From positions 796,683 through 860,682 of the forward strand of contig PGYM01000001.1 in NCBI GenBank assembly GCA_002839675.1: a stretch of 64,000 bases of DNA, written 5' to 3'. This document shows, one piece after another, positions 1 through 64,000 of this stretch; the stretch's first letter is position 1; each line of letters begins with the position of its first letter. A program made the translations under genes and the position numbers. Origin of the DNA: Methanomicrobiales archaeon HGW-Methanomicrobiales-1 (GTDB taxonomy: Archaea; Halobacteriota; Methanomicrobia; Methanomicrobiales; Methanospirillaceae). The notes under the pieces were generated by a model. That model saw nothing but the letters and a program-made list of their open reading frames with translations. It ran no database searches and was not told the origin of the DNA.

Positions 1-389
1 TTTGAGGATCGGATATTCCGGCCCGGTGGCCCCGGGTGATCTGCATTCCGTCCGATTTACTTCTCCGTCGGAGACCTGTTCCCCGAACAAGAGCCCCGGC
101 CCCCAAATTGACACGAATTCATGGAAAAACGACACTATTGTTTTCGGAAAATCGCACAATGAGCCCCGTTTTGCTGGATTCAGGGTTATCGGGCTCTAAA
201 AAAAACGCTAATAGCATCAATTGGATGGCCGATCGTTTTTCGGATTAAGGACCGTTAGTGGAAAATGAAAAAAAGGCCTGTTCTGGTCATCGTACCCATT
301 AATTACACCTCCGTTCTCGCGGTAATATTGCAGATATCGATATTGACCCTCGTTAAAACAAGCCTTAATACCATAACGCAACCAAACTT
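1..389. other. Upstream region of the cobalamin operon, no gene seen
   Basis: No reading frame here has convincing protein character. The stretch is the leader of the corrin operon. It carries an A8 run after GGGCTCT near position 192, and a very similar string recurs near 39343. Read on the minus strand this is an oligo-T run, so it could end a transcript from outside the window. I could not fold a B12 riboswitch from it, and B12 riboswitches are not usual in archaea. Confidence 0.5.
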
Positions 390-938
390 GTGCAGATGAA
401 CGGGACAAAACTTGCCGGAGGCCCGACCCAGGATGAGATCATGGCAGTTTCACTTTTCAAACTGGGACTCCTCAGCACCGACACCGTCCTTGAGATTGGT
501 TGCGGTACCGGCAAGGTCTCGGTTGCGATGGCAAAAACCGCAAAAAAAGTGTTCTCGCTTGACAAGCGGACAGAAGCGGTATCGCTTGCAACAGAATCTG
601 CACAAAACGCAGGTGTACATAATATCGAATTTTTCTGCACGGACGCTTCGGATTTTCTTAAAGAAGAGCGGGTGTTTGACTGCGCTTTTCTTGGCGGCAC
701 GCAACACCTTACAGAGATTCTTCCCGTAATGGCAAAAAAAGTAAAGCGGACGATCGTGATCAACGCGGTGATGGTGAGTACGCTCGAACGGGCGGTGACA
801 GCCTTAAAAGAACTCGGGATATTTACTGAAGTTGTGCAGGTGCAGGTCTCGCGATCGTACGATATTGCCGGCAGCATCATGTTCAGACCGATTGATCCTG
901 TCTATATCATTGTTGCCCGGGGTGCTGCATGCTCGTAG
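390..938 (+). CDS. cbiT: Cobalt-precorrin-6B C15-methyltransferase (decarboxylating), CbiT
   Basis: SAM-dependent methyltransferase of the anaerobic cobalamin pathway. It methylates C15 of the corrin ring and decarboxylates the C12 acetate side chain. The class I SAM-binding motif EIGCGTG is at residues 35-41, preceded by the family's GGPTQDEI segment near the N-terminus. At about 182 residues it has the usual length of free-standing CbiT; in proteobacterial CobL the domain is fused to CbiE, which here is a separate gene at the operon end. The start is GTG at 390 or ATG at 396, and neither has a strong ribosome binding site. The stop overlaps the start of cbiL. Confidence 0.93.
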   Translation: MQMNGTKLAGGPTQDEIMAVSLFKLGLLSTDTVLEIGCGTGKVSVAMAKTAKKVFSLDKRTEAVSLATESAQNAGVHNIEFFCTDASDFLKEERVFDCAFLGGTQHLTEILPVMAKKVKRTIVINAVMVSTLERAVTALKELGIFTEVVQVQVSRSYDIAGSIMFRPIDPVYIIVARGAACS

Positions 939-1534
939 GTCTTGGCCTTGGGCCCGGCAACCCGGAACTTCTCACGCTCCGGGCAGTCCGGCTCCTCAAG
1001 GAAGCGGATGCAGTTTTTGTCCCGGGCCGGATAGCACACGACCTCGTTGCCCCCTACCGGGAACCGGTCATGCTCGATTTTCCGATGACCGATGATGAAG
1101 CAAAGATCCGCAATTGCCTTAAGGAAAACGCAAAGAAGATCGCTCCCGTGGCAAAAGACGGTCTTGCGGTCTTTGGCATCCTGGGCGATCCGAACTTCTT
1201 CTCCACGTTCTCCCGGCTCTGCGATGTCATTGACGAGACCCATCCGGGCATTGAGTACCGGACAGAACCCGGCATAAGTTCCATCACCGCGTTTGCCGCG
1301 GCTTCCGGTGTTTCAATAAACGAAGGGTTCTCGGTCTCGGACGGCACGGTCTCGGATACGAAGATCCTGCTCAAGGTTCGCAAGCCAATGGAGAAAGCCG
1401 GCCAGCTCCGGGCCGAAGGTTACCGGGAGTTTGTCCTGGTCGAGCGGATGTTTTTTGAGGATATGAAAGTCTACCGGAACGATAATCTTCCGGAGAAGAG
1501 CGATTACATGAGCGTGATGTATGCCCGGAAATAA
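929..1534 (+). CDS. cbiL: Cobalt-factor II C20-methyltransferase, CbiL
   Basis: SAM uroporphyrin/corrin methyltransferase (tetrapyrrole methylase fold) that methylates C20. The N-terminus carries the fold's glycine-rich loop, GLGPGNPELLTLRA, and the middle has the second signature, GILGDPNFFSTF. The PGISSITAFAAA segment is typical of CbiL/CobI. The ATG lies 10 bases before the cbiT stop, so the genes are translationally coupled. At 201 residues it is a little short for the family (usually about 230), mainly at the C-terminus. Assignment to CbiL rather than CbiF or CbiH rests on that segment and on the other members being present elsewhere in the operon. Confidence 0.88.
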   Translation: MLVGLGLGPGNPELLTLRAVRLLKEADAVFVPGRIAHDLVAPYREPVMLDFPMTDDEAKIRNCLKENAKKIAPVAKDGLAVFGILGDPNFFSTFSRLCDVIDETHPGIEYRTEPGISSITAFAAASGVSINEGFSVSDGTVSDTKILLKVRKPMEKAGQLRAEGYREFVLVERMFFEDMKVYRNDNLPEKSDYMSVMYARK

Positions 1535-2255
1535 TCTTCAGAACGTGATCTGGTTTGTCGGCGCCGGTCCCGGCGATCCCGAACTCATAACCGTGAAAGG
1601 AAAATCTTTGCTTGACCGGGCCGAAGTGCTGCTCTATGCCGGTTCGTTAGTCAATCCCGCACTGGTCGCTTCAAGCCCCGCTGCTGAGAAGGTGGACAGC
1701 TGGGGCATGCATCTTGACGATATGGTTGCCCTCATGGCTGACCGGGTGAAGCAGGGAAAGCAGGTTGTCCGGCTCCACTCGGGCGACCCGGCCCTGTACG
1801 GTTCAATCGTTGAACAGATTGCCGAACTTAAGAAACACGATATCGCTGTCCGGATTGTGCCGGGCGTATCTTCGGTTTTTGCTGCTGCCGCCGCTCTCAC
1901 AACTGAGTTCACCCCCCGGGGGGTATCAGAGACCCTGATCATCACCCGCCCGGCCGGAAAGACGCTCGAGAAGGATTACATTGCCGAACTCTCGCAGTAC
2001 CCGGCTACCATGGCCTTCTTCCTGGGAAGCGAGCACTTTTTCGATATCACGGCAAAACTTGCCTGCCCGCCGGATACCCCGGCTGCGGTAATCTTCCATG
2101 CATCGTGGCCCGACCAGCAGGTCATCACCGGCACCGTTGCCGATATTGCCCAGAAGGCACAGGCTGCCGGCATCACAAAATCGGCCCTGCTCATTGTCGG
2201 TAATGCGGTCAGAGGAACAGAATCCGGTTACCAGCGATCGCACCTCTATTCATGA
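1521..2255 (+). CDS. cbiF: Cobalt-precorrin-4 C11-methyltransferase, CbiF
   Basis: Tetrapyrrole methylase that transfers a methyl from SAM to C11. The N-terminal VGAGPGDPELITVKG loop, the AEVLLYAGSLV segment and the RLHSGDPALYGS motif are the CbiF/CobM signature. The length of 244 residues is normal. The start overlaps the end of cbiL by 14 bases and the stop overlaps cbiG by 4 bases (ATGA). Confidence 0.94.
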   Translation: MPGNNLQNVIWFVGAGPGDPELITVKGKSLLDRAEVLLYAGSLVNPALVASSPAAEKVDSWGMHLDDMVALMADRVKQGKQVVRLHSGDPALYGSIVEQIAELKKHDIAVRIVPGVSSVFAAAAALTTEFTPRGVSETLIITRPAGKTLEKDYIAELSQYPATMAFFLGSEHFFDITAKLACPPDTPAAVIFHASWPDQQVITGTVADIAQKAQAAGITKSALLIVGNAVRGTESGYQRSHLYS

Positions 2256-3124
2256 CCGAGACTGTTGTTATTACGTTTCCCTATTCCCGTCCGGAAGCTG
2301 AGCGCATTGCCGCATTTCTTGACGCTGACGTAGTCGAATACTCGCCGGAAATTTTTGCTACCGTTTTTGTCGGGCGAAAACGGATTGTTGCCCTGATGTC
2401 GATGGGCATTGTTGTACGGAAGTTAGCATCGCTCTTACAGGACAAGTGGACGGATCCTGCGGTTGTTGTCGTGAGCCCCGATATGAAATATGCAGTGCCG
2501 GTACTCGGGGGTCATCACGGGGCCAATGCCCTTGCAAAGGAACTCTCCGGAATCGGAATTCAACCGGTCATTACCACCGCAACGGAATCGCGGGGACGGG
2601 ACTCTGTCGAGACGATTGCTGAACGGACCGGTACGGATGTGCTGAACCGTAATTCCACCCGGCAGGTGAATGCCGCCCTGCTGAACGCAGATATCCCGGT
2701 GCACGCGGTCAAAGGGCCTGCGGTTGTGCTGGCCGGCCCGGATGTTTCCATTCTTCTGAATAAAGGTGAGTATACCGTTGGCATCGGGTGCCGGAAAGGT
2801 GTCACCTCCGCAGAAGTCGTAGAGGCGGTACTGGAAGCTCTTGCAGAGAATGCAATTTCTGAGACAGATATTTTCATCTACGCGACGACAACAAAAAAAT
2901 TTAACGAGACCGGTCTGGTTGAAGCAGTCGGGATACTTTCTGGCAATTTAATATTCCTTGACGACGATACCATAAACGCACAGTCAGGGACAGGTCCCTC
3001 GCGGGCATCGAAGATCGGTCTTCTCGGTGTTGCCGAGCCCTGCGCCCTTGCAACGGCCCGGCGAAAAACGCTGGTCATGGGAAAGAAAGTTTACGGGAGA
3101 GTGACAGTTGCCATCGCACACTGA
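2252..3124 (+). CDS. cbiG: Cobalt-precorrin-5A hydrolase, CbiG
   Basis: CbiG opens the ring-A delta-lactone of cobalt-precorrin-5A and releases acetaldehyde, the step that makes ring contraction irreversible. The protein shows the central-domain signatures MGIVVRKLASLL and PVLGGHHGANALA and the C-terminal cobalamin-synthesis G domain (GIGCRKG near residue 178, then IGLLGVAEPCAL near the end). It is free-standing, not fused to CbiH as in some methanogens. Its last 17 bases overlap the start of cbiH. Confidence 0.93.
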   Translation: MTETVVITFPYSRPEAERIAAFLDADVVEYSPEIFATVFVGRKRIVALMSMGIVVRKLASLLQDKWTDPAVVVVSPDMKYAVPVLGGHHGANALAKELSGIGIQPVITTATESRGRDSVETIAERTGTDVLNRNSTRQVNAALLNADIPVHAVKGPAVVLAGPDVSILLNKGEYTVGIGCRKGVTSAEVVEAVLEALAENAISETDIFIYATTTKKFNETGLVEAVGILSGNLIFLDDDTINAQSGTGPSRASKIGLLGVAEPCALATARRKTLVMGKKVYGRVTVAIAH

Positions 3125-3893
3125 AGAGAAAGGAAGTCTTGCCATTGTCGGTCTCGGGCCGGGCAGGAGGGAATACATGACTGCCCGGGCGCTCAAAGCG
3201 ATTGCTATGGCAGATTACGTGATCGGCAATGCCTCCTACCTTGAGCCGCTCGAACCGCTGCTTACCGGAAAGAATGTGATCCGGAGCTCGATGGGAAAAG
3301 AGGTGGAACGGGCACAACAGGCCATCGAGCTTGCAAAAACCCATGCCGTTGCGATCGTCTCCGGTGGCGATGCCGGCGTGTACGGTATGGCAAGTATCGT
3401 GCTCGAAGTGCTTGAGCACAGCGGCATCGAGATCAATGTGGAAGTAATTCCGGGCGTGACTGCGGCCAATGCCGGGGCCTCGAAACTCGGCTCGCCGCTC
3501 TCCGGTGATTTCGCGGTGATCAGCCTTTCGGACCTGTTAACCCCGCTTGAAGTGATCGAGCAGCGCCTTGACGCAGTCTTTTCGGTTGGCATCCCGGTCG
3601 TGCTCTACAACCCGAGAAGCCGGGGCAGACCGTATAATTTTGCCGTTGCAATAGAACATGCCCGGAAATATCTTCCGCCCGAGACTCCCGTGGCACTGGT
3701 GAAAAATGCCCTGCGGGATGAAGGCGAAGAACAGATTGTCACCACGCTCAATGACATTGAGCAGGTGATGGAACAGGTTGATATGCACACGACCGTGTTC
3801 ATAGGCGGGAAGGAAAGCAGGATATGGAGGATGGGTAACAATGTCAAAGGAATCATCACACCACGCGGGTACCACCACAAATACGTATATTGA
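3108..3893 (+). CDS. cbiH: Cobalt-factor III C17-methyltransferase, CbiH
   Basis: Ring-contracting tetrapyrrole methylase, which methylates C17 and forms the ring-A lactone. Signatures are GLGPGRREYMTARAL at the N-terminus, SGGDAGVYGMA in the middle and PGVTAANAGASKLGSPL after it. The start is TTG at 3108, with a GGGAG element about 7 bases upstream. The next ATG (3177) would remove the glycine-rich SAM loop, so TTG is preferred. The end overlaps cbiC. Confidence 0.92.
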   Translation: MPSHTEEKGSLAIVGLGPGRREYMTARALKAIAMADYVIGNASYLEPLEPLLTGKNVIRSSMGKEVERAQQAIELAKTHAVAIVSGGDAGVYGMASIVLEVLEHSGIEINVEVIPGVTAANAGASKLGSPLSGDFAVISLSDLLTPLEVIEQRLDAVFSVGIPVVLYNPRSRGRPYNFAVAIEHARKYLPPETPVALVKNALRDEGEEQIVTTLNDIEQVMEQVDMHTTVFIGGKESRIWRMGNNVKGIITPRGYHHKYVY

Positions 3894-4506
3894 TCCGGGC
3901 GCCGACACCCGGGAAGGTTATGCGATCTCACAGAAATCCCGCACGCTCGCCCGCGAGATGGTGGGAAACGCGACCGTTGAGGACCGGATACGCCAGCGCT
4001 GCTCCATCGCAGTCGGTGATTTCTCGATGGCTGACCTGCTCCGGTTCAGCAATGATCCTGTCCCTGCTGCACTCGGGGCGCTCAGGGCCGGTGCACCGGT
4101 AATTACCGATATCCGCATGGTGCAGGTCGGCATCCAGAAGAAAGGGCATATGAGCGAAGTGATCTGTGCGCTGGATTACGGTGCGGACATTGTAAAAGAA
4201 CGGGGCATTACCCGGAGTTCTGCCGGGTTTATCGCCCTGAAAGAGCGGCTCCCCGGCTCCATTGTGGTGATCGGCAATGCGCCGTCAGCCCTGCTCATGC
4301 TCTGCGACTTTGTCAGAGCGGGTATCCGCCCGGCAGTCATTATCGGGACGCCCGTTGGGTTTGTCAATGCTGCGGAATCCAAAGAAGTCCTGCGAACTAT
4401 CGATATCCCGTCCATCTCCAATGAAGGTACCCGGGGCGGCACGCCGGTTGCAGTTGCTGCCATCAACGAGTGCATTACCATCTTTATCGAAGGCTCAAAG
4501 GTATGA
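3841..4506 (+). CDS. cbiC: Cobalt-precorrin-8 methylmutase, CbiC
   Basis: Moves the methyl from C11 to C12 to give cobyrinate. Family features are the GITRSSAGF segment, VIGNAPSALLMLCD and GTPVGFVNAAESKE. It is 221 residues long, with a hydrophilic N-terminal extension of about 15. Oddity: the family's catalytic histidine, found in a motif of the type VIHTTADF in enterobacterial CbiC, aligns with isoleucine here (CSIAVGDF, residues near 55-62). The rest of the fold looks intact and the operon is complete around it. It may represent a methanogen variant with a different acid/base residue. The start overlaps cbiH and the stop overlaps cbiD (ATGA). Confidence 0.9.
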   Translation: MSKESSHHAGTTTNTYIDPGADTREGYAISQKSRTLAREMVGNATVEDRIRQRCSIAVGDFSMADLLRFSNDPVPAALGALRAGAPVITDIRMVQVGIQKKGHMSEVICALDYGADIVKERGITRSSAGFIALKERLPGSIVVIGNAPSALLMLCDFVRAGIRPAVIIGTPVGFVNAAESKEVLRTIDIPSISNEGTRGGTPVAVAAINECITIFIEGSKV

Positions 4507-5510
4507 GAGATCCGGTTACCGGTTTTGAATATCCAGACGAATGGGTGGAACGGTGTACCGATCCGGCCCGGCTCCTGCTCGCAGAGCAGGGTCTTGCTGT
4601 TCTCACCTCTTCAGGAACCGTGCTCCGGCGCGGGTTTACCACCGGGACCACTGCGGCTGCTGCGTGCAAGGCTGCGATTCTTTCTCTCTCCGGTACTGTT
4701 ATTACCTCAGTCCCCGTCCAGATCCCCCGCGGGCTTACGGTGGAAGTGCCGGTGGATGCCCGTGCAGGAAAATCCTCGTGCAAAAAATATGCCGGTGATT
4801 ATCCAGCAGACCTGACGGCAGGTCTCGATTTTGTTGCCGAAGCAATTCCCATACCGGAAGGCATCAGTTTCCTTCCGGAGGAAGGTATTGGCAGGTTTTC
4901 CCGCGACACGCCCCGTTACCGGAAAGGAGATCCCGCAATCAGCCCGGCCCCTCTCGCGTGCATACTGGCATCGATACAGGAAGCCATTGATGAGCGGGGA
5001 TTTCCGGGAATCCGGGTGATACTCCATGTTCCCCGGGGTGCAGACGTTGGCAAAAAAACCCTGAATCCCCGGGTCGGGGTGGAAGGAGGGATCTCGATTC
5101 TCGGGACCACGGGACTTGTCGAACCGTGGGACGATCATCTTGAGGAATCGGTCTGCGGCCGGGTTTCCGCGGCACAGAGCCCGGTGATTACTACCGGCCG
5201 GGTCGGTCTCCGGTATGCCCGGCTGCTCTTTCCAGAACGCGAGGTGATTCTTGTTGGCGGTAAGATTGGTGCTGCCCTTGATGCGGCACAGGGCGATATT
5301 ATTCTCTGCGGGTTACCGGCCCTGATCCTCCGCTACATCCGGCCGCAGATACTTAACGGTACCGGGTTTTCCACGGTAGAAGAATTCGCGGCTTCACCTG
5401 CGTTCCTGCCGGTAATGCGCGAAACCCTTGCAGCATTTAAAAAGGAAAGACCCAATGTTCATGTAGTGCTCGTTGATCGTAATGGTGCGGTAATTGGGGA
5501 GAGTCCATGA
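4503..5510 (+). CDS. cbiD: Cobalt-precorrin-5B C1-methyltransferase, CbiD
   Basis: Methylates C1 of the contracted corrin ring using SAM. CbiD is unrelated to the other methylases. The family signature GFTTGTTAAAACKAA is at residues 44-58, and HVPRGADVGKKTLNPR with GGISILGTTGLVEPW follows in the middle. The start at ATG 4503 is chosen because it overlaps the cbiC stop as ATGA, the coupling used throughout this operon; an in-frame upstream extension exists but adds nothing conserved. The stop overlaps cbiE as ATGA. Confidence 0.94.
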   Translation: MRDPVTGFEYPDEWVERCTDPARLLLAEQGLAVLTSSGTVLRRGFTTGTTAAAACKAAILSLSGTVITSVPVQIPRGLTVEVPVDARAGKSSCKKYAGDYPADLTAGLDFVAEAIPIPEGISFLPEEGIGRFSRDTPRYRKGDPAISPAPLACILASIQEAIDERGFPGIRVILHVPRGADVGKKTLNPRVGVEGGISILGTTGLVEPWDDHLEESVCGRVSAAQSPVITTGRVGLRYARLLFPEREVILVGGKIGAALDAAQGDIILCGLPALILRYIRPQILNGTGFSTVEEFAASPAFLPVMRETLAAFKKERPNVHVVLVDRNGAVIGESP

Positions 5511-6091
5511 AAATTGTTGGTGTCGGGTGCGGGCCGGGAATGCTGACGGAAGAGGCGATCCTCAGGATCGCAGAAGCAAAGACGATTTATGGTTCTGATC
5601 GCGCTATCGGGATTGCCCGGCCGCATATCCGGAACGGATGCGTGGTCAGGACTATCGATGATTTCAAATCCCTTCATACCCTGCCGGAAGATGCGGTTGT
5701 TCTTTCCACCGGAGATCCCATGCTTGCCGGCCTCGGGTACCTTGCCGGTGACGTGACTCCCGGTGTATCTTCTCTCCAGGTTGCCGCTGCCCGGTTGCAT
5801 ATACCCTTATCCTGCATATCGGTCGTAGTTGCCCATGGCAGGGGCCATGAAAAAGGCATGCAGGAAACCCTTGAAGAAGTGCAGCGGGGAAAAATTGTCT
5901 ACCTGCTCGCTGATCCGAAATTCGATGTGGCGGAGCTGTACCGGAGGCTGGCGGTACAGAATTGCCAACCGCTCCGGATTGCGGTCTGCGAAAATCTTGG
6001 CTATCCCGAAGAGCGGATAACTTCCGGAGAGATTGCCTCGCCCCCGGTTCCCTCTGCGGATCTCTACTCGCTGGTTATTGGTAATTTTTGA
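5507..6091 (+). CDS. cbiE: Cobalt-precorrin-7 C5-methyltransferase, CbiE
   Basis: Tetrapyrrole methylase that adds the C5 methyl before CbiT acts on C15. The short form of 194 residues starts directly with the SAM loop (GVGCGPGMLTEEAI) and has STGDPMLAGLGYLAG and PGVSSLQVAAARL. It is the last gene of the operon. Precorrin-6A reductase (cbiJ), cbiA, cbiB and cbiP are not in the window and must be elsewhere if the pathway is complete. Confidence 0.92.
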   Translation: MKIVGVGCGPGMLTEEAILRIAEAKTIYGSDRAIGIARPHIRNGCVVRTIDDFKSLHTLPEDAVVLSTGDPMLAGLGYLAGDVTPGVSSLQVAAARLHIPLSCISVVVAHGRGHEKGMQETLEEVQRGKIVYLLADPKFDVAELYRRLAVQNCQPLRIAVCENLGYPEERITSGEIASPPVPSADLYSLVIGNF

Positions 6092-6187
6092 AATTGTTCC
6101 CTGCCGGTATTCTGCCGGAATACAAAACCCGGTCAACAAAGCTTTTTTCCCTGTCAGATTGGATAAATGAATGAGGAATGAGTTTCT

Positions 6188-6364
6188 ATGGATAAAGCCA
6201 CCAAAACGCAGTTAAGTGTTATGTTCTTTGTGATCGGTTTAGCGATGATGATCATGCAGGATCTAAAACGCCTCGATACCATCAACCTTGGCTTTTCCCT
6301 GCCATTTGCCATTATGTTCTATATCGGCCTGATCTTTATGATCATCGGGTACTATCTCAAGTAA
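6188..6364 (+). CDS. Small two-helix membrane protein (58 aa)
   Basis: A short gene with an ATG at 6188, a good GAGGA element about 9-17 bases upstream and a stop at 6362-6364. The product has a basic start (MDKATKTQ), a hydrophobic helix at about residues 9-24, a short charged turn (DLKRLD) and a second helix at about 36-56. No family recognised. It sits alone between the cbi operon and convergent genes. The clear ribosome binding site and helix pattern support translation. Confidence 0.6.
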   Translation: MDKATKTQLSVMFFVIGLAMMIMQDLKRLDTINLGFSLPFAIMFYIGLIFMIIGYYLK

Positions 6365-6399
6365 CCCGGCAATTCTTTTTTGCCTCTGCCGGAAGGAAA

Positions 6400-6933
6400 C
6401 TATCTCTTCTTTTCTTTCCCGCTTCCCGTTGTATCCGGTTTTTTCTCCGGGCTGATCTTGATCTCGCACTGGCGATCCCCGTGGCACATGGACCGGACAA
6501 ACCGTGCCGAGTAATCTTTTTTTAGTGCAGGAATTGTCGTGAGCGTGAGGGCCATGCATTTTGGGAAGGTATGCTCTCCCAAAGCCCCGGTTTCATGAGC
6601 CACGGAAAGAAGCGGGCAGCGTTTGATGAGAATGACTGAGCCGTCTTCCGACACGTCAAGGGTCTCGCTCCGGAACTCCGGGCCAAAGAGGATGGTCATG
6701 ACGATGTGCAGACTCTCTGCCAGATCATGTGCGTTATTCATCGGCAGCGAGAGATCCCGGGCAATGGTAAATGCCCTTTTGGATAATTCAATCCAGATCT
6801 CCCGTTCAATATCATCGAATTTATCGCACAGTACCTTACGGAATGCAACATCGTACATTGCAGGAAGCCGGGCTGCACAATCCGCTGCAAGCCGCCACTT
6901 GACATCATCGGGAATGGATTTGAGGTCAGGCAT
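6400..6933 (-). CDS. Conserved hypothetical protein with C-terminal cysteine motif
   Basis: A soluble protein of 177 residues with no family I can name firmly. It is mostly helical in the first 80 residues. The C-terminal half has a segment ending in RFVRSMCHGDRQCEIKI, with two cysteines five apart, reminiscent of small-molecule-binding domains such as the V4R or thiazoline-carboxylate hydrolase-like families. The tail is lysine-rich and low complexity. It runs convergent to the small membrane protein and is followed upstream by a spacer and the mutY-like gene on the same strand. Confidence 0.6.
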   Translation of the reverse strand: MPDLKSIPDDVKWRLAADCAARLPAMYDVAFRKVLCDKFDDIEREIWIELSKRAFTIARDLSLPMNNAHDLAESLHIVMTILFGPEFRSETLDVSEDGSVILIKRCPLLSVAHETGALGEHTFPKCMALTLTTIPALKKDYSARFVRSMCHGDRQCEIKISPEKKPDTTGSGKEKKR

Positions 6934-7026
6934 CTGTGCATCTCTCCCCTTAATGGTGTATGGGAAACAGGGTTATATCAATGAATGTGTCGATGCAATT
7001 TTTTAAAATATTGCTGTCTGCATATC

Positions 7027-7954
7027 TCATGAAAAAAGGGAATAACAGTTTTGTGAGCAACTGATGAAACCCTCCTTTTCCAGTGCTTTGATAATCCGGA
7101 TAATCCGGTCTGGTTCATCACTGATCATGGCCACTATTTCGTCAATGGTGATTTCCGGTGTTTTTAGAAGTAATGCAATAATCCTGCCACGGATCTTTCG
7201 ATCCGATCCTTCAAACGGTGATTGTTTTGCATAATGGGCGCTCTTCCGGTTTGGATTTACCCCATTTTTTTTTGAGCGCAGTCCCGAGGTCCATCAGTGC
7301 CCAGTACCAGACCCGGGGATTTTCCCGGTACACTGACTTTTCCGCGAGCGGGAGAATTTCTATATCGCTGATGGCATCCGCATCGGGAAAAAAGTAGTGG
7401 ATGAAGACCCTGCGGATGTTGGTCTCGATGAATACGACCGGCATGTTAAAGGCAAATGCACAAATTGACGACGCTGTTGCCCTGCCAATACCGGGAAATG
7501 TCGCAAGAGTATCGACATCTGCAGGAAGTGTTCCGCTATACTCATCCATCACCCGCTGTGCACATTTCTGCAGGGATAGTGCCCGCCGGTTATACCCCAT
7601 CCCCTGCCATGCCGCGAGAATATCTGCGAGCGGGGCCTGAGCGAGTGTACGAAAATCGGGAAAGGCCGTAAGAAATTCCGGGTACTTAACGGTAACCCGC
7701 TCCACCTGCGTCTGCTGGAGCATGATCTCGGAGACAAAAATCCGGTAGGGATCGGTAGTGTCGCGCCATGCCATGGGACGGCCATGGTCGCGGTAATAAT
7801 CCAGTACCATTTGCTGGAATAATGAAATGTCCGTTACCGGATCAAATTTTTTTGAAAAGGTCTGTACCTTATTTTCCAGCGTTACCTGGCGCGTACTTTT
7901 CCTGTTTTTCATGGGTGGGCCGTATGTTTTTTGACATACGATCTTTTCGGGCAT
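7027..7954 (-). pseudogene. MutY-like HhH-GPD DNA glycosylase, frameshifted near the C-terminus
   Basis: Base-excision DNA glycosylase related to MutY. Seen: WRDTTDPYRIFVSEIMLQQT (with the catalytic-pocket Glu), the helix-hairpin-helix FPGIGRATASSI, and FIETNIRRVF, where MutY has its catalytic Asp but here there is Glu. The open frame runs 7954 to 7211 and ends after ALKKKWGKSK with a foreign tail. The next frame continues VNPNRKSAHYAKQSPFEGSD and a winged-helix-like end to a stop at 7027. Removing one base of the nine-T run at 7265-7273 joins both parts (ALKKNGVNPNRKSAHY). No iron-sulfur cysteines are present in either part. The start may be ATG 7912 rather than 7954. Whether the shift is biological or a sequencing error cannot be told from the sequence. 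Confidence 0.8.
7921..7940. repeat. Perfect 7-bp inverted repeat
   Basis: CGTATGT, six bases of loop, then ACATACG. It lies just upstream (on the minus strand) of the internal ATG at 7912 of the mutY-like gene, which favours that ATG as the start and would place the hairpin in the leader. Role unknown. Confidence 0.45.
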
Positions 7955-8052
7955 GAATTATAATTATTCAGTTCGTGACAAAACCGGAAGAAATTCTGTT
8001 GATCGAATGGATGCTATCCCTTCTGTCTGAACAAGGGAACCGGTCAAAAAAC

Positions 8053-9867
8053 CTAAATCCGCTTGAACATGGCATCGAGATCTGCCCGGCTGAACCGGAT
8101 AATTGTCGGCCTTCCATGCGGACAGGTGAACGGGTTTTGTGTACGCCGGAGCTGGTTGACAATGCGCTGGCATTGTTCATGGGTACAGACCGTTCCTGCT
8201 TTGATCGCCCCGCGGCAGGCAATGATCCGGGTAAGTTTTTCCCGGCTGTTGACCGGACGCACCGGAACCGTGCTGACCAGATCACTGATGATCTCGTCAA
8301 TAATCGTGGTATCTTCCATCCGGCCAAGTACTACCGGCACGGCCCGGACAAGGTAGGATGTGTTGCCGAACTCTTCGAGCAGGAATCCCTCCTGTGCCAG
8401 TCCCGGGAGCAGTTCGCGCAGGATGGCTGCTTCCTTTGGCGTGCGATGGATAATGACCGGCGAAATGAGTTCCTGGGTAACGGGACTTCCCTGTGAACGC
8501 GCAATCACCTGTTCATAGAGGATGCGTTCATGGGCTGCATGCTGGTCGATAATCATCAGTTCATCGGTGACCGTGCGGACGAGAATGTAAATCCCGCCAA
8601 ATTCGCCGATAACTTCCATTGCCGGGAGAGGTGACTGGACTGGCGTGAGTCCGGTCAGGAGCTCGGTCTGGCGAAGGCGTTCGTCGGAATCAATGGTTCC
8701 TGCATGCGTGGATTCGCAGACCCCGGATGGTTCCGGGCCGGCCGGAATGTATTGCTGGTCCGGGATATATTGCCGGGCCGGTTTACTGTCCGTAAATTCC
8801 GGCAGGGAGACCGGTACCTGTGCGGGAGATTCTGCTACCGGGATCAGGTCATGGCTGAGCAGGGCATCCGATACGGCTTTTTTTATGATCTCGGTGATCT
8901 CTTTTTCCCGGGAGATCCTTACTAATTTTTTTGTCGGGTGGACGTTTACATCCACAAGGCCGGTATCAATCTGCAATGAGAGGAATGCCACCGGGAACCG
9001 GTCTTTGGCAAGCAAAGTTCCATAACCCGCCCTGACTGCCCCGTTGATGATGGATGAGGAGATGAAGCGCCCGTTGATGGATACCAGCATCCGTGCGGCA
9101 TCTTTTCGTGAAAGTGCCGGGCGTGAGATATACCCGGCGATCGTCATGATGGGAACGGTCGCCTCTACCGGGATCAGGTGCTTTACTGTGTCAGTACCAA
9201 AGAGGCGGGCGATGGTGTCGATTGTACGTGGTGACCGGTCGGTCACCATCTGTTCATGGTTATTGTAAAAAATGCGGAATGAGATCTCCGGGTGGGAGAA
9301 GCAGACCCCCTCCATGATCGTGTGGATATGAGCGAGTTCTGTGTTCACGCTTTTCAAAAATTTTTTCCGGGCCGGGGTATTGAAGAACAGATCTTCCACA
9401 AGGATGCTGGTACCTTCCGGTGTACCGATACCGGTCGTTTCTGTTACCGTGCCCCCGGAAACTATCATTTTTGTGCCGGCAATGGTACCTGAATTATGGG
9501 GTCTGGTGACGAGCGTTACGCGGGAAACTGCGGCAATACTGGCAAGGGCCTCGCCACGAAAACCGAGCGTACGGATGGTGTCGAGATCTTTGATGCCGGC
9601 AATCTTGCTGGTCGCGTGCGGTACAAATGCAAGCGCAGCATCCTGCGGTGACATGCCACACCCGTCATCAGTGATCCTGATGCTGCTGATTTTTCCATCC
9701 GATGCCAAAAGATCGATGCGGATCGTGCGGGCCCCGGCATCGATCGCATTCTCGACAAGTTCCTTGACTACAGACGCAGGGCGCTCAACAACCTCGCCGG
9801 CTGCTATCTTGTTGACTGTTGCCGGGTCAAGGATATGGATAACCGGGATGGAATCTTCGCGGCTCAT
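8053..9867 (-). CDS. mutL: DNA mismatch repair protein MutL
   Basis: MutL links mismatch recognition by MutS to strand incision. The N-terminal GHKL ATPase is complete: ELVENAIDAGA (36-46), DDGCGM (67-72) and GFRGEALASI (102-111). The C-terminal domain has the endonuclease motif DQHAAHERILYE (441-452), with ACRGAIKAG and CPHGRP near the end, so this is a nicking-type MutL as in organisms without MutH. It has 604 residues with a variable linker at about 340-415. Its ATG overlaps the mutS stop (ATGA), so the two are translationally coupled. MutS/MutL are generally regarded as bacterial imports in mesophilic euryarchaea. Confidence 0.96.
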   Translation of the reverse strand: MSREDSIPVIHILDPATVNKIAAGEVVERPASVVKELVENAIDAGARTIRIDLLASDGKISSIRITDDGCGMSPQDAALAFVPHATSKIAGIKDLDTIRTLGFRGEALASIAAVSRVTLVTRPHNSGTIAGTKMIVSGGTVTETTGIGTPEGTSILVEDLFFNTPARKKFLKSVNTELAHIHTIMEGVCFSHPEISFRIFYNNHEQMVTDRSPRTIDTIARLFGTDTVKHLIPVEATVPIMTIAGYISRPALSRKDAARMLVSINGRFISSSIINGAVRAGYGTLLAKDRFPVAFLSLQIDTGLVDVNVHPTKKLVRISREKEITEIIKKAVSDALLSHDLIPVAESPAQVPVSLPEFTDSKPARQYIPDQQYIPAGPEPSGVCESTHAGTIDSDERLRQTELLTGLTPVQSPLPAMEVIGEFGGIYILVRTVTDELMIIDQHAAHERILYEQVIARSQGSPVTQELISPVIIHRTPKEAAILRELLPGLAQEGFLLEEFGNTSYLVRAVPVVLGRMEDTTIIDEIISDLVSTVPVRPVNSREKLTRIIACRGAIKAGTVCTHEQCQRIVNQLRRTQNPFTCPHGRPTIIRFSRADLDAMFKRI

Positions 9868-12593
9868 GGCGTCGTGTTCCGGTCCAGGGTCTTTTTGAGT
9901 TCGGCAATCTTTGCAAGCGCCTGCATGGGGGTCATCTCGTCCGGGTTGACCCGGGCAAGTGCCCGGAGCGTGGGGTGTTCAACAGGAATGACCGGTTCTG
10001 CTGCATTATCGACAAGGAGGATCTGCGTATAGCGCTGGGGGCGGGTGCCGGCCGGGACGGCCCGGTTCATACTCTCGGAGAGGAGCACTTCTGCCCGCTC
10101 GGTTACTTTTTTCGGGATGCCGGCAAGGCGGGCCACATGGATACCATAACTCTTATCCGTGGCACCGGGGATGAGTTTTCGCAAAAATACCACCTCTTCT
10201 TTGGTCTCTTTTACCGCGAAATGATAATTTTTCACCCGTTTGAGTTGCTCTTCCATGGCGATCAGTTCGTGGAAGTGCGTGGCAAAAAGGGTCTTTGGGC
10301 CGGTGGTAGTTTTGCCGTGCAGGTATTCGAGCACTGCTTTTGCAATCGAGCACCCGTCCACCGTGCTGGTTCCCCGGCCAATCTCGTCAAGAATAACGAG
10401 GCTCTTTGTCGTAAAATTATTCAGGATATTTGCCAGTTCGAGCATCTCGACAAAAAAGGTACTCTGCCCGCTTGCGAGATCATCGAAAGCCCCGACCCGC
10501 GTGAAGACCCGGTCAAGGATGCCGATGCTGGCATGACGGGCGGGAACAAAACTTCCGGCCTGCGCCATGATGCAGCAGAGGGCGACCGTGCGCATGTAGG
10601 TGGATTTACCCGCCATGTTGGCCCCGGTGATGATCATGATCTGGGTCTGGCTGCCCGAAAGTTCGGTATCATTGGGAACAAATCCTCCCGCAACCCCCTG
10701 TTCCACGACAGGATGACGCCCGTCCCGGATCATGATCGCATCGCCGTCATTGAGCTGCGGGCGCACATAGTCCCGGGTCTGGGCAACTTCGGCAAGCGCA
10801 GCCGCAACGTCGAGCGTTGCGATTCCTGCGGCAATTGACTGGAGGAAATCGACCTGTTTCTGCAGGGTTTCTATAAGTTTGGTATAGAGCTCCCGTTCGA
10901 GCGCTAGCACCCGCTCATCGGCATTGGTGATGAGGGTCTCTTTTTCCCGGAGTGCGGGGAGCGTATACCGCTCTCCCGTTGCCGTTGTCTGCTTGCGCTC
11001 ATAATGCGCCGGGACAAGGTGCAGGTTGGGTTTGGTGATATCGATATAGTAGCCGAAGATCCGGTTATATCCGATCTTTAACGACTTTATCCCCGTCAGT
11101 TCGCGTTCCTTTGCCTGCAGTTCAACAATCCAGTCCTTGCCGGAGTGCAGGACTACCGTGATCTCATCGAGTGCCGGGGAATACCCGCGCCGGATCACAC
11201 CGCCATTGCGGGCAATGGCCGGGGGTTCGTCAACGATCGCTCGCTGGATAAGATCAATGGTCTCCGGAAGATCCCGGATCTGTTCGAATGCTTCCTGCAA
11301 CAGCCGGGGCTGGTTTTTAGTACCCAGTTCTTCTAATGGCTTCCTGAGTTCCGGCAGCGTGCTGAGCGATTCTGCAAGAGCGAGGAGATCGCGTGGCCCG
11401 GCATTGCCGTACGCGATACGGGCTGCAATCCGTTCGATATCTGCCACACGGGAGAGATGAGAGCGCAGGGCAAGCCGTTCTGCGGTATGTCCTGCAAGGT
11501 ACTCGACTGCATCGAGCCGGTTGTTAATGGCGTCAATGTCGGTGAGCGGCCGGCTCAGGTTCCGGCTCAAGAGCCGGCTTCCCATGGATGTTTTTGTGAG
11601 ATTTAGGCAGGAGAAGAGGGTTGCGCCTTTCGATCCTCCGCGGATGCTCTCCATCACTTCGAGATTGCGCAGGGTGATGGCATCGAGCATCATGCTCTGG
11701 GCCGATGTGCGCCGTGACATGCTGGAGATATGGGGGAGCTGGGAGTACTGGGTTTCCTGGGCATAGGCAAGTGCTGCCCCTGCTGCACCAACTGCTGCCG
11801 GTTCATCATCGCATCCGTACCCTGCAAGTGAGGGAACGCGGAAGTGAGATGTGAGAAGGCGGTTGGCCCGTTCCTCGTCAAACTGTGCATCCGGAACCTT
11901 GGAGACCAGGACGCCGCGTTCCCGGATACGCTCTTCCAGATCCTGCGTTACGGAAGATGGCAGGATACACTCTGCCGGGTGATACCGGGCAATCTCTGAC
12001 AGGATATTCTGGTGATGGGCGTCCTGCTCGATAGTGGTGACAAAAAATTCACCGGTTGATATATCGAGCAGCGCTATTCCCCATAGGTTTTTCCTGTTAT
12101 CCGGGCAGATGGCCATCAGGTACGTAGCCGCGGACGAGGAGAGCATGGATGAATCGATAACCGTGCCGGGCGTAATCACCCGCACGATCTCCCGCTTCAC
12201 GATCCCTTTTGCGGTTTTGGGATCTTCGACCTGATCGCAGATGGCAACCTTGTAGCCTTTGCCGATCAGTTTTGCGATATAACCGTCAATTGCGTGATAG
12301 GGGACACCGGCAAGCGGGATGGGATTGTCGCCAATCTTTGACCGGGACGTGAGCACGATCTCCAGTTCCCGGGAGATGATCTTTGCATCCTCTTCAAAGG
12401 TCTCGTAGAAATCGCCGATGCGGAACAGGAGGACGGTATCGGCAAATTTCTCCTTGAGCTCGCGGTACTGCCGCATAACCGGGGTAAGGCGGGGGCCTGC
12501 CAGTTCTGTATCGGATTCTGCCTGAGGAGACTCACGGACCATGGGTGCAGAAATGTAGCCTTCCGGATCAATTAATACCGATCTTTTATGCAC
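9864..12593 (-). CDS. mutS: DNA mismatch repair protein MutS
   Basis: Mismatch-binding ATPase of the MutS1 type. The mismatch-reading Phe-x-Glu lies in GDFYETFEEDA (residues 61-70), domain II follows, and the P-loop TGANMAGKST is at 656-665, with the LDEIGRGTST Walker B region after it. It has 909 residues from the GTG at 12593. The ATG at 12542 (MVRESP) is an equally possible start, since family homology begins only at about LTPVMRQYRELK. It is the upstream partner of mutL. The membrane protease gene upstream ends 8 bases before the GTG. Confidence 0.95.
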   Translation of the reverse strand: MHKRSVLIDPEGYISAPMVRESPQAESDTELAGPRLTPVMRQYRELKEKFADTVLLFRIGDFYETFEEDAKIISRELEIVLTSRSKIGDNPIPLAGVPYHAIDGYIAKLIGKGYKVAICDQVEDPKTAKGIVKREIVRVITPGTVIDSSMLSSSAATYLMAICPDNRKNLWGIALLDISTGEFFVTTIEQDAHHQNILSEIARYHPAECILPSSVTQDLEERIRERGVLVSKVPDAQFDEERANRLLTSHFRVPSLAGYGCDDEPAAVGAAGAALAYAQETQYSQLPHISSMSRRTSAQSMMLDAITLRNLEVMESIRGGSKGATLFSCLNLTKTSMGSRLLSRNLSRPLTDIDAINNRLDAVEYLAGHTAERLALRSHLSRVADIERIAARIAYGNAGPRDLLALAESLSTLPELRKPLEELGTKNQPRLLQEAFEQIRDLPETIDLIQRAIVDEPPAIARNGGVIRRGYSPALDEITVVLHSGKDWIVELQAKERELTGIKSLKIGYNRIFGYYIDITKPNLHLVPAHYERKQTTATGERYTLPALREKETLITNADERVLALERELYTKLIETLQKQVDFLQSIAAGIATLDVAAALAEVAQTRDYVRPQLNDGDAIMIRDGRHPVVEQGVAGGFVPNDTELSGSQTQIMIITGANMAGKSTYMRTVALCCIMAQAGSFVPARHASIGILDRVFTRVGAFDDLASGQSTFFVEMLELANILNNFTTKSLVILDEIGRGTSTVDGCSIAKAVLEYLHGKTTTGPKTLFATHFHELIAMEEQLKRVKNYHFAVKETKEEVVFLRKLIPGATDKSYGIHVARLAGIPKKVTERAEVLLSESMNRAVPAGTRPQRYTQILLVDNAAEPVIPVEHPTLRALARVNPDEMTPMQALAKIAELKKTLDRNTTP

Positions 12594-12600
12594 TCCCTGC

Positions 12601-13329
12601 TCATGCAGGGTGCCGGTGGAGACAGATGATGATAAGGGGAGACGAGAGCATCAGCGCTATCAGCCCGAAACCAAGCCCAAGGGCAAATCCCATGCCAATG
12701 ATGCGCATGATTTCCGTAAGAATACTGACTGACAAAGGGTTCTGGCTCCAGAGTACGAGTATACTGGCGATGGCAAGGATGCAGCACCCGATGGCTGCGT
12801 TTTTCATATCCTGCATGCTCGGCGCTGCTGACAGGATAAGACTGAGTACCAGGTACAGGTAAAGAAGAAACCATGCATTGAATTGCACTACGAGATTCTG
12901 GGTAAATGTTCCCAGAATTGCACCCCCGGTTAATATTACGGTATCCGGTGAATCGAAGGTGAGGGGAAGCGCCGGGAATATACAGCCGAAGTATGTTGAA
13001 AAAATCCATGTGCAGAATGCGAGCACAAGGGGGATACCAAAAAGTGGTGCGGTACTTATCACAACATTTCCCATGACCGGAATCGCCGGGGGATTGTAGG
13101 TGACGGATCCACCGCCTTTTGAGAAAAGCACCACCTTTTGGATTTTTGCCCCGGTGATCAGGCAACCGAGTACATGGGCGCATTCATGGACAACAACGCC
13201 GGGTGCGCGCAGGAAATAGTAAAAAAACCTGACCGGTATACACCGGGCCCAGAGAAAATCCAGTGCCAGCGAGATGAGGATAACCGCAATGCCTGTTGCA
13301 ATGACGAGGAGATACCCGGCAATATCCAT
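12601..13329 (-). CDS. Integral membrane zinc metalloprotease, M50-like
   Basis: A membrane protein with six or more hydrophobic segments. The zinc motif HECAH at residues 48-52 sits at the end of a helix after VRFFYYFLRAPGVVV, followed by a glycine-rich stretch (SKGGGSVTYNPPAIP), which is the arrangement of site-2-protease-like M50 enzymes and their relatives. The third metal ligand (NPDG-type motif) is not obvious, so proteolytic activity is uncertain. It is probably co-transcribed with mutS-mutL (8 bases apart), although no functional link is known. Confidence 0.7.
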   Translation of the reverse strand: MDIAGYLLVIATGIAVILISLALDFLWARCIPVRFFYYFLRAPGVVVHECAHVLGCLITGAKIQKVVLFSKGGGSVTYNPPAIPVMGNVVISTAPLFGIPLVLAFCTWIFSTYFGCIFPALPLTFDSPDTVILTGGAILGTFTQNLVVQFNAWFLLYLYLVLSLILSAAPSMQDMKNAAIGCCILAIASILVLWSQNPLSVSILTEIMRIIGMGFALGLGFGLIALMLSSPLIIICLHRHPA

Positions 13330-13440
13330 GAAAAATCCTTAAATTATCTTGTACTGTTGGCGGCATTTATCATAACCTGAGTGATTTCGCCCGATTGTAC
13401 TTCTGAAAGGCTCATAATGTCAGCGCGCCCATGAGGCATT

Positions 13441-15606
13441 ATGCTGCCGGAAGTTCCTTTGGCCGATAACGGACGGGAAGGCGACAAAATTCATAACCGG
13501 CTGATGCACGAGAAGAGCCCGTACCTGCTCCAGCATGCGGGAAACCCGGTGGACTGGTACCCGTGGGGCGAGGAAGCTTTTTTGCGGGCTGCCCGCGAGG
13601 ATAAACCGGTCTTTCTGTCGATTGGGTATGCGACCTGCCACTGGTGTCACGTGATGGCGCATGAATCGTTTGAAGATAGTGATGTGGCTGCCCTGCTCAA
13701 CCGGGATTTTATTTCCATAAAAGTCGATCGCGAGGAGCGACCGGATATCGATAGCGTTTACATGGAAATCTGCCAGCAGATGGCGGGACAGGGCGGCTGG
13801 CCGCTGACGATCGTTATGACCCCGGAGAAAAAGCCGTTTTTTGCTGCCACGTACATTCCCAAAGAGACCCGGTTTTCCATGATGGGCCTGCTCACCCTCC
13901 TTCCCCGGATTACCCAAATGTGGCGGGAACAGCGATCGGATCTCATCCGGTCCGGTGACCGGGTAATTGCTGCCATTTCTGGCCCGGCGAGATCTCCTTA
14001 CGGAACAAAACCGGATAGCGAGCTCCTTGATGAAGGCTATAACGCTCTGCTCCTCCACTTCGATCCCGTGTACGGGGGATTTGGTAATGCCCCGAAATTT
14101 CCCACACCTCATACCCTTCTCTTCCTGCTCAGGTACGCCGTGAGAAAAGCAGATTCCCGGGCACTCTCAATGGTGGAAAAAACCTTTCATGCGATACGGA
14201 ATGGTGGCATCTACGATCACCTGGGAGGGGGTATCCACCGGTACTCGACCGATGCAAAATGGCATGTGCCTCACTTTGAGAAGATGCTCTACGACCAGGC
14301 CCTGCTGGTGATGGCAGGTACTGAAGCGTACCAGGCAACAAAGAACCCGGAGTACCAGAAGATCGTTGAGGATATAATCAGTTATATCATGCGGCAACTC
14401 TATTCACCCGAGGGGGCTTTTTTCTCGGCTGAAGATGCTGACAGCCCGGGGGGAGAGGGCGCATTTTATGTCTGGACCCTGCAAGAGTTCGAACAGGTGC
14501 TGGGAACCGATGATGCCGCGCTTGCAGCGCTGGTATATGGGGTGACCCTGCAGGGCAATTTCCAGGATCCTGAGCGGGGTGCCGGGTATAACATTCTGTC
14601 CCGTCATCAGCCACTCACCGCTATTGCCGCATCCCTGGAAATTGCTGAGCCGGAGCTGGTTCTACGCATAGAATCGATTCGCACCCGGCTTTTTGCAGCA
14701 AGGGAGCAGCGGCCCCGTCCTTTGCTCGATGACAAGGTGCTCGCTGACTGGAACGGGTTGTGCATTGCAGCACTTGCACAGGCCGGGCGGGTTTTTAATA
14801 ATCCGGCCTATGAAGAAGTTGCAAAAAAAGCCATGCAGTTTGTCCTGACACGGATGCGCAGCAGCGACGGGGGTCTCCTGCACCGGTACCGCAACGGGGA
14901 TGCAGCAATTCCGGGATTTGCTGATGATTATGCCTTCATCATCCATGCGCTCATCGAACTCTATGAATCCAGCTTCGATGAACAATTCCTTATCACCGCT
15001 TTGGAACTGAATAGCTATTTTTCCGGGCATTTCTGGGATGGAAAAAATGATGGTTTTTTCACCGTATCGGATACTGCCGAAGCACTGATCCTTCGCAAGA
15101 AGGAGATTTATGATGGTGCCATTCCTTCCGGGAACTCTGTTGCATTTATGAACCTGGTGCGATTATCCCGGTTGACCGGTGATGCTTTGTTAGAAGAGAG
15201 AGCATCTGCCCTTTCGCGCAGCTTTTCCGGAACCCTGAGCCAGTCCCCGTCATCGTACTCATGGTTCCTCTGCGGGCTCGATCAGGTTCTCCTGTCCCAG
15301 GATGTAGTGATTGTTGGCGATCGTAATGCCGAGGACACGAAGGCGTTGATTCTCGCACTGCGATCGGATTACCTGCCCTCGGTAACCATCATGCAGATTT
15401 CATACGGCCCGCAGGCATCGGCAATCGCAGATATCGCCTCCTTTACCCGGGACCTTGTCATGATCGAGGGAAAGGCAACTGCCTATATCTGTTCCGGTCA
15501 TGCCTGTTCGTTACCGGTCACGGATCCCGAAATATTCCTTTCAACATTGGATTTATCAAAAAAGGATAAAAAAATTAAAGATTTTTCAGCGCTACGAGAT
15601 CCTTGA
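13441..15606 (+). CDS. DUF255/YyaL (SPATA20-type) thioredoxin-domain protein
   Basis: A large soluble protein of 721 residues. The N-terminal thioredoxin-like domain begins [20 protein letters not shown] and has CHWC at 66-69. The remaining 500 residues form an alpha/alpha toroid like N-acyl-glucosamine epimerases and glycosidases ([18 protein letters not shown]-like segments). The family occurs in bacteria, archaea and animals, but its biochemical role is unsettled. The start may be at 13504 (MHEKSP), where homology begins. Its 3' end overlaps the convergent flavin-protein gene by 32 bases. Confidence 0.88.
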
Positions 15607-16051
15607 CCCCGACCAGTTTCCAGACAAGCGAGCGTTCTTCTTTACCGATTGCAGCCGGGGGGTCCAGCGGTGAATGACCCAGTGCTGCAAGGATATTGCA
15701 CGACAGGTTACGTTCGACAATAAGGTCCACGAACTTTTCCCGGATGATCTTCTTCTCGATCGAATCGTGGACTTCTTCTAAATATCCCTGCAGGGTCACA
15801 AACGTGTAGGATGAGAGATCTTTTGTGTATTTTTCGATCTCTACCGATACATAGGGGCTTTTGCGGAAATAATCGATCTTTTTCCCGTACTTTGTCGAGA
15901 GGAAATAGAGAAACGAACCGTCAAAAACGTATAAAAACGGTGCTATATACGGGTATTTTTCCCCCTGGAATGCGATACGGCAGATGTATCCTTTCTCGAT
16001 CAGGTGGTCGTATTCCTGTTTTTCCATCCTTGGGATCTTGATTATTTCCAT
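15575..16051 (-). CDS. Pyridoxamine 5'-phosphate oxidase-like FMN-binding protein
   Basis: A split-barrel flavin protein of 158 residues. The fold shows in [37 protein letters not shown] and YVSVEIEKY, the FMN-contact strands of the PNPOx-like family. Members in anaerobes often act as flavin reductases or nitroreductase-like detoxifiers, but the substrate cannot be read from the sequence. It starts with MEIIKIPRM and its end overlaps the convergent DUF255 gene. Confidence 0.75.
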
Positions 16052-16135
16052 ATATTCACAACAATCTGCATTTCCTTACCAAAGGAGATAAACCTTGTTA
16101 ATTTTTGCCCGGATAAAAAAAAAAGATCCCGGTAA

Positions 16136-17503
16136 TTATTTTTCAATAGCGAATCCTGCACGTTTCCACGCGGTCATTCCTCCCAGCACATTGGTCAGGT
16201 TTGTATAGTTATGGAAGGCGAGGATGCTTCCTGCAAGACTTCCCTTGTAACCTGCATCGCAGATGACGATAACCGGTACATCTTTTGGGACCTCATCGAA
16301 ATGATCGGGAAGTTCTCCGATATACCGGTGGTGCGCATGCCGGATATGACCCACGGAATTCCAGTTTTTGCTATCCCTTACGTCAAGAATATACGGGGAT
16401 TCGTTCTCGAGACGTGCCCTGAGCTGCTGCACGGAGCAGGTGGGAAGAACAGCGATCTCCTGGGCAGATTTTGTCCACAGGGGAAAACCACCGGTAAGAT
16501 ATCCTGCAATATTGTCGTAACCCAGCCGGATGAAATGACGCTGCACGGCATCAAGCGAGAGATTAAAATCATCGATAATAACGATCGGCTGCTCGTAATT
16601 GAGGATCCATCCCATAAACGCGGGGAGCCCCTCGCGCCAGATAGAGATACTTCCCGGGATATACCCTGCGCCAAAGCTCGTGGGTGAACGGATATCCAGT
16701 ACCTGGCATCCCGATTTCCTGAGGGTATTTATTTCACTGACCGAAAGGGGCCTGAGATCAGGAATTCTCTGCAGGAGCGGGGCACCTTCCTTGTTGTACT
16801 GCTCCATTTTCCTGAAATAGGGGGGAACATAGGGAGATTCTTTGATCTTTGCAGAGACAAACGCCTGTTGGTCCATCAGGAGCCAGCAGTTTGTTATTTT
16901 TTCGTATCCGGCTGTGGTAAACGGGTGATCGGCAATATCCCCCCCACACACTGAGCCGGCACCGTGGGCTGGACATATGATGGTGCCATCCCCGAGCGGG
17001 AGGATTTTTGTCGTGATGCTCTGGTAAATTTTTGCTGCCATCTCTGCATTGCGATTCGTGCCATAGAAATCTGTCCGGGCAATATCGCCGGAAAAAAGAG
17101 TGTCGCCGCAGAAAACCATGTAGGGTTGTGGTGAAACTTCCTTATCGGTGAGGACAAGAGAGATGCTCTCTTCCGTATGTCCCGGGGTTTCTATTACCCT
17201 GAGTTCAAGCGAACCAAACCGGAAAACATCGCCTTCCCGAACGGGTCTGCCATACGAAAAAGCCATGGCTGCACCGTGGTATATCGCAGCACCGCAGCGG
17301 GAAGCAAGTTCCTGCGATCCGATGACATAATCTTCATTCCGGTGCGTTTCGAAAATATGGGTGATCACCAGATCATTTTTCCGGGCAATTTCAAGATAAA
17401 TCTCACAGTCCCTGCGCGGGTCAATTACCGCAGCCTGCCCGCCTGAACCGATAAGATAGGAAATATGAGAAATTCCTTCAGAAATAATCCGCTCAAACAA
17501 CAT
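16136..17503 (-). CDS. Metallo-beta-lactamase fold protein with two rhodanese domains
   Basis: It has 455 residues: an N-terminal MBL domain of the persulfide-dioxygenase/glyoxalase-II type (1-240), then two rhodanese domains. The usual HxHxDH metal motif is replaced by THRNEDY (53-59), while the later GHTEES and PAHGAGS histidines remain; this variant is known in MBL-rhodanese fusions. The first rhodanese lacks a catalytic cysteine. The second has it (VIVICDAGYKGS, near residue 416). A role in persulfide or sulfur transfer is likely, but the metal site may be altered or absent. Confidence 0.82.
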   Translation of the reverse strand: MLFERIISEGISHISYLIGSGGQAAVIDPRRDCEIYLEIARKNDLVITHIFETHRNEDYVIGSQELASRCGAAIYHGAAMAFSYGRPVREGDVFRFGSLELRVIETPGHTEESISLVLTDKEVSPQPYMVFCGDTLFSGDIARTDFYGTNRNAEMAAKIYQSITTKILPLGDGTIICPAHGAGSVCGGDIADHPFTTAGYEKITNCWLLMDQQAFVSAKIKESPYVPPYFRKMEQYNKEGAPLLQRIPDLRPLSVSEINTLRKSGCQVLDIRSPTSFGAGYIPGSISIWREGLPAFMGWILNYEQPIVIIDDFNLSLDAVQRHFIRLGYDNIAGYLTGGFPLWTKSAQEIAVLPTCSVQQLRARLENESPYILDVRDSKNWNSVGHIRHAHHRYIGELPDHFDEVPKDVPVIVICDAGYKGSLAGSILAFHNYTNLTNVLGGMTAWKRAGFAIEK

Positions 17504-17589
17504 TGTCTTTTCACCAGTACTCTGGAACTATATTTCCGGTTGGTAAAAATGTTCTGAAGAGTGGAGGACTCGTATCAGGACCTGCACGC

Positions 17590-18903
17590 CTATCTTGTAT
17601 AGGGATATTTCAGGAGCAACGGTTCTGTATTCCCGCTCGCCAGACGGGATTGTATGATCTGGCAGATCTCGCGTAAACTGATGGGTACATACCCAATCAC
17701 TTCTGCACTCACATTGATTCGCCGCTCTAAAAAATTGATGAAAGGATAATGATGAAGATCATTGTTATGGTGGTGACCATGAATCACCCAGCCCTTGAAA
17801 TCTGCCGGGGCATTTGCGGGATCATGGATCAACAGAAATGAAAATCCCTGGTAATCGAGTTCCGAGCACGGAATTGCATCCAGATCCGTTCCATCATGAT
17901 TCCCGGCAATAAAGGTGATATTGCCCTGCAGTTGTTCACGATAATAATCAGCCACCTGTGCATGGGCCCCATAGCGGAAATCACCCAGGAAATATGCTCT
18001 CCCCGTTTCAGAAATTACAGAATTCCAGTTGGCGATAAGCACGCGGTCCATCTCACCGGGATCGGAAAACAGGAATGGCCGGGAGCAATAACGGATAATA
18101 TTGGCATGACCCAGATGAAGATCTGAAATCACAAACAGGTCATCAGAAGTTTCCGGTTTTCTGTCAGTACGTTCAAATTCCTCTGTGCAGCGATAGTGAC
18201 AGAGCGTTTTTTGCCATGACTGGGAAGAATGGCTGCCCTCTCCAAAGACCCAGCATTTCAATAAAAGATCGTATTCGGCCTCGATCTTTTCTCCGTGCAT
18301 AACGGTAATCCTGAGCCCGGTTTCATCCAGCGTAACCGGCCAGATAATTATCCTGTGTTTCAGGTGCAGGGTTTGTTTCAGCCTTGCCAGAAAACCCGAG
18401 AGTTTTCGAAAGTGTGATCGATCGATGTGGGGAAGAACATCTGCTGATTTTCTAATAACAGAAAAAATATCTGCGGCCTTTTTTAGTTCGAGCCGGTTTG
18501 CCACAGTCACGTGGAACCATTTCTTGTCAGGATATGCATCCCAGCCATTATGGCTCTGGGTAAGGGGAGTAAGGGCATTTGCGAGCAATGCAGTAAGCTC
18601 CCGTAAGGATTCTGAGGATTTTACCGGAAAGGCAATGACACTGCCATGCATGCCCTCACGTTTTTCCCATCCGTCAATCATGAAAGGGATAGGATCAAAT
18701 CCCGATGCAATTTTCCCGATGGTATCAAGGAGTTGTTCCTGACTGATACCGTCATTGAGAGTTAATGGCCCGAACAGGGTTACGTGAGGATGCCGTTCGA
18801 TAAATGGCCCCAGGTGGAATTTCCTACCGATAGCAAAAACTGTCTCTTTTACCCGCCATTTGGTCTTTCCAAGACGGATCTCAATGAGATAGGTATCTTC
18901 CAT
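17590..18903 (-). CDS. Fused 2H phosphoesterase (LigT-like) and calcineurin-like phosphoesterase
   Basis: One chain with two unrelated phosphoesterase domains. The N-terminal part has the paired HxT motifs of the 2H superfamily: HPHVTLFGP, and WFHVTVANR about 90 residues later. The C-terminal part has the full calcineurin-like metal set: SDLHLGHANII, YFLGDF, GNHDGTD and VIHGHHHNN. The 2H family acts on RNA 2',3'-cyclic ends or cyclic nucleotides, and the calcineurin-like family hydrolyses phosphodiesters or monoesters, so a two-step RNA-end or nucleotide reaction is conceivable. The start is ATG 18903 (MEDTYLIEI); a TTG at 18921 is also possible. It stands alone in the neighbourhood. Confidence 0.8.
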   Translation of the reverse strand: MEDTYLIEIRLGKTKWRVKETVFAIGRKFHLGPFIERHPHVTLFGPLTLNDGISQEQLLDTIGKIASGFDPIPFMIDGWEKREGMHGSVIAFPVKSSESLRELTALLANALTPLTQSHNGWDAYPDKKWFHVTVANRLELKKAADIFSVIRKSADVLPHIDRSHFRKLSGFLARLKQTLHLKHRIIIWPVTLDETGLRITVMHGEKIEAEYDLLLKCWVFGEGSHSSQSWQKTLCHYRCTEEFERTDRKPETSDDLFVISDLHLGHANIIRYCSRPFLFSDPGEMDRVLIANWNSVISETGRAYFLGDFRYGAHAQVADYYREQLQGNITFIAGNHDGTDLDAIPCSELDYQGFSFLLIHDPANAPADFKGWVIHGHHHNNDLHHYPFINFLERRINVSAEVIGYVPISLREICQIIQSRLASGNTEPLLLKYPYTR

Positions 18904-19008
18904 GGTCAGGGTTCCGGTCAATATCCTTTTTGATGACGCATTTTTATGTTAACTCTCTGATCAGAAAAATGCCCTGATCAATAATCCTTTGGTTATGGCA
19001 ATACCATT

Positions 19009-19716
19009 ATGGTAGCAATGATAATGCCGGAAATGCAGAAGGGCAGGGAAATAACAACACTCCTCTTCGACATGGATAATACTCTTTTTGATCTGGTCGA
19101 CGCACAGATCGCGTCCTGCCATGCGGTCGCAGAGTTCTTAGGAACTGGAGACGGTGACGCACTGTTTGAGTATTTCCTGCGCCCTGTACGGGGATTTGAA
19201 GCACATGAAAATATTCTCGATTACATGACGGACAACTCGCTCTCTCCGGATAAAATGTATTCAACTGCATGCCGGATTTACGAGACGGAAAAACTCCTTT
19301 CCATTACGCCTTACTCCGGAGTAAAAGAAACGCTTGAACTGCTCCGGCAATCCGGGTACCCGATGGGAATTATCACGGACGCCCATTCGAAGGATGCGAC
19401 CCTCCGTCTTGAAAAAGTCGGGCTTCTCCCGTTTTTCTGTGGCATGGTAACGTCCGATATGGTTGGGGTAAAGAAACCCGCACCTGACCCTTTCCTCTTT
19501 GCCCTTGAGATGATGCGGGCAAAAACCCATGAGGTGCTTTTAGTGGGAGACAGCCTGCGGCGGGATATCGAGCCCTGCAGGCTGCTGGGCATTCGTTCGG
19601 TCTATGCCCGTTATGGTGACCGGTTCTCTGATGCCAAAAGCGCATCTGAAGCAGATTTTACCATCGATGCAATGGATGAGTTGCCCGGAATTATTGCCGG
19701 TCTTGCTTCAAAATGA
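19009..19716 (+). CDS. HAD-family hydrolase (phosphatase)
   Basis: All four HAD motifs are visible: LLFDMDNTLFD (nucleophile Asp), IITDAH, GVKKPAPDPFLF with the Lys, and VLLVGDSLRRDI with the metal Asp. The cap is helical (C1 type), as in pyrimidine 5'-nucleotidase and phosphoglycolate phosphatase relatives. The substrate is not inferable. Several ATGs crowd the start (19009, 19018, 19024, 19033); the one nearest the domain may be used. It is followed after a 140-base spacer by pdaD on the same strand. Confidence 0.85.
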   Translation: MVAMIMPEMQKGREITTLLFDMDNTLFDLVDAQIASCHAVAEFLGTGDGDALFEYFLRPVRGFEAHENILDYMTDNSLSPDKMYSTACRIYETEKLLSITPYSGVKETLELLRQSGYPMGIITDAHSKDATLRLEKVGLLPFFCGMVTSDMVGVKKPAPDPFLFALEMMRAKTHEVLLVGDSLRRDIEPCRLLGIRSVYARYGDRFSDAKSASEADFTIDAMDELPGIIAGLASK

Positions 19717-19858
19717 TTTTTTTGTGGTTGAAGGCTGCCCGGTCAAAAAATCTGAAAGGGCGCGGCAGGATATTTCGCTGACAAAAACCTTTGATTTGAT
19801 GTAATTTGGATTATAATGTCCAAAACTTAAAAAGGGAAACGGATAATATTTTTAAAAT

Positions 19859-20401
19859 ATGTTTGTTCCGACAAAGATCTTTTTCACTAAGGGAGTAGGC
19901 GTTCATAAAGATCATCTCGCTTCCTTTGAGCTTGCTCTGAGAAAGGCCGGGATAGAGAAATGTAATCTTGTGTATGTTTCAAGTATATTCCCTCCCAATT
20001 GCAAACAGGTATCCAGGAAAGAGGGGTTAAATCAACTGCTTCCCGGGGGTATCACGTACTGTGTTATGGCCCGGAACGATACCAACGAGCCCAACCGCCT
20101 GGTCTCTTCAGCAATAGGTCTTGCCCTGCCCAAAGATTCCGAGGAATACGGGTATCTTTCCGAACATCATGCTTATGGGGAAACCCAGGAAAAGACCGGA
20201 GAATATGCCGAAGATCTTGCTGCAACGATGCTGGCTACCACCCTCGGTATTGAATTCGATGTGAATCTTGCCTGGCAGGAACGCGAGCAGATATACAAAG
20301 CAAGTGGCAAGATTATCAAAACAAAAAACACCTGTCAGTCCGCTGAAGGGGACAAAAACGGCCTCTGGACGACAACAATTGCCGTAGCCGTTTTCCTTTA
20401 A
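19859..20401 (+). CDS. pdaD: Pyruvoyl-dependent arginine decarboxylase
   Basis: Makes agmatine from arginine for polyamine synthesis, and in archaea also for modification of tRNA-Ile2. The proenzyme cleaves itself at the Ser-Ser pair in [12 protein letters not shown] to create the pyruvoyl group. The N-terminus [20 protein letters not shown] and the [14 protein letters not shown] segment are typical. The length of 180 residues is somewhat longer than that of the thermophilic enzymes. The ATG at 19859 follows an AT-rich leader with TTAAAAAG about 30 bases upstream. Confidence 0.93.
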
Positions 20402-20423
20402 AACTTTTTTTTAAATATTTTTT
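20402..20423 (+). terminator. Oligo-T terminator after pdaD
   Basis: Two runs of eight T directly after the pdaD stop, separated by AAATA, in the short gap to the convergent operon end. This is the usual form of an archaeal transcription end for the plus strand. Confidence 0.6.
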
Positions 20424-21191
20424 TTAAATGGTTGAATGCTCTTTTGCGAGTGCCCGTATTTTCTCTGCCAGTTCCAGCACGGCAACGCGGGCAGGGCTCC
20501 CAACAGGGATTTGTGAGACCGGTGTTGCAGCAAGATCCGCTGCCTCCACGTTCGGATCATCCGGGAGTAATGCAATAGGAGTTTCCGTACCGATATCGAC
20601 CGGTGCCGTGCCGGTTTTGTACTTATTGAAAACAATATGGATCTTTTCAGGTTCCAACCCGAGCTGGGTGGCAATCTCCCGTATCCGTGAGATTGTTCTC
20701 AGTCCACGGGCACCGGGGTCACTTACAATAAGAAGCATATCGGGTTTTCCTATGGTCCCCCTGCTGATATGCTCCATGCCCGCTTCCGTGTCAATAACAA
20801 TAAAACGATACTCCCGCTCAAGCTCGGTCATGCATTCTGACAGGAGATCGTTTGCAAAACAGTAACACCCGCTGCCTTCCGGTCTCCCCATGGCAACCAG
20901 ATCGAATCCTTCGGCTTCAACAAGTGCCTGCCGGAACCGGAACCGGACATAACCGTGCCGGTTCATACCCGGAGGGATCTTCCGGGTAAATGCCTCCTCG
21001 CGCATACTGCCAAGGGTCTCATGGATGGTCACGCCAAGCGCTTCATGGAGATTTGCATTCGGATCCGCATCTACGGCAAGCACCGGTTTATCCCCGAGTT
21101 CGATGAATGAACGCACGAGCAGGGAACTAAGAGTAGTCTTACCGGTTCCGCCTTTACCGGAAACAACTATCGTGAATGGGTGGTGGAGCAT
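20424..21191 (-). CDS. cooC: CooC/AcsF-type nickel-insertion ATPase
   Basis: SIMIBI-class P-loop ATPase that matures nickel-iron-sulfur clusters of CO dehydrogenase or acetyl-CoA synthase. The deviant Walker A is VVSGKGGTGKTT (residues 9-20), and the nickel-binding CxC of CooC proteins is visible as GCYCFAN (C109, C111). VDADPNANL and IVIDTEAGMEH complete the ATPase. The ATG at 21191 is chosen, 20 bases after the methionine synthase stop; the upstream extension lacks homology. It is last in the acs operon. With no CODH in the operon, its most direct client is AcsB, so AcsF-like is the better functional label. Confidence 0.88.
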   Translation of the reverse strand: MLHHPFTIVVSGKGGTGKTTLSSLLVRSFIELGDKPVLAVDADPNANLHEALGVTIHETLGSMREEAFTRKIPPGMNRHGYVRFRFRQALVEAEGFDLVAMGRPEGSGCYCFANDLLSECMTELEREYRFIVIDTEAGMEHISRGTIGKPDMLLIVSDPGARGLRTISRIREIATQLGLEPEKIHIVFNKYKTGTAPVDIGTETPIALLPDDPNVEAADLAATPVSQIPVGSPARVAVLELAEKIRALAKEHSTI

Positions 21192-21211
21192 AAAAAAACC
21201 TGTCTTTAAGT

Positions 21212-22246
21212 TCAACTGTTTATGGTGTGAACTCGCTTTGAAATTTCCGCGGCAGCCTGCATGATGGAACCGGCAGAGGCGCGATCGGCAAAACGAATGC
21301 CGCAACTCGGCGTGATGAGGGATTGCGCATCGAAGAGATCTTCGGGCATGCGAGCGCAGAGCTGCGTGCGGATATCGAGATATTTCTGGTACAAAGAACC
21401 GTTAGTCTCGGTGACAAAGATCCGAAAATCCGCAGGAACAATGCCCCATGCCACAACCCCGCCCCGTTCCATATAGCCGGTGATGGTATCAGCGTACAGC
21501 AGGAATTCCTTTGCCGTTGTATAGGCATCGATGGAGACAACCGAAGGATTGAGTCCCAGGACAAATTCCCAATCCGTATTCGAGCAGCAGTGGATGCCGA
21601 GGCCTCCTTCTACCAGCGATGCGATATCTTCCCAGCCGGCTTTCACCGTCTCCTTGTCAACAGGCACGACCGAAGACCCAAGGGACGCAAGATAGGGTTC
21701 ATTGAGAACGATTAAGGTCTCTTTCACTCCGGTCTGCTTTTGCATCTCGACTTCACACCAGCGGGCTTTTAAGGCCAGCATCTTTGCCAGCACATCGGCG
21801 AGCTGGCTGTCGTAATAGATCGGGCGCTTGTCTGCGTCTACGACCTGCATGCCAAACGTGACCGGACCGGTTACCTGGAATTTCAATATACCGGTATTGG
21901 CGAGATCGCGCGTCATCATCTCGGAAAATGCTGAGGCATAGTCCTTGTGCAGGGCATAAGGAGTGAAATTCTGTTCAACATAATCCATGTATACCTGTTC
22001 CATTGCTGCGGTCTGGTCGGTGGTGCTGTCAAAGAGGAGACGGTCATCGCGAATAATCCTCCCGGGCAACTGTTCGGAGTCGTTAAAGACGATACTCTCC
22101 AGTTGTCCCCGGTCGGGTAATGTGGGGATGTAGGGAAAGGAGGGAAAGATTTCCAAAACATCGTTGCATGCTTCGCGGGGATCCTTGTGGGGGAGGGCAC
22201 CGACACCGGTTGCCTGTGAATGGGGGGAAGTGATCATCTTTGCCAT
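21212..22246 (-). CDS. Core methionine synthase-like methyltransferase (MesB-type candidate)
   Basis: A UROD/MetE-fold protein of 344 residues, matching 'core' methionine synthases that lack the folate-binding half of MetE. Zinc ligands of the MetE C-terminal domain are in place: H219 and C221 in GIHCCSN, and C315 in TPSCGIRFA. The fourth ligand position may be D240 (SIDAY) instead of Glu. Known of the family: core enzymes take methyl groups from corrinoid proteins, and the MesB family is predicted to use the CoFeSP of the Wood-Ljungdahl pathway. Position 3 bases behind RACo and downstream of both CoFeSP genes fits that prediction directly. An alternative is a methyl transfer to another thiol, such as coenzyme M. 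Confidence 0.75.
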   Translation of the reverse strand: MAKMITSPHSQATGVGALPHKDPREACNDVLEIFPSFPYIPTLPDRGQLESIVFNDSEQLPGRIIRDDRLLFDSTTDQTAAMEQVYMDYVEQNFTPYALHKDYASAFSEMMTRDLANTGILKFQVTGPVTFGMQVVDADKRPIYYDSQLADVLAKMLALKARWCEVEMQKQTGVKETLIVLNEPYLASLGSSVVPVDKETVKAGWEDIASLVEGGLGIHCCSNTDWEFVLGLNPSVVSIDAYTTAKEFLLYADTITGYMERGGVVAWGIVPADFRIFVTETNGSLYQKYLDIRTQLCARMPEDLFDAQSLITPSCGIRFADRASAGSIMQAAAEISKRVHTINS

Positions 22247-22249
22247 TTT

Positions 22250-24151
22250 TCACTCCTTTGCAATCCGGCAGGTATCCAGCAGTTTCTGGACCATGGGAAA
22301 GAGCGTCAGGTCCGTATGGGGCAGGAATGTGCTGGAGGTGTACTCATCCATGAATGACGACTCGGCATTCAGCTCGATATAGGCAATCCGGCAGGCAATC
22401 TCATCAAGGGTCTTTCTCTTTCTCCGGTTGATGAGTGCAATATTGGCCCCGGTTACTGCACCGTTGCCGATATTGATAATCCGGTCGATGCCTATCTCCG
22501 GTATCAGGCCAATGATGGTGGCATTCTTCTTGTTGATGTAATTGCCAAATGCCCCGGCAAAATAGATGGTGGTAATTTCCCGGTGGGTAATGCCGGCCTG
22601 TTTCATCAGGGTCAGGCAGGCCGCATGCACCGATGCCTTGCTCATGATCAGGTTTTTGATATCATTTTCTGTTATGACAATATCTTTTCCCAGATCGGTT
22701 TCAGCTGCCCAGGCAACAACAAATTCGGGGAAGTGACCGTTAGTCCGTATCCGTGGGTTGGCTATACCGGTGTTGATCCTGCCGGTGCGGTCGATGACAC
22801 AGGTGCAGAGAAGTTCTGCGAGGAGGTCGATAAGGCCGGATCCGCAGATGCCCCGGGGTTTGATGCCATTGATCGTGGAATAGACCGGGTTGAGCGTGCC
22901 CGGATCGAGCGTCAGTTTCTCGATAGCCCCCGGGTTTGCCCGCATGCCAAATAGTACCTCGCCACCTTCAAGAGCGGGGCCGGCTGCGCCCGCACACGAG
23001 AACATCCACTCGTTATTGCCAAGCACGATTTCAAAATTGGTACCAATATCGATCAGGAGGGAGATCTCTTCTCTCTCACCCATGCCGCAGGTGAGAATAT
23101 CGGCTATGATATCGCCACCGATAAAGTCGCTTACCGCGGGGAAAACAAAGAGCCCGCCGTTTTTATTGCAGGCAATGCCGATCCTGCCCGTAGCCACCGA
23201 AAGTGCCCTGCGGACTACCGGGACATAGGGTTCTGCGATCATGTATGCCGGATCGATGCCAAGCAGCATATGAGTCATTACGGTATTTCCTGCCACAACC
23301 ACTTCGTAGATATCCTCCCGGTCGACTCCTGCGGTATTGGATGCCGAAGTGATCGCAGTGTTGATACTCTCGGTCGCCAGTGCCTGGAGTTTGTTAAGCC
23401 CGTTCTTACGGGCAAAATTTACGCGGGCTAAAATATCCTCGCCGCAACTGATCTGGCGGTTATAATTCGATGCAATCCCGGCAATTTTGCCGGATACAAG
23501 ATCCCAGAGGTACACGACAATTGTTGTAGAACCAAGGTCAACTGCTGCACCATAGAGTCTTTTGGAGGTATCATTTTCCTGCAGGTCCACAAGACGGTAT
23601 CCTCCCGGTACAAGAGAGACTGTGCCGGTTGATTTCCATTCGGCATGGCGCAGGATTGCCGGGATTTCCCTGAGCACTTCCAATGGCACATACATCTTTT
23701 CAGCGGCCGGACCCCCGCTTTTCTGGATGCCCCAGAGCAGACGGGAAAGGTCCGGTGAAGGATCGGAGAGTGTGGGGGGCTGGAGTTCCACGTAATATTT
23801 CCTGACAGACGGGTGAAATTCAATGGCAGTATCCTGGCCTTCGATGAGGATCTTCTGTTCCTGTATCAACGTGCTCTCGGGAATAAACACCTGCAGATCA
23901 CTATCGATCGTTGTCTCGCAGGCAAGGCAGGCACCCCGTTTGAGTTCATCTTCGGTAATAAACCGCCCGTATTTTTGCGCATCAAAGCTAGTCTTTCCCG
24001 ATTGGACATACACTACACATTTCCCGCATTTCCCCTGGCCCCCGCAGACAACGTTGATGTTCAGCCCGGCCCGCTGGGCCGCATCGAGGATAGTGCTGCC
24101 CCGTGCGATCTCGATCTTGCGATACCCGGGGAGGAACGTGACGGTCCGCAT
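22250..24151 (-). CDS. RACo: ATP-dependent reductive activator of the corrinoid iron-sulfur protein
   Basis: It re-reduces inactive Co(II) in CoFeSP to Co(I) using ATP. The N-terminal 2Fe-2S ferredoxin domain has C36-x4-C41-x2-C44 and a fourth cysteine at 75 or 78. After a linker, the ASKHA ATPase domain (about 215-580) shows GAAVDLGSTTIVVYLWDL, LLIDIGTNFEIVLG and the GICGSGLIDLLAELL segment. The length of 633 residues is that of acetogen RACo. It starts immediately at the cdhE stop with no gap. The methanogen corrinoid activator RamA is a different, ferredoxin-fused type, so this is the bacterial solution. Confidence 0.9.
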   Translation of the reverse strand: MRTVTFLPGYRKIEIARGSTILDAAQRAGLNINVVCGGQGKCGKCVVYVQSGKTSFDAQKYGRFITEDELKRGACLACETTIDSDLQVFIPESTLIQEQKILIEGQDTAIEFHPSVRKYYVELQPPTLSDPSPDLSRLLWGIQKSGGPAAEKMYVPLEVLREIPAILRHAEWKSTGTVSLVPGGYRLVDLQENDTSKRLYGAAVDLGSTTIVVYLWDLVSGKIAGIASNYNRQISCGEDILARVNFARKNGLNKLQALATESINTAITSASNTAGVDREDIYEVVVAGNTVMTHMLLGIDPAYMIAEPYVPVVRRALSVATGRIGIACNKNGGLFVFPAVSDFIGGDIIADILTCGMGEREEISLLIDIGTNFEIVLGNNEWMFSCAGAAGPALEGGEVLFGMRANPGAIEKLTLDPGTLNPVYSTINGIKPRGICGSGLIDLLAELLCTCVIDRTGRINTGIANPRIRTNGHFPEFVVAWAAETDLGKDIVITENDIKNLIMSKASVHAACLTLMKQAGITHREITTIYFAGAFGNYINKKNATIIGLIPEIGIDRIINIGNGAVTGANIALINRRKRKTLDEIACRIAYIELNAESSFMDEYTSSTFLPHTDLTLFPMVQKLLDTCRIAKE

Positions 24152-25486
24152 TTATTGCTTCCACTCCTCGTGCAGGTACTCCCCTATTTCGGCAGCGTCC
24201 CGTGGACCGACTAACACTTTCCACCCGGTTGCCTCTTCAATCCTTCCCGAAAGTGGGGATGCGTAGCCCGGTATGATAAGTTTCCGGTGAGATACCTCGT
24301 CTTCGACTGCGAATTTCTTTATCGAATCCCGTACCAGTATCTCGCTCAGTTTTCCTGCGGCAACGGCTGTCAGTACCGAGAGCCCCTCCGTGTCGACAAT
24401 CAGCATGAAGCAGGGCATACGGGTGGATTCGAGATAGCCCTGCAGGGTAAAGAACGTGAGGGAAAAGTTCACAGTCATCAGGACGGGTGCATCTTTTCCC
24501 GGGTTACCCACGCGGTACAGGCCCGGGTTCATCTGGATGGGTTTCTGGGGATCGGTGTAAATATTCTGGCGCAGGGTCAGGACGGCTTTTGTCGTTGCCG
24601 GGGGAAGGGGAGTGGAAACGATCACGGCAGCATATTTTGCTATGCCTAAGGTAATTGCCGCATCCTGTTGATCCATGACAGAAGCATCGAGAAATACCGG
24701 GTACCCGAGATCGGGGGCTTCCCGGGTGATAGCAAGCTGGCGTACCGTGGTAGAACGGACAATAAATGCCTGCAATGATTCCGGAGAAAGATCCAAAATG
24801 AGGTCCTGCACGCCATCAGCCGTGCAGTCTTTTGCCAGTAACACGAGTTCTTCGATTGTTTTACCCCGGATTGCCAGCGGGCACCCGTGCTGTTTTGCCA
24901 GGGTACAGAGTTCCTTGCGGTTCTCCTGCGTTGCCGCATGGATCAGGGGGCGGTAGGTACCACAATGGGCCAGGGCTGCTGAAAGGGCTGTTGTGTCCGT
25001 TGCCATCAGTATGAGTGGCAGGTCGGCAGTTTTTTCAACGGTCTCGACAGCCCGGGCAAACTGTTCGGGAGAGCCGCTGGCATTTTCTATCGCAATCCCG
25101 TTAAACCGGAGATCCGCTCCCACCCGGGTAAATGACTCGTCCCGGACACGCGCTGTTACTGCTGAAATCTCATCAGGACTCAGCGTGTCGCTAATCTTAA
25201 ACAATATACCCGGGGGGTGATAGAACGTCTTTTCGTGACGGTAGAGTACAAACTCTTCACCAACAGCAAAGGACCGTTCCCCGATTCCGAGCTTCACAAG
25301 CCTGATTGGCGGGCGTGTCGTTGCACCCAGCACAGCTTTGGCAGCATCATCCAGGTAGGGACAGAGGTCCACATCCGCTTTGCCCCCGGCAAGTTTCATG
25401 GCAAATGTAAGGCAGGTGGGGTCACCGCATTCCTTGCAGTTTTTCTTGGGCAGGAGTTTGTAGATGTCGAGTGCCTTGAGCGCCAT
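24152..25486 (-). CDS. cdhE: Corrinoid iron-sulfur protein large subunit (CdhE/AcsC)
   Basis: Large subunit of CoFeSP, which carries the 4Fe-4S cluster and the cobamide that shuttles the methyl group to acetyl-CoA synthase. The cluster motif is C17-x2-C20-x4-C25-x16-C42 (KNCKECGDPTC near the start). The TIM-barrel middle and the B12-binding C-terminal domain follow. At 444 residues it matches bacterial AcsC. It lies 1 base after the small subunit and directly before RACo. Confidence 0.93.
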   Translation of the reverse strand: MALKALDIYKLLPKKNCKECGDPTCLTFAMKLAGGKADVDLCPYLDDAAKAVLGATTRPPIRLVKLGIGERSFAVGEEFVLYRHEKTFYHPPGILFKISDTLSPDEISAVTARVRDESFTRVGADLRFNGIAIENASGSPEQFARAVETVEKTADLPLILMATDTTALSAALAHCGTYRPLIHAATQENRKELCTLAKQHGCPLAIRGKTIEELVLLAKDCTADGVQDLILDLSPESLQAFIVRSTTVRQLAITREAPDLGYPVFLDASVMDQQDAAITLGIAKYAAVIVSTPLPPATTKAVLTLRQNIYTDPQKPIQMNPGLYRVGNPGKDAPVLMTVNFSLTFFTLQGYLESTRMPCFMLIVDTEGLSVLTAVAAGKLSEILVRDSIKKFAVEDEVSHRKLIIPGYASPLSGRIEEATGWKVLVGPRDAAEIGEYLHEEWKQ

Positions 25487-25487
25487 G

Positions 25488-26444
25488 TTATGTTTCCCCC
25501 CCGGTAGTTTTTCCGGTATTCAGGCTGGAAAAAGCTTTCCTGAGCAGGGGAATAGTCCGTGGATGCCGCACACAGATAATCTCTGCACCCGCTGCCGCAG
25601 CGGCAAGACCGGTAGTGAATTCCCACTGGACCGCAATATCGTCCTGGATCGCCGGGTCTGCCTCACGCACTTCCTTTGCGGTCAGTGTGTCAATCGCAGA
25701 ACAGATGAGTGGCATGGCAAGATCGGCATCGCCTTTCAACGCAGCAAACCGGATCCGCTCCATGGCAGAATAGGAATATTCAAAGCCATACCCCAGCGAG
25801 CCGGTGTAGGGATCGATGATGATATGGTCCCGGGTTACGCCAATCTCCTTTAACAGGATGTTGAGCTGTTTTGCCAGGTTGACATCTATCGGGGACTGGG
25901 CTATTACCGAATGACCGTAAGCCATGGCTGCAGCAGCGATACTGCGGTACCTGCCTGCCTCAGCCGTTCCTAAAAGCAGGTGTTCACCCTGGCCGGTCTC
26001 CCCGCATTTTAAGAACACCTCGCTGTCAATTTTCGGTTCATTGCTTCCCTCTATGATGAGAGGCAGGCTTGTTGCAGAGAGCACGGTCTCTACGTTCTTT
26101 CCCACCGATGCCATATCGGAAAAATCCCGTTGCCGGGTGCTGGTCAGGAACAGGCGGACAATATCTGCCTTGTAGACCGTATCTGCTGCATGTGCCCAAC
26201 TCCCGCAATCATTTACGAGATCCCCGCAAAAGGCCTGGACAATCGGGGACCAGTACTGCGGGTTATCGCAAATCTCATAGGCTATGAGTGGAGCGGGTGA
26301 GTCCGGGATTGTCTCAAGGAACGGGAGTGTTTTTCCTCCCCCAATCCGGTAGGAAATGCGGCGGGTTCCCCCTTCTGCTTTTGTTGCACCGAGAGTCACT
26401 TCGGTTACGGATCCACTCCAGTCAAATTTCAGGTCAAATCCCAT
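25488..26444 (-). CDS. cdhD: Corrinoid iron-sulfur protein small subunit (CdhD/AcsD)
   Basis: Small CoFeSP subunit, a TIM barrel that pairs with CdhE. Typical segments: MGFDLKFDWSGSVTEVTLG at the start, LPLIIEGSNEPKIDSEVF, and IIIDPYTGSLGYGFEYSYS. The length of 318 residues equals bacterial AcsD; archaeal CdhD is usually about 100 residues longer. This is one of several signs that the operon is of the bacterial type. It starts 7 bases after the acsB stop. Confidence 0.92.
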   Translation of the reverse strand: MGFDLKFDWSGSVTEVTLGATKAEGGTRRISYRIGGGKTLPFLETIPDSPAPLIAYEICDNPQYWSPIVQAFCGDLVNDCGSWAHAADTVYKADIVRLFLTSTRQRDFSDMASVGKNVETVLSATSLPLIIEGSNEPKIDSEVFLKCGETGQGEHLLLGTAEAGRYRSIAAAAMAYGHSVIAQSPIDVNLAKQLNILLKEIGVTRDHIIIDPYTGSLGYGFEYSYSAMERIRFAALKGDADLAMPLICSAIDTLTAKEVREADPAIQDDIAVQWEFTTGLAAAAAGAEIICVRHPRTIPLLRKAFSSLNTGKTTGGET

Positions 26445-26451
26445 GATGGCA

Positions 26452-28482
26452 TCACACCAGCGGTTTCATGGTCAGGGCCGGGTGTTTTATTTTCTCAAGA
26501 TATACCATGAGATCTTCGATTGTGGCTGCCGTTGTCTCATCTGCGATCTTTTCAAACAGGTCAGGTTTGCCCCGTTCAGCCAGTATTTTTATCAGCCGGG
26601 GTTTGAGTTCTTCTTTGAGTTGTGCGGGTATCCAGACGAGCCGTTCGATACCCCCCTCTCCCTGTAAGAACCGGTCTGAAAGAATGTAGCCTTTGGATAT
26701 TCCCGCAAACCCGGGGGTCTGTGCACCGCCGCCGATGGTACCGGCAAGGGTAGAAAATGACATTCCCGAAGGAGTCAGCCCTTTGAATTCACGGTTCACC
26801 ACCATGATCCCGTTCACTTCCGGCAGCATCAGGGCAATGCATTCAAAACACCCGCAGCAGGTCATCGGGTATTCCATCACACTGTAGAGTGAGCACCGGT
26901 CCACTTCCCCGTGACTGGCTTTCTTGACAAAGCGGTTGACGCCTTCGAATTCACCATTCTGGGCATTGAGTTCCTGGCCTTTCTCTATCGGCTGGTTCGC
27001 TCCGGATGGCGATATTTCATACGCGATCTTGCCATCCAGCCAGCTGATGGCCCCGCACAGGGCGGGCCGTTCGGGAGTGATCACGCAGACGTGGTTCGGT
27101 GCAAAGGTCTGGCAGAGCGTGCAGGAATAATAGGTGTTTACATCACTGTCACGCATGCCCTTGATACGGGCGTCGCGTTCATCATAGACCTGGTCTGCCT
27201 CCTTCTTTGCCGCCAGGACTTTTTCCTTATCCGTGATCAGCGTGACCGAGACGGCATCCAGTAACTGGGGAAAATCCATACGGAACTTGCTGGCCAGCAG
27301 TTTGCCGATATGCTCGATCTTCACGCCTTTTGCAACAACTTCTTTCGATAACCGGACCCAGATGAGATCCCGCTGGGCAACGTGCCATGATCCTTCGCCA
27401 TAATTGACAAAATTATGAATCCTTCGTTCGAGCACCGGCTCGTAATCTTTTTTCATGGTTTTACCGGCAACATCAATAATAATTGCGAGCGGATTTGCGG
27501 ATCCTTCTGCCATGGAATCGATCTCTGGGCCGATGACGGTTACCTGTCCGTCTTTGACCTCTCCGGTATTTTTCATCCGGAGCAGTTCGAATGCAGGTGA
27601 CCTGCCGCCACCAAACTCCACGTACATCTCTTCTTTGCGGATGCTTTTTCCTTCAAAGGCAGGGGAGCATCCCATCGGGATCGGGATTGCGGTCACGGTG
27701 ACACGAATGCCTTTTGATTCCATGCCGATCCGGACAACATCATCAGCAGTAGCCGGGATCCATGCGCCGCCGGAATAATCATCGAGTGACAGGATGGGAA
27801 ATCCGAGCACCCGCATACCATCGACAAGGGCGATCTCTTCATCGGAAAGCCCCGGAAAGACGATCACAATTGCCTTTGCCCGCTCCGCTGCATAGGTCAG
27901 CAGCCGGTGCATGTCGCCCGGGGTGACTCCCCCAAACATCATCGCTACGCGGGCAATGATATCGACAAAGTGCACCCCATGAAGCGTGCTGGATCCAAGG
28001 GGGATTAGGCGATAATCGAGACCCAGTTTTACACCGGCAGACGATAATGAAGGCACGACCGGGCCGGCAAGAAACGTGAGCATATATTTTTCCTGGAGTT
28101 CGCGGCAGATCGCAGCAGCAGCACCGGCACTCCGGGGGTTTCCGACAATGAGGGCAAGGCCGAGAATACTGCCGTCAACAAGGGAGTACCCGAGTTTCCG
28201 GATAATTGTATCGCCAATAAAACCGGTATAGGGCGAGGCCTCTTTTCCCTCCTGTGCGGTCTTTTTTGCAAGAATTATTTCTGAGGCAACCAGTGAATTC
28301 TCCTTTGTCCGGGAAAAAACATCCAGCAGGGTATCGCGGTCATGCACCGGTATGCCGGTCAGGGCATAAGATATGGGAAGATGATAAGCGGTATCGTCAT
28401 AGGAAAATGTTCCTTCAATTGTCGTTATCGCGGTTTTTAAATGGAGTTGTCCATTTTTTATTGCCAACTCAACGTCGGTCAT
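26452..28482 (-). CDS. acsB: Acetyl-CoA synthase, bacterial-type AcsB
   Basis: Makes or cleaves acetyl-CoA from methyl, CO and CoA at the nickel A-cluster. A-cluster cysteines are visible: C454, C457, C466 and C476 (YYSCTLCQTFAPNHVC, then ERPALCGA), and the C543-Gly-C545 pair that holds the distal nickel. The protein is 676 residues and keeps the N-terminal domain (about 1-260, PYTGFIGDTIIRKLGYSLVDG), which in acetogens docks on CODH. Archaeal CdhC lacks that domain and is about 470 residues. It is the first gene of a six-gene operon with a strong GAGGGA ribosome site 8 bases before the ATG. No CODH gene is nearby. Confidence 0.95.
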   Translation of the reverse strand: MTDVELAIKNGQLHLKTAITTIEGTFSYDDTAYHLPISYALTGIPVHDRDTLLDVFSRTKENSLVASEIILAKKTAQEGKEASPYTGFIGDTIIRKLGYSLVDGSILGLALIVGNPRSAGAAAAICRELQEKYMLTFLAGPVVPSLSSAGVKLGLDYRLIPLGSSTLHGVHFVDIIARVAMMFGGVTPGDMHRLLTYAAERAKAIVIVFPGLSDEEIALVDGMRVLGFPILSLDDYSGGAWIPATADDVVRIGMESKGIRVTVTAIPIPMGCSPAFEGKSIRKEEMYVEFGGGRSPAFELLRMKNTGEVKDGQVTVIGPEIDSMAEGSANPLAIIIDVAGKTMKKDYEPVLERRIHNFVNYGEGSWHVAQRDLIWVRLSKEVVAKGVKIEHIGKLLASKFRMDFPQLLDAVSVTLITDKEKVLAAKKEADQVYDERDARIKGMRDSDVNTYYSCTLCQTFAPNHVCVITPERPALCGAISWLDGKIAYEISPSGANQPIEKGQELNAQNGEFEGVNRFVKKASHGEVDRCSLYSVMEYPMTCCGCFECIALMLPEVNGIMVVNREFKGLTPSGMSFSTLAGTIGGGAQTPGFAGISKGYILSDRFLQGEGGIERLVWIPAQLKEELKPRLIKILAERGKPDLFEKIADETTAATIEDLMVYLEKIKHPALTMKPLV

Positions 28483-28523
28483 GGTAAAAGTCCCTCGGAT
28501 ACAACGTATTCTTTGTAATATTG

Positions 28524-28535
28524 ATATACTTTCGT
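28524..28535 (-). promoter_or_regulatory. TATA-like box of the acs operon
   Basis: On the minus strand the string GAAAGTATATCA lies about 45 bases before the acsB ATG, the right distance for an archaeal promoter with a short leader. The 160-base gap to the divergent surface gene holds both promoters. Confidence 0.5.
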
Positions 28536-28590
28536 TATAAGGTAACAGGAAAAAAAATACCTGCTTTACGGCTCTGCAGCCGGTAATAAC

Positions 28591-28602
28591 AAAAATATAT
28601 AT
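28591..28602 (+). promoter_or_regulatory. TATA box of the surface protein gene
   Basis: AAAAATATATAT lies 40-50 bases before the ATG at 28642. It is divergent to the acs operon promoter. Confidence 0.55.
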
Positions 28603-28641
28603 CCCTTTTAAATGCTATTCTCTTTAATGAGAGGCCAGAAA

Positions 28642-29730
28642 ATGAGCATTGTGCGAATTAACAAGGTTTTTTCCATTCTTGTGCTGCTGATTGCAGCAAT
28701 CTGTATGTTCCAGCCGGTGATGGGTGCCGATGGAACCGTAAGCATAGCGTACCGGGGTTCCGGTGGCAGCTACATTGGCGATACGGTGATTTTAGATGGT
28801 CAGAATACTGCCGGTAATATTACCTTTCTCCGGATCACCGGCCCCGGTCTTCCCTCCGAGGGTGTCCCCATATATGATCTCAATGGGAAACCCGGATCGG
28901 GAAATTCCGTTGAAGTAAATCCTGATGGTACCTGGAAGATTGCATGGTATACATCGAACATTAAAGCCGTTGAAAAGATGCAGACCGCACGCTACTATGT
29001 TACTGCTGCTGACCTCACTCACCCTGAAATATCTTCAACAACTTCATTAGTCATGAAAAAAGCTGAATTTTATGCGAAAACCACGCCGAATCCAGCAACA
29101 ACGGATGACTATGTATCGATAACCGGTTCATCCGAACGCGGAGTGTCTTATGTCCAGATTGATGTGACCGACAGTTCCGGTAAAATTTATCATACCTACA
29201 CATCGCCAGTTAGTGGTTCCGGATATTTCAATTATGGTTTCCATGTTGACATGCAACCCGGCCAGTATTTTGTCCGGGTGAGCAATCCGGCGATAAAAAT
29301 CCCTCTCCAGATGGATCTTACCATCGCCTCGCCACAAGCATTGATTTCAGCGAACACGACCCCGGGAATTATTCCCGTCAGTGTAGCAACGCCAGCTATG
29401 AACCCGGTTGCGCTTCCCCAGAATCTACCCGGTACAGGGACACTCACCCTTGCATCAACGCCAACAGGAGCTTCAGTATTCCTCGATTCGGTAATGATGG
29501 GAACTACACCGATGGATTTGAACAACCTGCCTTCCGGCAGCCACCTTATCGAGTTAAAAACACCCGGATACCAGCCCTATTCTCTTCAGGTTACTCTCAC
29601 CGATGGTGCCCGGGTTACCCTGTCGCCGATTCTCCAGAAAACTCCCTCAGCAATCCCGCTTTCACCCGTGACAGTACTTATCGGGCTTATCATTACCGGT
29701 GCAATCGCCCTGATATGGCGAAGAATGTAA
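28642..29730 (+). CDS. Secreted/surface protein with PEGA domain and C-terminal membrane anchor
   Basis: A signal peptide (hydrophobic stretch ending near VMGADG) leads into two Ig-like repeats of the kind seen in methanogen DUF3821 surface proteins. A PEGA domain follows (GTLTLASTPTGASVFLDSVM, then LPSGSHLIELKTPGYQPY), then a proline-rich spacer and a C-terminal transmembrane helix ending in WRRM. It is predicted to be anchored outside the cell. ATG 28642 is chosen because GAGG lies about 10 bases upstream; a start at 28612 would put 10 extra residues before the signal peptide. Confidence 0.8.
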   Translation: MSIVRINKVFSILVLLIAAICMFQPVMGADGTVSIAYRGSGGSYIGDTVILDGQNTAGNITFLRITGPGLPSEGVPIYDLNGKPGSGNSVEVNPDGTWKIAWYTSNIKAVEKMQTARYYVTAADLTHPEISSTTSLVMKKAEFYAKTTPNPATTDDYVSITGSSERGVSYVQIDVTDSSGKIYHTYTSPVSGSGYFNYGFHVDMQPGQYFVRVSNPAIKIPLQMDLTIASPQALISANTTPGIIPVSVATPAMNPVALPQNLPGTGTLTLASTPTGASVFLDSVMMGTTPMDLNNLPSGSHLIELKTPGYQPYSLQVTLTDGARVTLSPILQKTPSAIPLSPVTVLIGLIITGAIALIWRRM

Positions 29731-29739
29731 AAACTAATA

Positions 29740-29760
29740 ATCTTTTTTTTAAAGATATTT
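29740..29760 (+). terminator. Terminator after the PEGA surface protein gene
   Basis: ATCTTT, T-run, AAAGAT: a short self-complementary element with a run of eight or more T ten bases after the stop codon. Confidence 0.5.
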
Positions 29761-29809
29761 TTACCATAACCTATATCGATTTTAACAGTAACTTGTACTG
29801 GCATAACCG

Positions 29810-31333
29810 GTGATTTCCGTGAAGAAATTTTCTTTTATTGCTCACATGCCCGACACTCCTGGATCCCTGCACCGTGCAGCCGAGATCATCAAGCAATATG
29901 ACGGGAATATCAATCGTATACAGTTTGACCGGCGCATAGATTCCGGGACCGTTTTTTACGAAGTTACCGCCCCGGCCGAATCCTATACCCAGATTACCCG
30001 GAATCTCGAAGAGATCGGGTATCTCCAGAGCACCATAAAACCCCAGAGTTTCTTAAAGTTCTGCGTATACCTGACCCACCGCCCGGGAGCCCTGTATGAA
30101 TTCCTGGGCCTGACCACGGCAGTTGGCGCAAATATCTCGTTTCTGGATTTCGATGACAAAAGCCGGCACCCGGATCGCCTTATGGTGAGCCTGAACCTGG
30201 AACAGGGTGCAGTAGTCGAACAGTTGCTCAACCAGTTAAAATCCCTGTACCGGCTGGATATTATCGAGTACGATACCACGGGAAAACAACTGGATGATAC
30301 CATCTTTTACGTCCGGTACGCCCAGGCAATCCGTGAGCTTATCGGGGAATCGGAAGATACATTCCTGCTCTCGTTCCTTGCCGATACCAACCATATGGCC
30401 CAGGAACTGATGGACCGGGGGTGCGATCCCAAAAAAGTTTTTGAGAGCGTGCTTGCATCCGGCCAGACAATGAAAGCGACCACGGGAGAGCATTTTTACG
30501 CGGATATCCAGCAATTTCAGATCGATGCCCGCACGACCTTGTTCTGCTTCCAGGTGCCCTGCGGGGGGAATATCTTCCTGATACAATCCGGAGAAGAACT
30601 GCTGATGATCGATACCGGGTACGGGATCTACCATAATGACGTCTTGACGATGTTCTCCCGGTATGGTATCAAGGATGCAAAAAAGATCGGCCGGATTGTT
30701 ATTACCCACGCCGATGCAGATCACTGCGGTGCTGCCGGGTTCTTTACTGCACCGGCGCTGATGCACAGCAGTACGCTCGAGATCATCCGGACAAATAACC
30801 GGGCCTATGGCTCCCGCAGCGATCACGCTTCCCTTGATGAATTCTATACCAAGATGATCAACCTGTTCTCGAAATTCAACACCCCGGAAAAGACAGAATG
30901 CATTTCCGCCCCGCAAGGTGCAACCCGCGGTATATTTCCTGTCATCGGTGCAGTCAAGATTGGCGATATTGAACTGGAGATACTCGATGGTCTCAGCGGG
31001 CATACCGCCGGACAGGTGTTCCTGTACTCCCGTGAATATGGCCTGCTGTTTCCTGCCGACAGCGTGATAAATTTTGCAAGCCTTTCAAAAGAACGGGCAG
31101 ACTACAGTTCCCTTGCGGCATTTCTCGTGACCTCGGTCAATGTTGACAGTGACAGTGCAAAAAAGGAACGAAAAGGACTTTCTGACCTGGCACAGGTAAC
31201 GGATGACTATCTTGCCGCTTCCGGAAAAAGGTGCCTGATCTGCGGGGGGCACGGTGCCGTATCCGTACTGGAAAACGGCAAACTTACGGTGACCGGATCG
31301 ATTGAACGGTATGGAGCAGGGAAATCCGGATAA
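29810..31333 (+). CDS. ACT-ACT-metallo-beta-lactamase fusion protein
   Basis: 507 residues. The first 160 hold two ACT-like domains (FIAHMPDTPGSLHRAAEII and CVYLTHRPGALYEFLGL are the characteristic starts). These are amino-acid-binding regulatory modules. The C-terminal MBL domain has an intact metal site: ITHADADHCGAAG, GLSGHTAGQVFLYS, FPADSV and GGHGAV. This suggests an MBL hydrolase or redox enzyme under allosteric control by a small ligand. The start is GTG at 29810 (MISVKKF) or the GTG three codons on. No operon partner. Confidence 0.75.
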   Translation: MISVKKFSFIAHMPDTPGSLHRAAEIIKQYDGNINRIQFDRRIDSGTVFYEVTAPAESYTQITRNLEEIGYLQSTIKPQSFLKFCVYLTHRPGALYEFLGLTTAVGANISFLDFDDKSRHPDRLMVSLNLEQGAVVEQLLNQLKSLYRLDIIEYDTTGKQLDDTIFYVRYAQAIRELIGESEDTFLLSFLADTNHMAQELMDRGCDPKKVFESVLASGQTMKATTGEHFYADIQQFQIDARTTLFCFQVPCGGNIFLIQSGEELLMIDTGYGIYHNDVLTMFSRYGIKDAKKIGRIVITHADADHCGAAGFFTAPALMHSSTLEIIRTNNRAYGSRSDHASLDEFYTKMINLFSKFNTPEKTECISAPQGATRGIFPVIGAVKIGDIELEILDGLSGHTAGQVFLYSREYGLLFPADSVINFASLSKERADYSSLAAFLVTSVNVDSDSAKKERKGLSDLAQVTDDYLAASGKRCLICGGHGAVSVLENGKLTVTGSIERYGAGKSG

Positions 31334-31371
31334 TTTATTTCCGGTTTTTTCCCGTGCCCATCCATTCCCGG

Positions 31372-32199
31372 TCAATAGTTGGTAACGATAATTTCAAAAA
31401 TTCCGTTCCGGCGTTTCCCGTTACAATTGATGTAACGTTTTGCTTCAACGGGTTGTATCGTGAATTCCCGGTACAGGTCTTCGATAACCGGGTTCAGTGA
31501 ATTACTGAGCATCACAAAAACTCCCCGCTTATCGAGTTTTTTAAACAGATCCGCCAGTCGTTCCTGGTCCTGGAATTTGAAACCATTTGAATTATAATCG
31601 GTAAAACGTGCAGTTTTTGATATGGGGTGGTAAGGAGGATCGAAATATATGAAATCATTTTTTCCGGCTTTTTTAACGGTCTCAGCAAAATCCTTGTTTA
31701 ATATGGTAACATTTTCAAGCATGGCGTGAAATTTTAAAATCGAGGTCTCCGTTGGAAGACTCAGTTTTGCATGGCGGCCGAATGGGACATTATATTTTCC
31801 TTTGTTGTTTACCCGCCATAATCCATTGTAGCTGTGTTTATTGAGATATACCAAAAAAGCTGCCCGCTTCACCGGTTCTTTTGTCGTGCCGATGATCTCA
31901 TTAAAATCGGCTTTAATCTGTTTGAAGGTAATCTCATCATTCTGAAAAACAGGATCCTGCAACTCTTCAATCAATTGTTCAGGTTTTTTCTGGACTACCC
32001 TGTACAGGTTGATCAGTTCACCGTTGAGATCGGAAATTACTGCCTTATCTGCCCGGTGTTCATTGTGCAGTTTTACCAGTAATGCTCCACCGCCAATGAA
32101 AGGTTCAAAGTAGGTATCCCATTCATGGGGAAGCCGTTCTCCTAACTTATCCAGTAACTGCCGTTTTCCACCCGCCCATTTCAGCAACGGTGTAATCAC
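31372..32199 (-). CDS. dam: DNA adenine N6-methyltransferase, Dam (D12 class)
   Basis: D12-class methylase of the Dam/MboI type. The SAM site is PLLKWAGGKRQLLDKL at the N-terminus with YFEPFIGGGALL, and the catalytic DPPY lies in DFIYFDPPYHPISK. The target is probably GATC, inferred from the family. There is no restriction endonuclease beside it, so it looks like an orphan methylase. It may play a part in regulation, protection or mismatch-repair strand choice, although the MutL here is the nicking type and MutH is absent from the window. Confidence 0.88.
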   Translation of the reverse strand: MITPLLKWAGGKRQLLDKLGERLPHEWDTYFEPFIGGGALLVKLHNEHRADKAVISDLNGELINLYRVVQKKPEQLIEELQDPVFQNDEITFKQIKADFNEIIGTTKEPVKRAAFLVYLNKHSYNGLWRVNNKGKYNVPFGRHAKLSLPTETSILKFHAMLENVTILNKDFAETVKKAGKNDFIYFDPPYHPISKTARFTDYNSNGFKFQDQERLADLFKKLDKRGVFVMLSNSLNPVIEDLYREFTIQPVEAKRYINCNGKRRNGIFEIIVTNY

Positions 32200-32295
32200 A
32201 TCTACCCATTTTTTATTACTAATACTTAAGGGGTATTCAGGCTTATACTACGAAATTCTCATCTACTATGCAATAGCATCTTGTGTGGGAGAAGT

Positions 32296-32895
32296 ATGGA
32301 GAGCCACAGGGTACAGGAAATGATGCGGCTGATGGCATCGAAGATCCGCTCAATTGCCAATACCATTTCAGACGATGATATCGGGAAGTTCATCACCGAA
32401 CTCTTAAACGCAAAACGCATTTACGTGATCGGGGCAGGACGGTCCGGGCTCGTGGCAAAAGCGTTTGCCATGCGCCTCATGCACCTCGGGTTCCATGCCT
32501 ACGTTGTCGGAGAGACCATCACTCCTGCACTGAACAAGGGTGACCTGATGGTCATCTTTTCCGGTTCGGGCAGGACCAAGACCGTTGCTGACCTTGCAGA
32601 AACCGCAAAGGATATCGGCGGAAGAATCTGCCTTATCTCGTCAAATGCAGATTCGCGTATCGGAAAAATAGCGGATTGCATTGTTATCATTGAGCATCAC
32701 CGGGATTCCGTTGAAAACGATGCAGTCGAATTTGAGATCCGGCAGATGATGGGCGAACACAAATCATTTGCCCCGTTGGGCACCCTGTTTGAAACGGTAT
32801 CCATGATCTTTGCCGATGCAGTGGTGTCACGCCTCATGGAGATCACCAAGACCGACGAGAGTGCGCTCAAGAACCGGCATACGAATATTGAATAA
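32296..32895 (+). CDS. hxlB: 6-phospho-3-hexuloisomerase (Phi)
   Basis: SIS-domain isomerase that interconverts fructose 6-phosphate and hexulose 6-phosphate. In archaea lacking the oxidative pentose phosphate pathway it works in reverse to make ribulose 5-phosphate. Signatures are VIGAGRSGLVAKAFAMRLMHLG and VIFSGSGRTKTV. ATG 32296 is preferred over the TTG at 32281, with GGGAG a few bases upstream. The aminotransferase follows after 14 bases. The partner hexulose-phosphate synthase is not in the window. Confidence 0.9.
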   Translation: MESHRVQEMMRLMASKIRSIANTISDDDIGKFITELLNAKRIYVIGAGRSGLVAKAFAMRLMHLGFHAYVVGETITPALNKGDLMVIFSGSGRTKTVADLAETAKDIGGRICLISSNADSRIGKIADCIVIIEHHRDSVENDAVEFEIRQMMGEHKSFAPLGTLFETVSMIFADAVVSRLMEITKTDESALKNRHTNIE

Positions 32896-32909
32896 AATGG
32901 TGGATTGCG

Positions 32910-34016
32910 ATGAGTATGAAATTTGCAGAAAGGGTAAAAGATATCGAGATCTCGGGGATTCGTAAATTGTTCGAGGCCGCGGGTCCCGATTCCATTAACC
33001 TCGGGCTCGGGCAACCCGATTTTGATACGCCCGGGCATATCAAGGATGCTGCAATCCGGGCCATACAGGAAGGAAAGACCGGGTATACCGGCAACAACGG
33101 CATTCCTGAACTCCGTAATGCGATCAGTGCAAAATTCAAACGGGAGAACGAACTCTCTTACAAGCCGGCCCAGATCATCGTTACTGCCGGTGCAAGCGAA
33201 GCGCTCCATATCGTGATGCAGGCCATGGTCGGCGATGGAGACCGGGTGCTCTGCCCGGATCCGGGTTTTGTATCGTATGCATCCCTTGCCACTCTCGCGG
33301 GTGCTCACCCGGTCAGTGTTCCTCTCACGAAAGATTTACACCTCGATGTGGAAAAGGCCAAGGAACTGATGGACGGGGCAAAACTTTTTGTCATCAACTC
33401 CCCGGGAAACCCGACCGGGGCTGTCGAGAGCAAAGAATCCATCAAAGCCCTTGTTGAATATGCTGATGATGCTGGTGTAACCATCATCTCCGATGAGGTG
33501 TACGAGCATTTCATTTACGGCAAAAAGCATTGGAGCGCCGGCCAGTTCGGGGATAATGTCATTACCATCAATGCGACGAGCAAGACCTACGCGATGACCG
33601 GCTGGCGCCTTGGTTACCTTGCTGCCTCCCCCGAGATTATCAGCCAGTGCATCAAGGTGCACCAGTACTGCCAGGCATGCGCCACTTCCATTTCCCAGTA
33701 TGCGGCAGTTGCGGCATACGAGGGAGACCAGCACCCCGTTTCGGTGATGCGGGATGAATACCAGGCCCGGCGGGATCTCTTCTGCAAAGGATTGTCTGCC
33801 CTCGGTCTGGACTTTCCGCTTCCCGAAGGTGCATTCTATGCGTTTGTGCCGATGCAACCTGCGCTTACCCAGAAAATAATTGATGCCGGTGTAGTGATCG
33901 TCCCGGGCTCTGCGTTTGGGGTCAATGCGCCGGAGTACGCCCGCATGAGTTACGCCAACTCGCGGGAGAACCTGAAGCGTGCCCTTGATAGGATCCAAAA
34001 AGTAATAGGTGATTAA
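32910..34016 (+). CDS. Class I/II aminotransferase (aspartate/aromatic type)
   Basis: PLP enzyme of fold type I, 368 residues. It has INLGLGQPDFDTPGHI near the start, the NSPGNPTGAV substrate loop, and the PLP lysine in NATSKTYAMTGWRLGY, followed by the arginine-bearing ARMSYANSRENL segment. The group includes archaeal aspartate and aromatic aminotransferases, and specificity cannot be read. It is in a probable operon with hxlB upstream and the M42 peptidase, whose start it nearly touches. Confidence 0.88.
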   Translation: MSMKFAERVKDIEISGIRKLFEAAGPDSINLGLGQPDFDTPGHIKDAAIRAIQEGKTGYTGNNGIPELRNAISAKFKRENELSYKPAQIIVTAGASEALHIVMQAMVGDGDRVLCPDPGFVSYASLATLAGAHPVSVPLTKDLHLDVEKAKELMDGAKLFVINSPGNPTGAVESKESIKALVEYADDAGVTIISDEVYEHFIYGKKHWSAGQFGDNVITINATSKTYAMTGWRLGYLAASPEIISQCIKVHQYCQACATSISQYAAVAAYEGDQHPVSVMRDEYQARRDLFCKGLSALGLDFPLPEGAFYAFVPMQPALTQKIIDAGVVIVPGSAFGVNAPEYARMSYANSRENLKRALDRIQKVIGD

Positions 34017-34017
34017 C

Positions 34018-35055
34018 ATGGTCAAAGAATTGTTACGTAAATTATCCAACGCCCACGGTGTTTCGGGCAGTGAAGGCAGCGTAAGTGCACTGATCAAAAA
34101 GGAGCTCAAGGGGCATGTCGATGAGATCCGCGAGGATGCTATGGGCAACCTCATTGCCATCAAGCATGGCAACAAGTTCAAGGTGATGCTGGCCGCCCAC
34201 ATGGACGAGATCGGGCTCATGGTCAAGTACGTGGAGGAGAAAGGATTCATCCGGTTCGTTGCACTTGGCGGCTGGTACGGCCCCACACTCTACAACCAGC
34301 GCGTAGTCCTCCATGGCGCAAACGGTCCCGTCATCGGGGTTATCGGTGGCAAACCCCCGCACATGATGGATGAAGAGGAGCGCAAGAAGGGGGTCAAAGT
34401 CGATGATCTCTTTATCGATATCGGCGCAACAAACCCCGATGAGGTCGATTATCTCGGCATTGAAGTCGGTACTCCGGTGACGATCGACCGGGAATTCTGC
34501 GAGCTGGCGAATTCAAGGGTTACCGGAAAAGCTTTCGACAACCGGGCCGGTGTCGTAATGTTAATCAAAACCTTGAAAGAGACCGACTCCCCGCTCACTA
34601 TTTTCGGTGTCTTTACTGTGCAGGAAGAAGTTGGCCTGAAAGGTGCACGCACCAGCGCGTTTGCTCTTGATCCCGACTGTGCGATTGCCACCGATGTCAC
34701 AATCCCTGGCGATCACCCGGGCATTGATCTGAAAGATGCGCCAGTCCTGATGAGTAAGGGACCGGTCATCACTATTGTCGATAGCAGTGGAAGGGGACTC
34801 ATCGCCAACCGCAAAGTTGTCAAGTGGCTCAAGGAAGCCGCAGACTCGAATTCAATACCCGTGCAGATGGAAGTTGGCAGTGGCGGGACTACGGATGCAA
34901 CCGCAATTCACCTGACCAAGGGTGGAATTCCGAGCACTACGGTCAGTATCCCCTCCCGGTACATCCATTCACCGGTAGAAGTGGTGGACTGCAATGATAT
35001 CGAAGCCGGTGTGAAAATGCTGGTAGCTGCACTCAAGAAGAAGCCGGTTTTATAA
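34018..35055 (+). CDS. M42 family metallo-aminopeptidase
   Basis: Tetrahedral aminopeptidase family. The dinuclear zinc site is visible: LAAHMDEIGLMV (His, Asp), AFDNRAGVVMLI (bridging Asp), FTVQEEVGLKGA (catalytic Glu pair), ATDVTIPG and RYIHSPVEVV. ATG 34018, two bases after the preceding stop, is taken as the start; a GTG three codons upstream overlaps the aminotransferase. 345 residues, usual for the family, which trims peptides from the proteasome. Confidence 0.92.
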   Translation: MVKELLRKLSNAHGVSGSEGSVSALIKKELKGHVDEIREDAMGNLIAIKHGNKFKVMLAAHMDEIGLMVKYVEEKGFIRFVALGGWYGPTLYNQRVVLHGANGPVIGVIGGKPPHMMDEEERKKGVKVDDLFIDIGATNPDEVDYLGIEVGTPVTIDREFCELANSRVTGKAFDNRAGVVMLIKTLKETDSPLTIFGVFTVQEEVGLKGARTSAFALDPDCAIATDVTIPGDHPGIDLKDAPVLMSKGPVITIVDSSGRGLIANRKVVKWLKEAADSNSIPVQMEVGSGGTTDATAIHLTKGGIPSTTVSIPSRYIHSPVEVVDCNDIEAGVKMLVAALKKKPVL

Positions 35056-35082
35056 TTTTTTAGTCCCTATTTTTTATTGAAA
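35056..35082 (+). terminator. Oligo-T terminator after the M42 gene
   Basis: Two T runs (five to six each) directly after the stop codon, before the tRNA gene on the other strand. Confidence 0.45.
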
Positions 35083-35232
35083 ATCCAGGCTTTGCCCGGA
35101 TACTAAAAAATCCTTTGGCAATTTTTTTAGAGGTTTCAGACTCTCTCTCAGAATTCCCCGCATAATTTTCCTGGGATGAATGAATCGTGAGAAATATTCC
35201 GCTTCTCTCCAGAAAAAACCATAAAACAATAC

Positions 35233-35303
35233 GCCTCGGCCGGGACTTGAACCCGGGTCAAAAGCTCCGGAGGCTTCTAGGATGTCCGCTACCCTACCGA
35301 GGC
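35233..35303 (-). tRNA. tRNA-Arg (anticodon CCG)
   Basis: On the minus strand a full cloverleaf folds. The acceptor stem is GCCTCGG/CCGAGGC and the T arm is CCGGG-TTCAAGT-CCCGG. The anticodon stem is GAAGC/GCTTT with the loop CTCCGGA (U33, anticodon CCG, G37), and the D arm carries GG at its usual place. No CCA is encoded and no intron is seen. It reads arginine CGG codons. Confidence 0.93.
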
Positions 35304-35698
35304 ACAGATTGCCGTGTTTGTCTGCACTGCAATCCATTGCCTGTCCCTGCACGCGTAACGCTTTGCAAATTATCTGCACAGCAACGACGGGAAAGACTGC
35401 ACTGGTTGCAATGATTCACGGTTCTATAATAACAATACCTCGCAGGGTATTAAAGCTCTCGCGTGGGAGTGAACATTGAGTATTATTTTCCTTTCTTTAA
35501 AGCTGAATCAGGACCTGCCATCCGGCCAATCGCAGAATTATAAACCGGTTCATCAATCCGGATTAGGCAGGTTCCCGGAATGGTTTTAAACAAAGATATC
35601 CCCCAAAAAGGGAATAAAGAATATACTATATATCATGGAATAAAATACTAGTATAAAAGCCTGCAAATTATTCAGACACCGAGGTTCACTCCCGTTTT
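35304..35698. other. Intergenic region with promoter of the metalloprotease gene
   Basis: No gene seen. It becomes AT-rich toward the right end. ACTAGTATAAAAG at about 35648-35660 lies 40-50 bases before the next start and is a good TATA box. The left part is the upstream flank of the tRNA gene. Confidence 0.5.
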
Positions 35699-36829
35699 AT
35701 GACCTGGCTCTCGTACCTCAGAAAATCCGGTTTGGTTCTTGCCGTTATCATGATCTTTGCTCTTACCTACACGGTTTCTGCGGTTTCTGCGGCAAATTCT
35801 GTGATTGTGATGGTGAAGGATACCCGGACCAAGCAACCTCTGGACGATGCCCAGGTTTATTTTGACGGCGGATACCGTGGAACAACTTCTTCTGCGAATG
35901 GGGCCGGGACACTGGTGATCCAGGATGTAAAAACCGGAACCCATACCGTGCGGGTGACCCGGCCCGGGTTTAAGGAGGTTACGAAAAAAATTGCTTTCCC
36001 TGCAGAACCTTCCGTTGAAGTATCAATATCCAAAGGATCCCTGGTCTCCCTGAACCCGGAGGGTCCGGCAAAAAACGCAATCAATATTATTTTCTATCCT
36101 TCATCGACATCATATAACTGCAAAGACCATGCCAAAGTTTCTACCCCTCTCTATATGACCAATGAGACCCGGTTTAAGGAGGACGCGATGAACCTTATTG
36201 ATAACTCTTTTATGAATATGGATCAGTATACTTCCCCCTCAAATCCTCTTCCTGAAAACTACCGGGATCATTTCAATTTTTATTATTATTATGACCCGTC
36301 TGCACCGGCGGATGCATTTTCCGGCTGTGCCGGAACCGTGCCTGAGAGCTACTGGAACGATGTCACCTTCAGTGACGTGACGGTTATCCTTTACCCGCAA
36401 TATTATGGGATTTATGCGGATTCCACCTGCCAGCCTACAGGATGCTTCCAGAACTTTGGGCCGGGACGCAGCGTGATGAAGGCCCCTGCTGACCAGGTGA
36501 TGTTATTCAGACACGAGTCGGGACACGCGGTATTCGAATTGATCGATACCTATTGCGGCTCTACCTATTATTACCAGAATGATCCCCACGCAAATGTCTG
36601 GGCCTCAGAAGAGTCGTGCAGGACTGATGCACAAACCAATAACCGGGATCCGGACCTGTGCCGCCAGATACAGAAAAAAAATTCTGTTTCAACGTCGTGC
36701 ATTAAGGATTTCTGGCAATGGGATCCCATGCCGGACATCATGGCTAACGGGTATGGCGGAAAATTCGGGGATGCTTCCACACAACGAATCAACTATGTCC
36801 TGTCACAATCGGGAGCTGAACGACCATGA
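35699..36829 (+). CDS. Secreted zinc-metalloprotease-like protein with N-terminal carboxypeptidase-regulatory/PEGA domain
   Basis: The signal peptide or anchor is at residues 10-33. A beta-sandwich domain follows (VMVKDTRTKQPLDDAQVYFD to TRPGFKEVTKK). The C-terminal half has a zinc motif in FRHESGHAVFELIDTYCG, resembling the HE-x2-H plus downstream Asp/Glu-Tyr of IgA-peptidase-like M64 enzymes. Eight or so cysteines in the exported part may form disulfides. The gene overlaps the next by 4 bases (ATGA), so the two products are made together. Proteolysis is inferred from the motif only. Confidence 0.7.
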   Translation: MTWLSYLRKSGLVLAVIMIFALTYTVSAVSAANSVIVMVKDTRTKQPLDDAQVYFDGGYRGTTSSANGAGTLVIQDVKTGTHTVRVTRPGFKEVTKKIAFPAEPSVEVSISKGSLVSLNPEGPAKNAINIIFYPSSTSYNCKDHAKVSTPLYMTNETRFKEDAMNLIDNSFMNMDQYTSPSNPLPENYRDHFNFYYYYDPSAPADAFSGCAGTVPESYWNDVTFSDVTVILYPQYYGIYADSTCQPTGCFQNFGPGRSVMKAPADQVMLFRHESGHAVFELIDTYCGSTYYYQNDPHANVWASEESCRTDAQTNNRDPDLCRQIQKKNSVSTSCIKDFWQWDPMPDIMANGYGGKFGDASTQRINYVLSQSGAERP

Positions 36830-38112
36830 GATGGATCACCCTCTGTTGTCTGTTACTCATTCTCACAGGATTAGCCTGTAATCCGGTCTCCGGAGCGCAA
36901 CCCCTTCCCGATTATGGAAAAATTCTGCAGATACACCTGGATTACCAGGATGGCAGGTATTCCATATCTTCACCGGAAATCACCTACGGGAAATCTCCCA
37001 ACCTGAATATCCGGACCGGAAACTTAAAAGGAGTAATTCTCGATGCAAAGGGAAATGAATTAAAATCCTTCTCGTTCCAGGCGCCGGGAGTTGCCCAGGG
37101 AGATATTTTAGGGCCTGCGGGTGGCGACAGTCTTATCGGATTTACCGAGAGTCCCGCGAACGGGAACATGGTTCTCACAATTCCATATCAGCAGGATATG
37201 CAGAAGTTCAGCTTGTCTGACACCCGGGATGGCAGTCTTTTAGTTTCAGCGGATCTCCTCCCTGCGGTTGCAGCCTTCTGCACCGATTATCCCTATGATC
37301 CCGATTGCCTTGCGCAAGTCCCTGCAGCAAAATCTGCAGTACCTGATCCAGGTACCAGTCTTGTCCTTGTTGCTCTCTTATCCGCCTCTGTTATTGGCGC
37401 AGCGATAATGGCGATCCTGACTATCCGTCGCAAGACCAAAGTGCAGACTCCTGAAAAAGAGGTAGTCCTCATTGTCGATGACGAACCGGATCTTGTCAAC
37501 CTCATAGACATACTTCTTGATAAAAAAGGCTATGCAACGCTCAAAGCCTTCAGTGGAAAGGAATGTCTCGACATTCTCCGGAAACAAATTCCTGACCTGA
37601 TACTTCTGGATGTACGGATGGAACCCATGGACGGGTGGCAGGCGCTCGAAGAGATCAAGAAAAACCCGGAAACCAAATCGATCCCGGTCCTGATGCTCAC
37701 CGGACAAAGACTCACTGCAGGTGCTGCAAAACAATACAATATCTGTATCGATGATTATATCACAAAACCCTTCCAGCCCAATGATCTCTATGCAGCAATT
37801 GATAATATTGTTGAACGAAAACAGAAGTTGAAAGATTCCCTGGTCTTAGCCAAAAAAGCCGGTGTTGACAAGGAAATGTTCTGTGAATATGCCAAGCTTT
37901 CCCGGCGCATATCGGTCAATAAGAGAATCATCGATATCCTGCAGGGACCTGAGGGTACTCCCGTGTGGGCGGATGAGAGCAACCGTGACGACAAGGCGGT
38001 TATCGAGCACATGCATGTCACCACCCGGGTCAATGAAAAACGTGTTGAACAGTTACGGCAGGAAATTAACAAAGCATTCAGATCCAAGGGGCTACCGGAA
38101 CTCAGTTTGTAA
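36826..38112 (+). CDS. Membrane-anchored response regulator: exported domain, one helix, cytoplasmic receiver domain
   Basis: Order: a signal peptide (1-24), an exported domain of about 150 residues without known family, and a transmembrane helix near 177-200 (LVLVALLSASVIGAAIMAIL). A canonical receiver domain follows (LIVDDEPD acidic pair, LILLDVRM phospho-Asp, LMLTGQ, YITKPF Lys), then a helical C-terminal tail of about 95 residues. A receiver tethered to an exported domain, without a kinase or DNA-binding domain in the same chain, is unusual. Translational coupling to the metalloprotease-like gene suggests that the exported parts work together and that signalling crosses the membrane in one direction or the other. 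Confidence 0.75.
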   Translation: MRWITLCCLLLILTGLACNPVSGAQPLPDYGKILQIHLDYQDGRYSISSPEITYGKSPNLNIRTGNLKGVILDAKGNELKSFSFQAPGVAQGDILGPAGGDSLIGFTESPANGNMVLTIPYQQDMQKFSLSDTRDGSLLVSADLLPAVAAFCTDYPYDPDCLAQVPAAKSAVPDPGTSLVLVALLSASVIGAAIMAILTIRRKTKVQTPEKEVVLIVDDEPDLVNLIDILLDKKGYATLKAFSGKECLDILRKQIPDLILLDVRMEPMDGWQALEEIKKNPETKSIPVLMLTGQRLTAGAAKQYNICIDDYITKPFQPNDLYAAIDNIVERKQKLKDSLVLAKKAGVDKEMFCEYAKLSRRISVNKRIIDILQGPEGTPVWADESNRDDKAVIEHMHVTTRVNEKRVEQLRQEINKAFRSKGLPELSL

Positions 38113-38292
38113 CCGGATCCCGGAGAGGAATTCTCTCGCCATCCGGGAACTGATTTTCCGGCCCAGGTAATTTTTTTGATGAATTTTTAGCGATCTCAGT
38201 TTCCCGGAAAAACGATGCTGTGACATATCATTTGCCGGTCAAAACGTATTATTCGACAAAAATAATATGTCAGACTACATAACCGATACTAC

Positions 38293-39282
38293 ATGGTACG
38301 GATGCAGCACCCCTACGATACTCTTATCGATGCATTCGTCCTGATGAAGATCCCCCGGGACCTTCTTGTATGTGAACTCTGGCTTGCCGCAGCTCTTCTT
38401 GCGATCTACCTGCCATTCCTGAATGAATCCTTTTTGCGGATTATTTTTGGTGTGCCGCTCGTATTGTTTATCCCGGGGTATGCTCTTATCGCCGCTCTCT
38501 TTCCCGCTGCACGGGACATTGATGGGATCGAACGTGTCGCACTATCGTTCGGGCTCTCCATTGCCATTGTCCCCCTTACCGGTCTTGCGCTTAACTATAC
38601 TCCCTGGGGGATCCGGCTTGACCCTATTGTGACCTGCCTGAGTATCCTTACGGTCGGATTATGTCTTGCAGCCCAGTACCGCAGGGCCCGGTTGCCGGAA
38701 GAAGAACGGTTCACTGTCCCATTCCGGGAAATACAACGGGCAATTTCCGATGAATTCTTCAAAAAAGAGGGAAGCTCCCCTGCCGATCGTATTCTTTCCA
38801 TCATCCTGCTCATCGCGATTATTGCGGCAGTAGGGACTACCGTTTATGTGATTGTTGTTCCCAAGGAGGGTGAGAAGTTTTCGGAATTTTTTATCCTTGG
38901 TGAAAAGCAGAAGGCCGCTGATTACCCGACCCGGATTATGACTGGCATGAACAATTCTCTTTTTATCGGCATTGGCAACCATGAATACCGCACCGTCAAT
39001 TATACCGTTGAGACCTATTTTTTAACTATGAATTTCGATGAAAGGACCAATACTTCCTCCCTTGAATCCATGAATCGTCTCGACCGGTTCACGGTATCGG
39101 TTCCTCATAACGAGACGGTCATCAACCCGTATTTTTTCACTCCTACAACGACATCCGTCAACCGGTTAGAATTTCTCCTGTTCAATGAAACCGTTCCTGA
39201 CGACCAGATCACGGGGATGGACCGGATCAACCAGAGTTACCGGGACCTGCATCTCTGGGTTACGGTCCGGTCGGTACCCTGA
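38293..39282 (+). CDS. DUF1616 membrane protein
   Basis: Four or so transmembrane helices in the first 110 residues and one near 165-185 (ILSIILLIAIIAAVGTTVYVIVV). An exported C-terminal domain of about 140 residues follows, with GEKQKAADYPTRIMTGMNNSLFIGIGNHEYRTVNY-type sequence and several N-x-S/T sites. This is the DUF1616 layout, a family common in methanogens and often near surface-glycan genes. Function unknown. A start at 38302 is also possible. Confidence 0.8.
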   Translation: MVRMQHPYDTLIDAFVLMKIPRDLLVCELWLAAALLAIYLPFLNESFLRIIFGVPLVLFIPGYALIAALFPAARDIDGIERVALSFGLSIAIVPLTGLALNYTPWGIRLDPIVTCLSILTVGLCLAAQYRRARLPEEERFTVPFREIQRAISDEFFKKEGSSPADRILSIILLIAIIAAVGTTVYVIVVPKEGEKFSEFFILGEKQKAADYPTRIMTGMNNSLFIGIGNHEYRTVNYTVETYFLTMNFDERTNTSSLESMNRLDRFTVSVPHNETVINPYFFTPTTTSVNRLEFLLFNETVPDDQITGMDRINQSYRDLHLWVTVRSVP

Positions 39283-39562
39283 TACGCAGGACTTTTCCGG
39301 TGAATTACCCGGTTGAATCCGCGGGGTATTCCCCGGATCGTGGCTCTAAAAAAAACGTGCACCGGAAATATTTTTTATTTTTCCCCGCATCGAATTATTA
39401 CACCCGTTTGATGCTGCCTGACAAGGGAACACAAGGTCGGGTTATTATCCGCCATGATGGCAAATTTTTTCCCCCGCACCGGTAGGGTCAGAATCATTCA
39501 TGAAGAAAATTAAAAAAGAATCGTCCGTTGACTTGATCACACCCGCTCTGGAAATAAAAAAA
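39283..39562. other. Intergenic region between convergent genes
   Basis: No gene seen. It contains GGCTCTA8CG near 39343, nearly identical to the string near 186-200. On the minus strand this is a run of eight T, which would suit the end of the MoxR operon transcript. Confidence 0.45.
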
Positions 39563-40339
39563 TTATTCGGGAAGTACCGAAAAGACAGCGGTGACATTCG
39601 GGAGCTTGGGGTCGGGTGCACAGCGTTCCATCTGGATAACTTTTCCCGTTCCCTCGGCAAAAACCGTTGCAAAGAGACTGCAGACCGGGCAGGGGTTTGC
39701 AATGCAGCATCGGGGAGACTCCCGGATCATAGCCCTGCACCCGTTGATGAGCCGGTAATTTTCCATTGTCACGGTAATTATCTCCTCCTGGTGAGTGGAA
39801 TCTACCCGTTCTGCCACATCGAGAACTTCTACGCCAAGTTCCTTAATCAGATTATGAAGTGCCGTCATCTCAAAGGGAATCGTGAAATGCTCCCGTTCCC
39901 GGAGAAGGCGGAGCAGGGGTGCGCATGACGGCTCTGTCATGAGACCGGCCGCATCCGTTCCCATAACAAACGATTCAGTCGAGAGTGGCACGCCATGGTA
40001 TTCTGCTACCGGCAGGAACTGAACCGAATGAGTTTTATTTTCCGTAACCTCTGGTATGAAACAGGCATTTCCCTGGATACCCAGGTCCGCACAAATTCTT
40101 ACAAGGTTAATACTTCCCTGGACCGGAAGAAGGCTCATGTACCGGAGATCAAGAGGATCGCTTCCGGATAATGTTGCAAAAAAGATGCCCGTCAGCAGGC
40201 ATACCAGTGCGGCTACGACAAGCGCGGCACTCGTAAAATCGCCCCGGTTGGTCAGGATTGCGGTGCTGATCAGGACACCTGCCATGATAACCAGGACCAG
40301 TGCTGCACGGTAGTTGGGGTTTAATGAGGGAATTTTCAT
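39563..40339 (-). CDS. Conserved membrane protein at the end of the MoxR/DUF58 operon
   Basis: Two transmembrane helices near the N-terminus (about 11-30 and 36-56), then a soluble domain of 200 residues. That domain has four cysteines near its end (RCCIANPCPVCSLFA), which could bind metal or form disulfides. Archaeal MoxR/DUF58 clusters often carry such a gene, but I cannot name its function. It starts 3 bases after the upstream gene. Confidence 0.6.
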   Translation of the reverse strand: MKIPSLNPNYRAALVLVIMAGVLISTAILTNRGDFTSAALVVAALVCLLTGIFFATLSGSDPLDLRYMSLLPVQGSINLVRICADLGIQGNACFIPEVTENKTHSVQFLPVAEYHGVPLSTESFVMGTDAAGLMTEPSCAPLLRLLREREHFTIPFEMTALHNLIKELGVEVLDVAERVDSTHQEEIITVTMENYRLINGCRAMIRESPRCCIANPCPVCSLFATVFAEGTGKVIQMERCAPDPKLPNVTAVFSVLPE

Positions 40340-40342
40340 GGT

Positions 40343-40810
40343 TTATGTTCCGGTATAATATTTCCTGAACTGGTAGGTGCGGACCGACTGGAACGCGAGG
40401 ATTAGGATAATTATACTCCCGAGAACCAGGAGCAAGGACAGCACATGGTTTGAGACCTGGACGAGCAGTGCGACAATCAGTGAACTGCCAAAGAAAAATG
40501 CCAGGTTTTTAAAATCCTGGCGGGATTCAAGGATTCCCAATACTCCACTCATGATTCCGGCAAGCATGCAGAGGGCAAATAATCCCGCCCAGATATTTGT
40601 TATACTGCATGCAACCACAAGGGCTTCACCACTACATGCCAGGTAGAACCCGCGATCCTGCCCTGTTCGGGAGAGCATGAGGACGAAAAAAAAGATGATG
40701 AGCAGGATCATATTGAGATACCACTCCGGTAAAGCCTGGAAGATAGTAATGGCGGTGATCCCGGCAGCCAGGGCCATGAAAAACCAGTATTCCGGCAGGA
40801 GAGGTTTCAT
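40343..40810 (-). CDS. Small integral membrane protein of the MoxR/DUF58 operon
   Basis: 155 residues, almost entirely hydrophobic with five predicted helices and a short charged tail (FRKYYTGT). It overlaps the DUF58 gene by 4 bases (ATGA). No family recognised. Confidence 0.65.
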   Translation of the reverse strand: MKPLLPEYWFFMALAAGITAITIFQALPEWYLNMILLIIFFFVLMLSRTGQDRGFYLACSGEALVVACSITNIWAGLFALCMLAGIMSGVLGILESRQDFKNLAFFFGSSLIVALLVQVSNHVLSLLLVLGSIIILILAFQSVRTYQFRKYYTGT

Positions 40811-42120
40811 GCATGCCCCCTGAGATTATTTTCAGGATAATCCCGTAATCCGGATTTACCCGGGCGTGTGGAATCCATAATCCTGACCTGCACCCGGATA
40901 TTCTGGGATCTTAATGGTCGTTCCACGTGCCGGATATGGCTGTTGTCCCCGCATCCCAGCGAGAAGATATAGGCTTCAGTCATCAGGAGCTGGGAGAGTG
41001 TCCGGGCAACCTGCCCGGAAAACAGGGGGGATCTCTGGTACTGCAGGATGCTGAGATATCGGTTGCGCAGGAGTTCATAAAATTCCTTTACCGGCGAATC
41101 TTCAGCCAGCCGGAGTGCTTTTTCACTATCCCGGACATGTGACCGGAGATCTGAACGGTCCGGCATGTGGTAGAAGTGAACCGGTCGTTCTGCCGGATGC
41201 ATCCATTCCAGGAGTTCGGACATGCAGCGGGAAATGTTCTTTTCTTCCCGTATCAGGTGAAGAATATTGGGCCCTGATATGATGAGCACCGATACCTGCT
41301 GGTATTTCTCTATAGTCTGCTTCACCATGCCGGCAGCTTCAGATACCATCCTGTTGAACTCCTTCTCCGGATAGGGAGCGCCACACCAGGGAAGATCGAT
41401 AATAATCAGGGGGGGATGATTCATCAGCGCGGTATATTTCCGGATAAAGAGTTTGTCGTATTTGGCAGAGATCTTCCAGTCAACATGCCGCAGGTCATCG
41501 CCGGGACAATATTCCCTTAGGGAATGGATATCTAACCCACTTCGCACACTTTTTTTCCGGTTATCCCTTGTACCTTCCGATAACTCCGATACCGGTGCTG
41601 CGAACAATCCTGTCGGCAGGACGGTAAGAACGGGCTGTCGATCAGATTCCCGTGCCAGGCAGAGAGAATCTTCAAAAAAAAGATTCCGAACCGTCACCGA
41701 CACCCCGGAGAAAGGATGAGATCCATGGGTGAGAGGAATGATCTGGTAACTGCACTGGTGTGCCGGTAACGAGTGATCAGGACGGGTTGCTATTGTTGTT
41801 TCACCCTCTGCAAGGATTGTACCCGAGGGAAGCAGATCTGAAACCAGCACCTGCATCCGGGGCAATCCCCTGAACGAGATGCTGGAAACCACCTGGAGTT
41901 TTGTCCCTTTCCTGACAGGATTCCGGCTGAGTGTCCGCTGTATCTCTACTGACCTGACAATTTCCTGCATGCGGTGCTCAAAGAGGATGTACTGCCCCAG
42001 AATGGCGGTGATGAGTGTACCCCCGGCAAAAAATATCCCCATATCATCGAGGATAAGCGAACAGGAAATAAGGAGGATGCCGGTAAGGCATAATCCCTGG
42101 GTACATCGTCTTAGCAGCAA
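40807..42120 (-). CDS. DUF58 domain protein
   Basis: Two N-terminal transmembrane helices, a beta-rich domain and the DUF58 signature DDLRHVDWKISAKYDKLFIRKY near residues 235-256, followed by a von Willebrand A-like fold without a complete MIDAS. DUF58 proteins are regular partners of MoxR ATPases, which are thought to remodel or activate them. It sits 3 bases behind moxR, with two small membrane genes following. Confidence 0.85.
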   Translation of the reverse strand: MLLRRCTQGLCLTGILLISCSLILDDMGIFFAGGTLITAILGQYILFEHRMQEIVRSVEIQRTLSRNPVRKGTKLQVVSSISFRGLPRMQVLVSDLLPSGTILAEGETTIATRPDHSLPAHQCSYQIIPLTHGSHPFSGVSVTVRNLFFEDSLCLARESDRQPVLTVLPTGLFAAPVSELSEGTRDNRKKSVRSGLDIHSLREYCPGDDLRHVDWKISAKYDKLFIRKYTALMNHPPLIIIDLPWCGAPYPEKEFNRMVSEAAGMVKQTIEKYQQVSVLIISGPNILHLIREEKNISRCMSELLEWMHPAERPVHFYHMPDRSDLRSHVRDSEKALRLAEDSPVKEFYELLRNRYLSILQYQRSPLFSGQVARTLSQLLMTEAYIFSLGCGDNSHIRHVERPLRSQNIRVQVRIMDSTRPGKSGLRDYPENNLRGHA

Positions 42121-42123
42121 AAC

Positions 42124-43251
42124 TCAGAGCACCTCGACTTTTGCCAGTATCTCATCCAATACCTGACCCCGCGTGATTCCCTCGATCTCTGCGTCCTGGG
42201 AGAGTATTATGCGATGGGAGAGCGCTTCTTTGGAAATATGCTTGATGTCATCAGGAATGACATACGTGCGATTATTCAGGGCAGCCAGTGTCTTACCCCC
42301 GTTGATGAGGGCTAACGAGGCACGGGTTGATACGCCAAGTTCAATATCCGGGTGTGTTCGTGTTGCAACAACCAGGTCCCGGATATATTTTAAAACCGGC
42401 TCTTCGACAGTGACCTGCCTGACTACCTGGATATAGTGCCTGAGAATCTGCGGATTGAGAACCGGCCTGATTGTCCTGGAAAAAGAATCCCAGTGAAGCT
42501 GACCGGCATTTGCACGTTTTATAATGCTGAGTTCCTCTTCAGCACTCAGGTAGTCCGACCGGATGCTGAACATGAACCGGTCACGCTGCACTTCGATTAA
42601 CGGAAATGTTCCCTCGAATTCATGGGGGTTTTGTGTTGCAATAACAAAAAAAGGCGATTGCATCGGCAGGGTGATCCCATCCAGGGTTACCTGGCGTTCA
42701 CTCATTGCCTCGATAAAGGCACTCTGCGATTTCGGGTTGATACGGTTGATTTCATCAACGAGCAGGATGTTGGTGAAGACCGGCCCTCTCCGCAGGACAA
42801 ATTCTTTTTTATTGGTATCATAGATCCGGACCCCGAGCATATCTGCAGGCTGGGTATCTATTGCCCCCTGAATACGGTTGAAACTGCAACCGGTGATTAA
42901 CGCAATGGTTTTTGCAATCGTTGTTTTTGCCGTACCTGGCACTCCTTCTACGAGAATGTGGCCCTCGTTAAGAAGGGCAATCAGGATCAAATCGATGATA
43001 TCCTGGTTACCGACAACAAATTCATTCAGTTTTTCATTGATTGCGGCAGATAACCGGGTAATCTCGCCAATCTCTTTTTCCAGTTCGGATGCAGACAGCC
43101 GGGCAATATCCGGATTCTCTATTTTGGGGGAATCTGCTCCAATCCCGGTTGTGGCAGATCCCCGGGAACCGTCCGGTTTATCCTTTTTCTCTTCACGTGC
43201 ATAGATTCGTGATATGTCAGCAATTTTTTTTTCCAGGTTGTTCTGCGTCAT
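42124..43251 (-). CDS. MoxR-family AAA+ ATPase
   Basis: Chaperone-like AAA+ ATPase. Walker A is EGVPGTAKTTIAKT, Walker B is ILLVDEINRINPKSQSAF, and sensor 1 is FVIATQNPHEFEGTFPL, with a C-terminal lid. About 60 charged, low-complexity residues precede the domain. ATG 43251 is chosen: it lies just after the stop of the upstream gene (43260) and has AGGGGGCAGG directly before it. It works with DUF58/DUF4129/DUF4350 proteins in envelope-associated complexes; the substrate is unknown. Confidence 0.9.
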   Translation of the reverse strand: MTQNNLEKKIADISRIYAREEKKDKPDGSRGSATTGIGADSPKIENPDIARLSASELEKEIGEITRLSAAINEKLNEFVVGNQDIIDLILIALLNEGHILVEGVPGTAKTTIAKTIALITGCSFNRIQGAIDTQPADMLGVRIYDTNKKEFVLRRGPVFTNILLVDEINRINPKSQSAFIEAMSERQVTLDGITLPMQSPFFVIATQNPHEFEGTFPLIEVQRDRFMFSIRSDYLSAEEELSIIKRANAGQLHWDSFSRTIRPVLNPQILRHYIQVVRQVTVEEPVLKYIRDLVVATRTHPDIELGVSTRASLALINGGKTLAALNNRTYVIPDDIKHISKEALSHRIILSQDAEIEGITRGQVLDEILAKVEVL

Positions 43252-43259
43252 CCTGCCCC

Positions 43260-44147
43260 CTAGATTATCTTCTTTTTCCATGCCCATGCCATGCCCAGCA
43301 TCAACAGGCATAATATGAAAATCTCTATATTTACTGTGTTTCTTATTACATGAAATATTTCGCCCACTCCATCGGCATTGCCGGTACGGGAATTCATCTG
43401 GTCGATCAGGACTGAATTATCACCGGCAACAATATTCCGGATAAGGAAACGGTTATTCTCGTTTTCTGCCGGGGAATACATACTGTTGATAAAGATGCTC
43501 GGATCGGAGAGAACGATGAGTTGACCGGATCCTATTGAATCAAGGGTCATGACCGGAAAAGTTCCCATGTTCTCTCCCGTATTGAGCCTGCGATCCCCAT
43601 TGCCATCGCTCCAGCTCATAACTGAAGTCAGCATAAGCGGAGAACCGCCATCCAGCGGAGCGGCACGGTTTAATGCTATATCCTCGGGAAGAGTTACCGG
43701 GCTTTTTTCCGCAGAATGGTACGCTATGACCGAATAGGGATCAGCATTACTCCGGTCAAGACTCGACAGGTTCCCCGGAAGGATCTTAATGCTGCTGCCA
43801 ATCCCGTCCAGGATCTCATTTCCGGTTCCAAAATCATCTGCAAGGAAGATCGTGTTGCCTCCTTGCAGAAATGCACGGTACGCCGTGAGTTCCCCGGCTG
43901 CAGGATGACGGTATGGCGCAATAATCAGGAGAGTAGTATTGCGTGGGTAACCGGCAAGTTTATCCGGATCTGAAATTTCCACGCACCGGTGCCGGTCGAG
44001 ATCGGAAAAAAACGAAGAGGTGCCATTCCAGCCAACATTATAGCGCGAGAACTCCATGTTATTGGCAGAAATATGTATGATAAGGATGAACACGGCTGCA
44101 AGGAGTATCATTCCTGCAATCCAGGTTTTTGTCCTAATGTTTTTCAC
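43260..44147 (-). CDS. DUF4350 domain protein
   Basis: One transmembrane helix at the start (10-30) and one at the end, with an exported domain between them of the DUF4350/GATase-like kind (NTTLLIIAPYRHPAAGELTAY, then GGNTIFLADDFGTGNEIL). This is a standard member of MoxR-DUF58-DUF4129 clusters. It overlaps the DUF4129 gene by 14 bases. Function unknown. Confidence 0.75.
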   Translation of the reverse strand: MKNIRTKTWIAGMILLAAVFILIIHISANNMEFSRYNVGWNGTSSFFSDLDRHRCVEISDPDKLAGYPRNTTLLIIAPYRHPAAGELTAYRAFLQGGNTIFLADDFGTGNEILDGIGSSIKILPGNLSSLDRSNADPYSVIAYHSAEKSPVTLPEDIALNRAAPLDGGSPLMLTSVMSWSDGNGDRRLNTGENMGTFPVMTLDSIGSGQLIVLSDPSIFINSMYSPAENENNRFLIRNIVAGDNSVLIDQMNSRTGNADGVGEIFHVIRNTVNIEIFILCLLMLGMAWAWKKKII

Positions 44148-45924
44148 CTCCCATCAGGTCATCTGTTGATTGCATCGCCGTCTCGAATATTGCCTGCTCT
44201 TTTACCGAAACATTTCCTCCATACCGGATCCGCTCGTAGATAGAGATAAACCGGGCAAAAGTCCCGCAATACGGCTTTCCCCGGCAGTTACGGGACATCT
44301 CCCGTGCAGTCAGCGTCTTATACCGTTTAATATGGAAGTCACGGGCAATTCGCACTATTAATTGTTCATAGACCTTCCTTGAAGCGGTACTCAATCCCTG
44401 GTCTTTCAAAAGCCGGGTATAATATTCGATCAGGGTCTCTTTTCCCGGGTCCCTTGTATCATCATCCGGGTTTTTATTTTCCGGCTCGTATAACGAAAAA
44501 TTGTTGTCCGTATCAGGGAGTCCTGAACGGGGAATCCCCGGCACCGGGATTTTTTTCCTTGTCATCCGGCGCAGGTAGAATACTGCAACTCCGAAGAAGA
44601 GGATGATAATTGCAATAATGGAAATAATAAGCCCGATGAGGCCGTAATCCGGCTCAAAACCCTGAATGAGCGAGACATCCACCATACGGGGTTCGCTTTC
44701 TGAAGGATTCACCGGGTACCCGTCCCCTGAGAATCCTGCAATCAGGGTATGTCTTCCGGCGGGAAGCTGGATTTGCCGGAAGAACTGTCCGTGCAGATCT
44801 GTTTTGGTAACAATGACATGGGTCTTATCCCACGAGATCTGGATTGTTGCAGATCTTACCGGGTGATTTGCCATTACTGTACCCGAACAGTTCACGTTAC
44901 CGTTCTGGTCGGGTTTACTTATCGTAAGATTGGTGACTGAATCAACCGGGATAACGGTGAGGGTCCGGTTCACCGAGCGGGATGTGGGGGATCGGGCATA
45001 CAGGGTATGGGTACCAGCATCGATTCGTTCAATGGGGAGTTTGACATTATAGTAGCCGAACATATCCGTTGCGATCGTTGATACGGGTTGATCATCGATA
45101 TAGAGAATGATGGGTTTGTTCTCCGCACGAAGGGTCGTGTTTCCCCGGAGTGTCAGGGAGATTCCCATGTACTCAATAATATCTAAGTATTCTCCCGATT
45201 CGGGTTTGACAAACAATGATACGCGATCTTCCCCGGGAATGAGCGATGTGTCAACAGGGAGAAACGACGTGGTTTTTGGCTGCTCAATATCCTGAACGAT
45301 CTGTGCGACCTGGCTCTGGCTCTCTTTGTTTTTGGTTGTATCGAGACCCAGTTTTGAACTGGCTGCAGCAATATTTTCTGTTGCATTGGTGTAGCGCTCC
45401 TTAAGGCCCCGCACTTTCTTGCGTAACTCATCTCCCCTTAACCTGACGGTCGAGAGCATATCCTGGTTGTTCTGGCTGTTGTACTGGATCTCCATCAGTT
45501 GCAGGGAATCTAATGAAGCTGACGTGTTTAACAGGGATTCCAGGATCTCTTTTTGCAGGGCTGTGTTCTCTTCAATTTTCTGGATCTCGCTCTCATTCAT
45601 ATCCAGCCGGACAATCAGGTTTTTTATCGATCCGCGGCTTTTTCCAAAGCGTTCAAGATCCCTGCGGGCCTGTTCAATATCATGGATCCGGAGATTTAAG
45701 GAAACCGGCCCGGTAAAATCGATGAAATCCTGTATCTCCGGTAGAATGTCGGTAGTGCTGTTCTGCGACTGTTGTTTCAATGCTTCCCTGTTCTCATGAA
45801 ACGAGGAAGGAAACGTGTCTTTTTCAAGGGAATAGATGAGGGGATTTGAAGTAGTAAGAAAGAACGCCAGGAGTATCGTGATAATAAGGACTGCGAGAAT
45901 TGCATAACGAACGTTTGTGTTCAT
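44134..45924 (-). CDS. DUF4129 membrane protein with exported coiled coil and Ig-like domains
   Basis: 596 residues: N-terminal helix (8-28), a helical and coiled-coil region (60-200), two or three beta-sandwich domains (about 225-430), and a transmembrane helix (LIGLIISIIAIIILFFGVAVF). The cytoplasmic C-terminal domain is of the DUF4129 type (YYTRLLKDQGLSTASRKVYE, and TAREMSRNC). The arrangement places a sensor-like exported part over a cytoplasmic domain next to MoxR. It overlaps the small first gene of the operon by 4 bases. Confidence 0.75.
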   Translation of the reverse strand: MNTNVRYAILAVLIITILLAFFLTTSNPLIYSLEKDTFPSSFHENREALKQQSQNSTTDILPEIQDFIDFTGPVSLNLRIHDIEQARRDLERFGKSRGSIKNLIVRLDMNESEIQKIEENTALQKEILESLLNTSASLDSLQLMEIQYNSQNNQDMLSTVRLRGDELRKKVRGLKERYTNATENIAAASSKLGLDTTKNKESQSQVAQIVQDIEQPKTTSFLPVDTSLIPGEDRVSLFVKPESGEYLDIIEYMGISLTLRGNTTLRAENKPIILYIDDQPVSTIATDMFGYYNVKLPIERIDAGTHTLYARSPTSRSVNRTLTVIPVDSVTNLTISKPDQNGNVNCSGTVMANHPVRSATIQISWDKTHVIVTKTDLHGQFFRQIQLPAGRHTLIAGFSGDGYPVNPSESEPRMVDVSLIQGFEPDYGLIGLIISIIAIIILFFGVAVFYLRRMTRKKIPVPGIPRSGLPDTDNNFSLYEPENKNPDDDTRDPGKETLIEYYTRLLKDQGLSTASRKVYEQLIVRIARDFHIKRYKTLTAREMSRNCRGKPYCGTFARFISIYERIRYGGNVSVKEQAIFETAMQSTDDLMGGEKH

Positions 45925-46181
45925 TTGTGTAATATCTCCAGGACTTTTAATGCTACAATCCCGCCGAACAGGAGAATTCCTGCTGCAACGACATATTTGA
46001 GATATCTCATGTAAGGAGGAAGAGAAAATCGTGTGTCCATCAGTTCAACAATGACGAGAAGTCCGATTAACCAGAGGACAAAAAAGATTTCCATGTCAAT
46101 GCGTTGGGCAAGGAGCATGAAAATGCAGATAATCAGGAGCCAGATTGCTATGATGACGACAGCGAGAACCTTCTTTTTCAT
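45921..46181 (-). CDS. Small membrane protein, first gene of the MoxR operon
   Basis: 86 residues with three predicted helices (4-24, 32-48, 63-82) and a short polar loop (MDTRFSLPPYMRY). Its ATG overlaps nothing upstream, and its end overlaps the DUF4129 start (ATGA). Confidence 0.7.
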   Translation of the reverse strand: MKKKVLAVVIIAIWLLIICIFMLLAQRIDMEIFFVLWLIGLLVIVELMDTRFSLPPYMRYLKYVVAAGILLFGGIVALKVLEILHK

Positions 46182-46222
46182 CGTTCAGGTTAAGTGTTAG
46201 GAATCCCGGCTATAGGTAATTT

Positions 46223-46235
46223 TCTTTTTTATATG
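46223..46235 (-). promoter_or_regulatory. TATA-like box of the MoxR operon
   Basis: CATATAAAAAAG on the minus strand, about 45 bases before the ATG at 46181. Confidence 0.5.
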
Positions 46236-46324
46236 CCGGATTTGATATACCCTCTCTCTTAATAATTGTTTTATTCCCCGTATCTCAATGTCGATAAGAA
46301 ATAATTATGAAAAGGAAGGGAGTT

Positions 46325-46504
46325 GCCCGGGAATCACCGGTCATCAGGCATGAAACTGCATACTCCCCAAAGAATATTTTTGCAATGAATCTGCCGGTGT
46401 CCAGTCCGGGAAATGCCCGGCAATCACCGGTCATCAGGCATGAAACTGCATACTCCCCCGGGATATTTTTGGAATGAATCTGCCGGTGTTTCGTCCGGGA
46501 AAAT
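46325..46504. repeat. Tandem duplication of a 90-bp intergenic unit
   Basis: Copy one runs 46325-46414 and copy two 46415-46504, both opening GCCCGG and then AATCACCGGTCATCAGGCAT. They differ at a handful of bases, mainly in the middle (CCCAAAGA versus CCCCGGGA). The rest of the 519-base gap between the MoxR operon and the next gene holds only promoter-like AT-rich DNA. A 68-residue frame on the minus strand across copy two has no supporting evidence. Confidence 0.85.
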
Positions 46505-46700
46505 GAAATTTGATCGATTCGGGTAATGAGGGTCCCGTTTAATATTCTTGTATTCGAGTGAATAATTCCCGCACGTTTTCCATGGTTCTCCCCAATATAC
46601 GAAGAAAAGTGCTGGGTGTTTCATACCCACTTAAAAAACCATGATTTTTTTAGAGAAACTTTTTACATATTAAGGCAATAATAAAGAACGGTAGATATCT

Positions 46701-47213
46701 ATGACAAAATATCCTCTCGCCGGCATGGGAATCCTTATTCTCGTGCTGGTAATAATCGTGTGCCCGGTTCAGGCCTTCTCGGCAAAAAACCTTGATATTT
46801 CCATCCAGGATAATACCAATGCAATAATCACTTTCAGCTATGATCTCTCGTGGTATGAGAGCATCGCGGTCTTTTCCCGGATAGCAGATCCCGGCACAGA
46901 GCTGGCAAAAGCGCTCCGGACCCAGTTTAAAAAAAATGTGGAGGTAACCTCTGTTACGGGAAATTCTGCCCAGTTCCAGGTGGAAAATTTTGCCTCCCGT
47001 GCGGTTAACGATGGGGCCGTTTCTTTGAATACGCCGTCGCTCTCCTTTAAAAATGCGGATAAAGTATTGAAGAAATACTGGTTTGCCTCATTCATCAGTC
47101 CGGATTTCTCACCAGAGATCACCCGGGTCAGTTTCCCCGACGGGTACTCTGAAGAGTTTTATAACCGGGATCTTATTCCTTCCGTTCACCATACTCTGGT
47201 CATGCCCGCCTGA
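46701..47213 (+). CDS. Exported hypothetical protein
   Basis: 170 residues with a clear signal peptide (LAGMGILILVLVIIVCPVQAFSA). The mature part is about 145 residues, beta-rich and without cysteines. No family recognised. TTTTACATATT about 40 bases upstream is a possible TATA box. Confidence 0.65.
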   Translation: MTKYPLAGMGILILVLVIIVCPVQAFSAKNLDISIQDNTNAIITFSYDLSWYESIAVFSRIADPGTELAKALRTQFKKNVEVTSVTGNSAQFQVENFASRAVNDGAVSLNTPSLSFKNADKVLKKYWFASFISPDFSPEITRVSFPDGYSEEFYNRDLIPSVHHTLVMPA

Positions 47214-47521
47214 GTAACCCATTTTCCCTTTTTATCCGGCTCTGTTGAAACCCTTCCTGATTTTTGCTCTATATTGCAATGATCGAAGTAAGAAAACGTT
47301 TATTGGGATTTCAACTGAGGGTTTCTTCAGAGAGCCTTTTCTCCATTAACTCCCGGTTATCGCTCCTTTTTTTAAAACATAAACAGCTCCTGCGGCAGAG
47401 AATTTCTCCGGCGTTCTCCCGAACTTAAAAGTGAATACTGCTGCTATCGATCAATCCTAGGGTGATGGGTAAATGATACAAAACCAAAACGGATGAATAT
47501 TATGACATCTGATAATATTTT
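47214..47521. other. Intergenic region, nothing seen
   Basis: About 300 bases with T-rich stretches after the preceding stop and an AT-rich end before the DUF2927 gene. No gene or structured RNA recognised. Confidence 0.4.
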
Positions 47522-49441
47522 ATGGAAAAAATTCAGATTCAGTTTAAAGAATCTGATTATAAGATCTATTATGATTATTGTTTGAGATATTACCAGATTC
47601 ATGATGCCATGAGGATACAATCCCTGCATGCATTCCTCGATCTTTTTGAAAAAGGTATTATTCCGCTCGAAGAGCAGGACATTAACAAGGTCCGGCAACT
47701 CCTCTTACTAAAATGCAATGACTTAAAAAAAGAGGATAACGGCACCCGGGAGAAGGGAGATACAACCATGCTCCTCCAGCTGCGGGTATGTTCGGATCTT
47801 CTTTTGTTTATCGAAGACCTGGAAAAAATTTACCGTCTCATCCAGAAACAGGGGATTTCTGCAAATTACTTAATGATTCTCGGCACTTTTTCCCGGGTAA
47901 TTGAAGAGAACCGTTCCTCACATCCCGTTAGCAGGTACGAGCTGAAGAGCGAAGTTATCGAAACCCTGGCACAACCCCTTGCCGGGATAATCCAGATGAG
48001 GCTGGGGACCGACCGTAACTGGCGTTCGGTTCTTCGTGAATTAACTTTTATTGCAGCCCGGTTCAACCAGCTCTACCCGGAACCAAAATTTGACCTGGAC
48101 ATCCTCCAGCTCGTTGGACCCGCAGTTGTATCTCATTTTAACAAGGATGTGGACTTCCGCGAGATTCGTTCGGTACTGCCGTCCTATTATGAGGACAGCG
48201 AACTCGAGGAGTTCGAAGCGCTCCTGAACCAGACGCCGGATATATTGAAAAACGATCAAACTAAGGAAATAAACTGGGACGCAATTTTTGAGCCGCTGAA
48301 AGTTATTGCCGATGCGGTTGCCGTCCAGCGAGATCATTGGGCTGAGCGCAATGCGAAACTTTCCGACCAGTATTCGCTGGTATTGCCCGTGGGAACCACA
48401 TCATCCAATAACGGGATATATCCTGCCGGTGTCCCGTCTCCATCATATCCCGATGAACCCCGGGCGAACCGGTTCAAAATATTTGATATCGGTGTAAGTC
48501 CGGAATTTTCCCATCAGGCAGAGTCTCCGGTTACCGTTTCTACGGTGTCTGACACACCCCTGAAAAAACCCGAAATAGTGCAATTTGCACCGGTTTTTAT
48601 CGGAGTCGCAATAATCATCTTATTTATTTTCGGAACCATGTTTGTTTCCGGTGACTGGGATCTTTTTGGTGCAGGAAATACCACCAACTCGACTACGGTG
48701 ATCGATAAAAACATTACAACTGCAAAACCCGCTGCTACAACTGCACCAAAAGCTACGACCGTAAAACCTGCTGCTACCGCTGTACCCAAAGCCACTACTG
48801 CAAAACCCACTGCTACCGCTGTACCCAAAGCTACGACCGCAAAACCCACTGCCACCCCTACCCCAAAAAGCTATAGCTCAGCGGATATCGGGAACCATCT
48901 TATGGAAATTGCCTTTGGTCCTGACAATAGTAAAATTCAAAAACCCACAAAAGACCGGGTAGCAATCTCCATTTCAGGAACCTATAATGAAGATGATATT
49001 GTTCTTGTGAATAATCTAATCAGCCAGTTTAATACGTATTCTTCCACCACAAAATTATCAGAAAATATTGATTTGTCAGGTGCTTCGGACATCTGGCTTA
49101 ATTTTTTACCGGGAAATGCGTTAACCCAGATAAAGGATGAAGAGATAACATATTCTTATAAAAATATGCAGACCGGAGATTATTATTTCCTTCGCACGGA
49201 CGATAAAACCTATGTGAACTCCGATTTAAAAGGAGCTGAACGATCGCGATGGATTTTACGTGCGGTTTTAAATAACCTGGGATTTTACGGGGAAACGGCA
49301 AAATATCCTGGCAGTTTGTTTTATACCGGTACCGTCACTGCCACACAACTTGATGATATCGATCTCAAAGCATTACAGTTAATGTACGGCAAAAAAGTAA
49401 CCAATGGCATGACAAAAAGTACGGTGAAAACCCTTTTTTAA
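47522..49441 (+). CDS. Membrane protein with large cytoplasmic domain, Thr/Lys/Pro/Ala linker and exported DUF2927-like domain
   Basis: 639 residues. The first 350 are soluble and helical with no known family, and a single helix follows near 358-378 (FAPVFIGVAIIILFIFGTMFV). Next is a low-complexity linker of about 55 residues built from 14-residue repeats (KPTATAVPKATTAK). A C-terminal domain of about 190 residues resembles DUF2927, putatively protease-like; no HExxH is seen in it. The linker resembles wall-spanning spacers. The ATG at 47522 begins MEKIQIQFKE. Confidence 0.7.
   Translation: MEKIQIQFKESDYKIYYDYCLRYYQIHDAMRIQSLHAFLDLFEKGIIPLEEQDINKVRQLLLLKCNDLKKEDNGTREKGDTTMLLQLRVCSDLLLFIEDLEKIYRLIQKQGISANYLMILGTFSRVIEENRSSHPVSRYELKSEVIETLAQPLAGIIQMRLGTDRNWRSVLRELTFIAARFNQLYPEPKFDLDILQLVGPAVVSHFNKDVDFREIRSVLPSYYEDSELEEFEALLNQTPDILKNDQTKEINWDAIFEPLKVIADAVAVQRDHWAERNAKLSDQYSLVLPVGTTSSNNGIYPAGVPSPSYPDEPRANRFKIFDIGVSPEFSHQAESPVTVSTVSDTPLKKPEIVQFAPVFIGVAIIILFIFGTMFVSGDWDLFGAGNTTNSTTVIDKNITTAKPAATTAPKATTVKPAATAVPKATTAKPTATAVPKATTAKPTATPTPKSYSSADIGNHLMEIAFGPDNSKIQKPTKDRVAISISGTYNEDDIVLVNNLISQFNTYSSTTKLSENIDLSGASDIWLNFLPGNALTQIKDEEITYSYKNMQTGDYYFLRTDDKTYVNSDLKGAERSRWILRAVLNNLGFYGETAKYPGSLFYTGTVTATQLDDIDLKALQLMYGKKVTNGMTKSTVKTLF
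48715..48860 (+). repeat. In-frame 42-bp repeats encoding the Thr/Pro/Ala/Lys linker
   Basis: About three and a half copies of a 42-base unit inside the DUF2927-like gene, each coding a 14-residue unit such as KPTATAVPKATTAK. Such in-frame repeats readily change copy number and hence linker length. Confidence 0.7.
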
Positions 49442-49510
49442 AAAGATATTTTTTCCTGATGATTACTATTGATCGGGAGCTACAGGGAACCCGATATTTC
49501 CTGCCATAAT

Positions 49511-50209
49511 TCACCGTTTGCTGATTTTAGTCTGCCAACGCCAGGCCAGACCGGCTGAAAGGGCAATAACTATGCCGCCGATAATTAATTCTCCGGGTTT
49601 GCTCCAACCGATCTCCGAGAGGGAATGTTGTGTGATTCCCCATCCAATGATTATGCCTGAAAGGATACAGAGCAGGAGTGCACATACGGTTGCGGCCAGG
49701 GAAAAAACCGGGCGGTTTTGATTGACTATTCCGGTTATATCCTGCCGGTAAAAAAAGAGCAGGACGCCAGACCCAAGTATGACGGCCAGGACCAGTTCAA
49801 AGGGATTTTTGAGTTCCTGGGACAGCATGAAAAAAAAGTAATCGCTGTTTCCCACTCCTTTAAAATTTCCGAGAAGCGGGTAATACCAGTTCGGGGGTTG
49901 CAGCCACATCTGGTCAAGGATCTGGTGCGAGAGAATCCCCACGCCAACTCCCATGACCCCGGGATCTTTTTTGAGTTTCCAGATCACAAGACCGCATGCC
50001 AGGACAAGCATGGCGACAAGAAGGGTATGGGAGTAAATGCGGCCGTACCCGATTGTTGTGGGAAAAAGAAGATAGCCTATCGGTTTATCGATCAGGTCCG
50101 GAAGAACTGCACCAACCGTACAGGGAATAAGCCATCGTCGGTCATCCAGGAGATCGCTGATAAGAAACCCGAGAATGAGACCGGTGAGGAGGTGGAAGAA
50201 AAAATACAT
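49511..50209 (-). CDS. DUF457 (YdjM-type) membrane-bound metal-dependent hydrolase family protein
   Basis: 232 residues with about five helices. Conserved family features are FFHLLTGLILGFL at the start, PDLIDKPIGYLLF and YSHTLLVAMLVL, with a later HQILDQMW; the histidines and aspartates are the presumed metal ligands. The family is poorly characterised. A 20-bp triple repeat lies just upstream of the start. Confidence 0.8.
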   Translation of the reverse strand: MYFFFHLLTGLILGFLISDLLDDRRWLIPCTVGAVLPDLIDKPIGYLLFPTTIGYGRIYSHTLLVAMLVLACGLVIWKLKKDPGVMGVGVGILSHQILDQMWLQPPNWYYPLLGNFKGVGNSDYFFFMLSQELKNPFELVLAVILGSGVLLFFYRQDITGIVNQNRPVFSLAATVCALLLCILSGIIIGWGITQHSLSEIGWSKPGELIIGGIVIALSAGLAWRWQTKISKR

Positions 50210-50747
50210 GGAGGTATTTGATATATTACCGTTCTTCGATTAAAAGATCAGTATCTCTATCGAAAGATTAGTATCTCCATCGCAAGATCAGTATCTCTAT
50301 CGGTAATGCGATTTACCTGAAATGAAAAAAGATCTCATAAAAATTTTAACTATTGGGACCAGGAGATTTTTCTGGAACCGATTTCTGAAACAGGATCCAT
50401 CATCACTATTGATCGCCGAGGTTTACCCGTTGATAAGAATTGAGTATTTGGTGTAACCTTAAAAAAAAATCAAAAGTTTTCCTTTTACGGTGCGTAATTA
50501 AATTTTTCTCTTTTATAGGTCAAGGATAATCGATCCAAAGATTTTGTTACCGGGTAAGAGAAGCATCAATGACAGGAAAATTACCGGGCAGAGATATCAT
50601 CAGTTAATCCCTGGTGATTGCCTATGCCTCTCATATAAAAACGTTATTTTCAAAAATACAAATGAAAAACATTATCATATAGACATTATTATAATAAAAT
50701 ATAAACAATAATTTTCACGGACTTAACAGGATGCGAAGGTATTCATC
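50210..50747. other. Intergenic region with two promoters and a repeat block
   Basis: 538 bases between divergent genes. Apart from the 3 x 20-bp repeat it is AT-rich and shows no gene. AAAATATAAAC near 50696-50706 suits a TATA box for the hexapeptide protein. Confidence 0.5.
50241..50300. repeat. Three tandem 20-bp repeats
   Basis: AAAGATCAGTATCTCTATCG, then two further units differing at two or fewer positions each (50261-50280, 50281-50300). The block begins 31 bases before the DUF457 start codon, where the promoter of that gene should lie. Three iterated sites at such a place could bind a regulator. Confidence 0.85.
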
Positions 50748-51311
50748 ATGATTCCCGATAACTGTCTGAACAATCAACTGTCATTCCGGATGGTCAAATC
50801 CTCCCTGATTGGCCTTCCCTCGCCATCTGCCATCAGGTCTGATAAATTTCCCGGTGTACGGATTGGATCGGATCCGATTATAGGAAACCACTGCATCATT
50901 TACGGCAATGTATTTATCGGGGATGAGTTCAGGTGCGGCGATAATGTACTCATTCGCGACAACACCTCGCTGGGAGACGGTGTTTCGATCGGCAACTGGT
51001 CTTTTATCGATAACGATGTTGTGGTAGCCGACCGCGTTACCATTGGCGATGAAGTCTGGGTACCCCGATCAACCTGGATTGGCAGTCATGTGGTTATCGG
51101 CCCCGGTGTCCGGTTCCTGTCCGAGTCCTTCGATGCAGGTGCAATTTCGTCGAGACCTCCGGGGATCATTCTTGAAGAGGGTTGTATCATCGGGAAAAAT
51201 GCGGTTATCAGCCCGGGGGTTTGTGTCGGGGCCGGTGCCCGGGTGGCAGATGAAGCGGTAGTTACTGAGGATGTGCCACCGGTTATCATTCTTAATCATG
51301 ATAACTCCTGA
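50748..51311 (+). CDS. Left-handed beta-helix hexapeptide acyltransferase-like protein
   Basis: 187 residues with at least seven hexapeptide turns (for example VRIGSDPIIGNHCIIYGNVF and VLIRDNTSLGDGVSIGNWSF) and a second set after a loop. This is the trimeric fold of sugar O- or N-acetyltransferases and gamma-carbonic anhydrases. The carbonic anhydrase histidine triad is not apparent, so an acetyltransferase of sugar biosynthesis is favoured. It is single and not linked to the polysaccharide genes 4 kb further on. Confidence 0.75.
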   Translation: MIPDNCLNNQLSFRMVKSSLIGLPSPSAIRSDKFPGVRIGSDPIIGNHCIIYGNVFIGDEFRCGDNVLIRDNTSLGDGVSIGNWSFIDNDVVVADRVTIGDEVWVPRSTWIGSHVVIGPGVRFLSESFDAGAISSRPPGIILEEGCIIGKNAVISPGVCVGAGARVADEAVVTEDVPPVIILNHDNS

Positions 51312-51345
51312 AAACTCGAGGGGTTTTTTTCCTAATAATCCCGGG
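51312..51345 (+). terminator. Oligo-T terminator
   Basis: GGGG followed by seven T shortly after the hexapeptide gene's stop. Confidence 0.45.
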
Positions 51346-51393
51346 ATATCTTTTTTATAAAGAAATCTAAAAAAAATATTCCAGAACAGGTAA

Positions 51394-51828
51394 TTATCCG
51401 GTAAATGGATTGATTACGGTTATCCACGGAAGCTTGGTAAAATGAGAATCTTCTGTATAGATTGTATCTATATTATGCTGTTTCATGGTTGCGGCTAGCA
51501 AGGCATCCCAAAAATGGAGGGAGTGCTTACTCCGGATATCAACAGCATCCATAATCGTCCCGGAATCATAGCCGATTACCGTCCAGCTATCGAACGAGAC
51601 AATATCCCGGATAAACCGTGTAACAACCGTATCCGGTACCGGGTGTTTCACTTTTTCCATCATAACAACGGAAAACTCAGCAAGGTTTTGTACTGAAACA
51701 CAGAGAGCGATCTCGGAGCGCCAGCACCGGGAAAGAAGTTCTGCTGCCACTGCCCTTTTCTCCGGCTCTCCCGCGTCAAGGGCATAGCAGAGGATATTCG
51801 TATCAATAAGAGCCGGTAGTGCGATCAT
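51394..51828 (-). CDS. vapC: VapC-type PIN-domain toxin
   Basis: 144 residues. The PIN nuclease acids are in place: PALIDTNILCYA, QNLAEFSVVM, HFWDALLAA and IYTEDSHF. It presumably cleaves RNA such as tRNA, as VapC toxins do. The ATG at 51828 (MIALPALID) is chosen; an in-frame extension to 52032 overlaps the antitoxin and lacks domain character. It overlaps the antitoxin gene by 26 bases. Confidence 0.85.
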   Translation of the reverse strand: MIALPALIDTNILCYALDAGEPEKRAVAAELLSRCWRSEIALCVSVQNLAEFSVVMMEKVKHPVPDTVVTRFIRDIVSFDSWTVIGYDSGTIMDAVDIRSKHSLHFWDALLAATMKQHNIDTIYTEDSHFTKLPWITVINPFTG

Positions 51829-52057
51829 AGAGATCCTTTCGTTCCATTGAAAGTCTCTTGCCGAGACGATGTCCGGTCTCGAGAAGAGCAAGTGCGTCAC
51901 GTGCGATCTCTTCCTGGGATTGCTTCTGTACCCAGTGTTCCAGCGCTTCGGTTGTTGCCTTGCCCAGAGACCCTTTCCGCTCGCCCAGTTTCTTTTTTGC
52001 CGCCTCCCGGAAGCGCCTCTCCGTATCATCATCGACTGTTATGGTAATGGTGCCCAT
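51803..52057 (-). CDS. vapB: Ribbon-helix-helix antitoxin of the VapBC pair
   Basis: 84 residues. The start MGTITITVDDDTERRFREA is a typical RHH beta-strand and helix, and the C-terminal part (LETGHRLGKRL...) should wrap the toxin. ATG 52057 is preferred; another ATG lies two codons upstream. ATGTA-CATT-TACAT at 52056-52069 forms an inverted repeat across the start, a possible operator for autoregulation, with an AT-rich TATA-like stretch (ATATATTTAAATAA) just upstream. Confidence 0.82.
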   Translation of the reverse strand: MGTITITVDDDTERRFREAAKKKLGERKGSLGKATTEALEHWVQKQSQEEIARDALALLETGHRLGKRLSMERKDLYDRTTGSY

Positions 52058-52063
52058 GTACAT

Positions 52064-52394
52064 TTACATATGTTTTTGATTTATTTAAATATATTGGAAA
52101 TGTAAATAAATAAAATCTCAAGTAAGGTTTTGCATATGCGGAGATGAGAGGATGCTACCAGATACCTGTTGTAAATGAATTGAATCCGCAGAACTGTTGG
52201 TCTCTGTCGGACTGAAGTAATGCTATTTGATGTGTTTTGTGAAATAAACTGAATTCTGTGATTTTTTTGCATGGATGAAATGAAGACCGGTTTTTTCCCT
52301 TGATATCTGAATTGCATGCCAGAGATGCAAGCCCAGTCCGGGAAAAGAGTGTGATCATAAAGTGCCGGCGATATCTCCGAAAAAAAAAGTTTTA
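52064..52394. other. AT-rich intergenic region upstream of vapBC
   Basis: About 330 bases. The left end holds the vapBC promoter. The rest shows no gene; short minus-strand frames here are not credible. Confidence 0.4.
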
Positions 52395-53204
52395 TTATTC
52401 TGCAACCGGTTTGTCGAATGCCGGAATTACGGCTGGCACATTTTCTTCCTGCCGTTTTTCCTCATTTCCAAGTTCCTTACGGTTATCCTCATTTACATCA
52501 TTCTTCCGGTTGTCCTCATTTTCATTTACCTGCCGGGAATTTTCATTTCCATCCCCCTTCCGGTTGTCTTCATTTTCATTTACCTGCCGGGTCTTCTCAT
52601 TTCCATCCCCCTTCCGGTTGTCCTCATTTTCATTTATCTGCCGGGAATTTTCATTTCCATCATTCTTCCGGTTATCCTCATTTCCATTTACCTGCCGGGT
52701 CTTCTCATTTCCATCCCCCTTCCGGTTGTCCTCATTTTCATTTACCTGCCGGGTTTTCTCATTTTCATTATTCTTCCGGTTTTCTTCATTTCCTTCCACC
52801 AGCCGGCTCTCCTCATTTTTATGCTCTTGCCGGTTTTCCTCATTTTCCTCATCCTGCCAGCTCTCCTCATTTTCGAGAACTTCAATACTCCCATCCAGGA
52901 TGAGGTACCGGTGCCAGGCCCTGTCCGGACCTCGTACCCAGAGTTCCCGGTAAATCCCTTCAGGAATTCTGAGTGCCCGCAATTCCCCTATCTCCTGCCT
53001 GCAGGATCTCAGGATATCTGAAACCCCATACTGCGAATATTTCAGTCGCCGGATTCGGACAAGGCTGGGGCATTCCCGGTCACAGATTACGAAATCGAAC
53101 GGCAACTTTGCTTTTGTCACCAGCTCGATGAGCATGAATCCCCATATGACTGCCTTGCGCCGGGCCTCGCCGATCGCAACGACCGGCTTGTATCCCCGGG
53201 TCAT
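52395..53204 (-). CDS. Protein with a small N-terminal domain and long 18-residue Asn/Glu/Arg/Lys repeats
   Basis: 269 residues. Residues 1-110 look like a folded domain (AIGEARRKAVIWGFMLIELV, then FDFVICDRE and RELWVRGPDRAWHRYLIL) with a pattern loosely like PD-(D/E)xK nuclease-type folds, not securely assigned. Residues 115-260 are repeats of the type NEKTRQVNENEDNRKGDG, extremely charged and free of hydrophobic residues. ATG 53204 overlaps the stop of the upstream small gene (ATGA). The opposite strand is open in several frames only because the repeat lacks stops. Confidence 0.6.
   Translation of the reverse strand: MTRGYKPVVAIGEARRKAVIWGFMLIELVTKAKLPFDFVICDRECPSLVRIRRLKYSQYGVSDILRSCRQEIGELRALRIPEGIYRELWVRGPDRAWHRYLILDGSIEVLENEESWQDEENEENRQEHKNEESRLVEGNEENRKNNENEKTRQVNENEDNRKGDGNEKTRQVNGNEDNRKNDGNENSRQINENEDNRKGDGNEKTRQVNENEDNRKGDGNENSRQVNENEDNRKNDVNEDNRKELGNEEKRQEENVPAVIPAFDKPVAE
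52503..52826 (-). repeat. 54-bp tandem repeat array (six or seven units)
   Basis: The string CTTCCGG recurs at 52503, 52557, 52611, 52665, 52719 and 52773, exactly 54 bases apart, with a diverged seventh unit near 52826. The unit codes 18 residues in the minus-strand gene. Being a multiple of three, it allows copy-number change without frameshift. Confidence 0.9.
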
Positions 53205-53428
53205 CCGGCCTCACCATTTACCGGGTCCTGTTCCGGGATCCGTGACCGGAAATATCCGGGCATGACATTTTGTTCAACCTTCTGTTCCTGAAGTTGCCGG
53301 GGCGGTTTCCTAACCGGATTCCTGCAACTTTTTTGTGTACCCGGGCTCTGTATTCCCGCCAGGATTATTTTCCCGATCCTGTCGTTATCCATTGCCGTGT
53401 ACGTTTTGGTTTCTTCCGTAGTTCTCAT
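53201..53428 (-). CDS. Small hydrophilic protein coupled to the repeat protein
   Basis: 75 residues from ATG 53428 (MRTTEETKTYTAM), which has AGGAG about 11 bases upstream; an open extension to 53485 is less likely. It is basic, with no hydrophobic core evident and no known family. Its stop overlaps the start of the repeat protein by 4 bases, so both were probably translated from one mRNA. Confidence 0.45.
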   Translation of the reverse strand: MRTTEETKTYTAMDNDRIGKIILAGIQSPGTQKSCRNPVRKPPRQLQEQKVEQNVMPGYFRSRIPEQDPVNGEAG

Positions 53429-53819
53429 ATTTTTTCTTCTCCTGCCGCATGCCTGGCCGGTTTGGCCGGGAAATTTCCGGAGCATATGCTATCCGCTGAT
53501 ACATCCAGAGGAGAGTTTCGCCCCGGTTGCTGCCCGGTTTGTGCCAGGCCGTGTGGCATTACTGTATAGGATCTTCAGCAGGATAGGTCTGGCTGAATAA
53601 ACTACTGGCATGTCAAAAATACGGCTTTTCCAAAGGATCCTGGATGAACGGGGCCTGAATTTAGCGTTATTGAATTCGCAAAAACGGGAACTGGCAGGTG
53701 CAGCCAGAAGGGTTCCTGTTGTCCGGATATTCCTCACCCCTTATTAATCCACCAGATTTTCCGTTTACCCCCTCTCAAAAAAACGGTCATAGCCGCATCC
53801 GGTGGCAGGATCTTTTTGT

Positions 53820-54020
53820 ATCCAATAGGTAATTTGTGGCAAAAACAGCCTTCTAAGAACACTGCCAAAGAGAAAATTTCTGGTCCCTGTTTTAGCGGGA
53901 TTGGGGGATTCCGGTTACAGATTACGAGTATTTTTCCAGCGGTGGACAAGAGGCCCGTGATTTTGTGTTCACCAAAATGTACTCAAGGAAAAAGGAGGCT
54001 GATTTGGGGTTATTTTGAGT
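53820..54020. repeat. Degenerate repeat element, copy A
   Basis: Opens CAATAGGTAATTTGTGGCAA, then CACTGCCAAAGAGAAAA. It contains CAGCGGTGGACA near 53938 and closes GATTTGGGGTTATTTTGAG near 54002. The same ordered landmarks occur in copies B and C. Confidence 0.6.
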
Positions 54021-54248
54021 CTGAGGAGAGCTATTCCTCTCCCCCGGAAAACCCGGAGACGTATTCTAGTTGATGAAAACTTTGCCGTTGAGTAATTCTG
54101 CCTGGAATGATCGTGTAAATGAATGGCATGGCTCCTGAGATGGCCGAAAGGGTTGGGATCTTTTAAAAAACGGTGCGTGCATATTCGGCAAATATCTTCG
54201 CGTAAAAATGTCTTTTCTGTGGAGTCATGTGTGCTGATCCCTGCCCTT

Positions 54249-54445
54249 ACAATCGGTAATATGGCCAAAAAAGTGCCATTCCTGAACACCGGTAAAGAGT
54301 AAACATATTTCCTCATTTTGCCCTTCGTTTTCCCGTTTTCCATTATTTTCCTGCGACTTTTTGTTGTAGTGGACAGCGGATCCTGATGGCCGTGTCCGCC
54401 AAATTCCGGTGAGGGGTAACGGGGCTCAATTTGGGCGTATTTGTG
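54249..54445. repeat. Degenerate repeat element, copy B
   Basis: Opens CAATCGGTAATATGGCCAAA, then CACCGGTAAAGAGTAAA, with GTAGTGGACAGCGG near 54366 and CAATTTGGGCGTATTTGTGG near 54426. It is the most diverged of the three. Confidence 0.5.
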
Positions 54446-54595
54446 GTGTGGGGGGGCTGGATCCTTTTAGTCTGGGTACCGGGAGAAATAACTGCTTTTT
54501 GGATTTTTACCGCCAGTTATTTATCAGATTTTTTTCGATTCCTTTTTCAAAAAATACCTTTACCTGTACTATCCTGGAGAAGAATAACTGATTAT

Positions 54596-54792
54596 TCAAT
54601 GAGTAATGGGATGTCAAAATAGGCTTCTCATAATACTATTAAAGAGAAAACCGAAGATGTTGTTTTCATCGGTATTTGGTGATTCCGGGGGTAATTATAT
54701 AAATTTCTTCAGCGGTGGACAGATGAACCGTCGCAGGGTGTTCACCGGAATTTTCCGGAGGGAAACGGAACAATATTTAGAGGTATTTTGAC
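54596..54792. repeat. Degenerate repeat element, copy C
   Basis: Opens CAATGAGTAATGGGATGTCA, then ACTATTAAAGAGAAAA, with CAGCGGTGGACAGATG near 54710, GTGTTCACC near 54738 (also in copy A), and AATATTTAGAGGTATTTTGAC near 54771. Confidence 0.6.
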
Positions 54793-55133
54793 CGTTTTTC
54801 CATCAGATCCTCTCTGGTATGATGTATGCTCAGGTTCCCACGTAATACAATGATGGGATTAGATGTTTAGGTTTCAGAACTTTTGAAAAAGGCCGGTAAA
54901 ATCTCTATTCTTTCTAGAATCTATATTCAGAACAAGCGAATTTTCATGTATGCCGGGAAGGGTATGATGAATATTTAAAAAATTTTTAAAAGATGAATTT
55001 CATCCGAATATTATTACTCGCAGTATAATATCGAAATATTTTTACACTACTTGTGAGAATAGTAATAATTCTGGCAATTTTATAAAACATATTCTTTCGA
55101 GGTCAAAAGAAAAAATCAGGATAGTGAAAATAT

Positions 55134-56105
55134 ATGGATGTTGGTGTTATCGGATGCGGAATGATGGGCAAGAACCATGCCCGGATTTACTCGGAGCTCA
55201 AGTTAGCCGACCAGGTCTATATTTATGATCCTGATCTAAAATCGGTGAAGTTCCTGACGTCCCATTGTGAATTCGTTACTCATTGCCCTACTATAGAAGA
55301 TCTTATCCAGCATGTCGATGCAGCCAGTATCTGTGTACCAACGCAGTACCATTTTGCGGTTGCAAAACAGATGATCGAATCCCATATTCCGGTTCTTATC
55401 GAAAAACCGATCTGCCAGACCGTAAAAGAGGCTGAGGATCTCGTGAATTTAATCCCGGAAGATCTGACCGTTGGTGTAGGGCACATCGAGCGGTTCAATC
55501 CTATTATTCCTGAACTTGCCCAGATCATCAAGCACCCGCTCTATATCGAGATCAACCGGCATAATCCCGCTTCAACCCGTATCACCGGAACTTCCATTAT
55601 CGAGGACCTGATGATCCATGATATCGATCTTCTTTTCAATCTCTTCCCCATCAGGAGCTGGAGCCTTACCTGCTCAGGTAATGATGATGTTGCCACTGCA
55701 CTTTTCACCATCAACGAATGTCCGGCCATCCTGACGGCAAGCCGCAAATCCTCAAAAAAGGTCCGCAGGATTTACATCGAGGAGGAACATTTCACGGTTG
55801 AGGGGGACTTCATGGCCCAGGAACTGTATATTCACCGGAAGCCAGGACGGTTCTCTATTGAAGGAGAGCGGTATTCCCAGGAAACAACGATTGAAAAAGT
55901 CCAGGTCAATAAATCAGAGCCTCTCAAAAAAGAACTCAAGACATTCCTCCGGGCGGTGCGGGACAAGAAGACGTTCCCCGTCACGCCAAAACAGGGGCTG
56001 AACAATATGGTACTCTGCGAACAGATCCATACCGGGATGTGCCGGTGCGGGCAGGTGCAATATCCGGAGGGCATGAGATCTGCGGTGGTGGAGAAAGGGA
56101 TCTGA
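55134..56105 (+). CDS. Gfo/Idh/MocA-family sugar dehydrogenase
   Basis: 323 residues. The Rossmann NAD loop is GVIGCGMMGKNHARIY at the start, the EKPICQTVKEAEDL segment carries the catalytic Lys, and the second half has GHIERFNP and HDIDLLFNLF. This pattern fits the group with archaeal UDP-GlcNAc 3-dehydrogenases, which start 3-amino sugar synthesis for lipids or glycans, but the substrate is not proven. It is the first gene of the surface-polysaccharide region, though separated by 240 bases from the next. Confidence 0.82.
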   Translation: MDVGVIGCGMMGKNHARIYSELKLADQVYIYDPDLKSVKFLTSHCEFVTHCPTIEDLIQHVDAASICVPTQYHFAVAKQMIESHIPVLIEKPICQTVKEAEDLVNLIPEDLTVGVGHIERFNPIIPELAQIIKHPLYIEINRHNPASTRITGTSIIEDLMIHDIDLLFNLFPIRSWSLTCSGNDDVATALFTINECPAILTASRKSSKKVRRIYIEEEHFTVEGDFMAQELYIHRKPGRFSIEGERYSQETTIEKVQVNKSEPLKKELKTFLRAVRDKKTFPVTPKQGLNNMVLCEQIHTGMCRCGQVQYPEGMRSAVVEKGI

Positions 56106-56348
56106 CTGGAGTTCATGTTGTATCGAGGTCAGAAGATTATCTCGGTGCTTAATAAAGTGATATGATATTCCGATCAATAATGCTCGGTTCCGGTTTGATT
56201 GCAATGTGATTTTTATTTTGTTGGGTCTAGGGGAAAGATTAGGACATTATTACAGCTCCACATTTAATTTTTGGTAAATAGCATAAATCCGGATGAATTG
56301 GGTAGTATTTATTAAAGCCCATCACCTTAATGATGTATATTGAAACTA
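56106..56348. other. Intergenic region before the polysaccharide operon
   Basis: No gene seen. The AT content rises sharply here, and a promoter for the flippase gene is expected near the right end. Confidence 0.4.
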
Positions 56349-57887
56349 ATGAATAATTATAGTTCCAAAGAACAATTACCCCGAAATCTTGCGGGTAATA
56401 TTGTATATTTTTTTGTGAATTTTATTATAGGTCTTCTTCTCGTCCCCTATTTCATCTCTACACTTGGCGTTGCAGCATATGGAATTATACCACTCGCAAC
56501 TTCATTGAGCGGTTATGTAGGGATATTAACAGACTCTCTCAATTCCGCAGTGTCTCGTTTTCTTACCGTAGACCTTCAGAAAGAAGATTACACAAAAGCA
56601 AATAAAACATTTAATACCGCATTTTTCACGATCTCCGGATTAATTCTCATTATGGTGCCATTAGTTCTAACCCTCTCTTTCTTTGCACCCACAATATTCA
56701 ATGTACCATTGGGACAAGAGACTGAAACAATTCTTCTGTTCCTTGGCGTCAGTAGTGCATTCCTTATCCGTTCCTGGTCTGCAAATTTTACCGTCTCGCT
56801 TTTTGCGTACAATCGTCTCGACTTGTTAAACCTCGTAAGTAGTACCAATATCATTGTTCAGGTACTGATGATAGTATTATTTTTTTCACTCATTGGACCT
56901 TCGCTTGCTCTTGTTGGGCTGGCGTTTCTTATAGGTAGTGTTTCCGCATCGGTCCTTGCAATAATTTTCTCCCGCCGTCACAATCCTCATTTAACGATAA
57001 ATATTCAATTCTTTGAACGATCTCGATTGCATGAACTCAGCGGAATGGGGTGGTGGGTGATTGTCAATCAAATAGGTTCTCTCCTATTTCTCAGTTCTAG
57101 TCTTATTGTAGTGAACCTTTTTTTTGGGGCAACCCTAACTGGCGAATATGCTATTGCATCCCAATGGGTGGCTCTACTCTATGCAATAGCCGGTACATTA
57201 TCTGGCGTGCTGACACCAACTGTACTGACATATTATGCTAAAGAAAAAACTGAATCTCTTCTCAAAGTCTCAAAAAGTGCCGTAAAGATGATGGGTCTTT
57301 CCATGGCGCTACCGATCGGTCTTATCTGTGGTTTTGCACCGGAATTGCTCACTGTTTGGGTAGGTAAAGAGTATTCCTTCCTCGCCCCACTTATGATAAT
57401 ACTAACCGGAAACCTTGCCATCAACCTGGCGGTTCTTCCCTTGTTCTCAATAAATATTGCCTATAATCGAGTGAAGATCCCCGGTATTCTGACATTATTT
57501 ATGGGCATCGGGAACCTGGTACTTGCAATAATTCTCTCTGTTTATACTGGTTGGGGTTATTATGGTGTTGCTATCGCAGTAGCAATCGTTCTTACATTAA
57601 AAAATACATTTTTCATACCCTGGTATGCGACACGGGTTCTTGGCATTCCAACGAATACTTTCACCCGAGCTATGTTTCCGGGAATCGTTGCAACAATAAT
57701 TATCGCAATTTGCGCTGCCTTCATTTCCCAGATCTTTTATATAGCAAGTCTCTTTTCCCTCATTATTGCCGGAGGTTTAATTGTTATAGTTTATTTGATC
57801 GCCATCTGGCCGTTGGGTCTTGATGTATTTGAACGGGATATATTCTCATCATATTTACCTCTGAATGTCAGGAGATTTTTCAAATGA
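56349..57887 (+). CDS. Polysaccharide flippase (Wzx/MATE-like oligosaccharide exporter)
   Basis: About 512 residues with 12-14 helices: NIVYFFVNFIIGLLLVPYFI at the start and SGYVGILTDSLNSAVSRFL in the first loop are typical of the oligosaccharyl-lipid flippase family. It probably moves lipid-linked glycan across the membrane. ATG 56349 is preferred over the TTG at 56340. The stop overlaps the next gene (ATGA). Confidence 0.85.
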   Translation: MNNYSSKEQLPRNLAGNIVYFFVNFIIGLLLVPYFISTLGVAAYGIIPLATSLSGYVGILTDSLNSAVSRFLTVDLQKEDYTKANKTFNTAFFTISGLILIMVPLVLTLSFFAPTIFNVPLGQETETILLFLGVSSAFLIRSWSANFTVSLFAYNRLDLLNLVSSTNIIVQVLMIVLFFSLIGPSLALVGLAFLIGSVSASVLAIIFSRRHNPHLTINIQFFERSRLHELSGMGWWVIVNQIGSLLFLSSSLIVVNLFFGATLTGEYAIASQWVALLYAIAGTLSGVLTPTVLTYYAKEKTESLLKVSKSAVKMMGLSMALPIGLICGFAPELLTVWVGKEYSFLAPLMIILTGNLAINLAVLPLFSINIAYNRVKIPGILTLFMGIGNLVLAIILSVYTGWGYYGVAIAVAIVLTLKNTFFIPWYATRVLGIPTNTFTRAMFPGIVATIIIAICAAFISQIFYIASLFSLIIAGGLIVIVYLIAIWPLGLDVFERDIFSSYLPLNVRRFFK

Positions 57888-59278
57888 AACCCGCAGTGCT
57901 TTCCTCTGTCGTTGACTGTGATCTCTGTATTGGGTGTGGGGTATGTGCAAGCATATGCCCGGATCAAATTCTTGAAATACAATTTAATAAATTTGGAGAG
58001 TATACCCCAGTTAGTAAAGGCGATTGTACTAAGGAATGTGGGCTCTGTTTGAAAGTCTGTCCGTTTGCAGATGGAAACCCGGATGAAGATGATATTGGAA
58101 AGGAACTTTTTTTCAATATTGCCCATATTCAGCACCGGTCAGAGACCGGTTATTTTCTCGCAACATATGCGGGGTATTCAAACATTGGTGAAAATCGTGA
58201 GCATGGTTCGTCGGGGGGAATGGCAACATGGTTGCTTGAAACATTGCTCAAGGATGGAATTGTCGATGCTGTTGCTTGTGTAACGCACAACCCTGATACG
58301 GAGAAACTCTTTAAGTTTTCAATTTTTTCTTCAGTTGAAGAGATACGGTCGGCTTCAGGTTCTGCATACTATCCGGTTGAACTCTCAAATGTGATTAGAT
58401 TTATTTTGGATAATCCTGGTAAATATGCAATCATCGGTCTTCCCTGTTTTGTAAAGTCGATACGACTTGCACAACAGAGGAACAAAAAATTGCGTGAGAG
58501 GATTGTAGTTATTCTTGGACTTACGTGTGGCCAACTAAAAAATAAATATTTCACATCGTATATTGGAGCGCTATCTGGCTTGAATGCTGCTCCAACCAGA
58601 GTTTTTTTTAGAGGAAAAGATTATAAGCAGACTGCAAATAATTACTATTTTTCATTCAAAGATAATTCCGGAAAAGAATTTAGAATTCATCGGAATGACG
58701 GTATTTCCGAAGCATGGGGGAACAGATGGTTTACACAAAATGCCTGTAATTACTGCGATGATATCTTCGCTGAGTGCGCAGATGTGTCGTTTATGGATGC
58801 TTGGTTGCCTGAGTATGCGAGCGATCCACTGGGGACAAATCTAATAATTGTGCGTTCTCAACGAGCTCTCGAAATTTTTCAAGGTGCAATAATGAACCAT
58901 GCTATTAATGTTGACGAAATTTCAATAGGGGACGTTGTTCAAAGTCAGGAAGGAGTTATCGCTGTAAAAAGAGATCACCTTTCATATCACCTGTATTTGT
59001 TGAACAAAAATGGAATTACTCCGCTTAAGAAAAGAGTTGATATGGGGAAAAAAATGAATCCATTCATACTCAAGATAATTAGATTAAAAGAAAAAATGCG
59101 AATTACTACGCGGTGTTATCCTGCTGCAGTAAATGGAAATGAGGTTTTTAATAGTGAGATGCTACGTAAATCGATGAATCACTACATTAATCAAATTCAC
59201 CTGCTCCAAAAATTTTCGTCTGGCGTTACCTTTCCAATTCGGATTATCTATCGTTTCAAGGAATACTTAAATGAATAA
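57884..59278 (+). CDS. FrhB/FdhB-like F420-type iron-sulfur flavoprotein in a polysaccharide cluster
   Basis: 464 residues. The N-terminal ferredoxin domain has two 4Fe-4S motifs (CDLCIGCGVCASICP and CGLCLKVCP). The F420 hydrogenase/dehydrogenase beta-subunit domains follow (GSSGGMATWLLETLL, IIGLPCFVKSIRLA and LGLTCGQLKNKYF, with C-x2-C in NACNYCDDIFAECAD). Such proteins recur next to polysaccharide pyruvyl transferases in glycan loci and probably perform a reduction on a sugar or lipid carrier. The electron donor, F420 or ferredoxin, is an inference. It overlaps the flippase and the pyruvyl transferase genes. Confidence 0.82.
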   Translation: MKPAVLSSVVDCDLCIGCGVCASICPDQILEIQFNKFGEYTPVSKGDCTKECGLCLKVCPFADGNPDEDDIGKELFFNIAHIQHRSETGYFLATYAGYSNIGENREHGSSGGMATWLLETLLKDGIVDAVACVTHNPDTEKLFKFSIFSSVEEIRSASGSAYYPVELSNVIRFILDNPGKYAIIGLPCFVKSIRLAQQRNKKLRERIVVILGLTCGQLKNKYFTSYIGALSGLNAAPTRVFFRGKDYKQTANNYYFSFKDNSGKEFRIHRNDGISEAWGNRWFTQNACNYCDDIFAECADVSFMDAWLPEYASDPLGTNLIIVRSQRALEIFQGAIMNHAINVDEISIGDVVQSQEGVIAVKRDHLSYHLYLLNKNGITPLKKRVDMGKKMNPFILKIIRLKEKMRITTRCYPAAVNGNEVFNSEMLRKSMNHYINQIHLLQKFSSGVTFPIRIIYRFKEYLNE

Positions 59279-60506
59279 AGAAAGCCCCTTGTTCATTTTA
59301 GCTGGAAATGGACCTTATGAAAACAGAGGTTGTGAAGCAATCGTTAGGGGAACGACGAAAATCCTGCGGAAATCCTTTACGGATCCTCGTTTTATTTGTA
59401 TAAGCCACTTCCTGAATGACGTACAATATAAAGAACAGTGTTTTCATGAAACAGATTGTGCGATTGTCCACCACTCCTCAAGTCTGTTAAGTAAAAAAAG
59501 AGTAATCAAAAATATCTGGAAACCAGAAACTTGGTCTAGAATCATTCAATATTTTTTTGACCGTGATAAATTCTATTATGCTGATATGTTTCCGTATCTT
59601 GATGAGGCCCGCGCAGTCCTCTCCATTGGGGGGGACAACTACTCCCTTGACTATGGAGTACCGACCCTCTTTACTGCAATTGATGACATTGTTCTTGAAC
59701 GTAAAAAGCCCCTTGTGATTTGGGGGGCTTCAATAGGTCCGTTCAGTGCAATCCCTGAATACGAGCGATTTATGATAGACCATCTTCAAAAAGTCACGGG
59801 AATCTTCGCTCGTGAATCGGCTTCAATTGAATATTTGAGAAATATTGGAGTGAGTGAGAATGTGTACCCGGTCGCTGATCCGGCTTTTCTGATGGATCCG
59901 GTTCAACCGGAGGTATATACTCCCATAGTGGAGGGTGCCATCGGTCTTAACTTTAGCCCCTTGATGGGAAAATTTGTTACCAGTGGCAATATTGAAAAGT
60001 GGGTAGCAATGGCAGCTTCGATCATTGGTGAAGTGGCTAGGAAAACAGAGATGCAAGTTTACTTAATCCCTCATGTGACTAATTCAGGCTCTAATGATTA
60101 TACTTTCATGCAGAGTGCACTATCCTTGATTCCAGAGAGAAAAGAAAATATTACACTTGTATCCCCCCATTATACTGCTGCAGAGATAAAGTGGCTCATT
60201 GGTCAAATGGCGTTATTTGCTGGGGCACGAACACACGCGACCATTGCTGCGCTTTCATCGGGTGTTCCGACCCTAAGTTTTGCGTACAGTATCAAGGCCA
60301 AGGGAATTAACCGAGATATTTTCGGTCACACTGACTATTGTATGGATCCCAAGGATCTAAATGCGAAGAAAGTTACTGATCAGATTAATTGTATGCTCGG
60401 CCAAGAATCTTCGATTAAGAAGAATCTTCATGATCGGATCCCAGTGATCCAGAGATCGGCAATGCACGCCGGGAAGGAATTGAAACGACTCATTGGAGAA
60501 AACTAA
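59271..60506 (+). CDS. Polysaccharide pyruvyl transferase family protein
   Basis: 411 residues. The family pattern is visible in GNGPYENRGCEAIVRGTTKI at the start, SIGGDNYSLDYG, WGASIGPF and GARTHATIAALSSGVPTLSF near the C-terminus. It transfers a pyruvyl ketal from phosphoenolpyruvate onto a sugar, giving negative charge to a surface glycan. Its start overlaps the FrhB-like gene by 8 bases. Confidence 0.88.
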   Translation: MNKESPLFILAGNGPYENRGCEAIVRGTTKILRKSFTDPRFICISHFLNDVQYKEQCFHETDCAIVHHSSSLLSKKRVIKNIWKPETWSRIIQYFFDRDKFYYADMFPYLDEARAVLSIGGDNYSLDYGVPTLFTAIDDIVLERKKPLVIWGASIGPFSAIPEYERFMIDHLQKVTGIFARESASIEYLRNIGVSENVYPVADPAFLMDPVQPEVYTPIVEGAIGLNFSPLMGKFVTSGNIEKWVAMAASIIGEVARKTEMQVYLIPHVTNSGSNDYTFMQSALSLIPERKENITLVSPHYTAAEIKWLIGQMALFAGARTHATIAALSSGVPTLSFAYSIKAKGINRDIFGHTDYCMDPKDLNAKKVTDQINCMLGQESSIKKNLHDRIPVIQRSAMHAGKELKRLIGEN

Positions 60507-60507
60507 T

Positions 60508-61464
60508 ATGCCAGAGATACCAAGTATCTCGGTTGTCATTCCTCTCTATAATAAAAGCCCCTACATTGCTCGTGCGTTAAATTCGATCCTTTCCCAGACT
60601 TTTCAAGACTTTGAAGTAATAGTTGTCGATGACGGCTCCACGGATAAAGGAGCAACGATTGTTAAAAAATTTAAGGATCCTCGGATACGGCTTATCCTGC
60701 AGGATAACCAAGGGGTATCAGTCGCGAGGAATAGGGGTATAGAAGAGACGAGATCTGAATTGATTGCGTTTCTGGATGCTGATGACGAATGGTTGCCGAA
60801 TCATCTTGAAACCTTATTGAGATTATGGAACCGATATCCTGAGGCTGGGGCATATGGGACAGCATATCTAATAAAAGAAAAAGAGTTTGCGACCGCTCAA
60901 ATCGCACCATTTAGTAATGAAATACCCCAGAAACCTTGGGAAGGTCTACTCCCCAGTTATTTTAAATCTGCAACCCTTGGTTATTCACCAATATCATCAT
61001 CAACAGTCGCGATCCCAAAAAGTATATTAATAGAAATGGATGGTTTTATCTCAAATGAATGGTGGGGGGAAGATACGGATCTCTGGGGACGAATTGCTTT
61101 GAAGTATCCTGTTGCTTTTAGTTGGGATGGCATGGGGATCTATCACACAGAATCATTAAATAGAGCCTCCAAAAAGATTGAATTGGTATTGGAAAATATC
61201 TTTGTAACCTCCGCTCATAGAGCGATACTAGCTGGAAAAGTGCCTCGTGAGTTCCAAGAAGATCTTCAGGAATATATCGCCTCTAAACAGATCCAGACTG
61301 CTGGCCATAATTTAGATGCATGTAGACCTGATCTCGCGAGGAGGATTTTAATGAATTGTGAAACCCGAAATTTATGGAAATCAAAATACTGGACCTTATT
61401 CTGGACATATGTCCCATCGAGGATATTTATAATTCTTAAAAAAATAAAATCAAAAGTGTTTTGA
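60508..61464 (+). CDS. Family 2 glycosyltransferase
   Basis: GT-A enzyme: SVVIPLYNKSPYIARALNSI, VIVVDDGSTD and LIAFLDADDEW (the metal-binding Asp pair), then GEDTDLWGRIA in the acceptor region. ATG 60508 is taken because it follows the previous stop directly and has GGAGA about 9 bases upstream; the open extension to 60493 lies inside the previous gene. Last gene of the plus-strand operon. Confidence 0.88.
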   Translation: MPEIPSISVVIPLYNKSPYIARALNSILSQTFQDFEVIVVDDGSTDKGATIVKKFKDPRIRLILQDNQGVSVARNRGIEETRSELIAFLDADDEWLPNHLETLLRLWNRYPEAGAYGTAYLIKEKEFATAQIAPFSNEIPQKPWEGLLPSYFKSATLGYSPISSSTVAIPKSILIEMDGFISNEWWGEDTDLWGRIALKYPVAFSWDGMGIYHTESLNRASKKIELVLENIFVTSAHRAILAGKVPREFQEDLQEYIASKQIQTAGHNLDACRPDLARRILMNCETRNLWKSKYWTLFWTYVPSRIFIILKKIKSKVF

Positions 61465-61482
61465 TTTTTTTTCCCTTAAGTA
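61463..61482 (+). terminator. Oligo-T terminator of the polysaccharide operon
   Basis: A run of eight T around the stop of the glycosyltransferase gene. Confidence 0.5.
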
Positions 61483-61838
61483 TCTCATTTTCATCTCTTA
61501 ATTAGTATGAAAGATGGTTCTGTCGAAACCCTAAGCTATTGGTAGATCTAAGTATAAGTTGCACCTGTAAAAGTTATGGCAAACCAAAACATTGAGCACT
61601 ACTTCTTCTCAGATCATAAGTATATTTGTTTTCTGACATCGTGCCATAATGCAATTAAACTGACCGGGATACCGGAATACACTTGACGCTATTCGAAGAG
61701 AAATTTTACTAATCATTAATTACACACGTTACTTTTATTCAAAGAATATCTCGGAGCTCCCCAAAGATCTCTGGATAATCTAGGAATTATAGTGAAGGAA
61801 AAATTTAATGGGTATGTACAAATATATCCCTTATAATT
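61465..61838. other. Intergenic region with a possible gene remnant
   Basis: 374 bases between convergent transcription units. A 36-codon frame at 61576-61686 (MANQNIEHYFFSDHKY...) has a natural amino-acid mix and might be the remains of a transposase or other gene, but this is not demonstrable. Confidence 0.35.
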
Positions 61839-63635
61839 TCACCCGCCAATAAAATTTAATTCAAATCCATCATTTGTGTATATTTTTTGTATACCAGAAT
61901 CTCGATTTATTCTTTGAAAGTCTCGTGGGTTCCACCTATATTTGGCCATTTGGGGATAAACATATACATATTTGAATAAGTCTCTCGTAGTTATTCCAAG
62001 ATAAAGGGAAGTATCGTATGAATTTGAGAGGGATATGTGGTGGTCATATCCAAAATGAAATGGACTATAAAGGGAGTTAACGCCCCCTAAAACAAGTCTT
62101 TTATCTCCTACTCCGAATATAAAATCATAGAATCTTGTTGTGGGCAGATTTATTCCAGTAATCTCTAACCCTGTGTCTTTGTTATTAAAATACCAATTCA
62201 TTCCAGCTACCTCTGTGTTCGTAGATTGATAACTGCTACTAAGAGTATATGGAGAAGGATATATTGTGAAAAGCCCATTTAATATTACAAACATAAGTAC
62301 CAACAATCCAATTATAATAAAGAAAATTTTGAATTTAATGCCACGGAAAAATAAATCATTTGTAATTACTAGTCCACCGACATACCCAAATAATGGAATT
62401 GTTAATACCATTGAATAAAATAAGAATCTAGTAGGTGCAAATCCAAATTCAAAAAATAATCCCAGTACCGCCAATGTATACAAAAAACTCAAACATATCC
62501 ATATCCAAAAAATATTGTTTTTTTCTTGTTTTTTTACGAAAAAAATTATTAACGCAATTATAGAAATTATTATCGATATAAGATATACCCCGTATGTTTT
62601 TATGAAATAATCTAAAATATTGTATCCATAATTGTTTGCTGCCGAAATATCATTTAAAAAAATCGCTTGCCTATAATACTCTTCATCATTAAGTGTGTTA
62701 ACAATATTGGACAGTATCATATTAAATTCTTGAAATTGCATTTGCCATGACATCCATATTATTCCCAAAATTGTAAACACTAAAAAAACTGAAAAAAATT
62801 TTAGATCATATTTATTATTAAAGTATTTATGATATTTCTTATCAAAAAAAACAATGCTGATTCCCATTGAAACAAATATTAGTGCCATTATCATTCCAAT
62901 TAAAGGATGAAAAGTCGTAAGCAATAGAAAAACTATGAATGTTAATATTTTGAAAGCAAATTTTAAGTTATACATTGTTTTTAAAATTATAAATAAAAAA
63001 AGAGGAAATAGGCAATTAATCAATCCATTTGGAAAAAAAGCAATACAAACTCCAGGTAGAAATGAAAATCCAATAATTGTTGCAATATTTTTTTCTATTG
63101 GGTTTTTAAGCAAAATTTTGGAGATGAGGTAGATCCCTAAAGGGAAAAATAATGAAAAAAAAACTGGTAATAATAAATGCAAAATCTGAATATCAACATT
63201 CAAAATAGTGCTATATTCCGCTAAAAGGACATGTGATGCAGGATATATTATATCTTTAGGGCAAAAGCCATTCCAGAGAATTTCTTTAACTATTCCAAGG
63301 TGTGTTCCAGTATCTCCAGATAAATTCCACCAAACATATCCATGAATAATATGGGTTGATATTGAAAGAGTGTAAGTTAGATAGAGTAAAAAAAAACCTA
63401 AATATTTTTTAGTGCTTATTAATATTAGCATGATCCCAAAAATAAAATTCAAAATTAACATTGACCAATAAAAAGGAGAAACAGAAAAATATATCGAGGA
63501 TTCATAACTGGAACTAGGTGTAAGAAATAACATAAATAAACAACAAATTGAATATAATAAAAGCGATATTGCTATATATTTTATAAAATGATCTGAAATG
63601 TTTAATTTCACAAGGTGCTCCTCTAGTATTTTCAA
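61839..63635 (-). CDS. Polytopic membrane protein, probable GT-C glycosyltransferase or polysaccharide polymerase
   Basis: 598 residues with about 12 helices and a short exported C-terminal part. The first outer loop has WWNLSGDTGTHLGIVKEIL, whose acidic residue after a helix is the pattern of GT-C enzymes. The AT content is very high and codon use is unlike the first 50 kb, which suggests transfer. No closer family recognised. It overlaps the upstream glycosyltransferase gene by 4 bases. Confidence 0.65.
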   Translation of the reverse strand: MKILEEHLVKLNISDHFIKYIAISLLLYSICCLFMLFLTPSSSYESSIYFSVSPFYWSMLILNFIFGIMLILISTKKYLGFFLLYLTYTLSISTHIIHGYVWWNLSGDTGTHLGIVKEILWNGFCPKDIIYPASHVLLAEYSTILNVDIQILHLLLPVFFSLFFPLGIYLISKILLKNPIEKNIATIIGFSFLPGVCIAFFPNGLINCLFPLFLFIILKTMYNLKFAFKILTFIVFLLLTTFHPLIGMIMALIFVSMGISIVFFDKKYHKYFNNKYDLKFFSVFLVFTILGIIWMSWQMQFQEFNMILSNIVNTLNDEEYYRQAIFLNDISAANNYGYNILDYFIKTYGVYLISIIISIIALIIFFVKKQEKNNIFWIWICLSFLYTLAVLGLFFEFGFAPTRFLFYSMVLTIPLFGYVGGLVITNDLFFRGIKFKIFFIIIGLLVLMFVILNGLFTIYPSPYTLSSSYQSTNTEVAGMNWYFNNKDTGLEITGINLPTTRFYDFIFGVGDKRLVLGGVNSLYSPFHFGYDHHISLSNSYDTSLYLGITTRDLFKYVYVYPQMAKYRWNPRDFQRINRDSGIQKIYTNDGFELNFIGG

Positions 63636-64000
63636 CTTTTTGAAGAAGTCGAAACATAAGATAATATATCAGTGTAATTATTTAAAACGGAGTTATTATT
63701 GTATTCCTCCATTACTTTTTCTCGGGCTGCAAATGATATTCGGTTAAGATCTGAATTGTTAAGGGCTTTTTGAATAATGTTTGCAATCTCACTTGGTGAA
63801 TTATTTGGTATTATGAACCCAGTTTGATTATCGATAACCACGTCTAAAATTCCACCCACTGGTGTTGCTAGTACTGGTGTGCCACATGCCATAGATTCCA
63901 GCACTGAATTGGGCAATCCCTCTTTATATGAGGGTAAAATAAATAGTTTTATTTTTGCAAAGTAAGACGGAATATCTTCTTTTTCGCACCACGGAATCAC
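63632..64000 (-). CDS. Family 4 glycosyltransferase, C-terminal part (cut by window edge)
   Basis: The C-terminal Rossmann half of a GT-B enzyme, with the donor-sugar signature LPSYKEGLPNSVLESMACG and TPVLATPVGG. The start lies beyond the window. It belongs to the same AT-rich glycan region and overlaps the GT-C-like gene. Confidence 0.88.
   Translation of the reverse strand: MIPWCEKEDIPSYFAKIKLFILPSYKEGLPNSVLESMACGTPVLATPVGGILDVVIDNQTGFIIPNNSPSEIANIIQKALNNSDLNRISFAAREKVMEEYNNNSVLNNYTDILSYVSTSSKS

Follow-up and report, generated by a model that had tools for sequence, protein, structure and literature searches.

We find that a six-gene operon from a Methanomicrobiales archaeon (Table 1) is best read as a CODH-optional ACS–CoFeSP–MesB methyl-transfer cassette of this order, most likely running from acetyl-CoA to methionine and CO, a reading to which we assign a probability of roughly 0.45. 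The operon lies in the window, the 64,000-nucleotide stretch of contig PGYM01000001.1 that was analyzed, and its host genome is Methanoregula-like and 97.7% complete.

Table 1 Features of the operon; positions are counted from the first nucleotide of the window
Feature	Position	Strand	Evidence
Whole operon, six ORFs	28482-20424	-	
acsB, full-length bacterial-type acetyl-CoA synthase, 676 aa, N-terminal CO-alcove domain	26452..28482	-	NF040764
acsD/cdhD, CoFeSP small subunit	25488..26444	-	PF03599; NF003376, 345.5 bits vs cut-off 280
acsC/cdhE, CoFeSP large subunit (corrinoid, 4Fe-4S)	24152..25486	-	PF03599 + PF04060
RACo-type reductive activator of CoFeSP (2Fe-2S ferredoxin + ASKHA)	22250..24151	-	PF00111, PF17650, PF17651, PF14574
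mesB-like core methionine synthase, 344 aa	21212..22246	-	Fold search + zinc ligands
cooC/acsF-type nickel-insertion ATPase	20424..21191	-	PF01656/PF13614 (MinD/ParA-type)
Presumed operon promoter, 129-base divergent intergenic stretch	28483..28611	.	ORF limits

The genes follow one another on a single strand in the order acsB-acsD-acsC-RACo-mesB-cooC, with spacings of 7, 1, 0, 3, and 20 bases, the last of which results from a cooC start set at 21191, behind mesB. This layout and the gene identities had been proposed in a preliminary description made from the DNA alone, and profile searches and a fold search agree with both. The order recurs in every relative with a long-enough contig, at a median spacing of 10/1/0/3/−4 bases, so the arrangement is not due to chance. 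As that description also held, the ORF list and Pfam/NCBIfam searches reveal no CODH, cdhB, or acsE among the operon genes, and the cassette is not a complete CODH/ACS operon, in which CODH is encoded together with ACS and CoFeSP. An Rfam scan of positions 18000–36000 returns a tRNA-Arg only, with no riboswitch or known RNA element found near the operon.

AcsB scores above the curated cut-off of its family model (NF040764, CODH_ACS_al_bet; 915.8 versus 800 bits), matches ACS structures with an E-value of 1e-191, and has an N-terminal domain that aligns with these structures and is missing from CdhC; it is of the bacterial type, as first suggested. The A-cluster cysteines (Cys454/457/466/476/543/545) are invariant among homologues. 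In bacterial ACS, use of micromolar CO is made possible by a CO alcove, formed in Moorella by G145, I146, V149, F229, and F512 (PMC11321310). Four of these five residues are the same in the cassette enzyme, where G98, V102, F183, and F460 are invariant, while Tyr99 stands at the position of Moorella Ile146, as does Tyr in 79 of 79 sequences. Solved bacterial ACS structures have Ile or Val here; since C. hydrogenoformans has Val, the Ile146 position is not strictly defining for AcsB.

The cysteine motifs of the partner proteins are complete, in line with the preliminary description: Cys17/20/25/42 of the CoFeSP large subunit, Cys36/42/45/78 of the RACo ferredoxin, and Cys109-x-Cys111 of CooC (n = 56 sequences) are invariant among homologues. 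AcsC/CdhE scores 551.6 bits against NF003195 (cut-off 306), and the top NCBIfam match of RACo is AcsV at 551.9 bits, under a strict cut-off of 800, with all four Pfam domains present. An acquisition from bacteria, also suggested at the outset, fits the architecture of AcsB, but the CoFeSP points neither way, being about equidistant from a bacterial homologue and the host's own archaeal CdhD/CdhE.

Sequence searches of Pfam, NCBIfam, and the PDB, profile searches included, gave no match for the MesB-like protein. Its AlphaFold2 model (pLDDT 94.6) retrieves MetE at the top of a Foldseek search (E = 4.1e-8); every top match is a cobalamin-independent methionine synthase, single-domain MesD (3RPD) among them, with UROD-fold enzymes about three orders of magnitude behind and no coenzyme M methyltransferase among the best 50. 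The protein is a single MetE-like catalytic domain from which the folate domain is absent, and the zinc ligands H219, C221, D240, and C315 are kept in 63 of 63 MesB-like sequences. Their spacing is as in Dehalococcoides mccartyi MesB, given by Price et al. as His-x-Cys, Asp at +21, and Cys near +97 (PMC7857596), with the final Cys here at +96. The Ser and Asp that contact homocysteine are described there as "mostly conserved" among MesB proteins and are not used to define the family (PMC7857596). These positions, Ser and Asp in MetE, are Ala17 and Asn182 here; across the 63 sequences, position 17 is Ala in 65%, Gly in 17%, and Ser in 16%, and position 182 is Asn in 79% and Asp in 10%, a predominance of Ala/Gly and Asn that counts against methionine synthesis. 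The CoFeSP expected in a genome with MesB is encoded in the same operon, as AcsC/AcsD. The modeled methionine-synthase fold and the MesB zinc ligands support the acetyl-CoA-to-methionine reading, in which homocysteine as the acceptor, methyl transfer from CoFeSP to MesB, and the direction of flow are inferred.

The preliminary description had envisaged a CODH-less archaeon that uses acetyl-CoA for methionine, and for the host this fails. A genome search for cdhA/cdhB/cooS and other methionine synthases, which that description had named as able to overturn it, turned up predicted genes of both kinds: a complete archaeal cdhA-B-C-D-E operon (G000:C1, 1058.4–1069.2 kb), a CooS-type CODH (CdhA, CdhB, and CooS all above family cut-offs), and a second methionine synthase, MesA (PRK00957, 399.2 versus 258 bits). 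It is the operon, not the organism, that is CODH-less. AcsE, the mark of the acetogen methyl branch, is not found in the host genome, where the sole PF00809 match over cut-off is a DHPS adjoining folD; eight CODH-free relatives have one strong PF00809 match apiece, with no AcsE-like methyltransferase found. An AMP-forming acetyl-CoA synthetase scores over cut-off in the host and in eight CODH-free carriers.

A survey of 159 genomes of the Methanomicrobiales counted 75 with a bacterial-type AcsB and 75 with the MesB-like protein; 74 have both, one has AcsB alone, one has the MesB-like protein alone, and 83 have neither (Fisher p = 1.8e-43, kinship among genomes ignored). Pairwise divergences of the six cassette proteins correlate (r = 0.80–0.93), and the genes are co-inherited. 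Among the 75 carriers, CdhA is present in 34, CooS only in 28, and no CODH is detectable in 13, four of which are at least 98% complete; the cassette thus does not need a CODH, which partly restores the CODH-less reading that fails for the host. Cassette and CooS are not associated across the 159 genomes (p = 0.74), and this, together with the 13 CODH-free carriers, places CO2-to-CO reduction outside the unit. CooS as an obligate partner was accordingly rejected, despite a same-strand cooS-cooC pair some 2 kb downstream in three genera. MesA (PF01717) is found in 156 of the 159 genomes, so that MesB as the sole methionine synthase of any carrier lacks support. In some Methanoregula, acsC and RACo are separated by extra genes; these were checked for the missing methyltransferase, and none encodes it. 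Profile scans of viral contigs with AcsB and MesB gave no relatives, and tblastn against plasmids gave Acetoanaerobium only, which was then taken as a bacterial control.

In the mechanism we favor, acetate would be converted to acetyl-CoA by the AMP-forming synthetase and cleaved at the A-cluster of AcsB, into which CooC/AcsF would place nickel; the methyl group would pass to CoFeSP (AcsC/AcsD), whose inactivated cobalt RACo would re-reduce, and from there, through the MesB-like zinc enzyme, to homocysteine, yielding methionine. The leftover CO would escape or, in hosts having CooS/CdhA, as here, be oxidized. Splitting acetyl-CoA with release of free CO is energetically unfavorable unless the CO level stays very low. 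The route would be redundant, because MesA is so widespread, and since the host has a full CODH/ACS, the cassette there could run in either direction. Archaeal ACDS is believed to accept methyl groups from methyl-H4MPT without AcsE and, by analogy, the cassette CoFeSP might be charged in the same way, which would argue against the proposed direction. Methyl-H4MPT is plentiful in methanogens, another point against, and one source has methanogens drawing the methionine methyl group from it (PMC7005905). It seems rather unlikely, if conceivable, that CODH-free Methanomicrobiales run ACS in reverse without CODH, moving acetate methyl into methionine and venting CO, with a Tyr-reshaped AcsB pocket that favors CO release over capture. 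Among the papers searched, none was found on methionine labelling in Methanospirillum.

The cassette could instead be a second bacterial-type CODH/ACS operating in the synthetic direction, with CO supplied in trans by CooS/CdhA or the surroundings, the methyl group moving from methyl-H4MPT via CoFeSP to AcsB, and MesB merely tapping methyl-CoFeSP for methionine. We regard this as plausible but somewhat doubtful. CdhA and/or CooS in 62 of 75 carriers, the host included (a few CooS matches are partial), the downstream cooS-cooC pair, an AcsB that retains its N-terminal domain and most of the micromolar-CO alcove (PMC11321310), and a CoFeSP similarly close to archaeal and bacterial counterparts are all consistent with it; however, it leaves unexplained why 74 of the 75 carriers have a mesB partner, and sits poorly with the 13 carriers devoid of any CODH, the lack of association with CooS, the failure to find AcsE, and the uniform replacement of the alcove Ile/Val by Tyr. 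Methyl transfer by the MesB-like protein to another thiol (e.g., coenzyme M), which would connect a different methyl pathway with acetyl-CoA or methyl-CoFeSP, is improbable: MesA already in nearly all genomes, mostly altered homocysteine-contact positions, and a protein that no Pfam/NCBIfam methionine-synthase model picks up would suit it, but the structural matches and the MesB-type zinc-ligand spacing (PMC7857596) do not. That the cassette is a redundant relic of gene transfer without a present role, as its patchy occurrence in 75 of the 159 genomes and its overlap with both MesA and cdhABCDE might suggest, is very hard to credit given catalytic residues invariant at a mean AcsB divergence of about 30%, a fixed gene order, and intact ORFs in CODH-free hosts.

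The chemistry of the acetyl-CoA-to-methionine reading is that of D. mccartyi, in which acetate methyl reaches methionine via AcsB, CoFeSP, and core-MetE without AcsE (Zhuang et al., as cited in PMC7005905; PMC7857596). The likeness to its incomplete Wood-Ljungdahl module, drawn in the preliminary description, stands: both have AcsB, CoFeSP, and a MesB-type enzyme, with neither AcsE nor CODH in the unit. The D. mccartyi genome has no CODH and no other methionine synthase, whereas the host has CdhA-E, CooS, and MesA, and it is the 13 relatives that share the genome-wide absence of CODH; the archaeal cassette, unlike the D. mccartyi module, is one six-gene operon. Price et al. (2021) describe linkage of mesB, acsC, and acsD in methanogens and coexistence of MesA and MesB in Methanomicrobiales, and their mesB-acsC-acsD operons probably represent the same gene family and linkage; their text treats carriers as Wood-Ljungdahl organisms, and neither puts acsB, RACo, and cooC in the unit nor mentions CODH-free carriers (PMC7857596). 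With the acetogen acs operon (Acetoanaerobium L111; Moorella and Clostridium autoethanogenum ACS structures) the cassette shares full-length AcsB, A-cluster, most of the alcove, CoFeSP, RACo, and CooC, but the Acetoanaerobium operon has the CODH AcsA and the methyltransferase AcsE and lacks MesB, and the alcove residue that is Tyr here is Ile or Val in acetogen ACS. The beta, gamma, and delta subunits of the host's ACDS (cdhABCDE) are homologous to those of the cassette (45%, 34%, and 32% identity), and both sets come with a RACo; ACDS differs in a CdhC without the N-terminal domain and an operon with CdhA and CdhB and without MesB. Three points are new: the six genes are strictly inherited together, some archaeal carriers are free of CODH, and the AcsB alcove has a fixed Ile-to-Tyr change.

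Acetyl-CoA synthase is usually thought of jointly with CO dehydrogenase. Here, an archaeal order has ACS tied to a methionine-synthase-like enzyme even where every CODH is missing, in a cassette that roughly half of the related species have inherited whole, whether or not they have a CO enzyme. Because 41 of the 75 carriers are without CdhA, acsB, acsC, and acsD in a Methanomicrobiales genome are no proof of working Wood-Ljungdahl CO2 fixation. Methanogens thereby become a system for testing what role MesB plays in organisms that already have MesA, and whether archaeal ACS can work alone as an acetyl-CoA decarbonylase.

The six genes acsB-acsD-acsC-RACo-mesB-cooC lie as the preliminary description had placed them, with gaps of 7, 1, 0, 3 and 20 bases, and that observation is confirmed. 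Curated models recognise AcsB (915.8 bits, cut-off 800), both subunits of the corrinoid protein CoFeSP and the domains of its reductive activator RACo, and the last gene codes for an ATPase of the MinD/ParA type that has the CooC/AcsF CxC motif. The fifth gene matches nothing in Pfam or NCBIfam, nor do 42 homologues in Pfam, and a PDB sequence search with its protein is likewise without a match; its excellent AlphaFold model (pLDDT 94.6) finds cobalamin-independent methionine synthases as the nearest solved folds (E 4e-8), with uroporphyrinogen decarboxylases ranking next (E 7.5e-5). Zinc ligands H219, C221, D240 and C315 are unchanged across 63 distinct sequences of this MesB-like protein, at a spacing nearly equal to that described for Dehalococcoides MesB, the core methionine synthase (PMC7857596).

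Coordinates of the cassette and of other features in the host and related genomes
Feature	Sequence	Position	Strand	Detail
Six-gene cassette	window	28482 to 20424	minus
Cobalamin (corrin ring) cluster	window	929-6091	+	four tetrapyrrole methylases, CbiG, CbiD; tight operon
MoxR-type AAA ATPase and DUF58 protein	window	40346-43311
Large ORFs	window	47522-49441; 61839-63635
cdhA, cdhB, cdhC, cdhD, cdhE, second RACo, two CooC-like genes	host contig C1	1058.4-1069.2 kb		single cluster
CooS-type CODH with CooC-like gene	host contig C2	137 kb		680.8, cut-off 478
glyA-, folD-, DHPS-, cofE-like genes	host contig C5 (locus L108)	~21-22.5 kb
cooS-cooC downstream of cassette	loci L094; L095; L096	12860-14974; 10170-12116; 5801-7756
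Genes between acsC and RACo	loci L043; L025; L078	14357-17287; 5731-6744; 7257-8273

The premise of a CODH-less archaeon fails, as the host genome (2.47 Mb, five contigs, 97.7% complete; closest relatives, Methanoregula) encodes both cdhA (1159.6 bits, cut-off 781) and a CooS-type CODH outside the cassette. It also carries the second methionine synthase, MesA (PRK00957, 399.2, cut-off 258), which again tells against the earlier proposal. No AcsE-like protein was detected in the genome; the sole PF00809 match above cut-off is a dihydropteroate synthase (DHPS) adjoining folD. The genes side by side on C5, named by eye except for DHPS, suggest that this methanogen has a C1 branch of the folate type. 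The cobalamin cluster lies ~14 kb from the corrinoid-dependent cassette; elsewhere in the window, the MoxR-DUF58 pair has neighbours without assigned function, and the two large ORFs have no Pfam match.

Among 159 Methanomicrobiales genomes, each at least 85% complete, we find full-length AcsB in 75 and the MesB-like protein in 75, with both together in 74; the two mismatches are fragmented assemblies (completeness 85% and 89%). Gene order is identical in all fetched loci whose contig covers the cassette, with median gaps of 10, 1, 0, 3 and -4 bases, and divergences of the cassette proteins correlate at 0.80-0.93. CdhA is present in 34 carriers, CooS is the only CODH in 28 (a few partial, at contig ends), and 13 have neither, including G037 (one contig), G057 (about ten contigs) and G049 (~60 contigs), each 99% complete, and G153 (~30 contigs, 98%). 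The survey genomes are mostly MAGs, where a single absence may be an assembly gap, and the CODH-absence argument leans on near-complete genomes. Cassette and CooS are statistically independent, and the association with CdhA is weak (p = 8e-6, relatedness ignored; no co-occurrence p-value takes account of shared ancestry). MesA occurs in 156 of the 159 genomes, and AMP-forming acetyl-CoA synthetase lies above cut-off in all nine checked (the host and eight CODH-free carriers). Beyond Methanomicrobiales, a sample of the phylum holds distant MesB (about 32%) in one genus only.

Three genera of Methanomicrobiales carry cooS and cooC as a pair ~2 kb past the downstream end of the cassette, on its strand; a membrane-protein gene and a small ORF, the latter in opposite orientation, lie between. 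In some Methanoregula the otherwise gapless operon is interrupted by a gene of foreign appearance; by eye, the product of this gene is either a 680-aa sensor-like protein with a phosphatase-like end, on the opposite strand, or secreted and thioredoxin-like.

Price et al. 2021 (PMC7857596) reported that certain methanogens have mesB, acsC and acsD in one operon and that MesA and MesB occur together in some Methanomicrobiales, and proposed CoFeSP as the methyl source for MesB. Two of three Methanomicrobiales studied by Anderson et al. 2009 lack acetyl-CoA decarbonylase/synthase (PMC2686161), and the genes of a Methanoregula symbiont were interpreted as ordinary CODH/ACS (PMC10579272). Our literature search, outside which many subscription papers fall, found neither the six-gene unit nor a cassette without any CODH described, which is not proof of novelty.

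The cassette holds the parts that methyl transfer between acetyl-CoA and a thiol would need: AcsB, CoFeSP with its reactivase, an ATPase for nickel insertion and a zinc enzyme of MetE fold. Missing from it are CODH and AcsE, both needed by the bacterial synthetic Wood-Ljungdahl pathway, whereas an acetogen operon includes both (AcsE by position and size). Our bacterial control, NZ_CP154629.1 of Acetoanaerobium noterae (2.63 Mb), bears an acs operon and, though recorded as a plasmid, is most likely the chromosome. That some carriers have no CODH speaks against a role of the cassette in CO2 reduction. In Dehalococcoides the methionine methyl comes from acetate C2 and CO leaves (PMC7005905); such a route would be the simplest reading, and we give a run from acetyl-CoA to methionine a probability of roughly 0.45. 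Near-universal MesA, readily supplied methyl-H4MPT and energetics that would be unfavourable unless CO stays low stand against it. A synthetic second CODH/ACS, with CO supplied from elsewhere, is somewhat less likely; CoFeSP may be methylated directly by methyl-H4MPT, compatible with the absence of AcsE. Homocysteine-contact residues are changed in the MesB-like protein, which also stands against the acetyl-CoA-to-methionine reading, and that this protein serves another thiol acceptor is improbable.

The A-cluster cysteines of AcsB are invariant, and so are all but one of the five CO-alcove residues reported for Moorella AcsB (PMC11321310). The fifth, Moorella Ile146, is replaced by Tyr99 in each of the 79 cassette AcsBs, whereas Moorella and C. 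autoethanogenum ACS have Ile and the C. hydrogenoformans-type chain 6ytt/6yua has Val; this assignment is firm because the alignment is ungapped at the alcove position. Residue 99 of AcsB (window 26452-28482) is a ready target for CO-affinity tests.
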